The notes under the pieces are model-generated. The model had not been told where the DNA came from and made no database searches. It saw nothing but the letters and a program-made list of their open reading frames with translations. A stretch of DNA of 64,000 nucleotides from Emticicia sp. 21SJ11W-3. Its GTDB lineage: Bacteria; Bacteroidota; Bacteroidia; Cytophagales; Spirosomataceae. Shown here piece after piece: positions 1 through 64,000 of the stretch. A program made the translations under genes and the position numbers. The stretch is taken from contig NZ_CP092074.1 in the NCBI RefSeq assembly GCF_024138715.1, forward strand, positions 3,534,001 to 3,598,000, written 5' to 3'. Position 1 is the stretch's first letter, and each line of letters opens with the position of its first letter.

Positions 1-1
1 C

Positions 2-262
2 GTTATTTTAGTTACTATCTACCAGGGAAGATTAAATAATCAGCATTTTGGAATGGTTAATAATGCCTTCATAAGAGCGATAGATGCGAGGGGTAAAGAA
101 ATAGCTCGTTATAATCTTTCAAATGATGCTACTTATAATGGGATGTGTTCGATGACTTTTGCGGAGATTTATCGTAAAGATGGCACATGGAAATTTAGAG
201 CAATTGGTGATCCTAGTCCCAATGATAATTTTACCGAATTGATAGGTAAATATCTAAATTAA
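2..262 (+). CDS. terD: TerD-family protein, C-terminal part (5' end outside window)
   Basis: The reading frame is open from base 2, so this is the 3' end of a gene that begins before the window. It carries the classical TerD C-terminal features: a strand ending in VTIYQG, then NNAFIRAID, then a GMCSMTFAEIYRKDG hairpin and the closing WKFRAIGDP. TerD proteins are calcium-binding cytoplasmic beta-sandwich proteins linked to tellurite, phage and membrane-stress resistance. Only the last ~87 residues are visible, so the Ca-binding acidic loop cannot be checked. It belongs with the two intact TerD-family genes further along and with the decayed copy at 1439-1930. Confidence 0.85.
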   Translation, partial: VILVTIYQGRLNNQHFGMVNNAFIRAIDARGKEIARYNLSNDATYNGMCSMTFAEIYRKDGTWKFRAIGDPSPNDNFTELIGKYLN

Positions 263-959
263 AGCTTAGTTTAGTTTGAGAGTAGAAATAAATGTTTCTA
301 CGAGGTAAATTACTTATTGGTAATTGCGTATCAAATGCAAAATACCGCGGTTAAAAGTTTTAATTTATTAAGAATAAAGTCTACATACCGTTTGTAAACT
401 TGGTGAGGTGTTTAATAAGTTTGATTTTACCTGAGCCGCTGTGCAAAATATTTATTATTTGAAAGACATAAGAATCAATATTGAGAGTTGTCAATCATTA
501 GAAATAAAGCCTCTTTAAATTTTAATTCTCTGTTGTTAGATATAACCTATAGTAATAAAATTGATAAAGAAAATCTGTTCAGATGTAACCAAATCGATTA
601 TAAACCACAATATAAAACTTTTAAGAATGTAATAAAAAGTAATAAATAGAATAGAAATTCTCTTCTATCAACTTTGTGACTAATTGATGATTAGAAGAAA
701 CTGCCCAAAATCGTTTAATGGAAAAAAGACCAGCTTGTTGACTAAAATTACTACTTAACCGTAATACAGTTCTTAAAACATCTGGAAAACAGAAACTTAA
801 GCAACATTAAAATTTCTATTATCAAATTGCTTTGCCGGTTATAAATAATTTAACTGAGCAAATCTTCCCAATTTTAAATTTTATAGTAAAGTAAATTAAA
901 ATTTGCAACGATAGAATATTTGACATTAACTAGGTTTAGCGTTAAAATATGAAAGTAAT
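263..959. other. AT-rich gap without recognisable gene
   Basis: About 700 bases between the TerD fragment and the first decayed coding traces. Stops are dense in every frame and nothing in it translates to a family I recognise. It is probably decayed island sequence. Confidence 0.5.
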
Positions 960-971
960 TGCCCACAATTG

Positions 972-1384
972 AACGCTAAACCAGTGTTTGTGATGACAGG
1001 TTTTAATGAAGACCAAAGCGATTCTTTCTTTGTTGCAATTCAATCAATGTTAAAAAAATTAAATTTTCAAGCAATTAGTATTGGTTAAACTCAGCGTAGC
1101 TAAACAGTAAAAAAAGAAATAGTTGAAGCTATTACAGGTTCTTCTTTAGAGGTTTCGGTTTTGGCAAGTGAGTGGCAGATTTTCATTATAAAGTTGGCTG
1201 TGGTATCAATGCCAATAAAGCAGTGGTATGACTTACCAAAAAAAACTGCCGTACACATTGATTTTGCGGTAAACAATACTTTAGATAATAAACATTTCAC
1301 CAATCTATTTGAAATTTTGGCGAGCATATTGAAATCGATGGTCAAGAGTTAAGGATTTTCAAACAGTTAAAAAGAAATCCTTAG
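972..1384 (+). pseudogene. decayed gene, possibly nucleoside 2-deoxyribosyltransferase/TIR-like
   Basis: Broken coding sequence spread over frames. The first piece reads NAKPVFVMTGFNEDQSDSFF and ends at a stop near 1087. Later pieces include VKKEIVEAITGSS, ADFHYKVGCGINANKAVV, TAVHIDFAVNN and FGEHIEIDGQELRIFKQ. The order (a VFVMxxFNE start, an alternating helix/strand middle, a YKVGxGI segment, then HIDF) resembles the Rossmann-like nucleoside 2-deoxyribosyltransferase or TIR-like nucleotide-cleaving superfamily. That assignment is inference from motif order only. At least one frameshift and one stop make it non-functional as read. Its place beside a HAD/phosphoribosyltransferase pair would suit a nucleotide-linked role. 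Confidence 0.35.
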
Positions 1385-1438
1385 TACAAAATAGTTCATG
1401 AAAGATTTACTCGGCTTTTCATTATTTCAAAATAAATC

Positions 1439-1930
1439 GTGGTTTTAAACCTGGTAGAAGGTCAAATTATCGACTTATGAAAAAATGACATAGTAAAAAA
1501 CATTCGTCTCAACTTTTATCATTAATGGTTTAGGCAGGGATGTAAAACCAAAAACCGATGATAAACTAATTGTACAAACTAGAGATAATTTGAATGGCAA
1601 ATGAGATTGAATGACGAGCAAATAACTGTAAAACTGAATTCTGCTCCTGTTAGGTAAATTACATTCATGTTTATTTTCTGTATCTATCAAGGGTATCTAA
1701 AAAGCTGGCATTAGGGTAGTTTAGATAATGATTCTATTTAATCATCTGATACAAATAGTAAGAAAATTGTGCTTTACAGTATTTCAAATAGTTTTTAATG
1801 TAACGGAATGCGTTCAATGATTTTTAAAGAAACCTATCGTCAAAATAATAATTGGAAGCACTCTGCCATTGGTGAACCGCGTTCAGCAGACCATTTTGTA
1901 GGGATTTTAAAAGGACATATATATTTCTAG
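1439..1930 (+). pseudogene. degenerate terD pseudogene
   Basis: Pieces in shifting frames line up along the whole TerD fold. They run from an N-terminal NLVEGQIIDL, through GLGRDVKPKTDDK (the acidic-loop region), DEQITVKLNSAPV and FIFCIYQG, to a C-terminal stretch starting CNGMRSMIFKETYR and continuing WKHSAIGEPRSADHFVG before a stop at 1928-1930. Several stops and frameshifts separate the pieces, so no product of normal length is possible. The length of the trace fits one complete TerD domain of about 170 residues. It lies in line with the TerD genes on either side and is best seen as an inactivated member of the same array. Confidence 0.8.
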
Positions 1931-1948
1931 AAAGTAAATTTTTCTTTA

Positions 1949-2650
1949 ATGCAACTTTATAAACATTACTCATTTGACCTGTGGCTAACACTTATCAAAT
2001 CTAATCCTGATTTTAAGAAAGAAAGAGCCTTATTTTTTTACAGAAACTTTAATTTCAGCCCCAAAAAAAGTATTGAAGAAATAGAGAAAATATTTAGGCA
2101 CGTAGATATTATATGCAACGCTATTAATGAAAAAACAGGTAAAAACATTGATGCTGATGAGATGTATTTAATGGTTATTTATCTGATAAATGATGGTTCA
2201 GCTGCTTTTTTAGACATTAATTTAGAAAAGTTATATCAGGAAATGGAGACTCTGGTTTTTAATTATCTGCCAATTCTATATAGCAACGAAACACCAGAAA
2301 TACTAAAAAGAATAAAGGAATCAAATATAAGTACCATTGGAATTTTAAGCAACACAGCATTTATAAAAGGCCAAACGTTACGCAGAGTATTAGAAAAGCT
2401 TCAAATTGCTCAGTATTTTGATTTTCAACTTTATTCAGATGAAGTTGGTTTATCAAAACCTAATCGTTCTTTTTTTGATGTAATGATACAAACTGCTTTT
2501 GATAGTCACAACGAGTCACCAATAAAATTAAACGACATTATTCATATTGGCGATAACCCTAAGGCAGATATTGAAGGTGGTCTGTTAGCAGGGGTTAATG
2601 TTTTTCAAATAAATTCAAATGACAAAACTATTTTAAATTTGCTGAATTAA
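1949..2650 (+). CDS. HAD-superfamily phosphatase of the Ter island
   Basis: A 233-residue haloacid-dehalogenase-fold hydrolase. Motif I is FDLWLTL near residue 9: the nucleophilic Asp is present and the second acidic position is Trp, as Tyr or Trp is in some HAD branches. Motif II is LSNT, motif III the Lys of SKPNRSFF, and motif IV GDNPKADIEGG. The insert between motifs I and II is a helical C1-type cap. Such enzymes take phosphate from small phosphorylated metabolites. The stop codon is directly followed by the start of the phosphoribosyltransferase gene, so the two are probably translated together. HAD and phosphoribosyltransferase genes are known partners in Ter-linked operons and have been proposed to make a nucleoside-like compound. 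The substrate here is unknown. Confidence 0.85.
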   Translation: MQLYKHYSFDLWLTLIKSNPDFKKERALFFYRNFNFSPKKSIEEIEKIFRHVDIICNAINEKTGKNIDADEMYLMVIYLINDGSAAFLDINLEKLYQEMETLVFNYLPILYSNETPEILKRIKESNISTIGILSNTAFIKGQTLRRVLEKLQIAQYFDFQLYSDEVGLSKPNRSFFDVMIQTAFDSHNESPIKLNDIIHIGDNPKADIEGGLLAGVNVFQINSNDKTILNLLN

Positions 2651-3493
2651 ATGATTCATTCATTCTCTCTACACAAAATCTCCGATATTGACAGCTTTAG
2701 TTTTAATCCTGACGACTACAGCCGTTTCAAGTTTGGTGATAATCTTGCCGCTAAATTATTTGGCAAAAATTTAGCAATTGAATTCATCAATCAAGTGCTC
2801 ATTTGTAAATATAATAAGGAACAGCTTGTTGTGATTTCGAGCCCCTACTCTTTTATACCTACTGCCACTTTTGCCATGAAAAACCAGTTCGTATTTACAC
2901 TCAATCGTTGGTTATCAGAAAACGGTTTTCAGGTAGTGCAGGAAACCAAAGTCAGTCGCACAATAACATACAAGGAGGATTATGGCGAACTGAACGCAGA
3001 AGAAAGAATAAATTTAATTAAAAATGATTCTTTTCATATTGACAAAGAATTTATCAAAGGGAAAACACTTTTGTTCCTGGATGATATCCGAATTACTGGC
3101 AGCCATGAAATGATGATAACCCGAATGTTGACAGAATATAATCTAACCAATGAAACGTATCTGGTTTATTTTGCTGAGTTGGTAAATAAGAACATTCATC
3201 CAAACATTGAAAACTTTCTAAATTACCATTTTGTCAAATCAATCTTTCATTTGAATAGTATCATTAACAGTGAAGGCTTCAATTTTAATACACGGCTGGT
3301 AAAATACATACTTAACACCGAACCATCTGTTTTCAATTTATTTATACAAGAGCAAACTACAGAGTTTATTAATCTTTTGTACGATTTGGCACTGGGTAAC
3401 GGCTACCATATAATTGAATCATACAAACCAAATTTGAATAATATTAAAAAGTTTTTACTTAATAATCATAAACTTTCATACAATGGCAATTAA
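2651..3493 (+). CDS. Ter-associated phosphoribosyltransferase-like protein
   Basis: A 280-residue protein whose clearest motif is LLFLDDIRITGSHE around residues 137-150. This is a good match to the PRPP-binding signature (hydrophobic run, two acidic residues, then T/S-G) of type I phosphoribosyltransferases. The N-terminal half contains VVISSPYSFIPTATFAM, typical of the strand-loop where the base or pyrophosphate is held. It begins at the base after the HAD stop and its last 11 bases overlap the terD start, so HAD-PRTase-TerD form one tightly coupled unit. Family knowledge places such PRTases in a Ter-linked pathway for a nucleotide-like metabolite. Activity is inferred from one motif and context. 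Confidence 0.75.
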   Translation: MIHSFSLHKISDIDSFSFNPDDYSRFKFGDNLAAKLFGKNLAIEFINQVLICKYNKEQLVVISSPYSFIPTATFAMKNQFVFTLNRWLSENGFQVVQETKVSRTITYKEDYGELNAEERINLIKNDSFHIDKEFIKGKTLLFLDDIRITGSHEMMITRMLTEYNLTNETYLVYFAELVNKNIHPNIENFLNYHFVKSIFHLNSIINSEGFNFNTRLVKYILNTEPSVFNLFIQEQTTEFINLLYDLALGNGYHIIESYKPNLNNIKKFLLNNHKLSYNGN

Positions 3494-4034
3494 TCTTCAA
3501 AAAGGGCAAAGAGAAAACATTAACGCCCCAAAATTTACCATCGGTCTAGGATGGGATACCAACAACTCCTCAACAGGTTCAAATTTTGACTTAGATGCTT
3601 CTGTTTTTGTGTTAGGTGATAACAAAAAATTACTTTCTGATAATCATTTTGTTTTTTATAACAATTTAAAAACACCTTGTGGCGGTGTAGAACACACTGG
3701 CGATAATACTGATGGAGATGGAGACGGAGATGATGAACAAATTAAAGTTGATTTGTCAAAAATTGATCCCAATGCAAATGAAATTTGCCTCGTTGTAACT
3801 ATACATGAAGCAGAGAGCAAAAGACAGAATTTTGGACAAATCCGTAACTCTTTTGTTAGAATTTTCAACTCCGATAATGTTGAAATTTTAAAATATGAGT
3901 TAGAAGAAGACTTTTCTGTAGAAACTGCTGTAGAATTTGGACGCATCTATAAACGCAACAACGATTGGAAGTTTGAAGCAGTAGGCACTGGTATGAAAGG
4001 AGGACTAGAAGACTTTTTAAATAAATATAACTAA
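3483..4034 (+). CDS. terD: TerD-family stress protein
   Basis: A full-length TerD domain of 183 residues. It starts MAINLQKGQRENI and has GLGWDTN and FDLDASVFVLG. The calcium-binding acidic loop reads HTGDNTDGDGDGDDEQI at about residues 75-91 and is unusually rich in Asp-Gly. It ends with FGRIYKRNNDWKFEAVGTG. TerD proteins are cytoplasmic, may associate with the inner face of the membrane together with TerC, and act in resistance to tellurite, oxidants and phage. The start codon lies inside the end of the phosphoribosyltransferase gene, and the next TerD-type gene follows after only 7 bases. Confidence 0.93.
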   Translation: MAINLQKGQRENINAPKFTIGLGWDTNNSSTGSNFDLDASVFVLGDNKKLLSDNHFVFYNNLKTPCGGVEHTGDNTDGDGDGDDEQIKVDLSKIDPNANEICLVVTIHEAESKRQNFGQIRNSFVRIFNSDNVEILKYELEEDFSVETAVEFGRIYKRNNDWKFEAVGTGMKGGLEDFLNKYN

Positions 4035-4041
4035 TAAAACA

Positions 4042-4707
4042 ATGGCAATTAATTTAACCAAAGGTCAAAGAATTGACCTTAGAAAAGAAAATGGCTCAAC
4101 ACTTACTAATTTTTGTGTCGGCGTAAACTGGGGTGCAATTGAGACAATAAAGAAGGGCTTTTTTGGAGATAAAAAAACGATAGAAAAAGTAGATTTAGAT
4201 TTGAGTTGTATATTGTTTGACAATCAGAATAACCTTTGCGACCACCTTTATTCACCATTATATCGTGTTGAAGTTTTGCAAAAATTTGGATTACCAAAAG
4301 GAAAATTACAAACCGTAGATAATGCGTTACGACATACCGGAGATGATTTGGCAGGAGATACCGGTGGGGATGATGGCTTGGATAACGAAATCATAACCGT
4401 TGATTTATCTAAAATTGCCGCAAATGTGAGCCAAATATTTTTCTTCTTAAATAATGCAGGTAAAGAGGACTTTTCGCAAATACCATACTCAAAAATTCGT
4501 ATGTATGAAGGAACTCCAACATTTGTAAAAGAAGTTTTTGCTTCTTATAACGTAAGTGCTGAAAATCAATATTCGGGCAAAAAATCAATTATAATGGGGA
4601 AACTCTATAAGAAAGGTAGTGAATGGAAATTTAATGCTATTGGAGACCCTACCGAAGATATATTTTTAGGACAGACTATTCATCGCATTATAAAGAGTTA
4701 TTTATAA
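4042..4707 (+). CDS. TerD-family protein, TerZ/TerX-like variant
   Basis: A 221-residue TerD-fold protein with the family start MAINLTKGQRIDL and a VGVNWGAI strand. A longer insert around residues 30-70 (GFFGDKKTIEKVDLDLSC) sets it apart from the gene before it. The acidic loop is HTGDDLAGDTGGDDGLDNEI, again Ca-binding in type, and the C-terminus has GKLYKKGSEWKFNAIGDPT. The insert and length resemble TerZ/TerX-like members more than TerD itself; the exact subfamily is inferred. It sits in the same operon, 7 bases after terD, and is followed by a decayed small gene. Confidence 0.88.
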   Translation: MAINLTKGQRIDLRKENGSTLTNFCVGVNWGAIETIKKGFFGDKKTIEKVDLDLSCILFDNQNNLCDHLYSPLYRVEVLQKFGLPKGKLQTVDNALRHTGDDLAGDTGGDDGLDNEIITVDLSKIAANVSQIFFFLNNAGKEDFSQIPYSKIRMYEGTPTFVKEVFASYNVSAENQYSGKKSIIMGKLYKKGSEWKFNAIGDPTEDIFLGQTIHRIIKSYL

Positions 4708-4765
4708 CAAATAGCATATCCTATGTGATGCTATTTGTTAAAGAAAAATTAAAGCCCTGTTTAGT

Positions 4766-5071
4766 ATGTCAAGCCAAATAAATAATATCGAAGGTTTATC
4801 GGTTGGTCAAATTAAATCCTATTTCAACCATGGTAGAAAATTTGTGCTTTATCCATTTACAGTTTCCTTCTTTATAATGACACCTTGACGTAGTTCCGAC
4901 ATATATTTTATCTGGGCAGGTAAAAATCCGGCTAAATATTGATCAGGATTCATGAACATGAATTTGTTACCTGGCTGGCAGGATATGCTATGGGTACCCG
5001 CTTACACCATTGGTGCTTTAATAGAACACATAGGCGGCATAAGAGATATTACCTCAGAAGTGATGTCTTAA
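4766..5071 (+). pseudogene. small membrane-protein gene broken by two in-frame UGA codons
   Basis: One uninterrupted frame from ATG 4766 to TAA 5069-5071 encodes about 100 residues except for TGA at 4886-4888 and 4940-4942. Before the first stop it reads GLSVGQIKSYFNHGRKFVLY. Between the stops is RSSDIYFIWAGKNPAKY. After them comes a hydrophobic LLPGWQDMLWVPAYTIGAL and a closing DITSEVMS. The pattern recalls small Bacteroidota proteins with a C-terminal GWWGIPWGPIYTI-like membrane hairpin; I know no function for them. Absence of any frameshift suggests recent inactivation. TGA serves as an ordinary stop elsewhere in the window, so recoding is unlikely. Confidence 0.7.
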
Positions 5072-5221
5072 CTTAATGCAAAATGATCTAAACGATGCAA
5101 CGAACACGTAAAATAATGCTTTAGAAAATGATACGTCGTTGCAAACTGGAAGCTCAGTTTACAATAACTTAAATTTAAACAAAGGAAACTCTTCGAGTTG
5201 CCCTTACAATATCCAATAACA

Positions 5222-5860
5222 ATGAGAAGACTACCCGTTTATTTATTATTAGACACTTCAGGGTCAATGAGTGGCGAGCCAATTGAAGCAGTAAAAAATG
5301 GTGTCCAGATAATGATAAGTTCATTGCGTCAAAATCCACAAGCAATAGAAACAGCCTTTCTTAGTATTATTACTTTTGATAGTTCTGCTAGGCAAATCAT
5401 TCCACTCACTGATCTAGCATCTTTTCAAATGGTAGATATCAAAGCCTCCGGAACCACTGCTCTAGGTGAAGGACTAAAATTAGTGGCTGCTTGTATTGAT
5501 AAGGAAGTTGCCAAAACCACAACCGAAAGTAAAGGTGATTGGAAGCCTCTAGTGTTTATTATGACAGATGGTGTACCTACTGATGATTGGAAAAGTGGAC
5601 TAAATGAGTTCAGCAAAAGAAAAACCGCATACACTGTTGCTTGTGCCGCTGGTAGCGGGGTAGACACTTCGGTTTTAAGACAAATTACTGAAAATGTTGT
5701 AAGTTTAGATACTGCTGACGGGCAAAGTATTGCTAAATTTTTCCAATGGGTAACAGCATCAATTGGTGTTTCTTCTACAAAAGTGGAGGATTCAGGTAAA
5801 GAAGTTACCGGCTTAAATGAATTGCCCCCTCCGCCGCCAGAGCTGAACATTGTTGTTTAA
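5222..5860 (+). CDS. terY: TerY-type vWA protein, paralogue 1
   Basis: A compact vWA domain of 212 residues. The metal-ion-dependent adhesion site is visible as LLLDTSGSM at residues 8-16 (DxSxS), with the conserved Thr in SGTTALGEG and the Asp in FIMTDGVPTDDW. ATG 5222 is chosen although an in-frame TTG lies 24 bases upstream, because all three paralogues here begin MRRLPVY or MRRLPIY. The product ends with a proline-rich tail, LPPPPPELNIVV, shared with paralogue 2. TerY vWA proteins act as cytoplasmic scaffolds and are typically encoded with a PP2C phosphatase and a kinase (the TerY-P triad), as here. It is separated from paralogue 2 by a hairpin. Confidence 0.92.
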   Translation: MRRLPVYLLLDTSGSMSGEPIEAVKNGVQIMISSLRQNPQAIETAFLSIITFDSSARQIIPLTDLASFQMVDIKASGTTALGEGLKLVAACIDKEVAKTTTESKGDWKPLVFIMTDGVPTDDWKSGLNEFSKRKTAYTVACAAGSGVDTSVLRQITENVVSLDTADGQSIAKFFQWVTASIGVSSTKVEDSGKEVTGLNELPPPPPELNIVV

Positions 5861-5878
5861 ATTTTATTTTACGAAAAC

Positions 5879-5940
5879 AATTGTGCTGGAATAATATCAC
5901 AAATTTATAATCACGAAATTTCCGGCACAATTTAGTTTTT
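5879..5940 (+). terminator. hairpin with T-run between terY paralogues
   Basis: Left arm AATTGTGCTGGAA (5879-5891) pairs with TTCCGGCACAATT (5920-5932): 13 positions with one G-T wobble. The arms are separated by about 28 bases and followed by TAGTTTTT. It lies between two same-strand genes, so it may act as an attenuator or a processing site that lowers expression downstream. The loop is long for a textbook intrinsic terminator. Confidence 0.5.
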
Positions 5941-5986
5941 CAGACATTTTTTAGATTGTGAAGAACGAAATTAATTTTTATTAACA

Positions 5987-6622
5987 ATGCGACGACTCCC
6001 CGTTTATTTTTTGTTAGATACCTCAGGGTCAATGTATGGTGAGCCAATCCAGGCATTAAACAATGCACTTATCGGAATGTTAAATGCCTTAAGGTCAGAT
6101 GCACAGGCATTAGATTCGCTTTGGCTATCAATGATAACATTTGATAGAGAAGTAAAAGAACTTATGCCGCTTACTGAGTTGGCTTTATTCCAGTTGCCAG
6201 AAATAACTTGCCCTCAAAGTGGGCCAACCCATACTGGGAAAGCACTTGAGATGCTCTATGAAAAAACGAAAAAAGAAGTAATTAAAGGCACTGAAACTCA
6301 AAAAGGAGATTGGAAACCTCTATTGTTTATCTTTACTGATGGTAAGCCTAATGACTTGATGTTGTATAGAGAAATGATTCCTAAAATAAAATCTTTAAAC
6401 TTTGGAGCGATTGTCTGTTGTGCGGCTGGGTCAATGGCAGATGACAGCCTGTTGAAAGAATTAACACCCGATGTGGTTCATCTTGATAATGCAGATAGCA
6501 CAACATTGAAACAGTTTTTCAAATGGGTTTCAGAAACTATTGAGCAGGGCAATAAAAGTCAAGGAACCGGCGAAAGCGTGGCCTTACCACCACCTCCGAG
6601 TGAAATAAATTTGGTGATTTGA
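5987..6622 (+). CDS. TerY-type vWA protein, paralogue 2
   Basis: A 211-residue vWA domain close to paralogue 1: MRRLPVYFLLDTSGSM carries the DxSxS site, GPTHTGKAL supplies the Thr, and FIFTDGKPND the Asp. The C-terminus again ends in a short proline tail, ALPPPPSEINLVI, after the vWA fold. That tail is conserved between the two short paralogues though the linker before it is not, which suggests it docks a partner. It lies 126 bases after paralogue 1 and upstream of the larger zinc-bearing TerY. Duplication within the island is the likely origin. Confidence 0.9.
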   Translation: MRRLPVYFLLDTSGSMYGEPIQALNNALIGMLNALRSDAQALDSLWLSMITFDREVKELMPLTELALFQLPEITCPQSGPTHTGKALEMLYEKTKKEVIKGTETQKGDWKPLLFIFTDGKPNDLMLYREMIPKIKSLNFGAIVCCAAGSMADDSLLKELTPDVVHLDNADSTTLKQFFKWVSETIEQGNKSQGTGESVALPPPPSEINLVI

Positions 6623-6693
6623 TTTATAATTTCCCTGAACATCTTTAATTCTCTATAAACCATTTAAGTAAAATAGCCTAACCCAACCTTCAG

Positions 6694-6942
6694 ATGCTAA
6701 TAAAACTATTTCTAAATGTATTAATAACAGGCTTATTTATTTTTTCAAAACTACTACCATTTAAGGACAAGTTAAGCAATAGTTATCTGGGTGTGTTTAT
6801 TTTTTTTGAGAAGATTTTCAGTCCGATATTAAATGGTTTAAAATCATTCATAAGGCCATTCAAAGTGGGCAATGGTTTGTCGCTTGATATGACGCAAATA
6901 ATTTTATTGATTATACTTTTGGTACTAAACAACTTTTTTTGA
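6694..6942 (+). CDS. small two-helix membrane protein, YggT-like
   Basis: An 82-residue hydrophobic protein with one membrane helix at about residues 4-20 and a second at 62-82. Between them lies FFEKIFSPILNGLKSFIRPF followed by LSLDMTQIILLIILLVL. That order (amphipathic helix, Pro-rich turn, LSLD, terminal helix) resembles YggT-family membrane proteins. The match is weak and rests on pattern only. It ends 4 bases before the next TerY gene, so it is probably co-translated with it and could tether the TerY complex to the membrane. Confidence 0.5.
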   Translation: MLIKLFLNVLITGLFIFSKLLPFKDKLSNSYLGVFIFFEKIFSPILNGLKSFIRPFKVGNGLSLDMTQIILLIILLVLNNFF

Positions 6943-6946
6943 CAAC

Positions 6947-7999
6947 ATGAGACGACTACCCATTTATTTTTTAATTGACATCTCTGAATCAATGGTAGGT
7001 GAGCAAATTCAGCAGGTAGAAGAGGGTATAGCTACTATTATTCAGACACTTAAGGCAGACCCCTATTCAATTGAAACGGTTTGGGTTTCGATAATAGTCT
7101 TTGCCGGGCAACCAAAAACAATTGTTCCATTACAAGAAATTGTAAATTTTTACCCTCCAAAGTTTCCAATTGGTAGCGGAACTTCATTGAGCAAAGGCTT
7201 GGGGCATTTAATGTTTGAACTCCGTACTAATATAGTAAAAACAACTTATGAACGTAAAGGAGATTGGAAACCAATAGTCTTTTTGTTTACCGATGGTGTG
7301 CCAACTGATGATACATCTGCTGCCATTGCTGAATGGAAGCAAAATTGGGCAAGAACGGCCAATATGGTTGCTATTTCGTTTGGAGATGAAAACAACACAA
7401 ATCTTCTGGGAGAATTGACAGAGAATGTACTTTTATTTAAAAACACTGATGCTCAATCTTATAAACAGTTTTTCAAATGGGTAACTGACTCTATCAAGAC
7501 AAGTAGCGAAAGGGTTGAACAAAATACATCTGGATTTGAGTTATCGAAACTAGACGAAGAAATAGTTACTAAAATCGATTTGTCTAAATCAAAACCATCT
7601 CGTACCTATGTAGATAATAATTTTGTGGTGCTGTCAGGCAAATGTCAGAACACAAAACGCCCTTACCTAATGAAGTATAAAAAAGTTATTAATAACTCTG
7701 GTTTTGCTGGACTAAATTATCAAACCGTAAGTTATCGATTGGTTGGTGCTTTTCAATTGGATAACACATATTATGAATTATCAGATGGAAATGATGCCAA
7801 TCTAAAAATTAATACAAGCGAATTGATAGGTGCTCCTACTTGCCCTTGCTGTGGTAATCAATTTGCCTTTGCATTATGTGTGTGTGGCAAAATTCATTGT
7901 GTTGGATCTGAAGAAGTCAGCACTTGTCCTTGGTGCAATATGACTGGAACGTATGGATATGGTGGTGCAAACTTTGATGTAAACAGAACTCAAGGATAA
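6947..7999 (+). CDS. terY: TerY with C-terminal zinc-ribbon (TerY-C) domain
   Basis: A 350-residue protein. Residues 1-190 are a vWA domain like the two before it, but the adhesion-site motif is LIDISESM (D-I-S-E-S); FLFTDGVPTDD is intact. After a linker comes a beta-rich region (residues 215-290) and then a cysteine cluster with TCPCCGNQFAFALCVCGKIHC and CPWCN. These are two Cys pairs suited to bind zinc, as in the TerY-C domain. The zinc domain is the usual link of TerY to its kinase and phosphatase partners. The PP2C gene follows 12 bases later and the kinase 9 bases after that, which makes a complete TerY-P triad. Confidence 0.93.
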   Translation: MRRLPIYFLIDISESMVGEQIQQVEEGIATIIQTLKADPYSIETVWVSIIVFAGQPKTIVPLQEIVNFYPPKFPIGSGTSLSKGLGHLMFELRTNIVKTTYERKGDWKPIVFLFTDGVPTDDTSAAIAEWKQNWARTANMVAISFGDENNTNLLGELTENVLLFKNTDAQSYKQFFKWVTDSIKTSSERVEQNTSGFELSKLDEEIVTKIDLSKSKPSRTYVDNNFVVLSGKCQNTKRPYLMKYKKVINNSGFAGLNYQTVSYRLVGAFQLDNTYYELSDGNDANLKINTSELIGAPTCPCCGNQFAFALCVCGKIHCVGSEEVSTCPWCNMTGTYGYGGANFDVNRTQG

Positions 8000-8011
8000 A
8001 CCAAAAGAAAG

Positions 8012-9421
8012 ATGTCAGAAATTAAAGCATATATTAAAGCAATTTTAGAAAAACATAAACTCTCAATTTCTTCTAATAAAACCTTGCTTCTGGATGAATT
8101 TGTTAATGATGAAACTAACATTAATCTTTTTAATCAAATAAAAGAAACCCAACAATTGCTAATGGATAAATGGCTTTTAAAAAATAGAATTGACGATATT
8201 AAAAGTCAGGTTATTTCTATTCCGAACGGAACGGTAGGTAAAGCGTACTCTGCAAAAATAGAAATCGAAAAATGGCAATGGAGAGATATTGCATATTTAG
8301 AATTTGAAGGACTTGAAAACTTAAATCTACAATACAGCGACAAAACTGAATGGATTACTGGTATTCCCAGTCAAAGCGGCGAGCTAAAAATAAAAATGAA
8401 GTTCAGAATAAAAGGAGAAGCTGACGACTCTTTTCTTAACGAAAAGATTGTTTCTCTTGTTATCAACCCTGATCCAAAATCACTTTGGAAAAATATTGAA
8501 AGCGATAAGAATGCACTCTTTTGGAAAGAAGATAATATTAACGAATTAATTCCATTAGGTGATAGACATTTGGTTGTGGCATCAAAAAGAGGGCGCTCTC
8601 ATGCAAATGTTGGTTCCTTCAGAGATGATGATTATGCGTTTAAGCATTTTGAGGAAAACGATTGGAGTATCGTAACCGTAGCTGATGGAGCGGGTTCTGC
8701 AAAGTATTCAAGGCAAGGCTCGAAGCTGGCGTGTCAGAAAACAATAGAGTTTTTTGAGACACAATTTTCAAAAGATTTGGTTTCAGAGATAAATGCTTTT
8801 TTTGAAAGTGAAAATACCCGAGGAGTTACAGAAGTACCCCAGGACTTAAAAAGAAAAATAATCCAAGAATTATATAAAATTACACTTTATGTTCATAACG
8901 AAATTGTAAGTTTTGCAAAGGCCACTGAAAATAATTTAAAGGACTTTCATACAACTCTTATTTTTAGCTTGTTCAGGAAGATACCAGAAGGATATATAAT
9001 CCTGTCTTTTGGTGTGGGAGATTGCCCAATTGCATTACTTAACAGAGAAATCTCTGAAGTTTCATTACTTAATTGGCTTGATGTAGGAGAATACGGCGGT
9101 GGAACTCGTTTTATAACTATGCCAGAAATTTTTAGTTCTGAAAAAATGAGTTCAAGATTTAACGTAAAAATCATTAAAGATTTTTCATTTCTGATGCTAA
9201 TGACAGATGGAATTTATGACCCAAAATTTGTGGTAGAAGCTAATCTCGAAAAAATTGATAAATGGAAAGAGTTTTTATTGGATTTAGATGGCAAAAACGA
9301 TGAAAACTTAAAAGTTGATTTTCAAGCCGATAATAACAAGATTGCCGAGACATTAAACAGATGGTTAGATTTCTGGAGTCCTGGTAACCACGATGATAGA
9401 ACTTTGGCAATAATATTTTAA
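8012..9421 (+). CDS. PP2C-type protein phosphatase of the TerY-P triad
   Basis: A 469-residue protein. The first ~170 residues form a helical start and a beta-sandwich-like segment, probably a docking domain. The rest is a PP2C catalytic domain: VADGAGSAKYSRQGS near residue 224 gives a metal-binding Asp, GVGDCPIALL near 336 and LMTDGIYDP near 396 give further acidic metal ligands, and HDDRTLAIIF closes the chain. PP2C enzymes remove phosphate from Ser/Thr with Mn or Mg. Here the natural substrate would be the neighbouring kinase or TerY. Gaps of 12 and 9 bases to its neighbours show one transcription unit. Confidence 0.92.
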   Translation: MSEIKAYIKAILEKHKLSISSNKTLLLDEFVNDETNINLFNQIKETQQLLMDKWLLKNRIDDIKSQVISIPNGTVGKAYSAKIEIEKWQWRDIAYLEFEGLENLNLQYSDKTEWITGIPSQSGELKIKMKFRIKGEADDSFLNEKIVSLVINPDPKSLWKNIESDKNALFWKEDNINELIPLGDRHLVVASKRGRSHANVGSFRDDDYAFKHFEENDWSIVTVADGAGSAKYSRQGSKLACQKTIEFFETQFSKDLVSEINAFFESENTRGVTEVPQDLKRKIIQELYKITLYVHNEIVSFAKATENNLKDFHTTLIFSLFRKIPEGYIILSFGVGDCPIALLNREISEVSLLNWLDVGEYGGGTRFITMPEIFSSEKMSSRFNVKIIKDFSFLMLMTDGIYDPKFVVEANLEKIDKWKEFLLDLDGKNDENLKVDFQADNNKIAETLNRWLDFWSPGNHDDRTLAIIF

Positions 9422-9430
9422 AAGAAAAAT

Positions 9431-10942
9431 ATGAGTAATATTATTACAGTAAAATCAATAATTGATGCCACAAAAACATATCAGTATGTTGATGGCGAAC
9501 CCAAAAGAGGTGGTGTAAAAGATGTTTACTTTAGCCCGGACAGAAAATATGTAGTGGCCATTTTTAGAGATAAACAGGATTTTAACCAACGAGAAAGACT
9601 CATACGGATTACAGACAAATATTATAAGCAGATTAAAGAAAAAGAGGCAGGTGATTATTATTTGGAAGAAATATATCGTTGGCCTACCGACGTAATTGAA
9701 TTTGATGGCAAACTGGGGATTATTGTTCCGATTTATAAGCCAAAGTTCTTTTTCAAAAAAGGATATGTTTCAAGTGATTTGATAAAAGGAGAAGAGAAAA
9801 ATGGAAAATGGTTTGCAGGTGCGAAGTTTAGAAATAAAAAATTTCCACTTAGCTTGGATGAGTCTGAGCTGGGAAACTGGATGAGTTATTTTCAGGTGAG
9901 CGTTAATATTGCCCGTGGTGTAAAAAAAATGCACTCAATGGGTTTATCTCATTCTGATCTATCTTATAATAATGTACTGGTAGACCCCGTATCAAAATCG
10001 GCGTGCATGATTGATTTGGATGGTTTAGTTGTGCCAGGTTTATTTCCGGCAGAAGTAATAGGTACTGCTGATTTTATTGCGCCTGAAGTACTGGCCACTA
10101 AGCATCTTAACAAATCTGACCCAAACCGGAAACTCCCTAAACGAGAAACAGATTTACACGCGCTCGCTTGTCTGATCTATATGTATTTATTACATCGCCA
10201 TCCGCTAAAAGGTGGCAAAGTACATGATTTAGATACAGAAAAAGACGACTTGCTGTCAATGGGTGAGAAAGCACTATTTATTGAGCATCCCTCAGATAAG
10301 GCAAATCGGCCTAAATTAGACCAGGTATCTAAATGGGATTTGTTTTGGGCGGATGTTTCCCAATTACCTTACACTATCACCGGCCCATATTTGAAAACTC
10401 TGTTTGATAAAGCATTTATTGATGGTTTACATAATCCAATGCAAAGACCAACCGCCGATGAATGGGAACAGGCATTATTAAAAACAACCGATTTAATGCA
10501 ACCATGCAGTAATACTGCCTGTGAGCAGAAATGGTACGTTTTTAATAATACTAACAAACCCAAATGCCCTTTCTGCGGAACTTACCACCAAGGTACCTTG
10601 CCTGTTCTGGATTTGTATTATCAGTTTAAGCCTGCAGTCTGGAAGCCTGAAAATCATCGCCTGATGGTTTATCATAACCAATATTTGTTTCAATGGCATG
10701 TAAATAGAAATATTATCCGTAACGAAAAACTCACTGATGCACAAAAAGTACCTCTTGGTTATTTTACTTTTCATAATGGCAAATGGGTATTGGTCAATCA
10801 AAAACTAACTTCCTTAAAAGACTTGACTGAAGATAAATTAATCCCGATCAATTCTATGGTTGAATTAACTGACGGTAAGAGACTTTTACTTTCAAATGAA
10901 GAGGGGGGGCGTGTAGTTCTTATTACTATGGCAAATAAATAA
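9431..10942 (+). CDS. atypical Ser/Thr kinase with zinc ribbon, TerY-P triad
   Basis: A 503-residue kinase-fold protein. The N-lobe has a lysine strand, KYVVAIFRD, but no obvious Gly-rich loop. The catalytic loop is HSDLSYNNVL near residue 174 (Ser replaces the usual Arg of HRD), the metal-binding motif is DLDG instead of DFG near 194, and the activation segment ends GTADFIAPEVL. After the kinase (from about residue 355) a ribbon with CSNTACEQKW and KCPFCG probably binds zinc. A beta-rich tail of ~110 residues follows, possibly an FHA-like phosphopeptide binder. This architecture fits kinases encoded beside TerY and PP2C. Loss of the HRD arginine suggests activation-loop phosphorylation is not needed. 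Confidence 0.9.
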   Translation: MSNIITVKSIIDATKTYQYVDGEPKRGGVKDVYFSPDRKYVVAIFRDKQDFNQRERLIRITDKYYKQIKEKEAGDYYLEEIYRWPTDVIEFDGKLGIIVPIYKPKFFFKKGYVSSDLIKGEEKNGKWFAGAKFRNKKFPLSLDESELGNWMSYFQVSVNIARGVKKMHSMGLSHSDLSYNNVLVDPVSKSACMIDLDGLVVPGLFPAEVIGTADFIAPEVLATKHLNKSDPNRKLPKRETDLHALACLIYMYLLHRHPLKGGKVHDLDTEKDDLLSMGEKALFIEHPSDKANRPKLDQVSKWDLFWADVSQLPYTITGPYLKTLFDKAFIDGLHNPMQRPTADEWEQALLKTTDLMQPCSNTACEQKWYVFNNTNKPKCPFCGTYHQGTLPVLDLYYQFKPAVWKPENHRLMVYHNQYLFQWHVNRNIIRNEKLTDAQKVPLGYFTFHNGKWVLVNQKLTSLKDLTEDKLIPINSMVELTDGKRLLLSNEEGGRVVLITMANK

Positions 10943-10955
10943 TTCTATTTATTTT

Positions 10956-11111
10956 ATGATTAGAAACACGCTACAATCTGGGTCACATTCAAATAATGCC
11001 TTAAAAAGTTATGTTGAAGATAATAAAATTTTGTTCAATGAACCGGTAATTCTCCAAAACAGCTCAAACATTATCGTTAAGCACTATTTATATTCCTGCC
11101 ATTCTGAATAG
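10956..11111 (+). CDS. short ORF, doubtful remnant
   Basis: A 51-residue frame, ATG 10956 to TAG 11111, starting MIRNTLQSGSHSNNALKSYV. It begins 13 bases after the kinase stop, as a following operon gene would, but has no recognisable fold. The bases between it and terC (to 11243) contain only stops. It may be the beginning of a gene lost by deletion. Confidence 0.25.
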   Translation: MIRNTLQSGSHSNNALKSYVEDNKILFNEPVILQNSSNIIVKHYLYSCHSE

Positions 11112-11243
11112 TGGCTATAATTTACATTGCTTGGGTCTTCAGGCCTTGGCCATAAACTGTTAATCTGTAATACTTTTGATGTACAACTTAAAGCGGAATA
11201 ATAACTATCAGAATAAATTAATAACTATAATACAAAAATAAGA

Positions 11244-12026
11244 ATGAACGATTTTTTCCAAAACACCAGTCATTTATGGCAAGAAATTATTAATAACCCA
11301 CTCCCATCATTGGCAATTATTGGAAATCTGATTATTATTGAAAGCTTACTTTCGGTCGACAATGCGGCAGTTTTGGCTACAATGGTGATGGATTTACCAG
11401 AAAAACAAAGAGACAAAGCACTAAAATATGGGATTTGGGGCGCTTACATTTTCAGAGGATTAGCAATGATTTTTGCAGCGATTTTAATTACCATTTGGTG
11501 GTTAAAACCTCTTGGTGGCGTATATTTACTTTACTTAGTGTGGGATTGGTGGAAAGGAAAACAAACCGAAACGAAAGAAGATGATATTATTGATAAAAAA
11601 GGCAATTGGCTATACCGCTCTACAGTTGGTTCTCTAGGTAACTTTTGGGCAACGGTCTGCATGGTTGAATTAATGGATATGGCTTTTTCTATTGATAACG
11701 TATTTGCAGCTGTAGCTTTCACACCGAACATTATTTTGGTTTGTACCGGTGTTTTTATCGGAATTTTGGCAATGCGATTCATAGCTCAGTGGTTTGTAAA
11801 ATTGATGGAAAAATATGATTTTCTTGAAGGGGCTGCTTTTATTGTAATTGGTATCTTAGGTATTAAACTTGTTTTATCTCTATATGAGCATCTTTACCCC
11901 ACAAGTGCAATCAGTAAATTTTTAGGCAGTCACGCCGCAGATATAGGCATTTCAGTTCTAACTGTTGCAATTTTCTTTGTGCCCATTCTCACCTCAACTT
12001 TATTTAATTTTCCAAAGAAAAACTAA
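11244..12026 (+). CDS. terC: TerC-family integral membrane protein
   Basis: A 260-residue protein with about seven membrane helices. Family hallmarks are the acidic intramembrane motifs IESLLSVDNAAVLA near residue 30 and MAFSIDNVFAAVAF near 150, each with a buried Asp-Asn thought to handle divalent cations, and a short hydrophilic loop at about residues 105-120. TerC proteins anchor TerD at the inner membrane and are tied to tellurite resistance and to metal (manganese) efflux. It is the last gene of the island on this strand and is about 300 bases after the kinase, so it may have its own promoter. Confidence 0.93.
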   Translation: MNDFFQNTSHLWQEIINNPLPSLAIIGNLIIIESLLSVDNAAVLATMVMDLPEKQRDKALKYGIWGAYIFRGLAMIFAAILITIWWLKPLGGVYLLYLVWDWWKGKQTETKEDDIIDKKGNWLYRSTVGSLGNFWATVCMVELMDMAFSIDNVFAAVAFTPNIILVCTGVFIGILAMRFIAQWFVKLMEKYDFLEGAAFIVIGILGIKLVLSLYEHLYPTSAISKFLGSHAADIGISVLTVAIFFVPILTSTLFNFPKKN

Positions 12027-12703
12027 AATGTACTGTTTAAACCTGACACCGATAAATTGTATTTCATAACGATTCGCTGCATCAAAGTATATAATAAATT
12101 TTAGTATAATTTGGCCACCCTTGGTAATTGTAAAAAGGGTAATCTTTATGGGGAATCCAGACTGCAAAAGCCTGGATTCTCTATTTAAGGAATCCGGGTC
12201 TTTGTTTTGTGCGATTTTCGGAAAAAGGATTATTGGATTTTAGGCCATCAGATTTATATTGAAAGTTTTCTTAAATGAAAACTATTTCGCATTATTTCGC
12301 TGATTTTTTCCGTTCTGAAGGCGTTGAGAGTGAAGGTTTCGATATATATAGAAACAGCGTTTAGTAAAAAAAGCAAGTTCACCAGATTAAAGCTGATTTA
12401 AAGAATGTGCGGCTATTTTATTACCACAAATACCCGCCAATTTTATAATTATATGCTCGTTGTTGGGTAATGGCTTGCAAACGCCACTGGGTGGTTTTAA
12501 TATACAACTACACCATAATCTGCACTACTCACTACTCATCTGGTTTCTGATAACCCGGGCTTCACTGTTTTACATATCTAAAGTATAAAATTCACGTTTT
12601 TGAGCCTAAGCGTGCTTCCTTCTTGCTCTAATTCACATATAATTCTTATATTTAGCAGGTTTTGAAATAAACAACCACCGGAACAATAAACGATTACCAT
12701 GTT
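12027..12703. other. intergenic gap at island edge
   Basis: About 680 bases between terC and the serine hydrolase. It contains the hairpin at 12151-12181 and otherwise only short broken frames. Base composition shifts from AT-rich to more balanced after this gap, which is consistent with the boundary of the Ter island. I see no tRNA or repeat that would mark an integration site. Confidence 0.5.
12151..12181. terminator. hairpin downstream of terC
   Basis: GAATCCAG (12153-12160) pairs perfectly with CTGGATTC (12172-12179) around an 11-base loop; a G-T and a G-C pair extend the stem outward to 12151/12181. No long T-run follows, so it is a weak candidate terminator or RNA-stability hairpin for the terC transcript. 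Confidence 0.4.
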
Positions 12704-13744
12704 ATGAAAAAACTCCTGCTTTTTGTCTTTCTTCCCTGTTTCTCATTTGCGCAGATTGATAGTACTGATATCATCGTCAAAAAGATGATGGAGAAGCAAA
12801 AAATTGTTGGGCTTTCGTTGGCTGTTATAAAAAATGGTAAGGCCATTGTAAATAAAGGCTACGGGCTGGCTAATGTAGAGTTAAATGCACCGGTTACTTC
12901 TGAAACGGTAATCAGGCTGGGGTCGGTTAGTAAGCAGTTTTTTACAACCGCTGTCATGAAATTAGTGGAAGAAGGAAAACTAAGCATTGAGGATTCGGTG
13001 CATAAATTCTTTCCGGATGCGCCGGATACCTGGCGACCTATCCAAATTAAACACCTGATGTCGCACACATCGGGCCTGCAAAGAGAAGCGCCGGCCTACG
13101 ACAATTTTAAAATCCAACCTGATTTAGATGTAATCAGGTCTGCCTATAACTTACCGTTGGTTTTTAAAACCGGTGAAAAATACCAATATTGTAATTTAGC
13201 ATACTTTATGCTGGCTGAAATTATTAAACAGGTTAGTGGCAAGCCCTGGCAGGATTACATCCATGAAAAATTATTTGTACCTGCTGGCATGACCCATAGC
13301 TACCTGACAGATTTTTATCGGATTATCCCAAATCGCGCTGCCGGTTATATGCATAAACGCGACACCCTGATTAATGCAACAGCCATGCTTGGTATTAGGC
13401 CGAGTGGCGGATTTCTTTCTACTTCTTCTGATATGATTAAATGGGAGAAGGTATTAAGCAAAAAGGATATTATTCTTAAAAAAGCCAATTGGGAAAAGCT
13501 ATGGGACCCATTCATTAAAACTACCGCCAGGGCTGAATCAAAAGAATACTATGGTTTTGGATGGTTAATAGATGAATACAAAGGGCATAAATTAATTATC
13601 CATGGTGGTTCAAATATTGGATTCAGGTCTGTGTTTGCACGCTTTGTAAATGACGGGCTTTCAATTATTATTTTAACCAATACAGACGAAGCAAATCCAC
13701 GTGCAATTGCAAACGCGCTTGCAGATTATTATTTCAGAAAATAG
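12704..13744 (+). CDS. secreted beta-lactamase-family serine hydrolase
   Basis: A 346-residue protein with an N-terminal signal peptide ending in FSFAQ. The fold is class C beta-lactamase / D-Ala-D-Ala carboxypeptidase: the active-site SxxK is SVSKQFF near residue 77, the Tyr-x-Asn motif is YCN near 165, and the third motif is HGGSNIGF (His instead of Lys in KTG) near 303. HxG variants usually belong to esterases or peptidases, not antibiotic-hydrolysing enzymes. It acts in the periplasm or outside the cell. It stands alone on the + strand between the Ter island and the SoxC operon. Confidence 0.9.
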   Translation: MKKLLLFVFLPCFSFAQIDSTDIIVKKMMEKQKIVGLSLAVIKNGKAIVNKGYGLANVELNAPVTSETVIRLGSVSKQFFTTAVMKLVEEGKLSIEDSVHKFFPDAPDTWRPIQIKHLMSHTSGLQREAPAYDNFKIQPDLDVIRSAYNLPLVFKTGEKYQYCNLAYFMLAEIIKQVSGKPWQDYIHEKLFVPAGMTHSYLTDFYRIIPNRAAGYMHKRDTLINATAMLGIRPSGGFLSTSSDMIKWEKVLSKKDIILKKANWEKLWDPFIKTTARAESKEYYGFGWLIDEYKGHKLIIHGGSNIGFRSVFARFVNDGLSIIILTNTDEANPRAIANALADYYFRK

Positions 13745-13788
13745 TGATTTTATACGGTTTCATATTGAACTACAAATTTTAAGAGAAG

Positions 13789-13929
13789 GTACAGGCGCCA
13801 AATCAAGCTTTACCACAACCGTTTTTGGTGGCTTTCAGGTTCTGTACATCTCTGTTAACCCATAATGGTTGCGTCGGGGTCAACTTCTACCGAGGTTGGC
13901 TCATTGTTTACGATAAATTCTATCTTCAT
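13789..13929 (-). pseudogene. N-terminal remnant of an iorA-type 2Fe-2S subunit
   Basis: Read from 13929 leftward, the sequence starts [20 protein letters not shown], nearly the same as the intact 2Fe-2S gene at 43131-43616. After a frameshift it continues NRDVQNLKATKNGCGKA, a stop, then FGACT, matching the first cluster-binding segment of the intact gene. The remaining two thirds are missing. It lies directly downstream of soxC, the mirror of the soxC remnant found downstream of the intact iorA. Confidence 0.85.
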
Positions 13930-14155
13930 AGATACATTTTCCGGTTATTGAATAAGGAATTTGGCTTCACTAAATACAAACAAATACCATGAATATTTCT
14001 AACGGAGTGTTTCCGGTTTAAACAAAACACGTCCGTCTGGTTTAATTTGCCAGGCTGTAACCGGGTTCATGTGGTAGCCACCTTCGCTGCCTCTGGCCTC
14101 AAATAACTGCTTTAATGTGGGTTGTGTATAGCCTGTTTCATCAGTTACCCGGCTT
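13789..14155. repeat. left copy of a diverged direct repeat (iorA start / soxC end junction)
   Basis: This stretch aligns in the same orientation with 43473-43880, by eye at roughly 75-80% identity with small gaps. It covers the start of an iorA gene, a short spacer and the 3' end of soxC. In this copy the soxC side is intact and the iorA side decayed; in the right copy it is the reverse. The two copies are about 29.7 kb apart. Confidence 0.8.
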
Positions 14156-15249
14156 AAAATCTCGGTTTCCTGCCCTTTCCAATGCCATAAATGCCTGAAC
14201 TGCACGTGTGCTTTGTCTAAAACAGGTTCGTTGAGCTGTGCCGCCTGCCAGTTTTTACCGGCATCGGTGCTTACTTCAACTTTAATCACCTTCCCTCTGC
14301 CTGACCAGGCCAACCCCCGAATCTCTATCCAGCCTTTTTCAACTTTTTGCGGATACGACGGAAAAGTAATAATAGAGCGCGCATCTATATCGAAACTGAA
14401 AATCCTGTATTTCCCGTCTTTAATGGGCTCGGTATATTTGGAGGTTTCTTCTCTGGTATAGTATGGAGCATCTGATAATTCCAGTCTGCGGAGCCACTTG
14501 ACACTGGTATTACCCTCCCAGCCGGGCAGGAAAAGCCTGACAGGAAAACCCTGCTCTGGTCTGATCGGCTCTCCATTCTGAGCATAAGCCACTATAGCAT
14601 CGTCCCATCCTTTTTTTACAGGAATACTACGGGTCATTACGGCAGCATCGCCACCTTCAGCCAGAAACCACGTGGCATTGGGTTTCACCCCCACTTCTCT
14701 GAAAAGCGTTGAAAGTTTAACACCTGTCCACTCACTCTGGCTGGTTAGTCCACAAATATCCTGTGGAGTAAGATTCTCTTTTCCTCCTCTGAAATTTCCT
14801 GAACATTCTAAAAAAGCAATGCGCGAAACAGAAGGGAAACGCTTTAAGTCAGCAACGGTAAAAACCAATGGTTTTTCTACTAATCCATGAATGAGTAATT
14901 CATGTTTGGTGGGGTCAATGGCTGGCACGCCCGCATGATGACGTTCAAAATGTAGGTCTGATGGGGTAATCATTCCGTAAAAATCCTGCAGTGGCGACCT
15001 CGACGAAATATCAGAAAACTTTTTAACAGATTTCACAAAAGGCGAGCGCGTTCCGACTTCACCCGCAAGGACACCTAATTTTTTGGTGGGGTCATCAACA
15101 ACATTTTCCGCAATACCCTTTTGTATGGTTTGCCCTTTGGCTGTCTGTATAATAGCCACCGCTGCCGTAGCTGCACCGCCCAGCAGTTTTCTTCTGGATA
15201 TTTTCTTAGGAAACTCCTGCGTTATTTCAACAATCTTATCCATTTTCAT
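13999..15249 (-). CDS. soxC: SoxC-like sulfite dehydrogenase molybdopterin subunit
   Basis: A 416-residue sulfite-oxidase-family protein. A twin-arginine signal, ISRRKLLGG at residues 18-25, shows export of the folded enzyme to the periplasm. The molybdenum-ligating cysteine lies in LECSGNFRGG near residue 149. Residues ~80-280 form the Moco domain, with SVKWLRRLELSDAPYY as the typical hinge. Residues ~290-400 form the dimerisation domain with WSGRGKVIKVEVSTDAGKNW. SoxC oxidises sulfur or sulfite and passes electrons to a cytochrome c. The gene overlaps the end of the cytochrome gene by 4 bases. It is the last gene of the operon, and a sulfur substrate is inferred, not shown. Confidence 0.9.
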   Translation of the reverse strand: MKMDKIVEITQEFPKKISRRKLLGGAATAAVAIIQTAKGQTIQKGIAENVVDDPTKKLGVLAGEVGTRSPFVKSVKKFSDISSRSPLQDFYGMITPSDLHFERHHAGVPAIDPTKHELLIHGLVEKPLVFTVADLKRFPSVSRIAFLECSGNFRGGKENLTPQDICGLTSQSEWTGVKLSTLFREVGVKPNATWFLAEGGDAAVMTRSIPVKKGWDDAIVAYAQNGEPIRPEQGFPVRLFLPGWEGNTSVKWLRRLELSDAPYYTREETSKYTEPIKDGKYRIFSFDIDARSIITFPSYPQKVEKGWIEIRGLAWSGRGKVIKVEVSTDAGKNWQAAQLNEPVLDKAHVQFRHLWHWKGQETEILSRVTDETGYTQPTLKQLFEARGSEGGYHMNPVTAWQIKPDGRVLFKPETLR

Positions 15250-15872
15250 CGGATTTCCGCCCCTCCTTTGCGGTCGTCAGGTATAAACAGTTTTCTGGCA
15301 GGCATCTCTATTTTTGAAAGGTTCTGGTCGTTAATTACAGTTTTTTCATCAATTATCTGGTTGGCATTTAATAAATAGGCTGTTAAATGATACACCTCTT
15401 CATTGCTTAGCGAGCCGGGCGCATTAAATGGCATTGCCCGGCGGATGTAATCAAAAACAGTGGTGGCATAAGGCCAGTAATTGCCAATCGTTTTTTCCTT
15501 ACGGCCATTAGCAGGGGTTTTGCTGGTTACCAATGAGCCATTTGGGCCACCGACTCCCCCTGCCCCATGGCAAGCCGCACATTTGCTATCAAAAATTAGT
15601 TTACCTCTGGCTGCTATACCGGCCCCAGCCGGCAAGCCTTTTCCATCAGGGCGAATGTCAATATCCAGCCGGTCAATATCTGCTTGTGTTGCTTTTCTGC
15701 CAAAGCCAAATGTGTCCGGGGTGGTATCGCTAAACATCTGCGTATTAGTAAAAACAGCAGCGGGCTTCCCGCTTTTTACGGTTGAATCGCCGGTATGATA
15801 ACCCACCTTCAGAATAATGCCCCCAATTAGTGGAAACACCAGTTTTATGATTGTTTTTTGTGTATAAATCAC
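15246..15872 (-). CDS. SoxD-like c-type cytochrome
   Basis: A 208-residue mono-haem cytochrome c. A hydrophobic helix at residues 9-24 anchors or exports it. The haem-binding motif is CAACH at 98-102, and a likely axial Met is in RAMPFNAPGSL near residue 160. The stretch DIRPDGKGLPAGAG before the haem site matches SoxD-type cytochromes that partner SoxC. It would take electrons from the molybdenum centre and deliver them to the respiratory chain. Its stop overlaps the soxC start (ATGA), so the two subunits are co-translated. Confidence 0.88.
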   Translation of the reverse strand: MIYTQKTIIKLVFPLIGGIILKVGYHTGDSTVKSGKPAAVFTNTQMFSDTTPDTFGFGRKATQADIDRLDIDIRPDGKGLPAGAGIAARGKLIFDSKCAACHGAGGVGGPNGSLVTSKTPANGRKEKTIGNYWPYATTVFDYIRRAMPFNAPGSLSNEEVYHLTAYLLNANQIIDEKTVINDQNLSKIEMPARKLFIPDDRKGGAEIR

Positions 15873-15911
15873 TTTTTCTGATTTTTAAAAAAATGCAAGT
15901 CGAACCGAATT

Positions 15912-17561
15912 TTAATCATACTTTCCGGCTTCAAGTGTACTACGGGAAAGCACATATTGTTTATTGAATCTGTCAAGCACTACCTTGATTGAATCTTTCT
16001 TTTCGTTAATACCAGACAAAACCACTCTGTTGCCACCGTTCAATACTGAATAATTCAATACCATCCGGTTACGTTTGGTAGGGCGACTTTCAGCCTGGAT
16101 GCCTTTTGTGCGACGCGCTGAATAGGCAATTGGCTCAATTTTCTTATCTTCCGACCCTATAATTGCTTTTGCTTCATCCGGTATCCAATTATCAGCCTTT
16201 GTTTTTTCTGTTCTTTTTGTTGGCCGGGCGGCAGACCGGTTATCGCCTCCAAAGTCTGTCCTGTTACCTAAAAACTCGCGGCCTTCCTGCCTGTTACCAC
16301 GGTTTTTATCCTGTAAATACAATACATGGTTTATGGTGTCTGCTTCATAGTAAAATACCCGCTGGCCACCGGCCACACCTGTCAATTCAAAAGTACGGTT
16401 AATGTCGCGCATCGGAGCACCTCCCCCATTCGACAAGTCCAGCTCTACAGGTTTGTTAGTTTTGAAAGTAAGCGTTGTCCATTTTTCAAAAGTTGCCTGT
16501 TGCCATCTGATAGAGTCTAAGGGTGAATATGGAATAACCTGATTATTGATTCTGAACTCAGTTACATTATAGTTGCCCCGTAATTCTTTTATGCCCTTCA
16601 GGGCCGGTTGTTTGTATGGGTCATATAAAAAATTGACTACTGCCAGATAAAGAAACACCGGCAGAAACAGCACAATGGTAGCTGTTTTCAAAGAAATACG
16701 GGTGATTTTCTGCCATGCCTTTGAAAATACCGGATAGTAAACCACCGGCACGGTATATTTCTCAAGAATCAGCAGGTTGTAGATTTGCGGAATATAACCA
16801 ACCAGCAAAAAGGCAGAAAACAGAACGAAATATGAACTATATACATGCACCCCGCCATCATAAGCAAAATTGACATACACGATGTCTGCCAGCGCACCGA
16901 AAAGCAACACCGCCCCCCAGAATGTAGTGGCTCTGAAAAACAATAAAGCGCCTGCGGCTACCTCAACAACGCCTGTAAAAACCTCGTACCAGGGTACAAT
17001 ACCTATCGACAGCCAGTAAATCTTCTGAAGTGTCAAATCTCCGAAATTGGTGTTCAGTACACCCCATGACGGATACGGCAACTGAGTGGGTGTCAATTTT
17101 GTAAAACCAAATCCGATAATGCCAATACCAGCCCGATAACGCACTATTACATTGAGCCAATAATATAATCGATTATACTCGGCACGTTCAATTTTTCTGT
17201 ATTTAGCAATGGCCGTCCAGACCAGACCCACTGCCACCGCAAAAATGAGCGTTATTACCCAAATGGCATAACCATTCAGAGTAGAACCAAAAATCCGGTT
17301 GCCAAAAATATTAAGACCCGAGCCAAAACGTGCAATATCATATAAATCGCGGTAGTGGAGGTGCAGCCAGTTGAAATTAAAAATTTCCTTATACCAGTCT
17401 GTGCTATTAGGCAAGCTCATGGCAATAAAAAACACGAACGCAATGCGAAATGCTATTTTCTGCCAGTTTTGCCATGGTTTATATGCGTTGTCTTTTGATT
17501 TTCTCTCAGGTAATTCTTCTCTCAAATCTCCCTGAACTATCTTTAGGTTTGAATCAGACAT
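15912..17561 (-). CDS. DoxX-family membrane protein with C-terminal soluble domain, copy 1
   Basis: A 549-residue protein. The N-terminal half (about residues 30-310) has seven to eight membrane helices in the DoxX/DoxD style, including GIGIIGFGFTKLTPTQLPYP and a GVVEVAAGALLFFRATT segment. A last helix near 305-325 leads to a soluble region of more than 200 residues with GNYNVTEFRINNQVIPYSP and KWTTLTFKTNKPVEL. DoxX-type proteins are related to the membrane subunit of thiosulfate:quinone oxidoreductase, so a role in passing electrons from the Sox enzyme to quinone is reasonable but inferred. It is paralogous to the next gene and lies 39 bases upstream of the cytochrome. Confidence 0.75.
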   Translation of the reverse strand: MSDSNLKIVQGDLREELPERKSKDNAYKPWQNWQKIAFRIAFVFFIAMSLPNSTDWYKEIFNFNWLHLHYRDLYDIARFGSGLNIFGNRIFGSTLNGYAIWVITLIFAVAVGLVWTAIAKYRKIERAEYNRLYYWLNVIVRYRAGIGIIGFGFTKLTPTQLPYPSWGVLNTNFGDLTLQKIYWLSIGIVPWYEVFTGVVEVAAGALLFFRATTFWGAVLLFGALADIVYVNFAYDGGVHVYSSYFVLFSAFLLVGYIPQIYNLLILEKYTVPVVYYPVFSKAWQKITRISLKTATIVLFLPVFLYLAVVNFLYDPYKQPALKGIKELRGNYNVTEFRINNQVIPYSPLDSIRWQQATFEKWTTLTFKTNKPVELDLSNGGGAPMRDINRTFELTGVAGGQRVFYYEADTINHVLYLQDKNRGNRQEGREFLGNRTDFGGDNRSAARPTKRTEKTKADNWIPDEAKAIIGSEDKKIEPIAYSARRTKGIQAESRPTKRNRMVLNYSVLNGGNRVVLSGINEKKDSIKVVLDRFNKQYVLSRSTLEAGKYD

Positions 17562-17588
17562 AATTGTGATGCTTTATGAGGTTGAGAA

Positions 17589-18932
17589 TTATAATTTGAG
17601 CGCATTTCTGCGACCAGCTTTTTTGGCTTCAATTGTGAGATACTTTTTATTGATTTTATGTAGTACCGCATAAACAGAATCCTTGCCGGCACTTAAGCCA
17701 GTCAAAACAATTGTGGAGTCGTTCTTTTTTTGAAACGACAGCACCAATTGGTCTGAAGGATAATGTCTGTTCCGATTTTTCAGCCTTACTACTGATCGGG
17801 TCGAGTCAAAATCATAACTGTAATAGTGCCGCCCCTGAGTGCCCGCCAATTCATAAATACGGTCTTTGTCATCTGAATAGATTTCTTCAGTGTCCAGATT
17901 TTCTAACACAACCGCCTTGTTTGATTGAATACTAACGGTATTCCACTTTTCAAAAACCACGCTCTGCCAGCGGGTAGAGTCAGTTCTGGAGTATGGTATT
18001 AGCTGGCCATTCCATCTGAACTCACTTACGTTATAAAGGCCGCTTGTTTGTTCAATTCCTTTCTTTTCGGGAAAATGGTATCCGCCTTTTTTATACCCTG
18101 CATAGGTTTTGGCACCATACAACACCACAAAAAACAATATAAAGACCGATTTTAAACTCAGCCGGTATGGTTTCCATTTGTTATCAAAAACAGGCTGATA
18201 GTGGTTTGGCTGAACAGGCTTTTGAAGCGACAACAGATTAAACAGACGTACCGCATCAAAAGCGAACAGATAGAGCGCAAGGCTAACCAGATAAAAAGCA
18301 TATACATATTCGCCGCCTTCATAAGCAATATTTGAAATGGCAATATTGCCCGTAAAAGGCAGAATAATAAAGGTGGCAATTATAGCAGTTTTACGATTGA
18401 GCAAAAGCAAGCCGCTGATAATTTCTACAAGCCCTAAAAACGACTGATAGTCTGGTACAACCCCTAAACCAAGAGAGAATAGTTTCCAGGCGGTAAAGTC
18501 GCCGTAATTGGTATTGAGATTACTGATAGAAGGAAAGGGAGCCTGAATAGGGAAAAACTTAAGGAAACCATAGGTTATTACACCCGCTGCCAGCCGGTAG
18601 CGCACCAATACTCTTAACCAATAATAGAGTTTGTCATAATTGATTGGTTTAGCATAGGCCTTGCCCCATAGCAATGTACCTGCAGAAGCCACTAGCGCAA
18701 TAATTATCCAGTTAAGGAAGCTGTCTTGACCGGTAAAAGAAGGAGAATACCTGGAAAGGTAGAAGATATCGCGGTATTGCACATGCAACCAGTTGATTGA
18801 AAAAAGGTGTCTGAAAAACCGGATGTCTAGAGGCAATACCTGCAAAAAGAAATAAATGGCAAAAAACCTGAAAATGGTTTTTTCCTTGTTACTCCAATTC
18901 GTTTGCGAGTTTAGTTCAAGAATGTTAGACAT
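17589..18932 (-). CDS. DoxX-family membrane protein with C-terminal soluble domain, copy 2
   Basis: A paralogue of the preceding DoxX protein with the same layout: seven to eight membrane helices, with RYRLAAGVITYGFLKFFPIQ and GLVEIISGLLLL matching its sister, then a soluble domain with GLYNVSEFRWNGQLIPYSR and EKWNTVSIQSNKAVVL. ATG 18932 (MSNILELNSQ) is chosen; an upstream in-frame start at 18992 would add 20 residues unlike the sister gene. The soluble domain is shorter than in copy 1, which has an extra charged insert. The gap to susD is 90 bases. Confidence 0.75.
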   Translation of the reverse strand: MSNILELNSQTNWSNKEKTIFRFFAIYFFLQVLPLDIRFFRHLFSINWLHVQYRDIFYLSRYSPSFTGQDSFLNWIIIALVASAGTLLWGKAYAKPINYDKLYYWLRVLVRYRLAAGVITYGFLKFFPIQAPFPSISNLNTNYGDFTAWKLFSLGLGVVPDYQSFLGLVEIISGLLLLNRKTAIIATFIILPFTGNIAISNIAYEGGEYVYAFYLVSLALYLFAFDAVRLFNLLSLQKPVQPNHYQPVFDNKWKPYRLSLKSVFILFFVVLYGAKTYAGYKKGGYHFPEKKGIEQTSGLYNVSEFRWNGQLIPYSRTDSTRWQSVVFEKWNTVSIQSNKAVVLENLDTEEIYSDDKDRIYELAGTQGRHYYSYDFDSTRSVVRLKNRNRHYPSDQLVLSFQKKNDSTIVLTGLSAGKDSVYAVLHKINKKYLTIEAKKAGRRNALKL

Positions 18933-19022
18933 AGAATATTTTGTTTTGGTAAGTGTCTTAAAAACCAAAGGTGTAATCCGGCCGGTAGCCAATACAGGTT
19001 TACAGGCCGGATTAAGTTTAAA

Positions 19023-20360
19023 TCAATAGCCCGGGTTTTGGGAAAGCGCTTTATCAATCTGGATTTCTCCAACCGGAATGGGCAGCAAGAGTCGGTTTGG
19101 GTCGGTTACATTAAAAACCTGCGTTGCACGGCCAGTACGTACGATATCAAACCAACGATGTGGCTCCAGGGCAAACTCTACTCTTCTTTCATTTTCAACA
19201 GCAAGCAAAAGTGCGTCTTTTGTAGAGGCGGTGCTGGGTTCTATCGCTGCGCGGTCGCGTATGGCGTTCAGGTCTGCCAATCCATCTGTTATTTTGCCCA
19301 GATTGGCTCTTGCTTCTGAACGAATCAGATACAGCTCGGCAATGCGGAAAATATAGCTCGGGTCGGTGGCGGGTGTACGGTAATATAAGTTGCCATACCA
19401 GCGATTCTGATTATCTTTTGCTACCAATGCACTGCGGCCACCGCCAATTTTAGGGTCATTGAGCAAGGTTATCAGGGCATCATTCGGAGCCCATTGGCGA
19501 GTGCCTCCGTTGGTTTGGGGTTGCCATTGCCCCCGATGTGTGTTAGGCTCGTTGGCACTGTAGAAAATTTCAAAGACAGATTCCTGCGTACCTCGGGCAT
19601 CATTGGCAAAAAAAGAACTGTATGGCTTTACTAATTTATAGTTCGTATCACTAATCAGTTTTGAAGCATATTCTTCTGCTTTAGCCCATTCTTTCAAATA
19701 AAGATGCAAACGCGCACGCAAGGCCCATACGGTTTTGCGCGTAGCCCGGTAACGGTCTGTTGTAGAGGGTAGCAGAGGCTCAGCCGTTTCAAGGTCTTTT
19801 AGTACCAGCGCATAGGTTTCTGCCTGGCTGCTTCTGGTCACACCTTTATTCTCAGTCGGTGCGGCAGTTGGTTTAGTAATCAAAGGAACACCTCCCCAGG
19901 TGCGTGCCAGATCAAAATAAGACAAAGCCCGTATAAAATAAGCCTCACCAACAATCTGATTTTTAAGCGTTTCTGTCAGAAGCGGGTCTGTTACCGCAGG
20001 TACCTTGGCAATTACATTATTCGCGCGATTGATGGTACGGTAGATGGCTGTCCAGGCTCCGGAGATGGTCGAGTTTTCAGGTTGCACTTTTTTATTGATA
20101 AATTCCTGCACCTGTGACTGCGAGCCTGTCCATTGAATATTATCACCGGATAAATAGCCTATTGACTGGAAAGTTGTACCATAATAGCTGCCGTTGCTTA
20201 ATGCCGAGTACACGCCCCTTATAGCTGTTTCGGCAGAAGTTTTATCAAAAATGGTTTGGGTATCAGAAATTGACTCCAGAGGTTTTACATCCAGAAAATT
20301 ACTGCAGGATGCACTCAGCGTAAGTATTCCTGCAGATAGAATATATTTTAATGATTTCAT
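19023..20360 (-). CDS. SusD/RagB-family nutrient-binding lipoprotein
   Basis: A 445-residue lipoprotein with lipobox LSASC at residues 17-21, followed by SNFLDVKPLES, the usual SusD start. TPR-like helices in the middle carry AEAYFIRALSYFDLARTWGG, and the C-terminal NERRVEFALEPHRWFDIVRTG is a family signature. SusD sits on the cell surface and caps the SusC channel while binding the nutrient. The ligand is not deducible, but the operon partners (DoxX, cytochrome, SoxC) point away from plain glycan use. It lies 25 bases after susC. Confidence 0.92.
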   Translation of the reverse strand: MKSLKYILSAGILTLSASCSNFLDVKPLESISDTQTIFDKTSAETAIRGVYSALSNGSYYGTTFQSIGYLSGDNIQWTGSQSQVQEFINKKVQPENSTISGAWTAIYRTINRANNVIAKVPAVTDPLLTETLKNQIVGEAYFIRALSYFDLARTWGGVPLITKPTAAPTENKGVTRSSQAETYALVLKDLETAEPLLPSTTDRYRATRKTVWALRARLHLYLKEWAKAEEYASKLISDTNYKLVKPYSSFFANDARGTQESVFEIFYSANEPNTHRGQWQPQTNGGTRQWAPNDALITLLNDPKIGGGRSALVAKDNQNRWYGNLYYRTPATDPSYIFRIAELYLIRSEARANLGKITDGLADLNAIRDRAAIEPSTASTKDALLLAVENERRVEFALEPHRWFDIVRTGRATQVFNVTDPNRLLLPIPVGEIQIDKALSQNPGY

Positions 20361-20385
20361 TTCCTTTAATTTTGGTTATCAGTTT

Positions 20386-23300
20386 TTAGAATGTGAGGCT
20401 CAAGCCGGCCTGAAAACTACGTGGCTGTGGAGGCGTACCCAAATCAATACCCTGTGCGTTCTGGTCACTGCTCGCGCTTGACTCCGGGTCTAAACCTGTG
20501 TATTTGGTTAAAAGGAATAGATTGGTGCCGTTCAGATACACTTTCAGGTTGTCTGCCTTTAGCCTGGCAGCCACTGCTTTAGGGAAATTGTAAGCCAGAT
20601 TCAGGCTGCGGAGACGTAAGAAGGAGCCATCTTCCAGCCAGCGGCTTCCGCCGTCACGATAATTGTTTACATTCACGCCGTCTGGTCTGGGCACATCTGT
20701 AATATCGCCGGGTTTTTGCCATCTGGCATTGTTACTGGCAAAAATCACCCGGGCTGCATCTCTGGCACCGCCGCCTTCACCAAAAAACTTATTGTGGTTA
20801 TATACCTTATTGCCATACTGGAAAGCCAGAAAGGCTGATAACTCAAAACCTTTATAACTGAAATTATTAGTAAAACCACCAAAGAATTTAGGCCAGATAC
20901 TGCCTATAATCTGGCGGTCGGCAACGGTAATTTGGCCGTCTTTATTTACATCTTCATAGACTACGTTGCCTGTCTGAGAATCAACATACAATTGCTTGTA
21001 AACCCAGAAAGAATAAAGAGGAGTGCCTTGTTGTTGTAGAATTAATTCGCGGCTGCCATAGCGGAGCGGATTCTCAAGCTTTTCTATTTTATTGATATTC
21101 TGCGCTATGTTCAGGTTACTTGTCCATCTGAAACCCCCTTTCTCGTAGTTAATGGTGTTGATATTCAGCTCAAAGCCTTTGTTACTGATTTCGGCAGCAT
21201 TGCTCCAGTAACTGCCAAAACCGGTAGTGCTTGGCAAAGCCAGTTGAAGCAGCCCATCGCGTGTGTATTTGGTGTAATAGTTAAGCTCAAAGCCGATTCT
21301 GCCATTCAGTATGGAGGCATCCAGGCCTACGTTAAACTGATTGGTTCGTTCCCATTTCAAATCGGGGTTGGCTAATTGCTGCGGAGCAATGCCGGGGCTA
21401 CCCTGATAAGATGCTCCGCCTGTCCAGAGTCCCTGAGCAGCAAAGTTGCCTATACCGTTCTGGTTACCTACAATACCGTAACTGGTGCGGAGTTTCAGAT
21501 CTGTCAGGAACGACAGGTCTTTGAGGAAGTCTTCCTGTTTGATACGCCAGGCAGCACCTACGGCGGGAAAGTACCCCCATTTGCGGTCATTGCCAAATCT
21601 TGAGGAGCCGTCGGCTCTTACACTAAAGTTAATGAGGTATTTACCATTAAAGCCATAATCTGCTTTGGCAAAGAAAGAGGCGAGCGTGCTTTTACTCCAG
21701 CTTTGTGAACTGGTAGTTGTAGCTGCCGAAGAAATGATTTTAAATGAATTATTGGCAAATCCACGGCCTTCTGCATAGGTTCTGGTGAGTACATCGCTTT
21801 GGAGAGTATTACCGACAACGACACCCAATGAATGTTTTTTACCTATTTTGTGGCGATACGTAAGTGTCTGTTCATTTAATAATGACGTGAACTGACTTAT
21901 TGAAGAAGTGGCAAGGCCACCCTGAGCGCCCAGAAGAAGAAAAGTATTCCAATACTCAGACTCGTTGTAATTATTATAATCTACACCCCAACTGGAACGA
22001 AGCTTCAGATTTGGCAGTAGCTCGGCTTCTGCATATAAGTTGCCTATGTATCTGAGGCTGGTTGAGTGTACATCATAGTTTTGCAGCAGTAGTGTAAGGT
22101 TGTCAAACCCTGCCCTGCCAACCAGAACACCGTTTTCGGTTGGAGAAAGATATGTTGGTGTATGCAAAGCTGCCTGCAACAAGCCCCCTTGCGGGCCATC
22201 ACCCGCCCGCGCCTGATTACGATAGGTACGGCTGAATGAATTGCTTACGCCTATCTGAACTCTGTCGTTTATTTTCTGATCGAGATTTACTTTAAAGCTT
22301 GCCCTGTTAAAAGCAATTGGCCTTAAGATAGACTCCTGAGCAGTGTACCCACCGCCTATATAGTACTTTGTTGATTTTGTGCCACCAACCAACGAGATAT
22401 CATAGTTCTGCAAAGTTGCGGTGCGAAAAGCTTCGCTCAGTCGGTCGTAGGTTTGCTGTTCTTCCGGAAGGCCCCGCCCGCCTTCTGAAACCGGTCTGAA
22501 TGGCCGATTGGCAAAAGTTCTGTTTAATGACGGCGTGTCTTTCCCTGTGTTTATCCACCATTCGTTTACAAGCTGGGCGTGTTCAGGCCCTGTAGTTAGC
22601 TCCCAGAGTTTAATTGCTTTGGCCTGCCCGTAGCTTACGTTGAAATTAACCTTGGGGGCCTGTTCAAAATTCCCTCTTTTGGTGGTAATCAAAATAACCC
22701 CGTTGGCTCCTCTTGACCCATACAATGCCGTAGCTTCGGCATCTTTTAAAACTTCAATACTCTGTATATCGACCGGATTAAGATCTGCAATGGGCGAAGT
22801 AGATTTGCCGCCGGTGCTGATGGTCTGTAAACTATTGCTGTTTACAAAAACGCCGTCAATCACATACAGAGGGTCGTTATCGGCATTAATTGAGGTGGCG
22901 CCGCGTACCCTTACGTTTACTGTTTCGCCGGGTACGCCGGTAGGCGAAGAAATCTGCACACCAGACACCTTTCCCTGAAGCTGGGCATCAATGCTGCCGA
23001 CAGGTATCGCATTGACTTCGGCGGGGTCTACTTTGGTAATTGAGCCGATCAGGTTTTTGCGTTCCTGAGTACCATAACCAACCACAACAATTTCGTTCAA
23101 TTGTTGTGCATTGGTCTTCAACGGCACAATAATGGTGCTTGTTGAAGCCAAAATTTCTAGTGTCTCATACCCAATAAAATTTACAACTAGTGTATAGGGG
23201 AATTTCTGGCCGGTTTTGAAGTAAAATTTGCCATCAACATCAGTAATGACTCCATGGGTGGTTCCCTTAATTTGCACAGATGCCCCAATGAGTGGTTCTT

Positions 23301-23427
23301 TGGTTTTTTCGTCAATTACCCTGCCGGAAAGCGTAGAATTAATGGTTGCATCTGATTGCTGGGCCAAAGCTACCGAAGGAATCAGCAGAATAGCCAGCAA
23401 AAACTGTACAAGTACGTTTTTTTTCAT
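20386..23427 (-). CDS. SusC/RagA-family TonB-dependent outer-membrane transporter
   Basis: A 1013-residue transporter. A signal peptide ends in VALAQ, then a carboxypeptidase-D-like regulatory domain (LSGRVIDEKTKEPLIGASV) covers residues ~30-110. The plug follows with NEIVVVGYGTQ and the SusC hallmark ALYGSRGANGVILITTKRG near residue 240, and then a 22-strand barrel ends in the aromatic AGLSLTF. SusC imports ligands delivered by SusD using TonB energy. The gene is preceded by a ~260-base leader with two hairpins and a candidate promoter, which suggests post-transcriptional control. It heads the operon running down to soxC. Confidence 0.94.
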   Translation of the reverse strand: MKKNVLVQFLLAILLIPSVALAQQSDATINSTLSGRVIDEKTKEPLIGASVQIKGTTHGVITDVDGKFYFKTGQKFPYTLVVNFIGYETLEILASTSTIIVPLKTNAQQLNEIVVVGYGTQERKNLIGSITKVDPAEVNAIPVGSIDAQLQGKVSGVQISSPTGVPGETVNVRVRGATSINADNDPLYVIDGVFVNSNSLQTISTGGKSTSPIADLNPVDIQSIEVLKDAEATALYGSRGANGVILITTKRGNFEQAPKVNFNVSYGQAKAIKLWELTTGPEHAQLVNEWWINTGKDTPSLNRTFANRPFRPVSEGGRGLPEEQQTYDRLSEAFRTATLQNYDISLVGGTKSTKYYIGGGYTAQESILRPIAFNRASFKVNLDQKINDRVQIGVSNSFSRTYRNQARAGDGPQGGLLQAALHTPTYLSPTENGVLVGRAGFDNLTLLLQNYDVHSTSLRYIGNLYAEAELLPNLKLRSSWGVDYNNYNESEYWNTFLLLGAQGGLATSSISQFTSLLNEQTLTYRHKIGKKHSLGVVVGNTLQSDVLTRTYAEGRGFANNSFKIISSAATTTSSQSWSKSTLASFFAKADYGFNGKYLINFSVRADGSSRFGNDRKWGYFPAVGAAWRIKQEDFLKDLSFLTDLKLRTSYGIVGNQNGIGNFAAQGLWTGGASYQGSPGIAPQQLANPDLKWERTNQFNVGLDASILNGRIGFELNYYTKYTRDGLLQLALPSTTGFGSYWSNAAEISNKGFELNINTINYEKGGFRWTSNLNIAQNINKIEKLENPLRYGSRELILQQQGTPLYSFWVYKQLYVDSQTGNVVYEDVNKDGQITVADRQIIGSIWPKFFGGFTNNFSYKGFELSAFLAFQYGNKVYNHNKFFGEGGGARDAARVIFASNNARWQKPGDITDVPRPDGVNVNNYRDGGSRWLEDGSFLRLRSLNLAYNFPKAVAARLKADNLKVYLNGTNLFLLTKYTGLDPESSASSDQNAQGIDLGTPPQPRSFQAGLSLTF

Positions 23428-23545
23428 TTACTTTGTAATGGTTAAATTAAACAATTAGGTACCTGGCCGATTGCATCGCAATCGCCACAATCATGTCGCA
23501 ATGAGCCTTTGTTTCGACCAGCCACTCTTGTTCCCGCAAGAGTGG
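23428..23545 (-). ncRNA. two-hairpin 5' leader of susC, copy 1
   Basis: In the direction of susC the leader begins with hairpin 1, a perfect 9-base-pair stem CCACTCTTG / CAAGAGTGG (23522-23545). Next come GGCTCATTGCGA and hairpin 2, a 7-base-pair stem CGATTGC / GCAATCG with a 3-base loop (23468-23484). Then come AGGTACCT and TTTAACCATTACAAAGTAA just before the ATG. The same order occurs in inverted orientation at 28885-29000, with hairpin 2 built from other bases. That makes a folded regulatory leader likely; the signal it senses is unknown. Confidence 0.6.
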
Positions 23546-23685
23546 CATTTTTAGGCTTTTTCTTGTCTTTTGCCTTTCAGCTTATCATCAATCAATACTT
23601 TACTTTTCCTGCCTTGAGTTACTACTTTTGTAAAAAAAAAGAAGGATTTATTTATTGAAATAGATACAACTTTAAGCAACAGAAA

Positions 23686-23718
23686 CAAAACTAATATTAT
23701 TATATATAATCTACCAAA
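23686..23718 (-). promoter_or_regulatory. candidate Bacteroidota promoter for the susC operon
   Basis: On the minus strand TTTG (plus 23715-23718) is followed after 21 bases by TAGTTTTG (plus 23686-23693), matching the TTTG / TAnnTTTG consensus of the primary Bacteroidota sigma factor. It lies about 260 bases upstream of the susC start, so the message would carry the two-hairpin leader. The rest of 23546-24013 holds no gene I recognise. Confidence 0.45.
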
Positions 23719-24013
23719 TAAGTAGACTATTATTTTTTACCATATTTGTTTTATTCTACTTTATCTACACATACTACAAAAACAAATGGTCGTTAATTAG
23801 TAGAAGCCTGTTGGTTATATACTGTTATTGATTTATAGTGATGGCACGACCCCGAATGGCCAGAATACGGATAAGCCTATCTTCATTGAAAATACAATTA
23901 AATATAAGACTAAAAAAGACAGGCTAAATGGCGTAAGAAAGGAAGCTACGACCCTTTGGTTATGGATTTTCAACTCGTTTATACGCAAAAGCGGTGAAGA
24001 AAGAAACAGCGAA

Positions 24014-25369
24014 TTAATTAGGGTTGGCCTCCTTAAAAAATGTTTTTTCGTTGCCATAGGTAGTTATTCCATTTGCAACAACAAAAGCACGATAGATATA
24101 TAAAGTACCTGCATTCAGGTTTGTGGCGTCAATAGAATATGTGGCCGGAAAAGCCGTTGGACTACCTTGAATGGAAGCTCCTGAAATACAAGTTATAGGT
24201 AAGGTATTTGAAAAGTCGTTGATATAAAACCAACAGACACCGTATTCAGTAATTGCATAATTACCTCTGGTGTTAATTGTGCCATATAATTTTTGGGATG
24301 TGGCCGAAATATACGTGGCATTTCCGGTAGTTAAAGTAGGAAAACCCTCTGTTTCCAGTTTATAAGTTTTTATGTCTCCATAGCTTACAACCCCATTAGA
24401 TATAACATAAGCCCTGTAAAAAATCTCTGTATTGCTATTTAAACTATAAATGTTTACCGAAAATGTCTTTGGGAAAACCGTTATGCTATCGGGTATTTTT
24501 GCTTTAGAATGCTCAGTTGTTGGTGTTGAAAATCTTTGCGACCAACAAATGCCATATTCGGTGATGTCTGCAGAATTTCCGCCCGATTCAACTACTCCGT
24601 TAATTTTAACAGAAGTGGTAGAAGTTGTGGTGGCATCCAGGGTTTTTATAGTTGGCTGCGTTATGGCTAAAGTATTGAATTTCAGGGCGTCACCATAGGT
24701 AGTTACGCCATTGGAAACAACAAATGCGCGAAAATAATAAGCTGTATTTGGTGTCAAATTAGTTGCATCTACGGTATAAATCGTAGGAAAAACACTAATA
24801 TTTGTTTTACCTGATTTCGAATCGGCTGTTGTTGGAAGGTTATTGGTCGACGACCAGCAAATGCCGTACTCGCTTACATCAAAAGAGCCTTTTGTTTCTA
24901 CAATTCCTCTTAATTTTGCACTAGTTGTAAAAACCAGAATAACGGCATCAGTTTTTATAGCAGGTTGAATAACATCGGCAGTTTTGAAGGTCATGACAGG
25001 TCCAAAAATTGTTCCGGAAGCAATTACAGAATAAGACCTTGCAAAATAATTAGTGCTTGGTTTTAGGCCTTTCACAACATCTGAAAATTTGATGGGCGCA
25101 ACATTCGGATCCGATACCGCTCCATGAGCTATTCTTGAATCTGCCAAAGTGGGGGTTGCGTTGGTTTCAGAATAAACAAAACCATAATCAGAAATAGATT
25201 GATTGCCAACATTGCTAATTGCGCATGACAGCAGCACCGAAGCAAAGGTTGTTTCAGAAACCGTAATGGTGTCTAAAGTTGGAGGGACAGGCACAATTTC
25301 TTTGGTTTTGCAAGAGCTAATTACAGTCAGGCTTAAGACAGTAACTAATATTGGGAAAGTCTTTTTCAT
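24014..25369 (-). CDS. repeat-containing surface lipoprotein
   Basis: A 451-residue lipoprotein with lipobox VISSC near residue 20. It consists of four copies of a ~95-residue beta-sandwich repeat of fibronectin-III type. Each copy contains a variant of EYGICWSS, a spacer with P-T-x-x-x-S-K, then FPTIYTVDATNLTPNTAYYF and FVVSNGVTTYGD. The repeats differ enough from one another to be old. Such proteins are exposed on the surface or in the periplasm and bind other macromolecules; no catalytic motif is present. It is monocistronic and divergent in content from its neighbours. Confidence 0.8.
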   Translation of the reverse strand: MKKTFPILVTVLSLTVISSCKTKEIVPVPPTLDTITVSETTFASVLLSCAISNVGNQSISDYGFVYSETNATPTLADSRIAHGAVSDPNVAPIKFSDVVKGLKPSTNYFARSYSVIASGTIFGPVMTFKTADVIQPAIKTDAVILVFTTSAKLRGIVETKGSFDVSEYGICWSSTNNLPTTADSKSGKTNISVFPTIYTVDATNLTPNTAYYFRAFVVSNGVTTYGDALKFNTLAITQPTIKTLDATTTSTTSVKINGVVESGGNSADITEYGICWSQRFSTPTTEHSKAKIPDSITVFPKTFSVNIYSLNSNTEIFYRAYVISNGVVSYGDIKTYKLETEGFPTLTTGNATYISATSQKLYGTINTRGNYAITEYGVCWFYINDFSNTLPITCISGASIQGSPTAFPATYSIDATNLNAGTLYIYRAFVVANGITTYGNEKTFFKEANPN

Positions 25370-25770
25370 GAGTACCGAATAATATTGGTTAAATACAAGT
25401 GAGTGGCTTATGCCTAAACAATTACAGCATCAGGTATGATTTTGGGAGTTCACCGGTATAATATTATTTTACGTTACGCAGCAGCAAGCCGTAGTTTTGG
25501 ATTATTTGTTATGTACCATCTCACCCTTCGATGCCCCCTTTCATTAGTACTTCTTTTTTCTGCCTGATTTTATACATATTAACTTTTCAGTGGTAAGCCT
25601 TGCCAAAAAAATAGCAGAAAAAACGCATTGCTGCCATATTAAACCTTGCATTGTTTTCTTCCAGCCCGGCCTAACATCCAACCTTGCAAGTATCATGCAA
25701 TTGATTATTTCCGATGAACCAGCTAAAAGCTATTTCAATTTTGTGCTGGAATTACTCGTGTCTGAATGCC
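25370..25770. other. intergenic gap
   Basis: About 400 bases between the repeat lipoprotein and the DinB-like gene. I see no recognisable gene, hairpin or repeat. An open frame at 25590-25799 runs into the DinB-like gene on the opposite strand and has no family features. Confidence 0.5.
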
Positions 25771-26223
25771 TCATAAAACTCCATACTTTACAACGATAGC
25801 CAACTGACCTGCATGATAGGATGTATGTGAGATAATGCGACCCAATGCCTCAATTTTTGTTTTTGTTCCGAACTCTTTGGTGGTGATGAGTTCATCCCAA
25901 TCTGAATCCTGCTGTGCTAAGATGGCCTCTTCTAACATCTGACATGCATATTGCTGGTATTGCAGCAATTCTGCTAAATCTGTCCATTCGCCGGTATCTT
26001 TCTGGTCAATGACTGTCTTTGCAATAACCTTTACTTCGCTGTATTTAAATACATTTTTAGCGAAGAGTAGTTCAACGTCTGCAATATGGCGAATCAGAAA
26101 GCCAGCAGAATTGGGTGAATCCCCTAGTTTTTTCAGAAGGTCTGTTCCGGTTATTTGTTTGAATTGATTCGAAAGCCTGGTTCGGGCTTCAAGCCATTGC
26201 GTGTACAATTGTTGCGTCAACAT
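25771..26223 (-). CDS. DinB-like four-helix metal-binding protein
   Basis: A 150-residue all-helical protein in the DinB/YfiT superfamily. Histidines that would form the metal site are in FLIRHIADVELL near residue 45 and in ISHTSYHAGQLAIV near 135, the latter being the most typical DinB signature. Such proteins bind a divalent metal in a four-helix bundle, and several act as small-thiol-dependent transferases. The start MLTQQLYTQWLEAR fits the usual helix 1. It stands alone; a role in detoxification or damage response is only suggested by the family. Confidence 0.82.
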   Translation of the reverse strand: MLTQQLYTQWLEARTRLSNQFKQITGTDLLKKLGDSPNSAGFLIRHIADVELLFAKNVFKYSEVKVIAKTVIDQKDTGEWTDLAELLQYQQYACQMLEEAILAQQDSDWDELITTKEFGTKTKIEALGRIISHTSYHAGQLAIVVKYGVL

Positions 26224-26284
26224 TTCAGTAGCCAGTTAAATTACGGTACAATAGTAACTTATCGTAAGCTCTAAAACTATGATG

Positions 26285-26466
26285 GTTAGCATAATTGGTG
26301 TGTTTCGGGCAAAAAAACTCACAGTTTGGGAATGCTGCAAATCGCGGCAGGTAGCCCGCAATAATCGCATACGGTCGCGCAGATTAATTTTTCAATTCTC
26401 CACAGCAATTTCCATTAACCCTCCTTCAGGAATCAAACCAACAAAAAAAGGAAACAATACACACAT
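26285..26466 (-). pseudogene. hipA N-terminal fragment (decayed)
   Basis: Read leftward, the sequence gives LFPFFVGLIPEGGLMEIAVEN, a TGA at 26392-26394, then KINLRDRMRLLRATCRD. This matches the HipA N-terminal stretch LFPFFDGLIPEGWLLDIAVENWK, with the Trp codon turned to a stop. The rest of HipA, including the kinase domain, is absent. The piece sits just after and partly overlapping the broken hipB. Confidence 0.7.
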
Positions 26467-26676
26467 GCTCTATTCATCCCCCACCTCCTTTCTGATAACC
26501 CCCGAGTATCACTGCCGAGCATATCCAGTGCCCGATTCAGCTTGTCGAGCCTGAGGGTAGTTTTCCTTTCTTCCAACTTGCGCAATAAATGCAGACCAGC
26601 CCCTGCTTTCTGAGCCAGTTCTTCCTGCGTTAATTTTGCGTTTTTGCTTCACAAATACATTGATTGGGTTCATCAT
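26433..26676 (-). pseudogene. frameshifted hipB-like XRE-family antitoxin
   Basis: From ATG 26676 the frame reads MMNPINVFVKQKRK. One extra base then shifts it, and the other frame continues LTQEELAQKAGAGLHLLRKL and LRLDKLNRALDMLG, the helix-turn-helix and C-terminus of a HipB-type repressor. Stitching the two frames gives the expected ~75 residues. The frame afterwards runs on to TGA at 26433. Together with the hipA fragment this is a dead hipBA toxin-antitoxin module. Confidence 0.75.
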
Positions 26677-26976
26677 TGTTATGCCTTTTAGGTCTTAAGT
26701 TTTTTTCTAAGAACCAAAAAAAGCACCCATTTCTGAGCGCTTTTACGGGCTGAATGGGTCTATAATTCAACCCTTGGTACCCTTATTGGCTTTTTTGAAT
26801 AGCCATGAATTTATTTAAGTTCAATATACCTAAATTATAATTCTTTGTCTTGCATTTTATTAGACACGACAGCCGCATCTCTTCAACTCTCTGAAAACTT
26901 TCTTTTGCAATATCTACTTCAAAAGCCACCAATAAACTCATAATGCAGCTACCCTGTTATTTTCTTATTCGGGTTA
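26677..26976. other. gap after the hipBA remnant
   Basis: Three hundred bases with no recognisable gene. A 35-residue frame beginning MSLLVAFEVDIAKESF lies on the minus strand around 26840-26945 and resembles nothing I can name. Confidence 0.4.
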
Positions 26977-28458
26977 TTAATTAATTCTGAATCCCATTTC
27001 TGAAAGAGCGGCTCTGGCTTTGCTGTCTATTGTATTTTTGTACTCATGATTTTTATATGAGATAGCTTTTTCAAAATAAATTTTTGCTTGATTTTTCTGG
27101 GCTTTTTCCAGAAAAATATAGCCTAATTGCAGAGCCGCACCAGCACCAAAATACCAGGGTTGCTTTTCATTGAGTACAATGGCCTTTTCGAAATTACCAA
27201 TCGCTTTGTCGGCTTGGTTGTTCTTCTGGAAGGCTTTCCCTGCCAGATAGAAATATTCTGTTTTCTCCTTTTGTGTAATTAACTTCTGTTCGGTTATAGC
27301 CGCTATTAAATCAAGAGCATCAGTATAATACCCCCCGTCTAATGCAAGTTTTGCCTGCAATAATTCTTTATTGGGTAAAACATGAACTTTGGCATAACTT
27401 TCATAAAATTTTTCAGCCGCCTTATCCCCTTCACTAATTGTGCTGCCTACAGCCGGAATTTTAGAAAGGTATGCTAGTGCCAGTTTATCATTATTCATGA
27501 GATAATTACTTAAAAACAATTTGAAATAAGTATCCTTCACAAAAGTTTTGATTTTTACATTTTTCAGATAAAGGCCATAAAAGCCATTGGCTTGCTGGTA
27601 CTGACGCTTCATTAATGCTACATCGGCTCTATAAAGGTCAAGAATTGGACATACGATGTATTCATTTCCCGTTGGCAGCTTTTTAAGAATTTTATGGGTC
27701 AGTTCTGCATTATTAGCTCGCATTGATACAGCTAAGCCTATGAAATGTACATTTAAATTATCAGGTTGACTTTCTATAAACTTCATTAATTCGGCTTGCT
27801 CTTTTTCATCTATTTTTCCTACAAATGCCTGTATATAATAAGAACAATATCTTGCTTCATTGCCCCATACAGAATCTTTTGCCGCCTTATCTAATTCAAG
27901 CAAACCTTGACTAACATTTCCTTTAAGCCCAAGTATTTTAAGTGCCCACTTGAAATTGTCTGGTACTGACCCTACAATAATATGAAGACATCCGAGCGAT
28001 TTGTAATTGGGCAGAAAGCCCGGAAACAACCTCTGATTTTCTTCAAGCAATTTAGCTGCCTCTATGATATTAAAGGCGGCCTTAAGTTCATGCCCGAACC
28101 GAAGTTTATTTAATGCCCAGTGCATTTTTATTTCAGCTCTGAGAAAACGGTTATATGGAGATTTTTCATCCAGGTCCTCAATTAAATCCAGTCGCTCACC
28201 CTCTTTGTGCTTTATTCTTTCATAGTATTCCTCGTCGTCTGAATTCAACAATTCTACCATGTCAATATAATTTTCAAGATAAGCTCTGAAAGGGCTGTCT
28301 TTCTTTTCATTTACCAGAAGATTTCTACCTGCACGAATTTTATATTTAAAAACCTCGGTATATGCCTTTTGAAACCCGGGTGTAAGCTCAAAATCGGCGG
28401 CCCCGGAATAAGAAGAAAAAACAAGTAAAATAATAATAGGCCTAATGATAAAATTCAT
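26977..28458 (-). CDS. secreted TPR-repeat protein
   Basis: A 493-residue protein with a signal peptide (residues 1-20, ending SGAA). The remainder is helical with at least three recognisable tetratricopeptide motifs near the end, among them EYFYLAGKAFQKNNQADKAI and a copy starting AALQLGYIFLEKAQKNQAKI. The middle contains the family stretch FPGFLPNYKSLGCLHIIVGS. TPR arrays build scaffolds for protein complexes; here in the periplasm. I recognise no catalytic part. It is a single gene facing the decayed hipBA module. Confidence 0.75.
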   Translation of the reverse strand: MNFIIRPIIILLVFSSYSGAADFELTPGFQKAYTEVFKYKIRAGRNLLVNEKKDSPFRAYLENYIDMVELLNSDDEEYYERIKHKEGERLDLIEDLDEKSPYNRFLRAEIKMHWALNKLRFGHELKAAFNIIEAAKLLEENQRLFPGFLPNYKSLGCLHIIVGSVPDNFKWALKILGLKGNVSQGLLELDKAAKDSVWGNEARYCSYYIQAFVGKIDEKEQAELMKFIESQPDNLNVHFIGLAVSMRANNAELTHKILKKLPTGNEYIVCPILDLYRADVALMKRQYQQANGFYGLYLKNVKIKTFVKDTYFKLFLSNYLMNNDKLALAYLSKIPAVGSTISEGDKAAEKFYESYAKVHVLPNKELLQAKLALDGGYYTDALDLIAAITEQKLITQKEKTEYFYLAGKAFQKNNQADKAIGNFEKAIVLNEKQPWYFGAGAALQLGYIFLEKAQKNQAKIYFEKAISYKNHEYKNTIDSKARAALSEMGFRIN

Positions 28459-28884
28459 TGAATTGTCTTTATAAAAATGATTCGTAGGTCGCTAAATTCT
28501 TTTTAAAGTGTATTAAGATGCAAGCTTATATAAAATATTTCTATTATCCTACTTATATTATATACTAAATAGATTATTGTATTAAATTGAGGTGTACCTA
28601 TAAGCTATTGCCGGCATAAATCAGCGTAATATCGATTCACTAACCTTAGCAAACGTTAAAACACCGCATTACGCATCATTAATTAAATTATAAATTGTAC
28701 TTTAATAAGATACATGCATTTAGTTTAAAATTATCTTGCAGGCTAAGAAACTATTAATTTATTTTGTCGATAGATTTAGTAGAGTATTATTTTACTCATA
28801 CTTTCTCCCTATCTACCTACTGCTGACAACCCTTGAAACATTAATTAATTTAAACCCAAAGAAGCATATATGAATTAAAAAATA
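28459..28884. other. AT-rich intergenic region with weak promoter-like site
   Basis: About 430 very AT-rich bases. On the plus strand TTTG (28763-28766) and TATTTTAC (28788-28795) are 21 bases apart, the same spacing as in the candidate promoter of the other susC, though the second box is eroded. It would feed the leader copy at 28885. Nothing else is visible. Confidence 0.35.
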
Positions 28885-29000
28885 CCACTCCTGCTGGAAC
28901 AAGAGTGGTAGGTCAAAAAAAAGGCTCATTGCGAATGATTCAGAAGGTTAAAATAACCTTCAGGTACCTTATTTTTTTATTTAACCATTACAAAGTAAAT
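28885..29000 (+). ncRNA. two-hairpin susC leader, copy 2 (inverted relative to copy 1)
   Basis: Hairpin 1 is CCACTCCTG / CAAGAGTGG with one mismatch (28885-28908). GGCTCATTGCGA follows, then hairpin 2, GAAGGTT / AACCTTC with a 5-base loop (28943-28961), then AGGTACCT and TTTAACCATTACAAAGTAA before ATG 28999. Order, spacing and flanks match copy 1, but hairpin 2 uses a wholly different sequence, so pairing and not sequence was kept. It precedes only a broken susC start, about 400 bases before the intact susC of this strand. Confidence 0.55.
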
Positions 29001-29190
29001 GAAAAAGAATGTAAAAGTACATTTCTACAGCCCGATTTTATCAAGTAGGCTCAATACGTTTATTACCCGATTTGTTTCAGGAATAAATGCTTTAATCTCC
29101 TCTCGTAAAGTCATTAACTATATTCAAAGAGCAAGGCTAAAGCCCTTTTCAACGTCTTTATTTACTTACCTGAAAGGTGATAAAATATAA
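28999..29190 (+). pseudogene. 5' remnant of a susC gene
   Basis: The frame opens MKKNVKVHFYSPIL, next to MKKNVLVQFLLAIL of the intact susC at 23427, and DNA similarity continues for about 50 bases past the ATG. No plug or barrel sequence follows, and the frame closes after 63 residues. With its leader, it is the stub of a second susC lost by deletion. A new function for the 63-residue peptide is unlikely. Confidence 0.5.
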
Positions 29191-29400
29191 TGGGTAGTGC
29201 TATTGCAAAAAAGTGTCGCGTCAGGATTTTAGTCTCTTCTTTAATATACAATTGAAAAGACTAATGCAATGCTGAAATAATTCAATGCCGACCCAGAACT
29301 GCCATTGTTAAGAAGCATTTTCCAGATAGCTGAACGCTACCAACTACATCATTTACCATTATATCTCAGAATTTTCGGTCAATTAATCAAACAGCACATC

Positions 29401-32400
29401 ATGAAATTTAACAGGTTTACATTTACTTTATTGATTTTAGTTCATTTATCTGCTCATGTTTTTGCGCAGTCAAAAACTATAACCGGCACAGTAAAGGACA
29501 AAGACAACGGCGAAGCGCTGCCGGGTGTTTCGGTAACAGTAAAAGGCACCAACACCGGTGTCGTTACTGATTTAACAGGTAGCTATAAGATTCAGGCTGC
29601 AGAAAGCAGCACACTGGTCTTCTCATTTATAGGCTATTCTACCATTGAAAAAGTGGTGGGCAATAGCGCCTCAATTTCTGTTGATTTGGTATCAGAAGCA
29701 AAATTACTCAGCGAAGTAAGGGTAGTTGGCTATGGCACCCAAACCAAAGCAGAATTTACAGGTTCGGCAGCAAGGGTTAGCGGAGACGTGGTAAAAGAAC
29801 AACCTATTCAGAGTTTTGACCAGGCGCTGTCTGGCCGTGCCGCCGGGGTTAACATAGCACAGCCCAATGGTGTGTTAAACAACCCGCCGGTTATCCGTAT
29901 ACGTGGAGTTAACTCCATCTCTTTAAGTTCGTATCCTTTAGTGGTGGTAGATGGTATACCTATCAACACCGGTAATATATCTACCAGCACAGCCGTACCC
30001 AACAATCCGTTAGGAGACATCAACCCGGCTGACATAGAGTCGATAGACGTACTGAAAGATGCTGCCTCAACCGCAATCTATGGCTCACGTGCAGCCGGAG
30101 GTGTCATTCTGGTTACTACCAAGAGGGGTAAAACAGGTAAACCACGTATCACCTACGAAGCATGGGCAGGGGTATCTAATGTTACCCGTTTGCCTGAACT
30201 TTTAAATGCAGAACAGTTTATAGCCATTAAAAATGAGGCAGTTTTAAATGCTAAAGTACTAGGTGGCAATGCCAATAACGACAACGTGGCATCTGCCCTG
30301 TTTTTTCCGAATACCGATGCCAGCAACAAACCAGTAGATACCCGTTGGTACGATTACATCTACCGTCAGGGGGTTTCACAAAGTCATAATCTAAGCGTGT
30401 CGGGTGGCACTGCATCAACAAACTATTACTTTTCAGCAAACTTTACCAAACAGAATGGTTTTCTGGTAGGCAATGAATTCAACAGAAAGGCGGTTCGTTT
30501 CAATATCGACCAGGAGCTTACCTCATGGTTGAAATTCAAAGGCGGCTTATCTTACAATACCAGCTTTAATGAATCACCTTATGCCGGTTCATTGCCAAAT
30601 TCCAATTTCTTTCTGGTTGGGGTAGCACGTTTAGCCATTGCCCTTCCACCCAATGTAGGGCCGTTTAATGCCGACGGAAGCTACAATGTAAACCCGGCAA
30701 GCCCAAATACCATTGGCGTGGGCAACAATAAGTTTATCAGTAACTGGGGTAACCCGGTGGCCTTGCTCAACGAAAACAGGTATACCTCTGCCAACGACCG
30801 GGTGATTGCCAACTTTACGCTTGATGCCGAAATCATTAAAAACCTGAAGTTTACGACTACCTATGCGGTAGACCGGCTTAAAACAGAAACAGTAAGTTTC
30901 GACAGCGCGATTCAGGGAAATGGGTTTTCTAGCAGAGGGAATGCTACGAATACCTCAGGTCTGAGAGACAACTGGAACTGGACAAACACCTTAGGTTATA
31001 ACTTCGCCATTGGCGCAAAAAACAGCGTAGCTGCCTTGATAGGCTACGACATCCAGAAATTTGATGTGTCGTCATGGGGTGCTTCAAGAACGCAGACTTC
31101 TGACCCTTTCTTCGAGAATTATCAGGGTAACTGGGGCGCAATTGCCGCTTCCAACAACGAAATCGGCCAACGTGTATTTCTTTCTTCCTTTGCCCGCCTG
31201 AACTACGACTTCAGTAAAAAATACTTTGTTACTTTCAACTTCCGCCGCGACGGTAACTCTGCGCTGGGTACCGGCCGTAAATGGGGCAACTTTGGTGGTG
31301 TATCTGGTGGCTGGCAGCTTTCTGACGAAGAATTTTACAAAAACTCTTCTCTGGCAAGAGTACTTAACAGTGTGAAACTGAGAGCCAGCTGGGGCAGAGT
31401 CGGGAACGGCAATTTAAGCAACGAATACAGTTCTCTTGAACTATACAGCGGTTCATTGTACGGCAATGCGGCTACCTGGGCTATTGCACAGGCTGGAAAC
31501 TCAAACTTAGGGTGGGAAACCAGCAAGCAAACCAACATAGGTGCAGAGCTGGGTTTTCTGAACGACCGCATACAACTGGAGGCAACTTATTTTAACAACG
31601 ATGTTGATGGTTTGATATTAAGCGCGCCGCAGGCGGTATCAAAGGGGATTCCGGGCAATGCCATTCTGGGCAATGTGGGCTCTATGTATAACAGAGGCCT
31701 TGAGTTAGGCATTAATGCCAGCATTTTGCGCAAGGGAGATTTTTCGTGGAATGCCTCATTCAATATTACGACCTTGAAAAACAGAGTTACGGCACTTGCA
31801 GACGGCAATACCGATATAATAGGTACTACACACGTAGCCTATGAAACCACCAACATTACACGTGTAGGGCATTCGGTAGGTAGCTTGTACGGTGCCAGAA
31901 CCGCAGGTGTGAATCCGGCTAACGGGCAGCGCATTTTTATCAATGCCAAGGGCGAACAAGTGCAGTTCAGTCAGGTAGTGTTACCGGGCCAAAGCCAATG
32001 GACTTACCTTGACGGCACAAAAGCACCTGCCATTACCGGTGCCGATTATTACCTGATAGGCAATGCCTTGCCTACCTTTTACGGAGGGTTGGCTAATAAT
32101 TTCAAATATAAAAACTTCGACCTGGGTATTAATCTCTCGTATTCAGGCGGTAACTATATCATGAACGGTACCCGTGCTACTTTGCTAGACCAGAGAGCAT
32201 ATAACAATTCAACCGAGATACTGAACCGCTGGCAAAAACCGGGCGATATTACTGATATACCCAGATTGGTTTATAACGACCAGACCTCGAGCGGTTCTTC
32301 GTTCCCTGTTTCTGCCAATGCAGAGAAAGCAGACTTTATACGCCTGCAAAATGCTTCTCTGGGCTATCGCCTACCTAATTCGCAGGCTTTGTCTTCAATC

Positions 32401-32577
32401 GGCTTGTCGGCAGTGCGCGTGTACGTTCAGGGAGCTAACCTATTTCTAATTACCAGATATACGGGAACAGACCCTGAGTCTTCTGTGAATGGTAATTCCA
32501 ATACAACGCCGGGTGTAGAGAAAAACTCGGTTGGGCAGGCGCGCACTTTCACATTTGGTATCAATGTAAGTTTCTGA
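29401..32577 (+). CDS. SusC/RagA-family TonB-dependent outer-membrane transporter 2
   Basis: A protein of about 1058 residues. ATG 29401 is preferred because a signal peptide follows it at once (FTLLILVHLSAHVFAQ); an upstream in-frame ATG at 29305 would bury it. A carboxypeptidase-D-like domain has TGTVKDKDNGEALPGVSV, then comes the plug with RVVGYGTQ and AIYGSRAAGGVILVTTKRG, and the barrel closes with TFGINVSF. It drives uptake of an unknown ligand with the SusD encoded 49 bases later. It lacks the two-hairpin leader immediately upstream, unlike the other susC. Confidence 0.93.
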   Translation: MKFNRFTFTLLILVHLSAHVFAQSKTITGTVKDKDNGEALPGVSVTVKGTNTGVVTDLTGSYKIQAAESSTLVFSFIGYSTIEKVVGNSASISVDLVSEAKLLSEVRVVGYGTQTKAEFTGSAARVSGDVVKEQPIQSFDQALSGRAAGVNIAQPNGVLNNPPVIRIRGVNSISLSSYPLVVVDGIPINTGNISTSTAVPNNPLGDINPADIESIDVLKDAASTAIYGSRAAGGVILVTTKRGKTGKPRITYEAWAGVSNVTRLPELLNAEQFIAIKNEAVLNAKVLGGNANNDNVASALFFPNTDASNKPVDTRWYDYIYRQGVSQSHNLSVSGGTASTNYYFSANFTKQNGFLVGNEFNRKAVRFNIDQELTSWLKFKGGLSYNTSFNESPYAGSLPNSNFFLVGVARLAIALPPNVGPFNADGSYNVNPASPNTIGVGNNKFISNWGNPVALLNENRYTSANDRVIANFTLDAEIIKNLKFTTTYAVDRLKTETVSFDSAIQGNGFSSRGNATNTSGLRDNWNWTNTLGYNFAIGAKNSVAALIGYDIQKFDVSSWGASRTQTSDPFFENYQGNWGAIAASNNEIGQRVFLSSFARLNYDFSKKYFVTFNFRRDGNSALGTGRKWGNFGGVSGGWQLSDEEFYKNSSLARVLNSVKLRASWGRVGNGNLSNEYSSLELYSGSLYGNAATWAIAQAGNSNLGWETSKQTNIGAELGFLNDRIQLEATYFNNDVDGLILSAPQAVSKGIPGNAILGNVGSMYNRGLELGINASILRKGDFSWNASFNITTLKNRVTALADGNTDIIGTTHVAYETTNITRVGHSVGSLYGARTAGVNPANGQRIFINAKGEQVQFSQVVLPGQSQWTYLDGTKAPAITGADYYLIGNALPTFYGGLANNFKYKNFDLGINLSYSGGNYIMNGTRATLLDQRAYNNSTEILNRWQKPGDITDIPRLVYNDQTSSGSSFPVSANAEKADFIRLQNASLGYRLPNSQALSSIGLSAVRVYVQGANLFLITRYTGTDPESSVNGNSNTTPGVEKNSVGQARTFTFGINVSF

Positions 32578-32626
32578 CCTGTAAAACCATAGTCAGAGCA
32601 TATATACAATTAAAATCGTAAGAACA

Positions 32627-34075
32627 ATGAAACTTATATCCAGAAATATATCATTAGCAAGCCTGCTGGCAGGTTCACTTTTTATACTCTCAGGCTGCGA
32701 CCAGGAGAAAGAACTTAATCCGGCACCCATTACAGCCATTAGCGGCGTAAACGCATTCGATACCCCCGACCGTATTCTGGGCCTTGTGAATGGTATTTAC
32801 AAAGCTGCCAAATCATCTAACTTTTATGGTGGCAACTATTACATCTATACTGAGGCTCGCGGAGAGGAGTTCATCAACAGAACCAGTAATACTTTTACGG
32901 CATTTGAAGCCTGGAGCCAGACCTTAAATTCGGGTTCAAACTTTGTGGCCGGTTTTTGGGAAGCAGGCTACAGAACCATTAATAATGCCAATATTCTGAT
33001 TCAGGGCTTGAAGGATAATCCGAAGGTAGTTAGCGAAACCCTCAATAAACAGTATACAGCAGAGGCTAAGTTCCTAAGAGCTTTGAGCTATTATGCTTTG
33101 GTAACGCTGTATGCCCGCCCCTATAATGAAAACAAGGGCGCTTCGCCAGGATTACCCCTGCGCCTGAATGCTGAAAAATCAACTGCGAATAATGACTTAA
33201 AGCGTAGCTCGGTAGCAGAAGTATATGCACAGATTATCAAGGACCTCAATGAAGCTGAAGCAGATTTGCCCCTCACCTACGCAACAGCCTTGCTGAATAC
33301 CACCCGCGCGCACCGCAACACGGCCATAGCGTTAAAAACGCGCGTGTATCTAAACAGCAGTAATTATGAGAAGGTAATTGAAGAAGCGAAGAAGATTGTT
33401 TCAACCGCTGCACCGTTTACTGCCTCATCTGGTGTGGTGCATAAGTTGCAAAACATTGTCGAGATTTTCACTACCAATTATACCAGTACAGAGTCTATCC
33501 TTTCTATTCCGATGACCGAACTGGATAACGTTACAGGTCAGCCGTCGTTCCCGTATGTATTTAATGCTAACGCAGAATATAACCTTAACCCAACGGGTAT
33601 ATGGGGTGATAAAGAATGGAAATCTACCGATTTGAGAAGGACATTTGCCCGTACGGCATCAGGCGTGCAGTTTCTGACCAAATATAATAAACCGTCTCCT
33701 TTTCTGGACTACATGCCGGTTATCAGGTACTCAGAGGTATTACTGAACTATGCCGAAGCTGCAGCACAAACCGGAGACCTGAAGAAAGCAACAGAACTTT
33801 TAAAGGCTGTTCGTAATCGTTCTGATGCTACTTATGAGTTCCCGACCTCGGCCATATCAACAGCGCCGGTATTGGTAAATACCATTCTTACCGAGCGCAG
33901 AATTGAGCTACTGGGTGAAGGCTTCCGGTCGAACGATTTGCTTAGAAATCTACTGCCGCTTCCTGCCAAGTCAAGCAGTTCTCTGACAGCCCCCGAAGTA
34001 AAACCGTCGCAAGATAATTACATATTCCCACTGCCTAATGTAGAAATAGTAACAAACAGGCTATTGCTTCAATAA
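32627..34075 (+). CDS. SusD/RagB-family lipoprotein 2
   Basis: A 482-residue surface lipoprotein with lipobox LSGC (near residue 23). SusD marks are AEAKFLRALSYYALVTLYAR, YSEVLLNYAEAAAQTGDLKK and the C-terminal TERRIELLGEGFRSNDLLR. It pairs with the SusC before it. The two downstream genes (TPR and DUF1684 proteins) lie 49 and 51 bases apart on the same strand, so a four-gene operon is likely. The nutrient is unknown; no glycoside hydrolase is encoded nearby, so this is not a typical polysaccharide utilisation locus. Confidence 0.92.
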   Translation: MKLISRNISLASLLAGSLFILSGCDQEKELNPAPITAISGVNAFDTPDRILGLVNGIYKAAKSSNFYGGNYYIYTEARGEEFINRTSNTFTAFEAWSQTLNSGSNFVAGFWEAGYRTINNANILIQGLKDNPKVVSETLNKQYTAEAKFLRALSYYALVTLYARPYNENKGASPGLPLRLNAEKSTANNDLKRSSVAEVYAQIIKDLNEAEADLPLTYATALLNTTRAHRNTAIALKTRVYLNSSNYEKVIEEAKKIVSTAAPFTASSGVVHKLQNIVEIFTTNYTSTESILSIPMTELDNVTGQPSFPYVFNANAEYNLNPTGIWGDKEWKSTDLRRTFARTASGVQFLTKYNKPSPFLDYMPVIRYSEVLLNYAEAAAQTGDLKKATELLKAVRNRSDATYEFPTSAISTAPVLVNTILTERRIELLGEGFRSNDLLRNLLPLPAKSSSSLTAPEVKPSQDNYIFPLPNVEIVTNRLLLQ

Positions 34076-34124
34076 GCCTCTTTTACTCTTGTTGAACCTT
34101 ATTTACTCAAAAACTAAAAGAGCT

Positions 34125-35867
34125 ATGTTACGTTTTCTTTTCTTTCTATTAATTCCATTCGGAATATATGCCCAGCGGGTTCGTGTAGGTGAAAACCAGC
34201 ATGAGAACCACACAAGCAGCCAGGCTGAAGCACATGACGGAGGCGTAACCCATGACAACCATAGTCATCTGGAGCATATTTTAGGATACCGTAAAGAAAC
34301 CGTCTATGTACCTAATTTACCTCCTCCAGTATTCTTTAAGGGTATTGGAGAGGTAAATTTTAAAATCAGCACTAAATCGGCTAAGACCCAGCAGTATTTT
34401 AATCAGGGCATAGCATTACTTCACTGCTTCTGGGACTTTGAGGCCTATCGGGCTTTTAAGGAAGCTATTAAGCACGATTCCTTAGCTATCATGCCTTATT
34501 ATGGTTTGTATAGTGCCATTGGTGCGATAGAAGGAGATGAGTTTAAACCCGACCAGAAACTGGCATTAGCTAAAATCAAACAATTAAAGGAAAAAGCGAG
34601 TGACAGAGAAAAACTGTACGCTGAAGCCATTATACTAAGAGATGATGAGAAAACAGGTGGTAAAGCTGCTTATCAATCTAAGTTAGAATTGATTATTCAC
34701 AAATATCCTGAAGATGTAGATGCAAAATTGTTTCTGGCTCTAAGTAAAATGGCTGGTTATGACACAAAGCTGAATCCTCGCGAAGGACAGCTTTATTCAG
34801 AGTATTTGCTGAAAGATATTCTCCGGAATCAACCTGACAATGCCGCAGCCCATCATTACTGGATTCATCTGAAAGAAAATTGCTGTCCGGAAGACGCCTT
34901 TCAAAGTGCTGAAACGCTATCAAGACTTGCGCCTAATTCAGGACACATGGTGCACATGCCAGGACACGTGTATTACAAAGCAGGCCTGTACCAGAAAGCC
35001 TATGAATCTTTTATTGCGGCTGTAAAAGTAGATTCGGCCTATATGAAAGATCAGAAAATACCAGAGGTTGATGCCTGGAATTACATACATAACATTAACT
35101 ATCTGCTTTCTAACTGCGCCGAAGACGGTAGGTATAACACTGCGCTATACTATGCCGAAAAGCTGAAAAATATGCCTGCCACGAAGGAGCGAAAAAGAAA
35201 ATTTGAAGGCAGATTTTTCTATCAGGGGGTGATTGCGCCTGCCAAGATGGAACTATGCTTTGGTTTCTATCAAAGAGCGGCGGATAAATTGGCGGCCATT
35301 AGACTAGACAAAGATAGTCTATTTACCAATAAAGCCATTGCTTACAAAAACGCGCTTTTCCATTTTGCCTCCGGAATGGCTGCCATAAAAGCAAACAACA
35401 TTGCTCTTGCCAGCCAGCATTCAGAAGCATTAGATGCTCACCTATGGAGAAACCTAAATCAATCTGCAACCCAAGACCAGATGAATGCCAGGAGAGTAAG
35501 CGACTTGAATGTGGCATCTTTGGAATTGCAAGGAGTCATACAAAGTGCTGAAGGCAACTATGATGCTGCTATAGAAACACTTGAGTTAGCTACACAAAAA
35601 GAAGAGGATCTAGGCTATAGCGAGCCACCTACCTATGCCCGGCCTGTGCTGATTAGCCTGGCTGAAGCCCATCTGAAAGCTGGCAAATTTGAAAAAGCTG
35701 AAAAAACATATCAGCAACTTCTTAATAAACACCCTAACAGTGCTAATGGCATCTGGGGGCTGTGCAAGGTCTATAAGCAAAAAAATGACCACCACAAACT
35801 TCACGAGTACCAGGAAAAACTCAATGAAGTACTAAAGTATGGCGATAAAAGCCTGTTCCCGTTGTAA
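34125..35867 (+). CDS. secreted TPR protein with His-rich N-terminus
   Basis: A protein of 580 residues. ATG 34125 (MLRFLFFLLIPFGIYAQ) gives a clean signal peptide; the in-frame ATG at 34089 does not. After it comes a stretch of about 40 residues with ten histidines (from ENQHENHTSSQAEAHDG to NHSHLEH) that could bind metal. The body carries the family motif QYFNQGIALLHCFWDFEAYR, then AHHYWIHLKE and HMVHMPGHVYYKAGLYQKA, and TPR units toward the end. Related TPR proteins are often encoded with metal-handling or respiratory genes, but the role is not established. The fourth operon member follows 51 bases later. Confidence 0.78.
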   Translation: MLRFLFFLLIPFGIYAQRVRVGENQHENHTSSQAEAHDGGVTHDNHSHLEHILGYRKETVYVPNLPPPVFFKGIGEVNFKISTKSAKTQQYFNQGIALLHCFWDFEAYRAFKEAIKHDSLAIMPYYGLYSAIGAIEGDEFKPDQKLALAKIKQLKEKASDREKLYAEAIILRDDEKTGGKAAYQSKLELIIHKYPEDVDAKLFLALSKMAGYDTKLNPREGQLYSEYLLKDILRNQPDNAAAHHYWIHLKENCCPEDAFQSAETLSRLAPNSGHMVHMPGHVYYKAGLYQKAYESFIAAVKVDSAYMKDQKIPEVDAWNYIHNINYLLSNCAEDGRYNTALYYAEKLKNMPATKERKRKFEGRFFYQGVIAPAKMELCFGFYQRAADKLAAIRLDKDSLFTNKAIAYKNALFHFASGMAAIKANNIALASQHSEALDAHLWRNLNQSATQDQMNARRVSDLNVASLELQGVIQSAEGNYDAAIETLELATQKEEDLGYSEPPTYARPVLISLAEAHLKAGKFEKAEKTYQQLLNKHPNSANGIWGLCKVYKQKNDHHKLHEYQEKLNEVLKYGDKSLFPL

Positions 35868-35918
35868 TCAATCTGTTGTTTTATCATACACATTTATTCA
35901 CATCAAAATTTAATTCTT

Positions 35919-36800
35919 ATGAACAAGTACATAAAATGTCTGGCGCTACTACTACCATTGGCAGCGTTCTCGTTTGTGGTAGAAACTCCTTACGAAACAT
36001 CTATTAAAAGCTGGCAACAGAAAAGAATAGAAAACCTGAAAAGTGAAGAAGGTTGGCTGAATCTGGCCGGATTATTCTGGCTGGAAGAAGGGGAAAATAC
36101 GATTGGAGGGGATAAAAAGAACTCTATCGTATTCCCAGCCGACCATTCAGCACCTTTTATCGGGAAAATAATTTTAAAGAAAGGTCAAATTACTTTTGAA
36201 GCCGCACCAAATGCGGTAGTCTTACAAGGCAATGACCCTATATTGGAAACAACGCTTTTTCCGTATAACGGCTTTAAACCCACGGTTTTAAAACATAAAA
36301 CCTTGCGTTGGTTTATTATTCAGAGAGGTGATAAATATGCTATCCGGCTGAGAGATCTAGAAGGAGAATACCTGTTGGGTTTTAAAGGCATTGAGACTTT
36401 CCCGATTAACGAAGCATGGAAAGTAAAAACCCGGTTTGTACCAACTGAAGGCAAAAAACTGAGCATTACCGATATTACCGGAAGAACTTACGAACAGGAT
36501 TCGCCAGGGAAACTGGTATTTACTCTTGATGGTAAAGAGTATAGTTTAGCTGCAACAGGCAAGAAAGAACGCTTGCATGTTGTATTCAGCGATGCCACCA
36601 GCAAACACGAAACGTATGGAGCAGGCAGATTTCTGGATGCCGAAGCCCCGGATGCAGAGGGTAACATCTATTTAGATTTCAATAAGGCATATAACCCGCC
36701 ATGTGCTTTTACACCGTATGCCACCTGCCCGCTTCCGGTTAAAGAGAATCAACTGACGGTAGCGATTAAAGCGGGTGAGAAATACAGCGGAAATCATTAA
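35919..36800 (+). CDS. DUF1684-family exported protein
   Basis: A 293-residue protein with a signal peptide (residues 1-20). DUF1684 landmarks are SWQQKRIENLKSEEGWLNLAG, GLFWLEEGENTIG, GRFLDAEAPDAEGNIYLDF and the closing FNKAYNPPCAFTPYATCPLP. The biochemical role of this family is unknown. Its conserved Arg/Asp/Tyr and the PPCAFTPYATCPLP end suggest a small-ligand site. It is the last gene of the second susCD operon and is followed by a strong terminator. Confidence 0.88.
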   Translation: MNKYIKCLALLLPLAAFSFVVETPYETSIKSWQQKRIENLKSEEGWLNLAGLFWLEEGENTIGGDKKNSIVFPADHSAPFIGKIILKKGQITFEAAPNAVVLQGNDPILETTLFPYNGFKPTVLKHKTLRWFIIQRGDKYAIRLRDLEGEYLLGFKGIETFPINEAWKVKTRFVPTEGKKLSITDITGRTYEQDSPGKLVFTLDGKEYSLAATGKKERLHVVFSDATSKHETYGAGRFLDAEAPDAEGNIYLDFNKAYNPPCAFTPYATCPLPVKENQLTVAIKAGEKYSGNH

Positions 36801-36821
36801 ACTAACCTATTCAAGCAGTTG

Positions 36822-36860
36822 TTTTCAATCCTTATGGGTAACCCCTATAAGGGTTGAAAA
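36822..36860. terminator. bidirectional intrinsic terminator
   Basis: A 17-base-pair stem starting TTTTCAATCCTTATGGG pairs with CCCTATAAGGGTTGAAAA with two G-T pairs and a ~5-base loop. A T-run flanks the stem on one strand and an A-run on the other. It lies between the convergent DUF1684 and DUF2490 genes and should end transcripts from both sides. Confidence 0.8.
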
Positions 36861-36872
36861 TAGCCAGTTTGT

Positions 36873-37652
36873 TCAATTATACCTATTTTTTTTGAAAACT
36901 GCTGATAAATTATCAATAGTCAGGATACCCCATAGAAAATTATAATAATCTATTTCTTTGCCTGAAATACGAGACTGAATCCCCCAAACATAGCCCAAAC
37001 TTCCCTTAAGGTATTTGTTAAACGGATAATTTAATCCTGCATATAATCGGTTCTGGTCAAAAATATTTGGGTTACCTTTTACTGCTTTACCAAACTGAAT
37101 AAATATTTCGTCATTTACAACAGTAGTGAGGGGCTTCTTCAAAAATGAAAATGTGATTGGCTTCTCAAATCTTAACATATAGCGCACCCGAAAATTAGGT
37201 CTGAATATCCCGTTATTTAGTAAGTCTCGCTGCCGGTATTCTAATCCATACCGATTATAGGTATTAAAGAATTTACCTTTTACCTCTTGCTCAATCCTTC
37301 CTGAAACACGCCATTCATTTACTGGCTCTTTCTCAAGGTCTGAAGGCTGATTAATGAGTACCCAGCTTTTAAAATAGCCGATCGGAGATAAAGAAAGCCT
37401 GACGTTAGGTGTCAGGTTATAATGTAGCCATAGCCAATAACTGGTAAACTGGCTTTGAGCCAATACATCCCAGTTTGTTTGTTGGGTATTCTGCCTTCTG
37501 TGTTGAAGGTAAACCTCCCAGCGTAATTTTTTACTTATTGTATCAGTCAAGACCAGCCGCCCCCAGACTATATTATGCTGATATTCCTTTTGTGAGTAGG
37601 TTTGAGTGAAAACTAATGAAATAATCAAAATCAGCGGTAATTTTTTCATCAA
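36873..37652 (-). CDS. DUF2490-family outer-membrane beta-barrel protein
   Basis: A 259-residue protein with a signal peptide ending TYSQ. Many alternating aromatic strands follow (SYWLWLHYNLTPNVRLSLSP, VNEWRVSGRIEQEV, RVRYMLRFEKP, NRLYAGLNYPFNKYLKGSLG), the pattern of a small outer-membrane barrel of the DUF2490 type. The function of the family is unknown. It starts 7 bases after the end of the cyanophycinase frame, so they probably share a transcript. Confidence 0.8.
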   Translation of the reverse strand: MMKKLPLILIISLVFTQTYSQKEYQHNIVWGRLVLTDTISKKLRWEVYLQHRRQNTQQTNWDVLAQSQFTSYWLWLHYNLTPNVRLSLSPIGYFKSWVLINQPSDLEKEPVNEWRVSGRIEQEVKGKFFNTYNRYGLEYRQRDLLNNGIFRPNFRVRYMLRFEKPITFSFLKKPLTTVVNDEIFIQFGKAVKGNPNIFDQNRLYAGLNYPFNKYLKGSLGYVWGIQSRISGKEIDYYNFLWGILTIDNLSAVFKKNRYN

Positions 37653-37659
37653 ATGGGTA

Positions 37660-38538
37660 CTATTTGGTTTTTATGATTTTTCGTTCTTTCAAATCAAACT
37701 TCTGACCTTTACTTAAAAAGAAAAATGGCCCGTTATTACCTGATTCCCCAGAGGGGTTTTCTTTTTTCCCATCAAAATTAGCTACATCATAAATAGCCAC
37801 CACTGAATTACCTATTACTTCAAACAGATTCTGTTTGACTACTATAGCAGTGCTTTCATCAATACCTATTCCTAGCAAAGAAGGATACTTTCTGATCATG
37901 GGAATTAAATCAAACTGCCGGTTTCGTGGTAATATATGTTGGTCGATAGCTACATTATGAATAAAATCAAGCCCCTGAACATGGTTACCTTCAAGAACTG
38001 TATTGGCTTTTGTATCACCCCTTAGCAAAAAAGAACCTTGGATAGTGGCTCCGGCTGAAGTACCTCCTATTACCCCATTTCTGCCTAATAAATCTTTGAG
38101 CGCCTTGTGTGTAAGCGTATTCAGATAAGAATCTGCCAGGCGCCATTGTCTACCCCCAACAAACCACACGCCTGTAGCTTTTCTCAGGGGTAATACAAAG
38201 GTTTCAGAATTAGCTTCATTCGGATTGGTTGTGTGCAAAACCGTAACTGAAGCAACACCAAACTTCTCTAACAATTCTTTTTCAGGTGAAAACCCTTTGC
38301 TGGCTATTATACTTGAATCTCCTTGTGCTGTCGGGATAACTACAATATTTGCGCCTTAACCCCCTGCCAGTTCAATAAATTTTGCCCATATTTCAGCAGG
38401 CACTTTTCCTCCACCTACTATCACCAGAGAACCCCTTTCAGGGCCAATAAAAGAGCTTGCCGATTGCTGAGAAAATGCAAAACGACAAACAAGGAATAAT
38501 GCAAGTGTGGTTAGTATATATCTTTTCATTGTGTACAC
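37660..38538 (-). pseudogene. cyanophycinase-like peptidase (S51) with one nonsense codon
   Basis: A single frame of 292 codons encodes an S51-family serine peptidase, interrupted by TAA at 38356-38358 only. Before the stop: signal peptide RFAFSQ, then GSLVIVGGGKVPAEIWAKFI. After it: ANIVVIPTAQGD, GVWFVGGRQWRLADSYL, and the nucleophile in GVIGGTSAGATIQG, then HILPRNRQFDL and GIGIDESTAIVV. All catalytic positions are present. The lone stop in an otherwise perfect frame suggests a recent mutation, a sequencing error, or internal restart at ATG 38274, which would lose the signal and first strand. Intact homologues cleave cyanophycin or related beta-aspartyl dipeptides. Confidence 0.85.
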
Positions 38539-38569
38539 AAGTTTTGTTTTAAACAGTAAAGGCCCTGAT

Positions 38570-39004
38570 TTACTTATCTAGGCTTTCTGTACCCACTGAT
38601 ACATCCCAATGGGCATCCAATATCTCAAAGCGTCGGGATTCTTCTTTTTTAAACTTTGGCTGGTCAGGGTATAAAGTTTTCTTGTATGGCTCAGTCAGGT
38701 TTGGGTCAAAGGCTGCCTGCACATTTTTAAATACCAAGGTGATTCGATAGTCCCAGCGGCTTTCTTCAGTAGCATGATGTAAAGGCTTTTCTAATTTTAT
38801 ACTTAACAAATCTCCTTTTTCTATAGCTTTCTTAAGTAAAGGATAATGGTTCTTTTTATAGAGTTCCAGAAATTCAGACTGATAACCCCACTTTACCCTA
38901 TAATAACCCTCAATCGTAAAAGTCTCTTCTTTGGGTGTCTGTGCAAATGCAGATAGGCTAAGCAATGTAATTGCTATGAGCAGAACGGTAAATGTTGGTT
39001 TCAT
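38570..39004 (-). CDS. small exported protein of unknown function
   Basis: A 144-residue protein with a signal peptide ending SAFAQ. The mature part has YYRVKWGYQSEFLELYKKNH and WDYRITLVFKNVQAAFD, a layout reminiscent of a dimeric alpha-beta barrel (stress-responsive or antibiotic-biosynthesis monooxygenase fold), though this is only inferred. It lies 31 bases upstream of the cyanophycinase start and is likely the leading gene of that - strand group. Confidence 0.6.
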   Translation of the reverse strand: MKPTFTVLLIAITLLSLSAFAQTPKEETFTIEGYYRVKWGYQSEFLELYKKNHYPLLKKAIEKGDLLSIKLEKPLHHATEESRWDYRITLVFKNVQAAFDPNLTEPYKKTLYPDQPKFKKEESRRFEILDAHWDVSVGTESLDK

Positions 39005-39183
39005 ATTACTATGGGTTAAAATGGTCCTTTATCTGAATAAAAAATAAGCAATGGCTGTCAATAAACAGGCTATTGCATCAAAATCTGTTTTTGCTTTTTG
39101 TCAGGTTCCCAAGTTCATTAGGGTTTGTACCATAAAAACAGCCGTCTGATTCAAACAGCTGTTTATGCGCTAAAAAAACCTGC

Positions 39184-40014
39184 TTATTTAGACATTTCAC
39201 TCTTTTCGTTTGTTGATTTGAATATAGGGTAGCCCAGTTGGACATACCAGGGTTCTTCGTGGTAGTCGTCAAGACCTATTTTTTCAGGGAATTGTCTGGT
39301 TATTTTACCAGTCCCAAAAATTACATCCCATATAAAAAACATATTACCATAGTTGCCATTTACAACGCCGATACCATCATGGTCGTTGGCGGCATGGTGA
39401 GCATGGTGCGTAGCAGGGGTCGAAATCACTCGCTCTATCACCCACATCAGCGGATGTAACCATTTGATTTTATAGAGAGGCTTGTCCCACGGAATACTTG
39501 AATGAGAGGCAATGCCAATCAGTATTTTCAGAAAATAACCTACAATGAAGGCTTCGCCAAAACCCAGAAAAACCAAAGTTGCCGAAACGATTCTGGACGG
39601 AAACAGCAATAAATACAACCACGAATTTCGGCCGGAAAGCAACACGCTCATTTCAGGTGCGCTGTGATGCACTCTATGCCCTTTCCAGAGCCAGGGATAA
39701 GTATGTGCCGCTCTATGCCACCAGTATTGCGTAAAATCTTCAAGCAGACAGGTAATCAATAAACCTACCCAGAAAGGCACATTGGCATAGTAATTTGCGT
39801 AATCAGAGAAAAAATAGGTTAGCACGTAAGTGGTAAAAAGGAAACTAAGTGGACGAGTAATTACACTTGACAACGCAAGACCAGCCACTGTAATATGCCA
39901 CTCATTCTTGTTCCATTTTCCACTTTTAAAAGCGCCTGTAAAAAACTCAGCTAAGCTGAAAAATATGAGAAGCGCTAAAATCTCATAATAAATTGTGCTT
40001 TCTGTAAATTTCAT
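39184..40014 (-). CDS. sterol desaturase/fatty acid hydroxylase family membrane protein
   Basis: A 276-residue membrane protein with four to five helices. The di-iron histidine boxes are WWHRAAH near residue 100, WKGHRVHHSAPEM near 110, and the third box HHAHHAANDHDG near 205. Enzymes of this superfamily put hydroxyl groups on lipids, sterols or carotenoids using a non-haem di-iron centre and oxygen. In Bacteroidota the common substrates are carotenoids or sphingolipid/fatty chains; which applies here is unknown. It is monocistronic with a candidate promoter about 180 bases upstream. Confidence 0.9.
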   Translation of the reverse strand: MKFTESTIYYEILALLIFFSLAEFFTGAFKSGKWNKNEWHITVAGLALSSVITRPLSFLFTTYVLTYFFSDYANYYANVPFWVGLLITCLLEDFTQYWWHRAAHTYPWLWKGHRVHHSAPEMSVLLSGRNSWLYLLLFPSRIVSATLVFLGFGEAFIVGYFLKILIGIASHSSIPWDKPLYKIKWLHPLMWVIERVISTPATHHAHHAANDHDGIGVVNGNYGNMFFIWDVIFGTGKITRQFPEKIGLDDYHEEPWYVQLGYPIFKSTNEKSEMSK

Positions 40015-40190
40015 ATTACAAAAATTTTAATGGTAAAAAATTCAGGGTTCCAGGTGAAATTCATCTGTGATAAGGCCGTGTTGAAGACACCACCCTATGC
40101 ACTTTTCATTGTTTATACAATTAAGTTGAAGTGACTGACACCTGCGAAGGCATAATCTAAGACCTTCTATTAGTCTACTTAATCGATAGG

Positions 40191-40225
40191 CAAAGTAAAT
40201 TATATGACATTGGTTTTCCAAGAAA
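40191..40225 (-). promoter_or_regulatory. weak candidate promoter for the desaturase-family gene
   Basis: On the minus strand TTTCTTGG (plus 40218-40225) and TTACTTTG (plus 40191-40198) stand at about the spacing of Bacteroidota promoters, each with one departure from consensus. Confidence 0.3.
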
Positions 40226-40380
40226 TTTTACATCTTTTTTCATAAAATTTCCAGGCGCTTTTGGCTAGAGCATTTCAGACCTTATTTTTTGGTACAATAA
40301 AAGTAGATACGGTTATATCATTCCGTTAGTAAGTACGCCGATTTGCATGATTAAAAAATGCTTTGTTAATCACAGAACAC

Positions 40381-40964
40381 ATGAAAAATACTGATTGTTT
40401 TAAGGGGCTACCTCAACCCTTACACCCGCTGGTAAATGTGCTTGATTTTGCAATACGGACAACAAACAGGTGATTTTGATGAAGATATGATGGTTTTTAT
40501 GGCCTCTGGTCAGCGTTTTTAAATAAATGCCGAAGAAAAAGTACTATCTGCCACTCAGGATGGATAGTACTCATAGCCCCGCAGTTGCTTTTTTACGCCA
40601 GGCTGGCTAAGGATATTAAACAGAATGCTTAGTTCCGCTATTCAATTAATGAGGCTATGTTTATTTCTGATAAAGAAGAAAAAATAACCAGGAGGAAATT
40701 ATCAGACATTGCCAACGAATGCCGGCCAGACATTGGTAATTCAGTGAGCCTGAGATAATAGTTCAGCTATCGCTACGGCATACGTAGGCAGATAGCTATT
40801 CCTACAGCAATACTGTGTATGATTTAGGTTTTGAACACCCTCCATCGTTCAGCAGGTTATACAAAACAACAACCAAACTATATCTTTTGAAATTCAGAGA
40901 AAGTTTTAGTGAATGCATCGCCCAATTTACCTACGATAACATACATACGCGTACCCTGCATTAG
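40381..40964 (+). pseudogene. araC-family regulator pseudogene
   Basis: Fragments run in order along an AraC-type regulator. The start reads FKGLPQPLHPLVNVLDFA. Then come FDEDMMVFMASGQRF, INAEEKVLSATQDGW and IVLIAPQLLFYARLAKDI, followed by FRYSINEAMFISDKEEKIT. The end has the second helix-turn-helix, VYDLGFEHPPSFSRLYK and KFRESFS. Multiple stops, a frameshift and a deletion of the first recognition helix inactivate it. Its stop lies 5 bases from the end of the convergent IorB-like gene. The 40015-40380 stretch before it holds only the candidate promoter. Confidence 0.85.
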
Positions 40965-40968
40965 TCAT

Positions 40969-43134
40969 CTAACCTAATTTCAAAGGCAAGCTTCTGAGTC
41001 TTTTGCCGGTAATATCAAATACTGCCGCGGCAATAGCAGGCGCTACTGGCGACAGTGGGGGTTCTCCTACCCCCAGCGGAACGGCTTCTCCTTCAATGAT
41101 TATTACCTCAATTTCCGGGGTATCGGCCAAGGTAACCATCGGGTACTTATCAAAGTTGCTATTAGTAATTGCACCATCTTTTATTTCTATCTGCTCATAC
41201 AAGGCTGCTGTTATGCCCATCATTGTGGCTCCTTCTACCTGCATCCGTATGCCGTCGGGGTTAATGGCAAGCCCTGCATCTATTACCTGGGTAATTCGTT
41301 TAACAAGTATCTTGTCTCCGTCTATGCTAACCTCAGCCACTACTGCCGAAATGGTTTTACGGTCGTTGCAGATTGCCACTCCTCTCCCCTGTCCTGGTTT
41401 TTTTGGCTGAATCCAGCCGCTTTTTGCTTTTAAGGTTTTTAATACTTTTACACACCGGGTATTTATCTTTTCATCTCCCTTCAACAGTTCTATGCGCATA
41501 TCAATAGGGTCTTTGCGGGTTTCATGTGCCAATTCGTTAAAGAAGCACTCTATGGCAAAGGTATTGGCAAACATACCTACACCCCGCCAGATACCTACAT
41601 CTATCGGCAATTTATTATGCCACATAGTAGCCGACTTATTTTCTAAGTTGTACATGATACTTGCCCCATGACCCGCAGATATAAAATCGGCCCCAAGAAT
41701 AGTTGGCCCCAAATTGGCCGGTATCTGCGCAAATATCTGGTCAGGCGTGGCCTGGTTATGGCTAACGGCTTCAATTCTGCCGTCACTATTGATTTTTGCT
41801 GCCAGTACATGATGTGTCTGCGGGCGATAAATGCCACTCTGAAACTCCTGCTCTCTGGTATTAAACAGGTGCACCGGCTTACCCATTATGCGGGATATTC
41901 TGGCAGCCGCAATAGCTAGTTTGGCATCCATTCTTCGGCCAAAGCCACCACCTGCATAAGTTAAATGTACTTTAACATGTTTAGACCGGAGGTCTAGCGC
42001 AGTGGCTACTGCTTTTCTGAGCAGGTCTGGGGCTTGTGTTCCGACAATGAGTTGTAATTGGCCTTTACTGAAAGCGGCAATGGCACCGTTAGGCTCCATG
42101 TGCGCATGGGCACCTATAGAGGTTCGGTATTGGCGGGTAAAAGCTGCTTTTCCGGTTTCTTTCAGTAGCCTCCCGGTTACCCCCTCTTTCTGAACATTTA
42201 CCTCATTGCCCTTACCCACTTGTGTGAATTGCTCAATGTCTTGCTGCTGCCACTTTTTTGGGATATCCCATTCAACTTTTATTTTTCCAAGACCTTTTTC
42301 GGCTGCATACCGGTTGCTCGCCACAACGGCTATTAAATTATCTTCTTCAATTACTCTCAAAACGCCGGTCTGCTTTAAGGCTTCTGCCGTTTGTATGGCC
42401 TTTACGCCTGCACCTATATATGGCGACTGCAGCAATGTAGCGTAAACCATTTCGGGCATGCTGTGGTCAATGGCATATACGGGCTCACCCAATACCTTTG
42501 GTTTCAGGTCTATGCGTTTTACTTCTTTTCCTATATATCTGTACTGGTCTCTGGTTCTTAATTCGGGTTGAGAAGGCATTTCCCATTCCTTCACTGACTT
42601 CGTAAGTTCGCCGTATGTAATTCTCCGGGTTCCAGCGGTTAATACGCCATCTTTGGTGCTTATAGCGGCTACGTTTACATCCCATTTTTTAGCGGCTGTT
42701 GCTTTCAGCATCTCTCGTATATAGGCTGCCATTTCTCTGATGGTTTCATAGAGCGACGACGTAGAACTGCTGCCCCCGGTACTGATTTTATCAATGGGGC
42801 CGTCAGCTGTATTGGCATGTACTACTTGTATCATTTCAGGCAGCACGTCCAGTTCTTCGGCTGCCAACATGGCAAAACCTGTAAAAATGCCTTGACCCAT
42901 CTCTATTTTGGGCGATTTTAGGAGAACCGTATTATTGCCCAGAATCTCAAACCATACCAGGGGTTCATTTTTGTCTATCAATGCCGGTGCATCCAGGGTT
43001 TCAGCCATTTGTGCAGCGAATCTTCTGATAACACCACGACAGAAATATCCGGCCACCACCACTCCGCCCAGAACAATAGCCCCCCTCTGGAAAAACTTAC
43101 GACGAGAAAACTCTTTGGTATCATTGTCTGTCAT
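40969..43134 (-). CDS. IorB-type molybdopterin-binding oxidoreductase large subunit
   Basis: A 721-residue xanthine-dehydrogenase-family protein. ATG 43134 ([15 protein letters not shown]) is preferred to an upstream in-frame ATG at 43221, because it overlaps the stop of the 2Fe-2S gene by 4 bases and puts the twin-arginine signal SRRKFFQRG at the start. The Moco domain shows [35 protein letters not shown] and [12 protein letters not shown], and the end has [20 protein letters not shown] with the catalytic-type Glu. Such enzymes oxidise N-heterocycles or aldehydes in the periplasm, with electrons leaving through the 2Fe-2S subunit. The substrate is unknown. Confidence 0.92.
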
Positions 43135-43616
43135 GATTTCTGCTCTGTTTGAGTATTTTGTTTGATTTCGGCGGCTCGTTTGATGGCTTTTAAAATGCGG
43201 GGATGGGTGCCACACCGACATATATTGGTGATACCGGATTTTATTTCATCGTCTGTTGGATTACCGTTCTGCTCAAGCAGTTGCGCGGCAGCCATCATGA
43301 ACCCGGGCTGACAGTACCCGCATTGAGGTACGTTTTCGTCTATCCAGGCCTGCTGAACAGGGTGCAGCTTTTCTGCATTTACAGACAGGCCCTCTAAGGT
43401 TGTTACTTTTTTATTGGCGGCGTATTGTACCGGAAAAGAACACGAACGGACAGCGCTGCCATCCACATGCAATGTACAGGCGCCACACAGGGCTTTGCCA
43501 CAACCATATTTGGTGGCCTTCAGGTTCAGTTCATCTCTGACAACCCATAAAAGTGGCATATCAGGGTCAACGTCCACCGAAGTTGGCACATTGTTTACAA
43601 TAAATTCTATCTTCAT
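43131..43616 (-). CDS. IorA-type 2Fe-2S subunit
   Basis: A 161-residue two-cluster ferredoxin subunit. The plant-type cluster uses [16 protein letters not shown] with a further Cys near residue 59, and the second cluster uses [11 protein letters not shown] and [11 protein letters not shown]. It is the electron-transfer partner of the following large subunit, with which it overlaps by 4 bases (ATGA). No signal peptide is present; it is expected to travel with the twin-arginine-exported large subunit. About 100 bases upstream begins the remnant of a soxC end, marking the direct-repeat junction. Confidence 0.93.
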
Positions 43617-43880
43617 GGATATTTAATCAGTTTCCGGTTATTGAAATGGGCATTTGCCCTCTCTAAAATCAAACTAATGAGTTAAAAATCCAAACAAATG
43701 CCATGAATCTTTCTACCGGAGCGTTTCCGGTGTAAACAAAATACATCCGTCTTGTACAATTTGCATGGCTGTAACCCGGTTCGTGTAGTAGCCACCATCG
43801 CTGCCTTTGGCGCCAAATAACTGTTTTAGTGTGGGCTGGGTGTAGTAGGTTTTATTAATTACAGGGTTTAAACATTTATG
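43473..43880. repeat. right copy of the diverged direct repeat (iorA start / soxC end junction)
   Basis: Same orientation and order as 13789-14155: start of iorA, short spacer, 3' end of soxC. Here iorA is intact and the soxC side is a fragment. The spacer is about 30 bases longer than in the left copy. Differences are spread evenly, so the duplication is old. Confidence 0.8.
43713..43880 (-). pseudogene. 3' remnant of a soxC gene
   Basis: Ends at a TAG at 43713-43715. Read in the gene's direction it gives NPVINKTYYTQPTLKQLFGA, then KGSDGGYYTNRVTAMQI and CILFTPETLR, matching the last ~50 residues of the intact SoxC with about 60-65% identity. The frame is still open over this part, but nothing remains of the other 360 residues. 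The decay point is near 43880, next to the end of the ternary-system operon. Confidence 0.85.
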
Positions 43881-43923
43881 ATTTCACCTTTCATGCTTTT
43901 GCACATGCAAAAAGCACCTAAGG

Positions 43924-45621
43924 TTATGGTTTTCTCATTTTATATGCCTTAAACTTCATTATATCTTTAGTCAGGGATTTGTCCTTCGGATTAAAGTTTA
44001 AAAGCTCGGATGCAATTCGTGGCTGAGCTTCAATGCAGTCAGCAACAATTTCATAAGCAATGTCCCTCAAAGGCACCTGAATCGATGGGTGTTTATGAAA
44101 TTCAATCTTGATAACCTGTAAAAAGGTTTCTTGCTTGCTTTTTTCAAGTTCATTGGCATAAAAACGTCTTATTTCATTTAACAGCAGTTCAGTATTTTCA
44201 ATGTTTACGAAGTAATTATTAAGGCAGTTAAAAGCGTCCTGGTTCTGGTGCCAACCTTGCAGAAGAAGCGCTTGCCCTTTTAAAGGCTGTTTCATCTTTT
44301 TACGATAGATAATTGAGGCTCTTACATACTGTTTGTTTTTTATGTAATCTTCAACAACCATTTCATAATAGCGGTTGGCTTCTTTCGAATTCTTTAGCAG
44401 TGTATACAAGTCGGCTACTTTTTCAGGCTGTTGCAATTCTTTATAAATTTCTATGGCTTTCATATATAGGCGGCCTTTCTCAAAACACGTTGCCGCCCGG
44501 TCTCTATCTTTGCAATGCTTCAGGTAAATAGCTCCTGCTTCGCCATAGTAGCCTCCTTCTTCTAAAACCTGACCTGCCATGAACGGGTTATTCAGCAATT
44601 TTAGATAGACCGCTGCCGCCTTATGGTATTCCTTCTGAGCAACAAAATCTTTGGCAAGCTTTTCATATTGGTTTTGTAATGTTTCAAATTTGGACATATC
44701 TATTCTGGCAGCCCTGGAAGAACGCCTGTTTCCATCCGGTGATGCCTTAAAGGCTTTATAAATTAACCAGATGGCTATCAAAATTACAGGGATTGAAGAA
44801 GCATCCTTTTTATTGGTAAAAAATACTGCTATAAAAACTATGGCAGCAATCAATACCCATATTCTGGCTGCCAGACCAATTTTTGACCCTTCTCTTGATT
44901 CTCCGCCTATCGTTTTACCAAACTTAAACTTTCCGTCTCCTCCACCGCGATAACTACCCATAACATCAAGCGGAATACCCAATAGTAGAGCCTTTTCAGG
45001 ATGTTTCTTCAGAAGTTCCAATAGTTTATCAACCTCCCTGTGATTGCCCTTCATTAATTTATCAATATTTAAAGACAGGTCATAAGCCGCATCGGTTTTT
45101 ACCTGTTCTTCTATACTTTTGGCAAGGCTGTTTTCATCAGCCTGTATACTGATCGAGTGAAGCTTATCAGGAATATAAATTCCTTCAGAAGGGCGCGTTA
45201 TTTCTGCCTCTGCTACATCTGGTAATTTTATTAGCTGGCTCCAGTCAATTTCTTCTGTTAGTTCTACCATACCTATATGCGGATGCATTACATAAGCATG
45301 GCCTGAAAATTGCCGTGACCATTCTGCCTGACTGATTTCAGGAAAAGTGATAGTGTTTTCAGGAATAAAAAGCTTGTTATTGATACACTGCATATAGTTG
45401 TTACTGCCAATATCGATAGGTTCTATCCCCTTTTCGGGTACAACAAGGCAACCGAATATTTTATTGGCTGTATTATCAGGCAGTGCATATATCCGGGCCT
45501 TTTCAGGGTCAATGCCCATTTTATATATGCCTTGCAGCCATTCCCGGGCATCAGAGCCTTTTATGAGTATTCCCTTTCGGGGAAAACTATTTTTATGAAA
45601 GGGCTTAATCTCAAACACCAT
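43924..45621 (-). CDS. membrane-anchored TPR-type protein of the MoxR-vWA-propeller system (bpX6-like)
   Basis: A 565-residue protein. Residues 1-185 form a beta-rich N-terminal domain (FPRKGILIKGSDAREWLQGI) of the kind named bpX6 in such systems. Two membrane helices follow at about residues 246-268 and 275-292. The last 260 residues are a run of short helical repeats (KEYHKAAAVYLKLL, GYYGEAGAIYLKHCKDRDRA, RLYMKAIEIYKEL), with the chain ending in a basic tail. It is the last gene of the operon, and its start overlaps the vWA gene's end by 11 bases. It probably links the complex to the membrane. The bpX name is from family knowledge; no function is proven. Confidence 0.75.
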   Translation of the reverse strand: MVFEIKPFHKNSFPRKGILIKGSDAREWLQGIYKMGIDPEKARIYALPDNTANKIFGCLVVPEKGIEPIDIGSNNYMQCINNKLFIPENTITFPEISQAEWSRQFSGHAYVMHPHIGMVELTEEIDWSQLIKLPDVAEAEITRPSEGIYIPDKLHSISIQADENSLAKSIEEQVKTDAAYDLSLNIDKLMKGNHREVDKLLELLKKHPEKALLLGIPLDVMGSYRGGGDGKFKFGKTIGGESREGSKIGLAARIWVLIAAIVFIAVFFTNKKDASSIPVILIAIWLIYKAFKASPDGNRRSSRAARIDMSKFETLQNQYEKLAKDFVAQKEYHKAAAVYLKLLNNPFMAGQVLEEGGYYGEAGAIYLKHCKDRDRAATCFEKGRLYMKAIEIYKELQQPEKVADLYTLLKNSKEANRYYEMVVEDYIKNKQYVRASIIYRKKMKQPLKGQALLLQGWHQNQDAFNCLNNYFVNIENTELLLNEIRRFYANELEKSKQETFLQVIKIEFHKHPSIQVPLRDIAYEIVADCIEAQPRIASELLNFNPKDKSLTKDIMKFKAYKMRKP

Positions 45622-48028
45622 GGCTTAGAATAGTATTTATAAATGGCTGTAAAAATCTCTTTTCAAATTCTTCTACTGATATTATCTCCATATGCGCAGG
45701 TTCTTCTTTAAAATAGTCTTTACTGCCTGCAAAACAAGAGTCTGTGGCCATTGCCAGCTCAGTATTCAGTGTAGTAGGCAAGTAGAAAGTTGGTATACTC
45801 CTATCACTACTTATAAATATCAGCATCCCCAACTTGTCTCGTTGTATGATACTGCCATCAGGAAAAAGAAACCTGTTTTCTTTTTTTTCATAGACACTTT
45901 CTATTGCGGGCACAAAATCTCTGCTTGTTACTAAACTGATTCGGGTGTAATTAGAAGATCTTTTATCAAAAGCGAGACAATGTTTACCAAGCTGTAATTG
46001 TTTTTTTTTCGTGACGAATAAAGGATTGAAGTTCTGCAATATATCATTCCCAACATTGCCTTTCTCAAATATATCAATCCTCTCTTTAACCTCCATAAAA
46101 AAACCATTTAAGTGTTCTAATGATTCAACATGCTTGATATGCAGTGCTTCGTTCTGAACAATTAATTTGAAGTTTTCTTTTATAGTTTTGTTAAAAAGGT
46201 AGAAGCCATTATTATAAAAAATTGAATAGTCGTAAGCTTGACCTTTTAATTGGATTTTTTGCTTATGAAATTCTCCGGTATTAAGATTGAGAACACTCAC
46301 ATACATTTTATTTGGATAAAAAGCGGCAAGTATGTAATTGCCATCTTCATTTACATCTAAAGCATACTTACCGTTTTGACTGACTGAAAGGTTTTGGAGC
46401 ATTAGTTCTGCACCTTTGAGATGTCTAAAGTAATGATGGGCATCAGAAGGTATTTCTACCTGAGTTTTAAACAAATGTCCGGAATTTGTAAGCTGGTAAA
46501 ACACGTCTTTATTAAGTGAGAAAACGGCAATACTCTTTTTAGGTGGTGGCAATAGTATCGGGTAATTCAAATCAGGTGTTGTATTGCCCCTCACTTTAGT
46601 GGCGTGTGGCTGCTGTGTTTTACCTGAAGGTGAGGGCTTTTGGCTCCATAGTTCTTCCAGCGGCAAATAAATATGCTGTATCAGTTTCCTTCCACGGTTT
46701 TGTACTTTAAAAAAGTTAATATTCCCATCTGCCTCAACTGTAATTATATATTTTATCTTATCATAGTTTTCGCTTAATGCTCGTTGCATATCAGTAGATG
46801 AAAGAGCATCTTCTGATGTTATTAAAAAGAACTCCGAGTGTTTCAGGTCAGTATTGATTGTCAGTATCTCATTAAGTAAAGCAGCTGTATCCAGTTTTGT
46901 ACCTAAACTGTTAAGGCCATCTATCACATCAATAACAGTCTCTGCAACTACTTCCTTATATCCATTTCCTAAAGTGAATATCCTGCATTCAATATCTGTT
47001 TTTGGATGGGTTGCAATTGCCAAAGCCGATGCGAACGCAAGTATTTTGGGAGTACCCCAGTTTTTAAGTGAACAGTCTATCAACAGCAGGCGTACTAATT
47101 TGTCAGTCTCAGGAGGTACCTCTCTTTTTAAGTACAGTGCTTCGTTATTAGCAATACGCGTCATAAAAACCTCATCATCATTGGCGAACTCAGATATAAG
47201 CAATTTATCAAAATCACCTTTATTGGCAAGGTCGGATACACCACCCAAAGGCTGGTGGCTTGGTGCAGAATGATGCAGTGGTATGTTCAACCCTCCCCAG
47301 ATACGATGAATAAGACTGCCAATCTGGAATGTCCTGCGCTCATGGATAAGCTCATCTACAAAACTTCGCGATGGCCCGGGGGTGGGTTCCTGCTCCATGA
47401 TTTTTTCATTAAGCGCAGGCAGTGGCTCAGGTAAACCTGTTATAGCAGCTAAAACAGACTCAGTTGTAGGATATTTTACATGCAAATACGCCAGTGTATG
47501 AAGGTCTCTTTTAATATTAGTTTCTGGAAAAAGCTTTTTTTCGGCGCACTCTATAAGCAAACGCTTATTAGTCTTATAAGTGCGCATTATAATTTGTGCC
47601 TTATAATCTGCAACCCGATTATGGCAGCCTTTAAAAATTGCCTGCAATACTTGCTTTCTCTTATCGCCTGTTTTTAATTCAGGAGGCAGTTCAGTAAGGG
47701 TTTTCAGAAAGTTATGGGCATTTGTAAAACTTTTGGGATATTCTTGTGCTTTCTGTACAGTCTGACTCCTGTCTATTATCTCAAAGACTTTAATGAGTGA
47801 GTCCTCAGCTGTAGGGTTTGTGGCTATCAGTGCCAGCAGCAATGAGCCAAACGGTGGGAAGCCATCTAAAGAAAGCAGTTCCAGGGTTTCCATCACAAAG
47901 CTTTCGTAGGCTATGGTATTGCCTTCAGGTATTGAAAGGGTCTCAAAAACGCTGTCAGCAGCATGTATTTCGTTTTCCCACTCCCAAAAATAATTGTCAT
48001 ACGACTGGAAATAATTCTGAAAATCCAT
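45611..48028 (-). CDS. vWA plus beta-propeller protein of the ternary system
   Basis: An 805-residue protein. Residues 1-280 are helical. A vWA domain begins near 305 with VRLLLIDCSLKNWG; the adhesion site is degenerate (D-C-S-L-K for DxSxS), as in many MoxR partners of this class. Its last strands include FLITSEDALSSTD. From about residue 480 the chain is a series of four-stranded blades (SIAVFSLNKDVFYQLTNSG, GKYALDVNEDGNYILAAFYP), that is, a beta-propeller. The vWA would take force or conformational change from the MoxR ATPase. It lies 1 base from the gene before and overlaps the one after. Confidence 0.8.
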   Translation of the reverse strand: MDFQNYFQSYDNYFWEWENEIHAADSVFETLSIPEGNTIAYESFVMETLELLSLDGFPPFGSLLLALIATNPTAEDSLIKVFEIIDRSQTVQKAQEYPKSFTNAHNFLKTLTELPPELKTGDKRKQVLQAIFKGCHNRVADYKAQIIMRTYKTNKRLLIECAEKKLFPETNIKRDLHTLAYLHVKYPTTESVLAAITGLPEPLPALNEKIMEQEPTPGPSRSFVDELIHERRTFQIGSLIHRIWGGLNIPLHHSAPSHQPLGGVSDLANKGDFDKLLISEFANDDEVFMTRIANNEALYLKREVPPETDKLVRLLLIDCSLKNWGTPKILAFASALAIATHPKTDIECRIFTLGNGYKEVVAETVIDVIDGLNSLGTKLDTAALLNEILTINTDLKHSEFFLITSEDALSSTDMQRALSENYDKIKYIITVEADGNINFFKVQNRGRKLIQHIYLPLEELWSQKPSPSGKTQQPHATKVRGNTTPDLNYPILLPPPKKSIAVFSLNKDVFYQLTNSGHLFKTQVEIPSDAHHYFRHLKGAELMLQNLSVSQNGKYALDVNEDGNYILAAFYPNKMYVSVLNLNTGEFHKQKIQLKGQAYDYSIFYNNGFYLFNKTIKENFKLIVQNEALHIKHVESLEHLNGFFMEVKERIDIFEKGNVGNDILQNFNPLFVTKKKQLQLGKHCLAFDKRSSNYTRISLVTSRDFVPAIESVYEKKENRFLFPDGSIIQRDKLGMLIFISSDRSIPTFYLPTTLNTELAMATDSCFAGSKDYFKEEPAHMEIISVEEFEKRFLQPFINTILSHGV

Positions 48029-48029
48029 A

Positions 48030-48767
48030 TTAGTTACCCTGCGGATAGGTTAAACGAAATGAACTTATAGAGAGCTGCACAAAAGCCACTTTTTCTATAG
48101 GTATGTAAGTGTTGTCATCCTGCCATAAAATAACCATGTTGTTCATCGGGTCTATCTGCTGTTTTAGCTTTTTGGCAAGCAGAGGTAATTCAAATTCAAA
48201 ACCTGATGGCAGTAAAAAATCATTATTTAGCCAGTAGGTGCGCCCGGGCAAAGGCAGTAATGGTGTACCTGCAATGAGCAGATTATCGTCGATGCCCACC
48301 CATTTTAGCTTGTTGAGCCTTACTTTTGGCGCAGTCTGTATATATTCCCCAGCGTTTTTTTTGTCTGCAAGCAGGGCAAAAACGGGCTGCTCTTTATCAG
48401 CAGCCACTATTCTGATAGCAATTTTTTGTCTTATACCAAAATAATTATGGTTAAACGATGGTAACGTTAAAGGTAAAGTATAAGCCAATGGCGACCACAG
48501 ATTGCCCTGAGGTAATTTCTTTACCGGCAAAAGGCTATCTTTTAAAAAAAGAAGCCCGTTTTTCAAATAATATACTTTACTATATGGCAGCCCTTTAATT
48601 AAAACGCTGTCAGCCTGCTCAGAGTTAATATCCTTTAGCCATAGAGTGTCTCCTTCAAAAGCTGCCCTTAGATTGTCCCAGTGCCTGATGGAGCCCAATG
48701 TTTCTTTATGGGCAGCAGGTATCTCCAGCAGGTAATCTTTTATAGCGTTTGCAGTATTTTCTGCCAT
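48030..48767 (-). CDS. ternary-system accessory protein, bpX-type
   Basis: A 245-residue beta-rich protein with no membrane helix or catalytic motif I recognise. It reads AIKDYLLEIPAAHKETLGSI at the start and has strands such as VYYLKNGLLFLKDSLLPV and a WLNNDFLLPSGFEFELPLL segment. Its start overlaps the MoxR end by 28 bases and its end is 1 base before the vWA gene. This position between MoxR and vWA is where short accessory bpX proteins of these systems are found. It may bind the target or bridge the ATPase and vWA; both are inference. Confidence 0.6.
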   Translation of the reverse strand: MAENTANAIKDYLLEIPAAHKETLGSIRHWDNLRAAFEGDTLWLKDINSEQADSVLIKGLPYSKVYYLKNGLLFLKDSLLPVKKLPQGNLWSPLAYTLPLTLPSFNHNYFGIRQKIAIRIVAADKEQPVFALLADKKNAGEYIQTAPKVRLNKLKWVGIDDNLLIAGTPLLPLPGRTYWLNNDFLLPSGFEFELPLLAKKLKQQIDPMNNMVILWQDDNTYIPIEKVAFVQLSISSFRLTYPQGN

Positions 48768-49870
48768 AAGGCTTCAATTTCTTGTTGTATATATTGTTTT
48801 TGTTCGTTGTTCTTAATCCAGTCGCAACGGGTCTGCAAGTAACGGAGTTTATCTTTTATAACATTTTTCTCTTCAAAAGAGAGTGAGCTATCCTCCCATC
48901 TTTCGGCAAGCTGTCGCACATCTTTAATTACCTCCTCAGGATTCGGAGCCTTATTAAATGCGGCCTGCGGATGTGCCGCTGCATTTGTGTCTTTTTCTAT
49001 AACCTTATTTATAATGCTTTCAAGCACTTCTATCTGTTCTTCGGTATCCCAAATGTATTTGAGTACCCATAAATCAGAAAGAGTTGCCTCTTTGCGGCCG
49101 CACATCAATGCACTTGCGGCAATAAGACTCTGAAGTTTCACAGCCCTTCTGTCAGATACTTTTATACCTGTGTTTCTAAGGGTGTGCACGAGGTCTGCAT
49201 ATTGCTGGCGGATGCCTTTCAGTTCTACATTCTTGCAGAATGCCTGTAATTGTATTATCTCTTCTGCATCTATGGTAGCAAGCTCGCTGGCAATAGAATT
49301 CTCTAGTTTCCACCCAGCTACGAGCACTTCATTCAACTGGTCGGGGTCAACATAATCACATTTAATACGAATAAGGAAACGATCAAGTAACGCATTGAGG
49401 GCTTCATCCTCAGGCAGTACGTTACTGGCCCCTACAAACATAAGTGCCGGTAGTTTTCTGGTTTCTTTGCCTCTTCTGAAAATCTTTTCGTTAAGTGCCA
49501 TCAGCAAGCTATTTAAAATGGCAGAGTTGGCATTGAAAATCTCATCAAGAAAAACCATTGATGCCTCAGGCAACATGCCTTCTGTATTGGTGACAAGTTC
49601 GCCTTCCTTTAGCTTTTTAATATCAAAAGGGCCAAATATCTCATTAGGCTCCGTAAAACGGGTAAGTAAATATTCAAAATTTTTGCCCTGTGCTATTCTT
49701 TCTGACAAGGCTCTTACAATGGCACTTTTTGCTGTTCCCGGAGGCCCCAGTAAAAAGGCATTTTCTCTGGCTACAAGGCCAATTCCTAATAAATCTATTA
49801 TTTCGTTCTTGCCTACAAAAATGCTTTTAAGCTCAGTTAATGCCTTGTTTAATTTTTCTACAGTAGCCAT
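48740..49870 (-). CDS. MoxR-family AAA+ ATPase of the ternary system
   Basis: A 376-residue AAA+ ATPase. Walker A is GPPGTAKS at residues 42-49, Walker B MVFLDEIF at 105-112, sensor 1 lies in MFVGASNVLPED, and the arginine-finger segment is LDRFLIRIKCDY. RAVKLQSLIAASALM is the typical C-terminal lid helix. MoxR enzymes are ring-forming chaperones that act with vWA proteins to remodel or activate partners. The gene is second in the operon, with 20 bases after the preceding gene and a 28-base overlap with the next. Confidence 0.92.
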   Translation of the reverse strand: MATVEKLNKALTELKSIFVGKNEIIDLLGIGLVARENAFLLGPPGTAKSAIVRALSERIAQGKNFEYLLTRFTEPNEIFGPFDIKKLKEGELVTNTEGMLPEASMVFLDEIFNANSAILNSLLMALNEKIFRRGKETRKLPALMFVGASNVLPEDEALNALLDRFLIRIKCDYVDPDQLNEVLVAGWKLENSIASELATIDAEEIIQLQAFCKNVELKGIRQQYADLVHTLRNTGIKVSDRRAVKLQSLIAASALMCGRKEATLSDLWVLKYIWDTEEQIEVLESIINKVIEKDTNAAAHPQAAFNKAPNPEEVIKDVRQLAERWEDSSLSFEEKNVIKDKLRYLQTRCDWIKNNEQKQYIQQEIEALWQKILQTL

Positions 49871-49890
49871 ATATACTTTAGATGATTGCC

Positions 49891-50538
49891 CTAGGGCGTT
49901 GATATTTGGTTAGTGAATTCGCGCCATAAACTACTTTGATAATTGCCCAAATTAGCAAGTAATGCGCTGTTCATGTCGGGTTGTTCTGCCCATTCTGCTG
50001 CCTTTCTTTCTGTAATTCTGTCTAGATAAAGCTGCTTAAGGCAATTATTTTCAATAATGGTTTCTATATTCGTGTCAAAAAATTCTTCGTAAATGTCTAT
50101 AGCTGAATAAGGAAATTGTTTAAGGTGTTGTTCTACTAAGGGTATCAGTGGGTCATTTACATCTATTTCTTCGAGCGCATTTTTCAACTTTGGCAAAAAG
50201 CGCAGGCATAAGTCAGCCGATAGCATAACGGATGCATCTATACTGCCTATGTACGGTGGAACAAGTAAGTGTAGCTCAGCCGGTTTTTTTTCACGATAAA
50301 CAAATAGCTGTGCTACTGCATATATCGTTTTAGCTGCCCATAGTGCCGCCGACGATGAAAAGGCAGGAGGCGTAAAAGGATAATCAACACTTTCCTTCTC
50401 GTATTCACTTTTCAAAAAAACTATAACCTCTTGCTTCTCTTCATTAGGAATATCCTTCAATTTTTCATAGAGGGTAATGTGCTCATTAGCACGCAAATGA
50501 TAGATTGTTTCAAGAAAAGGCTTGAGTGGGTAATTCAT
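49891..50538 (-). CDS. first gene of the ternary operon, helical protein
   Basis: A 215-residue, mostly helical protein starting MNYPLKPFLETIYHLRANEH. It contains LPKLKNALEEIDVNDPLIPL and FPYSAIDIYEEFFDTNIETI. I recognise no enzyme motif. It precedes MoxR by 20 bases on the same strand, so it is most likely one of the bpX-type companions of the system. A tight operon of five genes follows. The region upstream (50539-50827) holds the terminator of the next locus. Confidence 0.55.
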   Translation of the reverse strand: MNYPLKPFLETIYHLRANEHITLYEKLKDIPNEEKQEVIVFLKSEYEKESVDYPFTPPAFSSSAALWAAKTIYAVAQLFVYREKKPAELHLLVPPYIGSIDASVMLSADLCLRFLPKLKNALEEIDVNDPLIPLVEQHLKQFPYSAIDIYEEFFDTNIETIIENNCLKQLYLDRITERKAAEWAEQPDMNSALLANLGNYQSSLWREFTNQISTP

Positions 50539-50684
50539 ACAAAATTCTACCTGTTTAAAGAAAACAACTGATTTAGTCTATTAAAAATTTGAGGATTAAG
50601 TAATTTTACGATAAAGGATTTACAGAAATCTACCTATCAACAATTAGTAGTTAAGACTTGGCACCCACACTTAGCAATTATACT

Positions 50685-50734
50685 CAAAAAAAAGGCAAAT
50701 CGATACCATTCAGCCTGATATCGATTTGAAGCCT
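50685..50734 (-). terminator. intrinsic terminator of the giant secreted gene cluster
   Basis: On the minus strand AGGCTTCAAATCGATA pairs with TATCGATTTGCCT; the AAATCGATA/TATCGATTT core is a perfect 9-base-pair match and AGGC/GCCT extends it past a 2-base bulge. Eight T residues follow. It closes transcription from the gene ending at 50828. A second 7-base-pair hairpin (TGCCAGC/GCTGGCA, 50763-50788) lies just before it. Confidence 0.85.
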
Positions 50735-50827
50735 ATTTAGCTTGTAACTATCAATTTCACCTTGCCAGCTTAAATTGCCAGGCTGGCATAATGAAACTCA
50801 ATAAAATTAAATATGTCATTTCTAAGG

Positions 50828-53800
50828 TTACTGAGGGTATAAATAAATAGTGTTAACGATTTGTTTACTTAATCCCTTATCATTCGACCATCGAAGTCTG
50901 GCTGCGCCAGTATAACCGCCATCCCAGATTTCAAATTTTATTGAATACTTTTGTCCGGCTTGTAAATACACAGTTTTGGTAGCTGTAAACTCGGTTTCCG
51001 GATGCGAAGTATTATCATCTATTAATTGTTCAGAGTTTATCCATAACCTGACACCATCATCTCCGGCACCGTAGAAGGTATAATTTCCGCTTACTGGTGG
51101 TTCTATATACCCTTCCCATCTCACAGAAAAATCATTATTTACACCTGCCACGGGCGATAAGGCCCATTCGAAGTCAATCTTAGGGTCAATTTTGGTTACA
51201 GCCGGGGTTGTCTGGTTCATACCACTAAAAGATGTAGTATTAAAATACCTGGCTGTCAGGCCGGTTCCGTTAGGTGGTGGTGTCTGTCTAACTGAAACGG
51301 TTAGAGAAGCAGCCTCTCCTTTAATAGATACAATACCAAACTTTGTTACTCTGTTTGAAATTTCTGTTGCTGTATAGGCCGGAACGGTTACACTAATCTG
51401 TTTGTCTCCATAAGCATTATACGGATTTGTGTTTATCCAGTTTTCGTTAACCGTGGCCGACCAAAATTTGCTTGATGTTACATTAACAAGTTCTGTTCCG
51501 CCCGCAGAGCCGAAAACAAGCGAACTTTTATCAACTATTAAAGTATTTGAGTTAGTCGGGCAACCTATAGGCTGAAATTTAAACTCCCGGTAAGAGCCTG
51601 TAAATGTAATGGCTTTTGTAAATCCACCTTCATCTGTCCAGTCGATTCCATAATTCTGGTTATATTGTCTGAAGTTGAAACGCTCATTTTCTGAAGGTGT
51701 TATGGTCCATTTTTGTGAGATTTTGTCACTAAAAAAACCTGTGCTTACTATTTTGGCCGGATGCTCGCCAAAAGGTATAAATGCCTCCAGGATTTTCCCC
51801 TGGAAATCTGACATTGAAATAACTTTGTAATAATCACCAACCTTCTCTAATTTCCATACCTGGTCTTTGTTTCCGGTATAACCTTTAAATTGGGTTGTAT
51901 AATTTTCCATCATTTGTAGCACTTTATCGTTGGCCACACCTCTGATAACAAAGCATTTGTTATGTAGCAAATCTGATTCATTTGCCGTTGGTGTATACTT
52001 CGGATACAGGTATTGTTGAGGGATTATTTGTTTAGAAATACCAGCATTGCTAGACCATTTCAACTTGAATGCCCCAACTCCTCCCATATCCCATGCAAAA
52101 ATTCTGATAGGGTATTTATATCCGGCCTTCAATTCTAAAGTTTTAAGGCCTTGCACTTCAATATCAAAATTATTTATTTCAGAATCAACTATCTTTTCGT
52201 TATTGATAAATGCCCTCATTCCATCATCCATATTTGCATAAAAGGTGTAGATACCGTTATCTGGCACTTCCAGGTAGCCTTCCCAGATAATCATGAAATC
52301 GAGTAGCATACCAGGAACCGGATTGCCACCATAGTTTACATTTACTGTTGGCTCAACCCTAATTAAATCAGGTGATATGGTTTTGATGGCTAGTGAATCC
52401 TGACCAACTATACCAGAAATTCGGTTATAATATTGAGCCAGTAAACCAGTGCCATTTGACACACCGGCCTGTCTTACATCTATTTCTCTTACTATTCCAT
52501 CAATAGAGATTCTGATGGTTCCCTTTCTTTCCTCGCCGGCATTGGCAGTTACACTAAGCGTAAAAGTACCATTATTAACCCCCGAAACAATCGACCGGTT
52601 AAGCCAGGTGGAGTCGGTTGTTGATATCTGCCAGCTGGTATTTGATGTTACAGCAATACTTACTGACTGAGCCTTGTTTGAAAAAACCAGGTCATACTTG
52701 TCCAGCTCCAACTTTAAATCTTTAAGAACTTCACTCTGAACTTCTTTCCAGTTTGAAACATTGCCATTTTCGGTAACAGACCTTATCTGGTATTTATAGG
52801 CTTTCGTAAACTCTACTTTTTCATCTACAAAGCTATATGCAGTGGTATCGCCTGCTGAAACCACCGTTAGAAGTGACGGTTTTTCTTCAGGCGTTTTCAC
52901 TTCAGCTCTGTAAATTTCAAATTCTTTGGCAGCATTCGGTGTATAACCCCAGTTTAGCTGAACGCTTTTGATTGAGTGCATGGCAACAGCTGTAAAAGGG
53001 GTTGGCATTGGTCTTTTCAGGGTGTCGGGCAATGACACCACATACAATTGCATACAATTACACTCTACACTGTTATTAAGCGCGGTATCGGCAGGCATGG
53101 CAGGTGCCAGATTAGGAGTGTTAAAGCACGACCGGTTGTTGGTGCCATCGTAAGCAATAATACTATAGACATACGATTTACCAGCCAAAGCAGTTGGGTC
53201 TTCCCATTCTATCGTATTATCGGTGGCGGTAAAGTATTTAACCCTCTGAAAATTACAATCTGAATTTGTCAGTTCTTTTCTGACAATCTCATGGCGTATT
53301 ACCTTTCCTGCTATCTGTTTTTCAGGGCTCTGGTCAAAATAGATTTTCAATTTGCCATTACTGTTATACCCGTGCTTTTTTATGATGGGAGGCATAGGCC
53401 GACGGGTATCAGGCTTCTGATGCGTAATATAGGTGGGCAAAGATTCATTATAATTTGAATCATAGGCCATTACGGCATACTTAAACTGCGGAAACTCCAT
53501 ATTCAGCGATAGGGTATCAACCACATTCAACACCTTTCGTATACCTCTGCCCAGAAAAATCTTTTCAGTTTCGGCACCAACTTGCCTGTAAACCTGATAA
53601 CCCAGCAGGTCTGGGTCTGTATTGGCGTTCCAGGAAAGAGTAATCCGGTAATCGCCATCTGTTTTTAATGTATTAATGGCAAGGCCTGTGGGTGCGGCAG
53701 GTGGGGTTCTGTCTATACGGGTAACAATATACGCCAGCGAGAAAGTGGTGTCTCCACCAATGCCCAGCGCCCCTATTCTGAAATAAACAGAGCTTGTGGT

Positions 53801-55000
53801 ATCGCTTAGTTTATTAAATATGGTAGAAGCAGGTATGTTAAGGGTGGTTAAGGTTTTAGTGATAGCCGTAGTGCCTGAAACAACCGAATTGGCCGCAAAC
53901 AAAGTGTCAGTTTTTGATGCCTGAATTACATACCCGTTAATATTATTGAGATGCTCGGTAGTCTGGGTAGTGGCTATCGGAAATTGCCATGTAAATTTAT
54001 AGTTTGCACCTATTCTTTCAATATCTGTAAAACCCGGAATCTCTTTCAGTTCCCGATAAATTGTTGTGTCTTTGGTTGTACTGGCAACCTCGTCGCCAAA
54101 GTAAGAAATACCCGTTACTTTATACCGGTACATCTTGGTTGTGTTCAGTATTGAGTCTGAATAGTAGTTGGCATTCAGCTCAGTAAAGTTTATAAATGGC
54201 AAGGAGTTATTGGCCGAATCTACAGTTAAACGTTTAAAGGCTCCCCAGTTAGCGTCGCTTGTCAACTTTTCGGCTCTGTCAATGTAATAGCCTGCATATA
54301 TTTTCCGCTCGCTGTCATCCTCCTCATTGGTGGTTACGCCCCACTTCAGAATTACCCGCCCTTTCGAGTCTTTGTTTTTTACAGTTTTAAGACCTTTCGG
54401 CTGTGGCAAAACCGTGTTCTGTACCTGAATAGGTGGCGAAGTATATCTGGCCTGAACAACGCTTGAACTGTTGAGCAACTCTACCCTGTAAGTATAAAAA
54501 ACGCCTGTACTTACATTGGTATCAGTATATCCTAACCCGGCCAGCTTTGCTGCACCGTATCTTAAATCTGCTGCAAGCGAAGCCATAAAGTGCCTTTCTG
54601 AAAGCGCTCCGCTGATGAGGTTGTCCTTACTTGGGTTGGGGTTAGTACTGAACGGATAATATGCATTAAACAGAAGTTTATAGAACAGGTCATTCCAATT
54701 GGCCTGCCAGGCTGTGGTTGATGAGTCTGTTGATATCAGTTTCAGATTTGAGGTAGTAATTGTTTCCAGCGGGGTTCCCGTTGTATCACTGGTGCTATAT
54801 TTCCTCCTGATCAGCCTGAAACTCCCGCCTTGTGTGGCAATATTCCACTTGGCAGAGTCTTCGGGCATCCAACGCATTAAAATCTGATTCGACGGGCTGG
54901 TTTTGGTCAGATACTTAAAATCAAAGGCATTTTGGCCAAAGGCTGTATCTGCGAAGAACAATAAAAAGCAAAGGGTAAATATATGTTTGTAAACTTTCAT
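50828..55000 (-). CDS. giant secreted fibronectin-III/BACON/PA14 protein
   Basis: A protein of 1390 residues. ATG 55000 (MKVYKHIFTLCFLLFF) gives a signal peptide; an in-frame ATG at 55027 does not fit as well. Fibronectin-III units fill residues ~200-780. A BACON-like domain follows with SNTSWQISTTDSTWLN, then PA14 with WEGYLEVPDNGIYTFYANMD and DDGMRAFIN. A beta-trefoil-like stretch comes next (FVIRGVANDKVLQMMENY), then a second BACON, and a second PA14 (YTFYGAGDDGVRLWINSEQL) ends the chain. PA14 and BACON usually bind carbohydrate. It is the last gene of the toxin cluster, which suggests an adhesive or delivery role. No enzyme motif or T9SS sorting tail is evident. Confidence 0.8.
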   Translation of the reverse strand: MKVYKHIFTLCFLLFFADTAFGQNAFDFKYLTKTSPSNQILMRWMPEDSAKWNIATQGGSFRLIRRKYSTSDTTGTPLETITTSNLKLISTDSSTTAWQANWNDLFYKLLFNAYYPFSTNPNPSKDNLISGALSERHFMASLAADLRYGAAKLAGLGYTDTNVSTGVFYTYRVELLNSSSVVQARYTSPPIQVQNTVLPQPKGLKTVKNKDSKGRVILKWGVTTNEEDDSERKIYAGYYIDRAEKLTSDANWGAFKRLTVDSANNSLPFINFTELNANYYSDSILNTTKMYRYKVTGISYFGDEVASTTKDTTIYRELKEIPGFTDIERIGANYKFTWQFPIATTQTTEHLNNINGYVIQASKTDTLFAANSVVSGTTAITKTLTTLNIPASTIFNKLSDTTSSVYFRIGALGIGGDTTFSLAYIVTRIDRTPPAAPTGLAINTLKTDGDYRITLSWNANTDPDLLGYQVYRQVGAETEKIFLGRGIRKVLNVVDTLSLNMEFPQFKYAVMAYDSNYNESLPTYITHQKPDTRRPMPPIIKKHGYNSNGKLKIYFDQSPEKQIAGKVIRHEIVRKELTNSDCNFQRVKYFTATDNTIEWEDPTALAGKSYVYSIIAYDGTNNRSCFNTPNLAPAMPADTALNNSVECNCMQLYVVSLPDTLKRPMPTPFTAVAMHSIKSVQLNWGYTPNAAKEFEIYRAEVKTPEEKPSLLTVVSAGDTTAYSFVDEKVEFTKAYKYQIRSVTENGNVSNWKEVQSEVLKDLKLELDKYDLVFSNKAQSVSIAVTSNTSWQISTTDSTWLNRSIVSGVNNGTFTLSVTANAGEERKGTIRISIDGIVREIDVRQAGVSNGTGLLAQYYNRISGIVGQDSLAIKTISPDLIRVEPTVNVNYGGNPVPGMLLDFMIIWEGYLEVPDNGIYTFYANMDDGMRAFINNEKIVDSEINNFDIEVQGLKTLELKAGYKYPIRIFAWDMGGVGAFKLKWSSNAGISKQIIPQQYLYPKYTPTANESDLLHNKCFVIRGVANDKVLQMMENYTTQFKGYTGNKDQVWKLEKVGDYYKVISMSDFQGKILEAFIPFGEHPAKIVSTGFFSDKISQKWTITPSENERFNFRQYNQNYGIDWTDEGGFTKAITFTGSYREFKFQPIGCPTNSNTLIVDKSSLVFGSAGGTELVNVTSSKFWSATVNENWINTNPYNAYGDKQISVTVPAYTATEISNRVTKFGIVSIKGEAASLTVSVRQTPPPNGTGLTARYFNTTSFSGMNQTTPAVTKIDPKIDFEWALSPVAGVNNDFSVRWEGYIEPPVSGNYTFYGAGDDGVRLWINSEQLIDDNTSHPETEFTATKTVYLQAGQKYSIKFEIWDGGYTGAARLRWSNDKGLSKQIVNTIYLYPQ

Positions 55001-55026
55001 GTTTTTAAATCTTTGTGGCATAAGCA

Positions 55027-58000
55027 TTAAATACCGTAGCAGTCTTTACCCAGGGTAACGCCAAAGTTGAGTGTCTTCCGTTTGGTAAGTCTAAGGCCAA
55101 TCTGCCCGTTAAACTTCGATGGAGCAAAGCCCTGGGCCTCCAGCAAAACGCCCAGACCCGCACTAAATAACTGCACTTTTTTTCTAAAGATGTAAATACC
55201 TGCTCTGGCATTAACGATACCATACAACCTGCCGTTGGCTCTGAACTTGTTATTACAGGCAGGGTTACTGGCCAGTATCACATCAAGGCCTGCGGTGGCA
55301 TCACCAATTATGTACCCAATACCACCATCCAGGTTATATTGCATCTTTATTTTCGCACCAAATGCAAATCCGTTTCCGTTAGCAACTGTGCTTATATCGG
55401 AGTAATTCCGGCTGGTACTTGGCGCATCGCTGCCCGAATAGCCAAAAAATGCCTGTACGTCAGGGTCAACCGGTATGTAGCTTGGAACGCCTCTTCCTAT
55501 CATTAAATAAGCCGATGCCTCAGCAAAATTGCCAAGTCTGATACCAATGCGATTGTAGTATGAACCCAGATGGACATAAAAGCCTCCGTTAAGTTTTCCG
55601 CCAATATGAATTACCCCTCTTCCTGCCAACCCGTTGTTAATACCCACCAGTTGCATGCCCCCTGCCGAGGTATTGATATAAACCTCAGCCTCTGCGTGCA
55701 AAAATTTCTTTTCAAAATCAAGCATAAAACCCAGTGCAACCGCTATATCGCCTTTCGACTCTATGTCTGCCTGTGTCTGTCTGGTTCTGGCTTTGGTAGA
55801 GACACTATTCTGTGTATGAGGAGGAACCTTGTTAGTGGCCTCTTCAGTTGATAAACCTGTTGATGAATTGCCGGTGGCCATTTTAACATAGTCAGTCTTT
55901 AAATCCGGCGCTCTGTACTCACTGGTAAAGACACCATTACCCCACAAGGCAATGTTGTTTATACCACCATTATTGTTCATTGAAAAATCAATGCTGACCC
56001 TACCCAGAAACGTAGGCTTTAATGAAGTTCCTGCCTTATTCTGAATGCCTACCATGGCTTTAAAGCCAAATGCAATATTTTTGTCTTTGATGTATTCAAT
56101 ATCCGTACCGTTCAGCACAGGTTTCATGTTAAAATACACACCCAAACCTACACCGTTGATACCGAGGTCAAGAAATCCGGTTGGAATAGACCCGGAAGAA
56201 GTGGTGCCTGGTGTTATTATGGGGTCTCCGGAAGTATTATAAGTAACAACTGAAGGGGCGCTAGAGGCATAAAAACTGGCGTAACCGTATCTGTAATTAT
56301 TCGCCTTGTCGTATCCGAACTTTACCTGCGCATCTACACCAAATGGAAATGGCTTTTTCATAGCCACTATCAGGGTTCCATCAAAGCCTTTATCGGTAGC
56401 GTTGTCAAAAATGTTTACATAGCCCAGAAAATCCATAGCCGTGGTTGAGCCATTGATTCTGATACTTTTCAGTTGAAACCCTTTAAATTTGAGTTTCCCG
56501 GTAGAAGGAATGTACTCCGACTTAAGTGTAAAGGTACTGGTACCGGAGAATCTGTTTTGTGCCAGTGATATTTTCAACCCCATACCAATGTTAATGATAT
56601 TCGAATTGGCATTGGCTTCTTTGCTTAATTTTGTAACCACTACAGGAAAGTTAGCAATTCGGGAATTATCGCTACTTACATACTCAATGCCCTCAAGGCC
56701 TACCTCCATATTCCCGGTAGTTACATTCCTTTTGGCACTCAGCCCAGTAAACTGTATACCTTTAAAATTAATGGTCTCGCTGTCGGTGTAGGTTGGGCTG
56801 TCAGATTCTGACGCCGTGTATTTGCCTCCAATCTTCACCTCACCACTCAGGTATGCCGATGGGTAGAACTGCCCGTTTTGTACCAGCAGCTCAACCTTAG
56901 ACCCTGCATATATTTTTCCTTTAGCAGGCCAGCATTTAAAGTTAATTTCTGTGTTTGTTACTGTATTGACAGAGAACAGAAAACTACCATCCTGATTGAC
57001 ACTGGCATCATACTGAAACAAGTCCGAATCGCCATCGCCCGTCATAGGGGTGCTTATACCCCCGCCAAAGCCTCCGTTGGTGAGTCTGTTCTGTACAAAA
57101 CCCAGATTCAAAGAGTTGAGGGTTAACCGCCATTTAGAGGCGTCGCAGTCTGCCAGATTTCCTGTGGCACTTATCTGCCCCGTAAAACCTGAGCGGTCTA
57201 TAATGGTATTACTTACATTCAAGCTAAAAGGCGTAACATTACCCCCGCTACTGCGACTTTTGAATTCTTTGGATAATAACACACTCAGGCTACCGATATA
57301 CAAGCCCCTCCACTTTTCATCTTTATCACCCGAGTAGGCAGCCGGAAATGCTGTGCCGGGCATACCCATCTGTTTATCGCTTAAGTCAATAATAGCATTC
57401 TGTAACTTAAAGCCGAATTTTTCAAAACCGGCCACAGCAAAGGCTTTGTTTGTGTTGATAGGTATAACCAGGTCTCTTAAACCTGTTGGCCCGACCCAGA
57501 TTCCGGAGCTACTATTATAGGTTTGAAGCGTTACTCTTTCATTACCTGCTATTACCTCACGTGTGGTTTCATTGAAAGGGACAATCACATTTCTTGGGAA
57601 CACCACATCGGCGGCTATGCTCAGACCTGCAAACTTACCGCAATCGTATTGTATAAAGGTCTTGCTTAAATCGGTACTGGCAGCACTGGCTGCCCCTTTC
57701 AGGGTCATGGTCCAGCTTTTCATCGGTATCGGAAAATCTCCCAGTAATACCAGTTTGATAGGTGAGCCTGATGTGCCTTTCATACCGCCACTCCGGCTGA
57801 TTCTGACACCCGATACCCCAAAGAACAAATCTCTCTCTTTTTGCTCTACATCGGGGTTATCAAGCATAAACTTGTACCTCACAAATATGGTGGCCTCGGC
57901 GTGGTCGCTGAAAAAGTTGACCTCGCTGATGCCCAGCATTATTTCTGAGTTGTCTGAGATAACCTCTTTAATACCCACAGGTACCTTAAACAGATCATCA

Positions 58001-58362
58001 TAATTGATGTCTGCCAGCACCTTGTCTGGGTTGTTGTCAAGATGATTGAAAACCTTGGCTGCGGCGCTTCTGTCGTTTGTGGCAGAGGGGGGTACAAAGA
58101 GCTTCAGGTCCTCCATCTTGTCTACATAGCCCTGCGCACTCAGCTGGGTTTGTAGCTTGGCAAATGCCTTGTGCAGCTCTGCATTTACTGCCGCTTTAGG
58201 TACCGCAGCTTCATCCACTGCCACAGCAGCGGGTAGTGGTTTATCTGACTCCTTTTTCTTAGTACCCGGCCCGTCATCGCTGGCATGAGCCGCCAACGTA
58301 AAGCCGCATACTAATAACAGCAAAGCCCAGATTTTACATATAGGTTTGTAGAATTGCTTCAT
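55027..58362 (-). CDS. giant secreted protein of unknown function
   Basis: An 1111-residue protein with a signal peptide ending AAHASDD. A low-complexity Ala/Pro/Lys linker follows, then long beta-rich sequence. Features include FLDLGINGVGLGVYFNMKPVL, a 130-residue segment rich in Ser/Gly, and a C-terminal set of alternating strands (GLDVILASNPACNNKFRANG, VQLFSAGLGVLLEAQGFAPS, QIGLRLTKRKTLNFGVTLG), which may be a barrel. I recognise no described domain. It lies between the immunity-like gene and the PA14 protein, so it may be the outer-membrane or surface partner of the toxin. That is inference from context. Confidence 0.65.
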   Translation of the reverse strand: MKQFYKPICKIWALLLLVCGFTLAAHASDDGPGTKKKESDKPLPAAVAVDEAAVPKAAVNAELHKAFAKLQTQLSAQGYVDKMEDLKLFVPPSATNDRSAAAKVFNHLDNNPDKVLADINYDDLFKVPVGIKEVISDNSEIMLGISEVNFFSDHAEATIFVRYKFMLDNPDVEQKERDLFFGVSGVRISRSGGMKGTSGSPIKLVLLGDFPIPMKSWTMTLKGAASAASTDLSKTFIQYDCGKFAGLSIAADVVFPRNVIVPFNETTREVIAGNERVTLQTYNSSSGIWVGPTGLRDLVIPINTNKAFAVAGFEKFGFKLQNAIIDLSDKQMGMPGTAFPAAYSGDKDEKWRGLYIGSLSVLLSKEFKSRSSGGNVTPFSLNVSNTIIDRSGFTGQISATGNLADCDASKWRLTLNSLNLGFVQNRLTNGGFGGGISTPMTGDGDSDLFQYDASVNQDGSFLFSVNTVTNTEINFKCWPAKGKIYAGSKVELLVQNGQFYPSAYLSGEVKIGGKYTASESDSPTYTDSETINFKGIQFTGLSAKRNVTTGNMEVGLEGIEYVSSDNSRIANFPVVVTKLSKEANANSNIINIGMGLKISLAQNRFSGTSTFTLKSEYIPSTGKLKFKGFQLKSIRINGSTTAMDFLGYVNIFDNATDKGFDGTLIVAMKKPFPFGVDAQVKFGYDKANNYRYGYASFYASSAPSVVTYNTSGDPIITPGTTSSGSIPTGFLDLGINGVGLGVYFNMKPVLNGTDIEYIKDKNIAFGFKAMVGIQNKAGTSLKPTFLGRVSIDFSMNNNGGINNIALWGNGVFTSEYRAPDLKTDYVKMATGNSSTGLSTEEATNKVPPHTQNSVSTKARTRQTQADIESKGDIAVALGFMLDFEKKFLHAEAEVYINTSAGGMQLVGINNGLAGRGVIHIGGKLNGGFYVHLGSYYNRIGIRLGNFAEASAYLMIGRGVPSYIPVDPDVQAFFGYSGSDAPSTSRNYSDISTVANGNGFAFGAKIKMQYNLDGGIGYIIGDATAGLDVILASNPACNNKFRANGRLYGIVNARAGIYIFRKKVQLFSAGLGVLLEAQGFAPSKFNGQIGLRLTKRKTLNFGVTLGKDCYGI

Positions 58363-58605
58363 TTTATAGGTTTTTCTCTTTAAATATCACAGTGAGGATG
58401 GTGTTTGGTAATTTTATGCTCTTTTTACTTTTGGTTAAAAACATATTTCTAAATACTGTATTTCAAACTTTCTTGCGTTTTTCGAGACTATTTGAATAAT
58501 CTTTATCGCTGTTAACATCTCCTTCTAATTGCTTCATCTTTTCCTCATTTAATTAAGAAGTTAAATACTCTTTGTCAATTTCTTTCAAGTCGCAACAGTA
58601 AGAAA

Positions 58606-59124
58606 TTATATTTTTGCTCTTCTCTGCTTACTTAGTGGCAACATTAGATAGAATATATCAAACCCTCTATCGTCATAAATGTCTAATACTGTTATAAACT
58701 CTTCTTGATTTATACATACTTGAATCCTTAAGTTAAGTGCTGGCTCTTTAGCCATTTCATAATTAAAATGATTCTCCAATAATAATTTTAAAAAGAATTC
58801 ATCTATATCTGTATCTTCTACGAAAATAACACCAGGAATTTTACCATAATTGTATGAAATACTAATATTGAAGTTATTATTGCTAGAATTATTGAAGAAC
58901 TCTTTCAAAACCTCATCATTTTCCCAGTAAAGAATTTTATAGGTTACAGTTTTAATACATTTAATAGATAAGATGAATTTAATGATGAAGCCAGCCTTCT
59001 TTTTTAATTCAATATTTTCTATATCAAACCTACCTGTTATTATATTTTTACCCTTCTTACTTTTCAATAATTTAAGAAGCAGTATATCAAAATTTTCAGA
59101 ATTGATAAAATTTTTACTCATCAT
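58606..59124 (-). CDS. probable immunity protein
   Basis: A 172-residue cytoplasmic-type protein without signal peptide, clearly more AT-rich than its neighbours and rich in Asn, Lys and Ile. It has helical and strand segments (FDILLLKLLKSKKGK, GVIFVEDTDIDEFFLKLLL) and no known catalytic motif. It follows the toxin stop by 2 bases, the usual place of an immunity gene after a polymorphic toxin. Composition unlike its neighbours fits the exchange of toxin-immunity cassettes. Function is inferred from position. Confidence 0.6.
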   Translation of the reverse strand: MMSKNFINSENFDILLLKLLKSKKGKNIITGRFDIENIELKKKAGFIIKFILSIKCIKTVTYKILYWENDEVLKEFFNNSSNNNFNISISYNYGKIPGVIFVEDTDIDEFFLKLLLENHFNYEMAKEPALNLRIQVCINQEEFITVLDIYDDRGFDIFYLMLPLSKQRRAKI

Positions 59125-59126
59125 TC

Positions 59127-62100
59127 TTATCTTTTAAAAATATTAAGGTTTTCGTCTGCTGTTCCTATCCTTTTTAACTTACCACCCACTTCTTCGAATA
59201 CTTTCCAAGCACCACCATTATGAGAATCTACATCCTTTGAATAATACTTCCCTTTATATTCATAAACTTTTTGACCATGCTGATAGCCAAATTTCTTTGT
59301 TTGTGTAAATCCTTTAGGAATAACACTCTTTGCATTCTTAGCGAGTTCAACTCCAACTTCACTAACATTATCGCAATTTTTACCCTTCGGGGGATTAGCA
59401 TTTACACGCAAATTACTACCAATTGCGCATATCCCCCAAAGGTCATAAGTTCCTTTTCCTTTAGTACCATCGGCAAATTCCACCTCACCCTCTATAGTAC
59501 CCAGATACTGGTTATGTGCAGAAGTTTTCTTTTTAACTTTTTTATAAACTCCGTTTACATACTCCATCGCCTCGCCAGCAATACCACCCGTTGCATTACG
59601 AATTATAAACTTACCTGTTTTACCAGCTCCTTTCTTAAAAGCAACGCCGGCCTTACTCATTATTTTTGAGGTAACGTCAAGTTTGTTAGATATTTCAGAT
59701 ACCTTTTGTACCACTTCGGCGAGCTTAGCCGCTTTCATGGCTTTCAGACCAACTGTTATTGTTCCGGCTCCAATAAACATAGACGCTATCTCAAAAGCTG
59801 TGCGCCCGTTGTAATATCTGTTCATTGGCGCCATACCCACATTGTTTTCTATAAACTTCCCAACTTGCGTTACAACGCCACCCCATACTTTTTCAAATGC
59901 ATCTTTATTAAAAAGACCCACCAGGCCTTGAACAGCCTCCCAGGAATCTGTAACCATTTTTTTGCAATCATCCCTAAAAAAAGCGGTGGCGTTCAGGCAG
60001 CTAACAACCTTTGCTAATTGCCATACAGAAGTACCTGTTTCCTTAAGTGCAATATAACCCCCATCAAGAAGTCCACTATAAAAGGCGAGTGTACCGTCGT
60101 TTTCATATAAAGATTTAGGAATAAATCCGCCATCTACAGGACTTGAGCTAAGTGCCTGACTTATCTTTGTAAAGTATTTCCCTAAATATTTATCGTAAAT
60201 GGACGTTACCAAATCACGTCCCCACGGAAAGTCAAAGGAGGTGCTAGCCACACGTGTATTAGATGAACTGTATGCACTTAAACTGCTCAACAATTCGTCC
60301 AATTCCGCAAGTGCTGGTGCTTTTTCAGCATCAGTAAGTGCATAATCGTCCTGAATGGAGTCTCTGAGTTTTTGTCCGGATTCAAGAAGCATTGCCGCAG
60401 CTTCTTTACTTTCTATTGAACTTGACGAAGCTCCGTAAGTCTGTGCGGCTTTTTCAAAATCTTCATAGAAATCACCCAACAACTCAATAAACTTACTAGG
60501 CTCAATGAAATTACCCCACGTTGGGTCATACTGTACTGATACTTTGTTGGTAATGCCTGATTTCAGCTGGTAACACTGGTCTATCTGTATACCAGTAAAC
60601 TCAACGGCTACATCGGTCTGTGCGTCTCCTTTTATGGTTAGAGTGGTATAGCCTTTACCTGTCCAACCGTTTACTTCGTTACCGGTTACTTCGGTTACTT
60701 TTACTTCGTAGTCTCCGGCATTGAAATAATCCCCTACCGACAATGCTTTTAGTTTGTTATTATCTATTGTGCCTACGGCTCCTGTATCACCGCAGTTTTT
60801 AAAGGAGTCATCCAGCAGTGTACAAGGCTGAGAAGAAATATCCAGCACCACTTCGCATCCGGCGGCAATGGTTGCCTTGTAAGTACCCATCACCGGGGCT
60901 TCCACTGTCAAGGCATCCGCGCCTTGTTGCGGAGAGCCATTAGGCCCTGTCCAAACCGGTTTCAGGTATAGTGGTCTAACGCCGTCGTAGGTTTCAAGGG
61001 TTATTACCAGTTTATCAAACTGGTCGCGGGTGTTAGGTTTACGCGGCATCCGGCTGGTGTATTCACCGGTTATAGGGTTCTGGGCGCGTAGTACAAAATC
61101 ATCACACAAAGACACCATCAAATCGGTAGTGCCAGTGGTTTCGCAAAAGGCATCAGGGTTTGCGCCGCTTACCTTTGCTTTTACGGTATATACTCCGCTG
61201 TAAGTAACCTCGGGGTTAGTAATGGTTACGGTTCTTCCACCAGCGCCAAAGGTAATTTTGTTGGCAATGGCTACCACCTCGGTGCCGTCGGGGTAATACC
61301 ATTTATAGGTAGCCCCTTCAATAGCCGTGGCCGTCAGCGTTACACTGCCGTTGGTAGTTACAGGGCCGTTATTAGATGCCTTGAAACTCTCTGAAAACGG
61401 CGACTCTATGGATATTTCTTTGGGGTCGCTGTAATAACTATTGTCGGGCTTGTTACACCTTACGGCTACTGTCTGCGGCAAATACACCGTTATACTCTGG
61501 CTGAAGTTGTTCCAGCCTCTTTCGGCAGTGTACCATTGGTAATACCAGGCCTGGCCGTTAGATTCAACCGGGCAGCCGGTGGCAGTTAACGTTACAGGGT
61601 TGTTTGGGCAAACCCTGGCAGCGCCTGTTACAATGGCGCCTATGTCTCCGGCAGGCGCAAGGTATATCATAGACCAGTCTGGCGCTACGCCGGGGTCGTT
61701 TACACAACGGGCAGAATAGTAGCCCGGCCCTGATACTGTTAGTGGGTTAACGTTACCAGCGGTGCCGCTGCTACCCCATTTCCATTGCAGCTGGCCGTAG
61801 TCACAGCCGTAGGCGGTAAGTGTGGCGGTTTCAGATACAGCTACCTGCTTTTTATTAGATACTATTCTTAGGGCGTCACCGGGTGCCAGTAATACTTCGG
61901 CAGTGCGCAATGGCCCTATGCCCCCGCCGGGCAGCGTACAGGCTGCTTCAATTTTTACAGGACCCTGTACAGAAAAAGCTTTTTCGAATTTAACGGTATG
62001 AGACCCATCAGCAAAAATAACCTTGGCATAATAAGTTGCCGGATTACAACCACTCAGGCTTACATTGACCAGGTCTGATGGGCGCGCCAACAGTTTGTCG

Positions 62101-64000
62101 GTGGCAATATTGGCGGCATCGGGCTGGCAAGCCGTAACATTAATAGATGTTTCAGGGCCGCTTACTCCAAAGCGGTTACAGAATACCTTGTAAGTGCCGG
62201 GCCCAACAGAGCTGAGTGTACGGCCTATTTCGGTGGCGCCTGATGGCAATACCCAGTTGACGGTTCCGTCTGAACAGCCATTGGTTGTGAGCAGAAATGC
62301 CTCATTAGTAAACACGCAAGACTTGCTGGTAATCATGTTTACTGCACCAGGCGGAGCAGTTTCAATGTTTATTTCGCTCCAGGGGCCTGCACTTCTGTCT
62401 GTTACCACGCATCGTGCTCTGTAACGGCCCGGCCCTGTAAATGTAACCGGTGAACCTGACACAAAGCCCGCTTTGGTTTCCCACTGAACCGAGCCCATAG
62501 TACAGCCCGTTGCGGTGGCAATAAACTGCTCGAACGGACCCACCTTTATAACAGGGTTGCCAGGTGCGTCTTTATTGGTGGTTATCTGCACACCCGGTAC
62601 CTTAAGCATGTATAAGATTACCTCTGCCCATGGCCCCACCTGATTACCCACAACGCAGCGGGCGCGGTAAGTTCCGGCGCCGATTACATTTGTAGTGTTT
62701 CCTGTTCTTATATCGCCGAAGATATCCCATTGCACACCGGCCAGACTGCTTGTACAGCCCGAGGCAGTAAGGGTTATGTTTTCGTTATCATAAACATTAT
62801 ATTTTGATGCCGAAATAGCGATGGCATCCACTGTATTCGGATGGATGGTAATATAGACCCACTCGCTAGTCTGGTTACCCATTACGCAGCGCGCCTGATA
62901 GGTACCGGGTCCTGTTACGGTCTGGTTTCTGCCGGAAACATAGGTTTCACCAAATTTCCACTGGATACCTGCTCTGGAATCATTACAGCCAAGTGCATTA
63001 AGACTCACCGATTCTACCTCAAATGCTTTTACCTTGTCTGAAGTAAGCTGAATGTTATCGAGATTTTTGGCATTAATGATGGTTCTTTCCCAAGGGCCTG
63101 TAACAGGCCCCGAATAAAGGCATGCAGCCAGATAAGCACCCGAGCCAGTAACATTGACAGTCGATACATTATTAATTATTGTTCCATTGATATTCCATGA
63201 ATAATTGCCGGGGCAACCTGAAGCTGTAAGTGTAACAACGTCAATATCGTAAGCATCAGTTTGATTTGCTGTTATTTTCGGCTTATCATACTGTTTGAGT
63301 GTTATAGTAATTGTAGTAAATTGAAATTCTGTCTCCAGAGCATTAGCCGCAATGTGGGTAGGAACACAACGCGCCGCATAAGTACCCGGCCCACTTACAG
63401 ATAACGGGTTCTTGTTTTCAGAATCCGTAATATAGGCACCATCTTTTTTCCATTGTATTTTTGAATTTTGTGCAGGGCAGCCCATTGCCTTAATTGCAAA
63501 TGTCTGGCCTGCCACAGCCTCATAACCTGGCAAATCAGGTTTCAGGGTTAAACCTGCCGTTACTTTTATTTCGTTAGATTTTGGACTTTCGCCGCAATTT
63601 GAATTAAAGCAGCTGGCGAAGTAAACACCAATATCAGCGATTTTAACTGGCGTTCCAGTTATAGGCAGCAATGAATACCCGTTTTCTTCAACTCTATACC
63701 ATTTTATAGTTTCGTTTACACCTTTACAGCCATCAGTACTTAAAGTAGCAACCTCTGGCAGGCTTATATTCGTCGGGTTACCTGTAATCGTTGGCGCCGA
63801 TGGAGTTTGGCTGTTAATGATAATTTGATTTGATGTGGCCGTTGTAACTACACCAACAATTGTGACGGAGCAGGTAGCATAATAAACACCCTGCTCTTTT
63901 ACTGAAAGCGTTAAAGACGCTTTGGGCTCGCTAAAGTCTTTTCCTTGGCTATGCCATCTAACAGTATTTGCCTGACATACTTTAGGCTCAGCCACCAGAT
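59127..64000 (-). CDS. giant Ig-repeat polymorphic toxin, 5' end outside window
   Basis: The frame is open to the window edge; a GTG at 63995 could act as start but the gene most likely continues. From the N-terminal side, about twelve repeats of 80-90 residues each carry two Cys (for example TLTASGCTSSLAGVQWDIFG then GAGTYRARCVVG). A linker domain follows with AGDYEVKVTEVTG and VQYDPTWGNFIEPSKFIEL, then a helical region with two amphipathic segments. The last ~70 residues are the candidate toxin, with VYEYKGKYYSKDVDSHNGGAW (split by domain) and LKRIGTADENLN. The DxxSHNGGxW / IGTxD pattern resembles the Ntox21 toxin domain and the colicin-E3-type RNase site; His is near residue 1592. Confidence 0.8.
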   Translation of the reverse strand, partial: LVAEPKVCQANTVRWHSQGKDFSEPKASLTLSVKEQGVYYATCSVTIVGVVTTATSNQIIINSQTPSAPTITGNPTNISLPEVATLSTDGCKGVNETIKWYRVEENGYSLLPITGTPVKIADIGVYFASCFNSNCGESPKSNEIKVTAGLTLKPDLPGYEAVAGQTFAIKAMGCPAQNSKIQWKKDGAYITDSENKNPLSVSGPGTYAARCVPTHIAANALETEFQFTTITITLKQYDKPKITANQTDAYDIDVVTLTASGCPGNYSWNINGTIINNVSTVNVTGSGAYLAACLYSGPVTGPWERTIINAKNLDNIQLTSDKVKAFEVESVSLNALGCNDSRAGIQWKFGETYVSGRNQTVTGPGTYQARCVMGNQTSEWVYITIHPNTVDAIAISASKYNVYDNENITLTASGCTSSLAGVQWDIFGDIRTGNTTNVIGAGTYRARCVVGNQVGPWAEVILYMLKVPGVQITTNKDAPGNPVIKVGPFEQFIATATGCTMGSVQWETKAGFVSGSPVTFTGPGRYRARCVVTDRSAGPWSEINIETAPPGAVNMITSKSCVFTNEAFLLTTNGCSDGTVNWVLPSGATEIGRTLSSVGPGTYKVFCNRFGVSGPETSINVTACQPDAANIATDKLLARPSDLVNVSLSGCNPATYYAKVIFADGSHTVKFEKAFSVQGPVKIEAACTLPGGGIGPLRTAEVLLAPGDALRIVSNKKQVAVSETATLTAYGCDYGQLQWKWGSSGTAGNVNPLTVSGPGYYSARCVNDPGVAPDWSMIYLAPAGDIGAIVTGAARVCPNNPVTLTATGCPVESNGQAWYYQWYTAERGWNNFSQSITVYLPQTVAVRCNKPDNSYYSDPKEISIESPFSESFKASNNGPVTTNGSVTLTATAIEGATYKWYYPDGTEVVAIANKITFGAGGRTVTITNPEVTYSGVYTVKAKVSGANPDAFCETTGTTDLMVSLCDDFVLRAQNPITGEYTSRMPRKPNTRDQFDKLVITLETYDGVRPLYLKPVWTGPNGSPQQGADALTVEAPVMGTYKATIAAGCEVVLDISSQPCTLLDDSFKNCGDTGAVGTIDNNKLKALSVGDYFNAGDYEVKVTEVTGNEVNGWTGKGYTTLTIKGDAQTDVAVEFTGIQIDQCYQLKSGITNKVSVQYDPTWGNFIEPSKFIELLGDFYEDFEKAAQTYGASSSSIESKEAAAMLLESGQKLRDSIQDDYALTDAEKAPALAELDELLSSLSAYSSSNTRVASTSFDFPWGRDLVTSIYDKYLGKYFTKISQALSSSPVDGGFIPKSLYENDGTLAFYSGLLDGGYIALKETGTSVWQLAKVVSCLNATAFFRDDCKKMVTDSWEAVQGLVGLFNKDAFEKVWGGVVTQVGKFIENNVGMAPMNRYYNGRTAFEIASMFIGAGTITVGLKAMKAAKLAEVVQKVSEISNKLDVTSKIMSKAGVAFKKGAGKTGKFIIRNATGGIAGEAMEYVNGVYKKVKKKTSAHNQYLGTIEGEVEFADGTKGKGTYDLWGICAIGSNLRVNANPPKGKNCDNVSEVGVELAKNAKSVIPKGFTQTKKFGYQHGQKVYEYKGKYYSKDVDSHNGGAWKVFEEVGGKLKRIGTADENLNIFKR

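What the first reader, a model, noticed from the sequence alone, without database searches (positions are those of the whole stretch)
59127..64000. Giant Ig-repeat polymorphic toxin with candidate RNase tip
The chain starts with disulfide-type Ig repeats and ends in a short C-terminal module with DxxSHNGG and IGTxD motifs, like Ntox21 or a colicin-E3-type 16S rRNA nuclease. A tail of this kind after a long surface stalk is the plan of contact-dependent toxins, but the stalk here is a Bacteroidota Ig array and not RHS, CdiA or a known secretion tag. A small AT-rich gene follows by 2 bases.
Basis: partly seen in the sequence, partly recalled or inferred. Interest (0 to 1): 0.72.

Follow-up and report, generated by a model that had tools for sequence, protein, structure and literature searches.

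The report
Ig-stalk toxin with swappable tips
A bacterium carries a very long surface-type protein that ends in a ribosome-cutting toxin domain, with a likely antidote gene beside it and different spare tips stored elsewhere in its genome, pointing to a little-known weapon system of Bacteroidota.

Summary
The gene is cut by the window edge: it encodes 2415 aa. Its last ~60 residues pass Pfam's Ntox21 cut-off and match the solved E. cloacae CdiA toxin (4ntq, E=1.7e-5) with all four catalytic positions kept, so a 16S-rRNA nuclease tip is likely. Swapped tails exist: four orphan units about 400 kb away in the same genome, with different tails of no known family, and relatives with AHH, WHH, EndoU or Endonuclease_NS tails. 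Each orphan unit keeps homology on both sides of the variable part: pretoxin DNA before it, and the first 112 nt of the next gene (B) after it. A conserved domain ("MID") before the tail is shared with sub-threshold TANFOR toxins. MID is fused to B in 17 of 29 distant loci, and lies within 1.7-5.7 kb of B in 13 of 13 strong-B genomes of the family. This looks like a sister class to TANFOR toxins. Export route, B's role and immunity function are inferred.

The parts
59127..64000 (-). 3' part of the 2415-aa polymorphic toxin gene (residues 793-2415); the gene continues outside the window to equivalent position 66374
61095..63998 (-). Ig-like stalk as far as it lies in the window (residues 793-1760)
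   Evidence: Cys-Trp-Cys repeat pattern, 12 units in the whole protein, shuffle maximum 3 in 500; Ig_3 below cut-off
60255..61094 (-). MID region (residues 1761-2040): Ig-like first part, then a conserved core with GDxFxAxDY...GWxGKGY...CYEL...YDPxW signature
   Evidence: alignment A3; matches in 33 of 395 genomes of the phylum sample and 45 of 222 genomes of the family, some weak ones covering only the Ig-like part
59340..60254 (-). pretoxin region (residues 2041-2345), conserved among some relatives and the orphan cassettes
59338..59828 (-). 5' homology arm shared with orphan cassettes (longest extent residues 2183-2346; 74-90% nt identity depending on the unit)
59127..59339 (-). variable toxin tail, Ntox21 / CdiA-CT(ECL)-like; Pfam stretch residues 2355-2411 = 59142-59312; catalytic positions D2381, D2383, H2385, K2391
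58606..59124 (-). putative cognate immunity gene, 172 aa, AT-rich, 2 bases after the toxin stop; weak DUF3885 (17.1 bits, cut-off 23)
   Evidence: position, composition; function inferred
58250..58412 (-). 3' homology arm: last 50 nt before gene B and its first 112 nt, repeated at 90-94% identity in the orphan array
55027..58362 (-). gene B, 1111 aa, predicted all-beta, conserved partner gene; no Pfam or NCBIfam family above cut-off
50828..55027 (-). gene C, 1399 aa: conserved first part (about residues 1-770) plus BACON/PA14 part

Best explanation
The gene encodes a Bacteroidota polymorphic toxin: an exported, surface-length chain (signal-like start, conserved N-terminal region, about 12 Ig-like units, MID domain, pretoxin region) that carries at its C-terminus an Ntox21 / colicin-E3-type 16S rRNA nuclease meant for other bacteria. 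The 172-aa gene 2 bases downstream is its immunity gene. Genes B and C belong to the same system; B is the likely physical partner of MID. The tip and its immunity gene form a cassette that can be exchanged by homologous recombination, because an array about 400 kb away stores four other tail + small-gene units (one of them frame-broken) between the same two homology arms: pretoxin DNA upstream, the start of gene B downstream. Shown by sequence: architecture, tail family and catalytic residues, swapped tails, cassette arms, conserved B and C, and MID-B fusion elsewhere. Inferred: rRNA cleavage, export to the surface, delivery, immunity, toxicity of the array tails, and that the cassettes are really used for switching.
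For: Ntox21 above cut-off. PDB 4ntq CdiA E=1.7e-5, with D203/D205/H207/K214 (active site named in PMC9086364, passages read) aligned to D2381/D2383/H2385/K2391. Four own-genome orphan units with different tails, 38-79% aa identical in the pretoxin. Unit 3 nt identity is 0.87-0.95 over residues 2253-2332, 0.20-0.50 over most of the tail, immunity gene and spacer, then 0.82-0.92 from -57 to +112 of gene B. Of 31 tails scanned, 8 hit a nuclease family above cut-off: Ntox21 (this one), EndoU, Endonuclea_NS_2, AHH (1 each), WHH with Colicin-DNase (3), Col-Pyo_DNase (1, a TANFOR-type locus). Of 24 downstream genes, some hit SUKH, Imm30 and Imm11 immunity families at E<=0.01. MID lies within 1.7-5.7 kb of B in 13 of 13 strong-B genomes; strict co-occurrence 13/12/0/197, Fisher p=1.5e-14 (the genomes are related, so p is too small). 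SprA of the T9SS is present in this genome.
Against: No experiment, and no structure model of the tail or of a toxin-immunity complex. None of the four orphan tails of the own genome hits a Pfam family at E<=0.01 (0 of 4), and 23 of 31 tails have no above-cut-off nuclease match. The immunity protein has no convincing relative: in 150 family genomes only itself plus two weak hits at 1.0e-4 and 2.5e-4; the one inspected (L124) lies in an ORF that looks like an outer-membrane receptor by eye. In a phylum sample of 385 genomes Ntox21 occurs in only one other, on an RHS protein, so no second Ig-stalk protein with this tip was seen. The toxin has no T9SS sorting domain. Eight of 25 strong-MID genomes gave no B match. 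The array could be debris: unit 1 is frame-broken and transposase-like remains flank it.
Confidence: 0.84

Rival explanations
1. Delivery by the T9SS: the toxin is a T9SS-dependent passenger, as proposed for TANFOR toxins, exported with help from a neighbouring protein that carries the sorting domain; B is an accessory surface protein.
For: SprA is in the own genome. Sorting-domain proteins lie near B/C in Runella limosa and Niastella soli (L060 and L065, above cut-off), and sorting-domain-like C-termini end genes next to TANFOR/MID toxins in L116-L118 (seen by eye). Jana et al. 2020 found the sorting domain enriched near TANFOR genes (PMC7073777, parts 1-3 of 6 read).
Against: Neither the toxin nor B nor C of this window has a sorting-domain match.
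Confidence: 0.4
2. Two-partner delivery: B is an outer-membrane beta-barrel that exports or anchors the toxin through MID, functionally like CdiB with CdiA; the MID-B fusions of other Bacteroidota are the one-piece version.
For: MID-B in one ORF in 17 of 29 distant loci. Tight MID/B linkage. B is predicted all-beta with long strands; the structural matches of its C-terminal half are mostly membrane beta-barrels. Alternating amphipathy in residues 571-1111 (z 6.3; 3.5 and 4.5 in two homologues; 2.0 for a TonB-receptor barrel control).
Against: Low-confidence model (pLDDT 72.7, pTM 0.43); Foldseek query TM-scores 0.06-0.17 in the 50 rows shown; VIA rmsd mostly 13-19 A, with apolipoprotein B in the top row. 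The amphipathy score is also raised in MID itself (z 3.7), so it does not single out barrels. No C-terminal aromatic in B, which ends near a conserved Cys. Eight of 25 strong-MID genomes lack a detected B.
Confidence: 0.22
3. The orphan array is debris of past tail replacements or duplications and not a working reservoir.
For: Units lack the stalk, unit 1 is frame-broken, and transposase-like remains are at the end. The array tails match no known toxin family.
Against: In the four units the 5' flank is kept at 74-90% and the 3' flank at 90-94% while the part between differs. Units 2-4 have intact tail ORFs and downstream genes. A second array with the same logic on its 5' side exists in Runella limosa (L050).
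Confidence: 0.3
4. The protein is mainly an adhesin and the Ntox21 tail is vestigial or acts inside the producer as a toxin-antitoxin pair.
For: No activity data; Ig repeats are common in adhesins (recalled).
Against: Catalytic positions are kept. Relatives carry other nuclease tails at the same place. The tail is C-terminal to a stalk with a signal-like start.
Confidence: 0.08

Closest known systems
TANFOR polymorphic toxins of Bacteroidetes (Jana, Salomon and Bosis 2020, PMC7073777)
   Same: Large Bacteroidota proteins with Sec-type start, beta-rich stalk, polymorphic C-terminal nucleases and downstream immunity genes. MID occurs in the same ORF as a (sub-cut-off) TANFOR match in 7 of 12 TANFOR loci fetched.
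   Different: No TANFOR domain here. Ig-like stalk in place of TANFOR-Fn3, separate gene B, orphan-cassette array. MID and B are not mentioned in the parts of the paper I read (parts 1-3 of 6).
CDI toxin CdiA-CT of Enterobacter cloacae (PDB 4ntq) / Ntox21 (PF15526) / colicin E3 nuclease
   Same: C-terminal nuclease domain with the same four catalytic positions.
   Different: The carrier is an Ig stalk with MID and gave no CdiA-type match; the immunity protein matches no solved structure convincingly (best E 0.18).
MafB/MafI of Neisseria and orphan cdiA-CT / rhs modules (PMC4287609, passages read)
   Same: Silent C-terminal cassettes, each with an immunity gene, some sharing a short 5' homology with the full toxin gene.
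   Different: Here the array is about 400 kb away rather than downstream of the active gene, and each unit also carries the start of the next gene as a 3' arm.
RHS polymorphic toxins
   Same: The same Ntox21 tip is found on a protein with RHS-type repeats (by eye) in another genome of the phylum sample.
   Different: No RHS match in this protein.

Membership tests
Ntox21 (PF15526) / CdiA-CT ECL-type rRNase domain | Profile match above Pfam cut-off | tested here: met
   34.1 bits against 25; 35.7 bits on the last 230 aa
Ntox21 (PF15526) / CdiA-CT ECL-type rRNase domain | Active-site Asp, Asp, His, Lys of 4ntq | tested here: met
   D2381, D2383, H2385, K2391 aligned to D203, D205, H207, K214
Ntox21 (PF15526) / CdiA-CT ECL-type rRNase domain | Motifs [DS]xDxxxH, K, RxG[ST], RxxD listed in PMC3482391 | tested here: inconclusive
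   SKDVDSH, WK and RIGT present; RxxD not evident, and not evident in the aligned part of 4ntq either
Ntox21 (PF15526) / CdiA-CT ECL-type rRNase domain | Cleavage of 16S rRNA | not testable with these tools
   needs a bench assay
Polymorphic toxin system | Conserved N-terminal part with variable C-terminal toxin domains | tested here: met
   8 of 31 tails are recognised nucleases, the rest have no above-cut-off nuclease match
Polymorphic toxin system | Immunity gene directly downstream | tested here: inconclusive
   172-aa gene after 2 bases, function untested; some relatives have SUKH, Imm30 or Imm11 genes there
TANFOR class (TIGR02542) | N-terminal TANFOR domain | tested here: not met
   no match at E<=0.1 in the full protein; none in own genome. 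So not filed as a TANFOR member
CDI two-partner (CdiA/CdiB) | TPS domain, filamentous haemagglutinin repeats, CdiB | tested here: not met
   no such Pfam or NCBIfam match in the toxin nor in B
RHS toxin | RHS/YD repeats | tested here: not met
   no match
T9SS substrate | C-terminal sorting domain | tested here: not met
   no match in toxin, B or C; non-canonical T9SS dependence is not testable here
Outer-membrane beta-barrel (gene B) | Closed barrel fold | tested here: inconclusive
   all-beta and amphipathic, many hits are barrels but with low TM and high rmsd

The most novel reading that the evidence does not exclude
MID and B form a delivery platform of their own: B sits in the outer membrane, MID docks on it, the Ig stalk faces outward and the toxin tip waits on the inner side. 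Some Bacteroidota keep MID and B as one protein; this group split it and placed an exchangeable toxin+immunity cassette between MID and B, flanked by homology arms that let a distant silent array replace the warhead.
Probability: 0.18. Interest if true: 0.85.

Novelty: new variant of a known kind. Interest (0 to 1): 0.64.

Why it matters
The one published class close to this (TANFOR) has no established export route (PMC7073777, parts read). Here a sister class is outlined by a shared domain (MID), a conserved partner gene (B) that is fused to MID elsewhere, and a distant array whose units carry both homology arms. That gives direct, testable handles on how such Bacteroidota toxins leave the cell and how their warheads are exchanged.

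Tried and rejected
TANFOR membership was considered and rejected: no TANFOR match in the protein or genome; the link is through MID only, and the TANFOR matches in other genomes are all below the curated cut-off (0 of 390 genomes over it). Two of the 7 shared-ORF MID matches are weak (L104 at 1.4e-5, L109 at 3.7e-10), and the fetched loci reach only about 1.5 kb past the TANFOR match, so the other 5 are untested further on. The N-terminal region is conserved in Runella limosa (residues 150-269) and Larkinella sp. C7 (146-391), but by eye it is unlike the TANFOR regions printed.

Gene B structure: a 6-row alignment gave pLDDT 62, 26 rows gave 72.7 with pTM 0.43. Foldseek and VIA lists hold mostly membrane barrels, with apolipoprotein B rows among them, at low TM and high rmsd. 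I do not claim the fold. The amphipathy test is my own crude score with one barrel control; it also gave z 3.7 for MID and 2.0 for the Ig stalk.

Immunity protein: no PDB relative (best E 0.18), weak DUF3885, no family-wide relatives.

Co-occurrence p-values ignore phylogeny. Its strict sets (B below 1e-50, MID below 1e-25) and the contig positions were copied by hand. With all matches the table is 22 both, 23 MID only, 14 B only, 163 neither; several of the weak MID matches cover only the Ig-like first third of the model. Of the 12 strict-MID genomes outside strict B, four (G114, G121, G149, G171) have a weaker B match within about 5 kb on the same contig, and eight (G099, G120, G123, G145, G156, G157, G187, G201) have none (read).

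Named loci: one peptide pattern, 28 stretches matched, 11 confirmed as B relatives. Of these 11, 10 hold a MID protein (8 upstream of B, 2 downstream in Niastella) and 8 hold C; L069 holds neither, its upstream stretch ending about 2 kb away at the contig end.

Tails: the 31 come from 19 loci and include four from TANFOR-type loci (L116-L118), truncated orphan cassettes, and three ORFs taken by position in an array without a MID or pretoxin match of their own (L050:14738-15397, L052:10889-11452, L052:14697-15614). One search gives no per-member table, so I scanned the other 30 one by one: my first count of eight nuclease families fell to six kinds in eight tails, because WHH and Colicin-DNase hit the same three and Col-Pyo_DNase and LHH the same one. 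PT-HINT, Hint_2, DUF3289, Uma2, SseC and DUF7786 matches are below cut-off. The 24 downstream genes were my choice of adjacent ORFs.

No paper describing MID, B or Ig-stalk toxins was recognised in the listings of the searches made; only openly licensed papers are held.

Full report
What is there. The ORF at 59127-64000 (-) is the 3' part of a 7.25-kb gene. The window lies at C1:3534001-3598000 of a 5.18-Mb single-contig genome, and the stretch beyond the edge shows a 2415-aa ORF starting MKNFYIRFLLLTVLIPLLVAG, which looks like a Sec signal (by eye; no predictor run). Along the chain: an N-terminal region conserved in Runella limosa and Larkinella sp. C7 (within residues 146-391); about 12 Ig-like Cys-Trp-Cys units, where 500 shuffles of the stalk never exceed 3; a region I call MID (1761-2040); a pretoxin region (2041-2345); and a short tail. 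The 172-aa ORF follows after 2 bases.

The tail. Pfam gives Ntox21 at 34.1 bits (cut-off 25). In the PDB only one sequence matches at E<=1, 4ntq, the Enterobacter cloacae CdiA toxin, E=1.7e-5. The review PMC9086364 (passages read) gives its active site as D203, D205, H207 and K214, with cleavage of 16S rRNA between A1493 and G1494 as for colicin E3. Counting along the alignment, these fall on D2381, D2383, H2385 and K2391. So the domain call is tested; rRNA cleavage is inferred. Zhang et al. 2012 (PMC3482391, passages read) list Ntox21 as a predicted BECR-fold domain; they call it a tRNase, while the later review above says rRNase.

Swapped tails in the same genome. A search of the genome with the gene found four further places, all at C1:4.003-4.009 Mb, about 400 kb from the gene, and all matching only its 3' part. 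They are four orphan units (L007): a pretoxin fragment 38-79% identical in protein, a different tail, and one or more small genes (one Imm30-like below cut-off, one DUF7878 at 105 bits). None of the four tails hits a Pfam family at E<=0.01, so that they are toxins is inferred from their place. Unit 1 is frame-broken; I left it so. Between the units lies a repeat that also occurs once at the main locus, at window 58250-58412. Translated, it is the start of the next gene, B. All four copies of this arm stop matching at the same base, 112 nt into B. In unit 3 nucleotide identity is 0.87-0.95 over residues 2253-2332, falls to 0.20-0.50 over tail, immunity gene and spacer, and returns to 0.82-0.92 from 57 nt before B to 112 nt inside it. 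Units 4 and 2 show the same shape with lower 5' identity (74-80% over the whole 5' match). The variable part is thus framed by homology on both sides, as expected for exchange by homologous recombination. Exchange itself has not been observed.

Swapped tails in relatives. The pretoxin occurs in 6 of 222 genomes of the family, own genome included; wherever the tail is visible it differs. Of 31 tails scanned, 8 hit a nuclease family above cut-off: Ntox21 here; EndoU, Endonuclea_NS_2 and WHH in the R. limosa array (L050); WHH in L051 and L053; AHH in Runella zeae (L059); Col-Pyo_DNase in a TANFOR-type locus (L118). The other 23 have no above-cut-off nuclease match. Of 24 neighbouring downstream genes, SUKH families were hit by up to 3 members, Imm30 by 2 and Imm11 by 1, at E<=0.01.

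MID, B and C. MID is found in 33 of 395 genomes of the phylum sample and 45 of 222 of the family, at E<=1e-5. B (1111 aa, no family above cut-off) is found in 36 of 222 family genomes. All 13 genomes with a strong B match (below 1e-50) have a strong MID match on the same contig 1.7-5.7 kb away; 12 strong-MID genomes have no strong B, and 8 of those have none at all. In 11 named loci with B (Runella limosa, R. zeae, two Larkinella, two Niastella, two Lacihabitans, an uncultured Croceitalea, 'Cellulophaga sp. BC115SP' and a metagenome bin), 10 hold a MID protein and 8 hold C. In 17 of the 29 distant loci L072-L100, MID is followed by B in the same ORF; in the two such genes read further (L113, L119; the MID match of L119 is weak, 9.5e-6), C follows. 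Such fusions are the usual hint that two separate proteins work together. It follows that the toxin cassette here sits where MID and B part.

Relation to TANFOR toxins. Jana et al. 2020 (PMC7073777; parts 1-3 of 6 read) described TANFOR-containing polymorphic toxins and suggested, without proof, that the T9SS exports them. This protein has no TANFOR, but of 12 loci with a sub-cut-off TANFOR match, 7 have MID in the same ORF. I therefore place it beside that class and not in it.

How it may work. Sec export is inferred from the start. The own genome has SprA of the T9SS, and sorting-domain proteins lie near B/C in two relatives, but toxin, B and C of the window show none. B is predicted all-beta; its C-terminal half resembles membrane barrels in Foldseek and VIA lists, but the model is weak (pTM 0.43) and the rmsd high. 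The alternating hydrophobic pattern of residues 571-1111 is strong (z 6.3; 3.5 and 4.5 in two homologues), though MID also scores 3.7 and the one barrel control only 2.0. I hold T9SS-linked export at 0.4 and a B-based two-partner route at about 0.2.

Novelty. Polymorphic toxins, Ntox21 tips and silent cassettes are all known (MafB: PMC4287609, passages read). New here, as far as the listings show, are the MID domain as common link, B as its conserved and sometimes fused partner, and a distant array whose units carry both homology arms. I rate it a new variant of a known kind.

Noticed in passing
window 43924-50538 (-): A bpX4-bpMoxR-bpX2-bpX0/bpX1-bpX3 MoxR-vWA-beta-propeller ternary conflict system lies directly downstream of gene C on the same strand.
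   Followed up: partly
L050 4131-15397 (R. limosa contig): A second orphan-cassette array: four toxins truncated inside MID, with EndoU and Endonuclea_NS_2 tails among them, each followed by a small gene; a WHH tail lies further on.
   Followed up: partly
L121: A protein with RHS-type repeats (by eye) in another genome of the phylum sample ends in a strong Ntox21 domain (E=5.3e-21), so the same tip travels on another carrier.
   Followed up: partly
L063 18020-21794 (Larkinella punicea): A VIT-domain protein and an exosortase-like protein sit beside B and C.
   Followed up: no
window 50828-55027: Gene C carries a BACON/PA14 part; in R. limosa a PA14 region is found in a separate nearby protein with a T9SS sorting domain (L060:16789-20862).
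   Followed up: partly
L007 13008-13740: Transposase-like remains end the orphan array (judged by eye).
   Followed up: no
L081, L082, L085: Distant MID proteins carry an AHELGHGIFGLKHPF metallopeptidase-like stretch after MID, possibly a peptidase tip (seen by eye, not searched).
   Followed up: no
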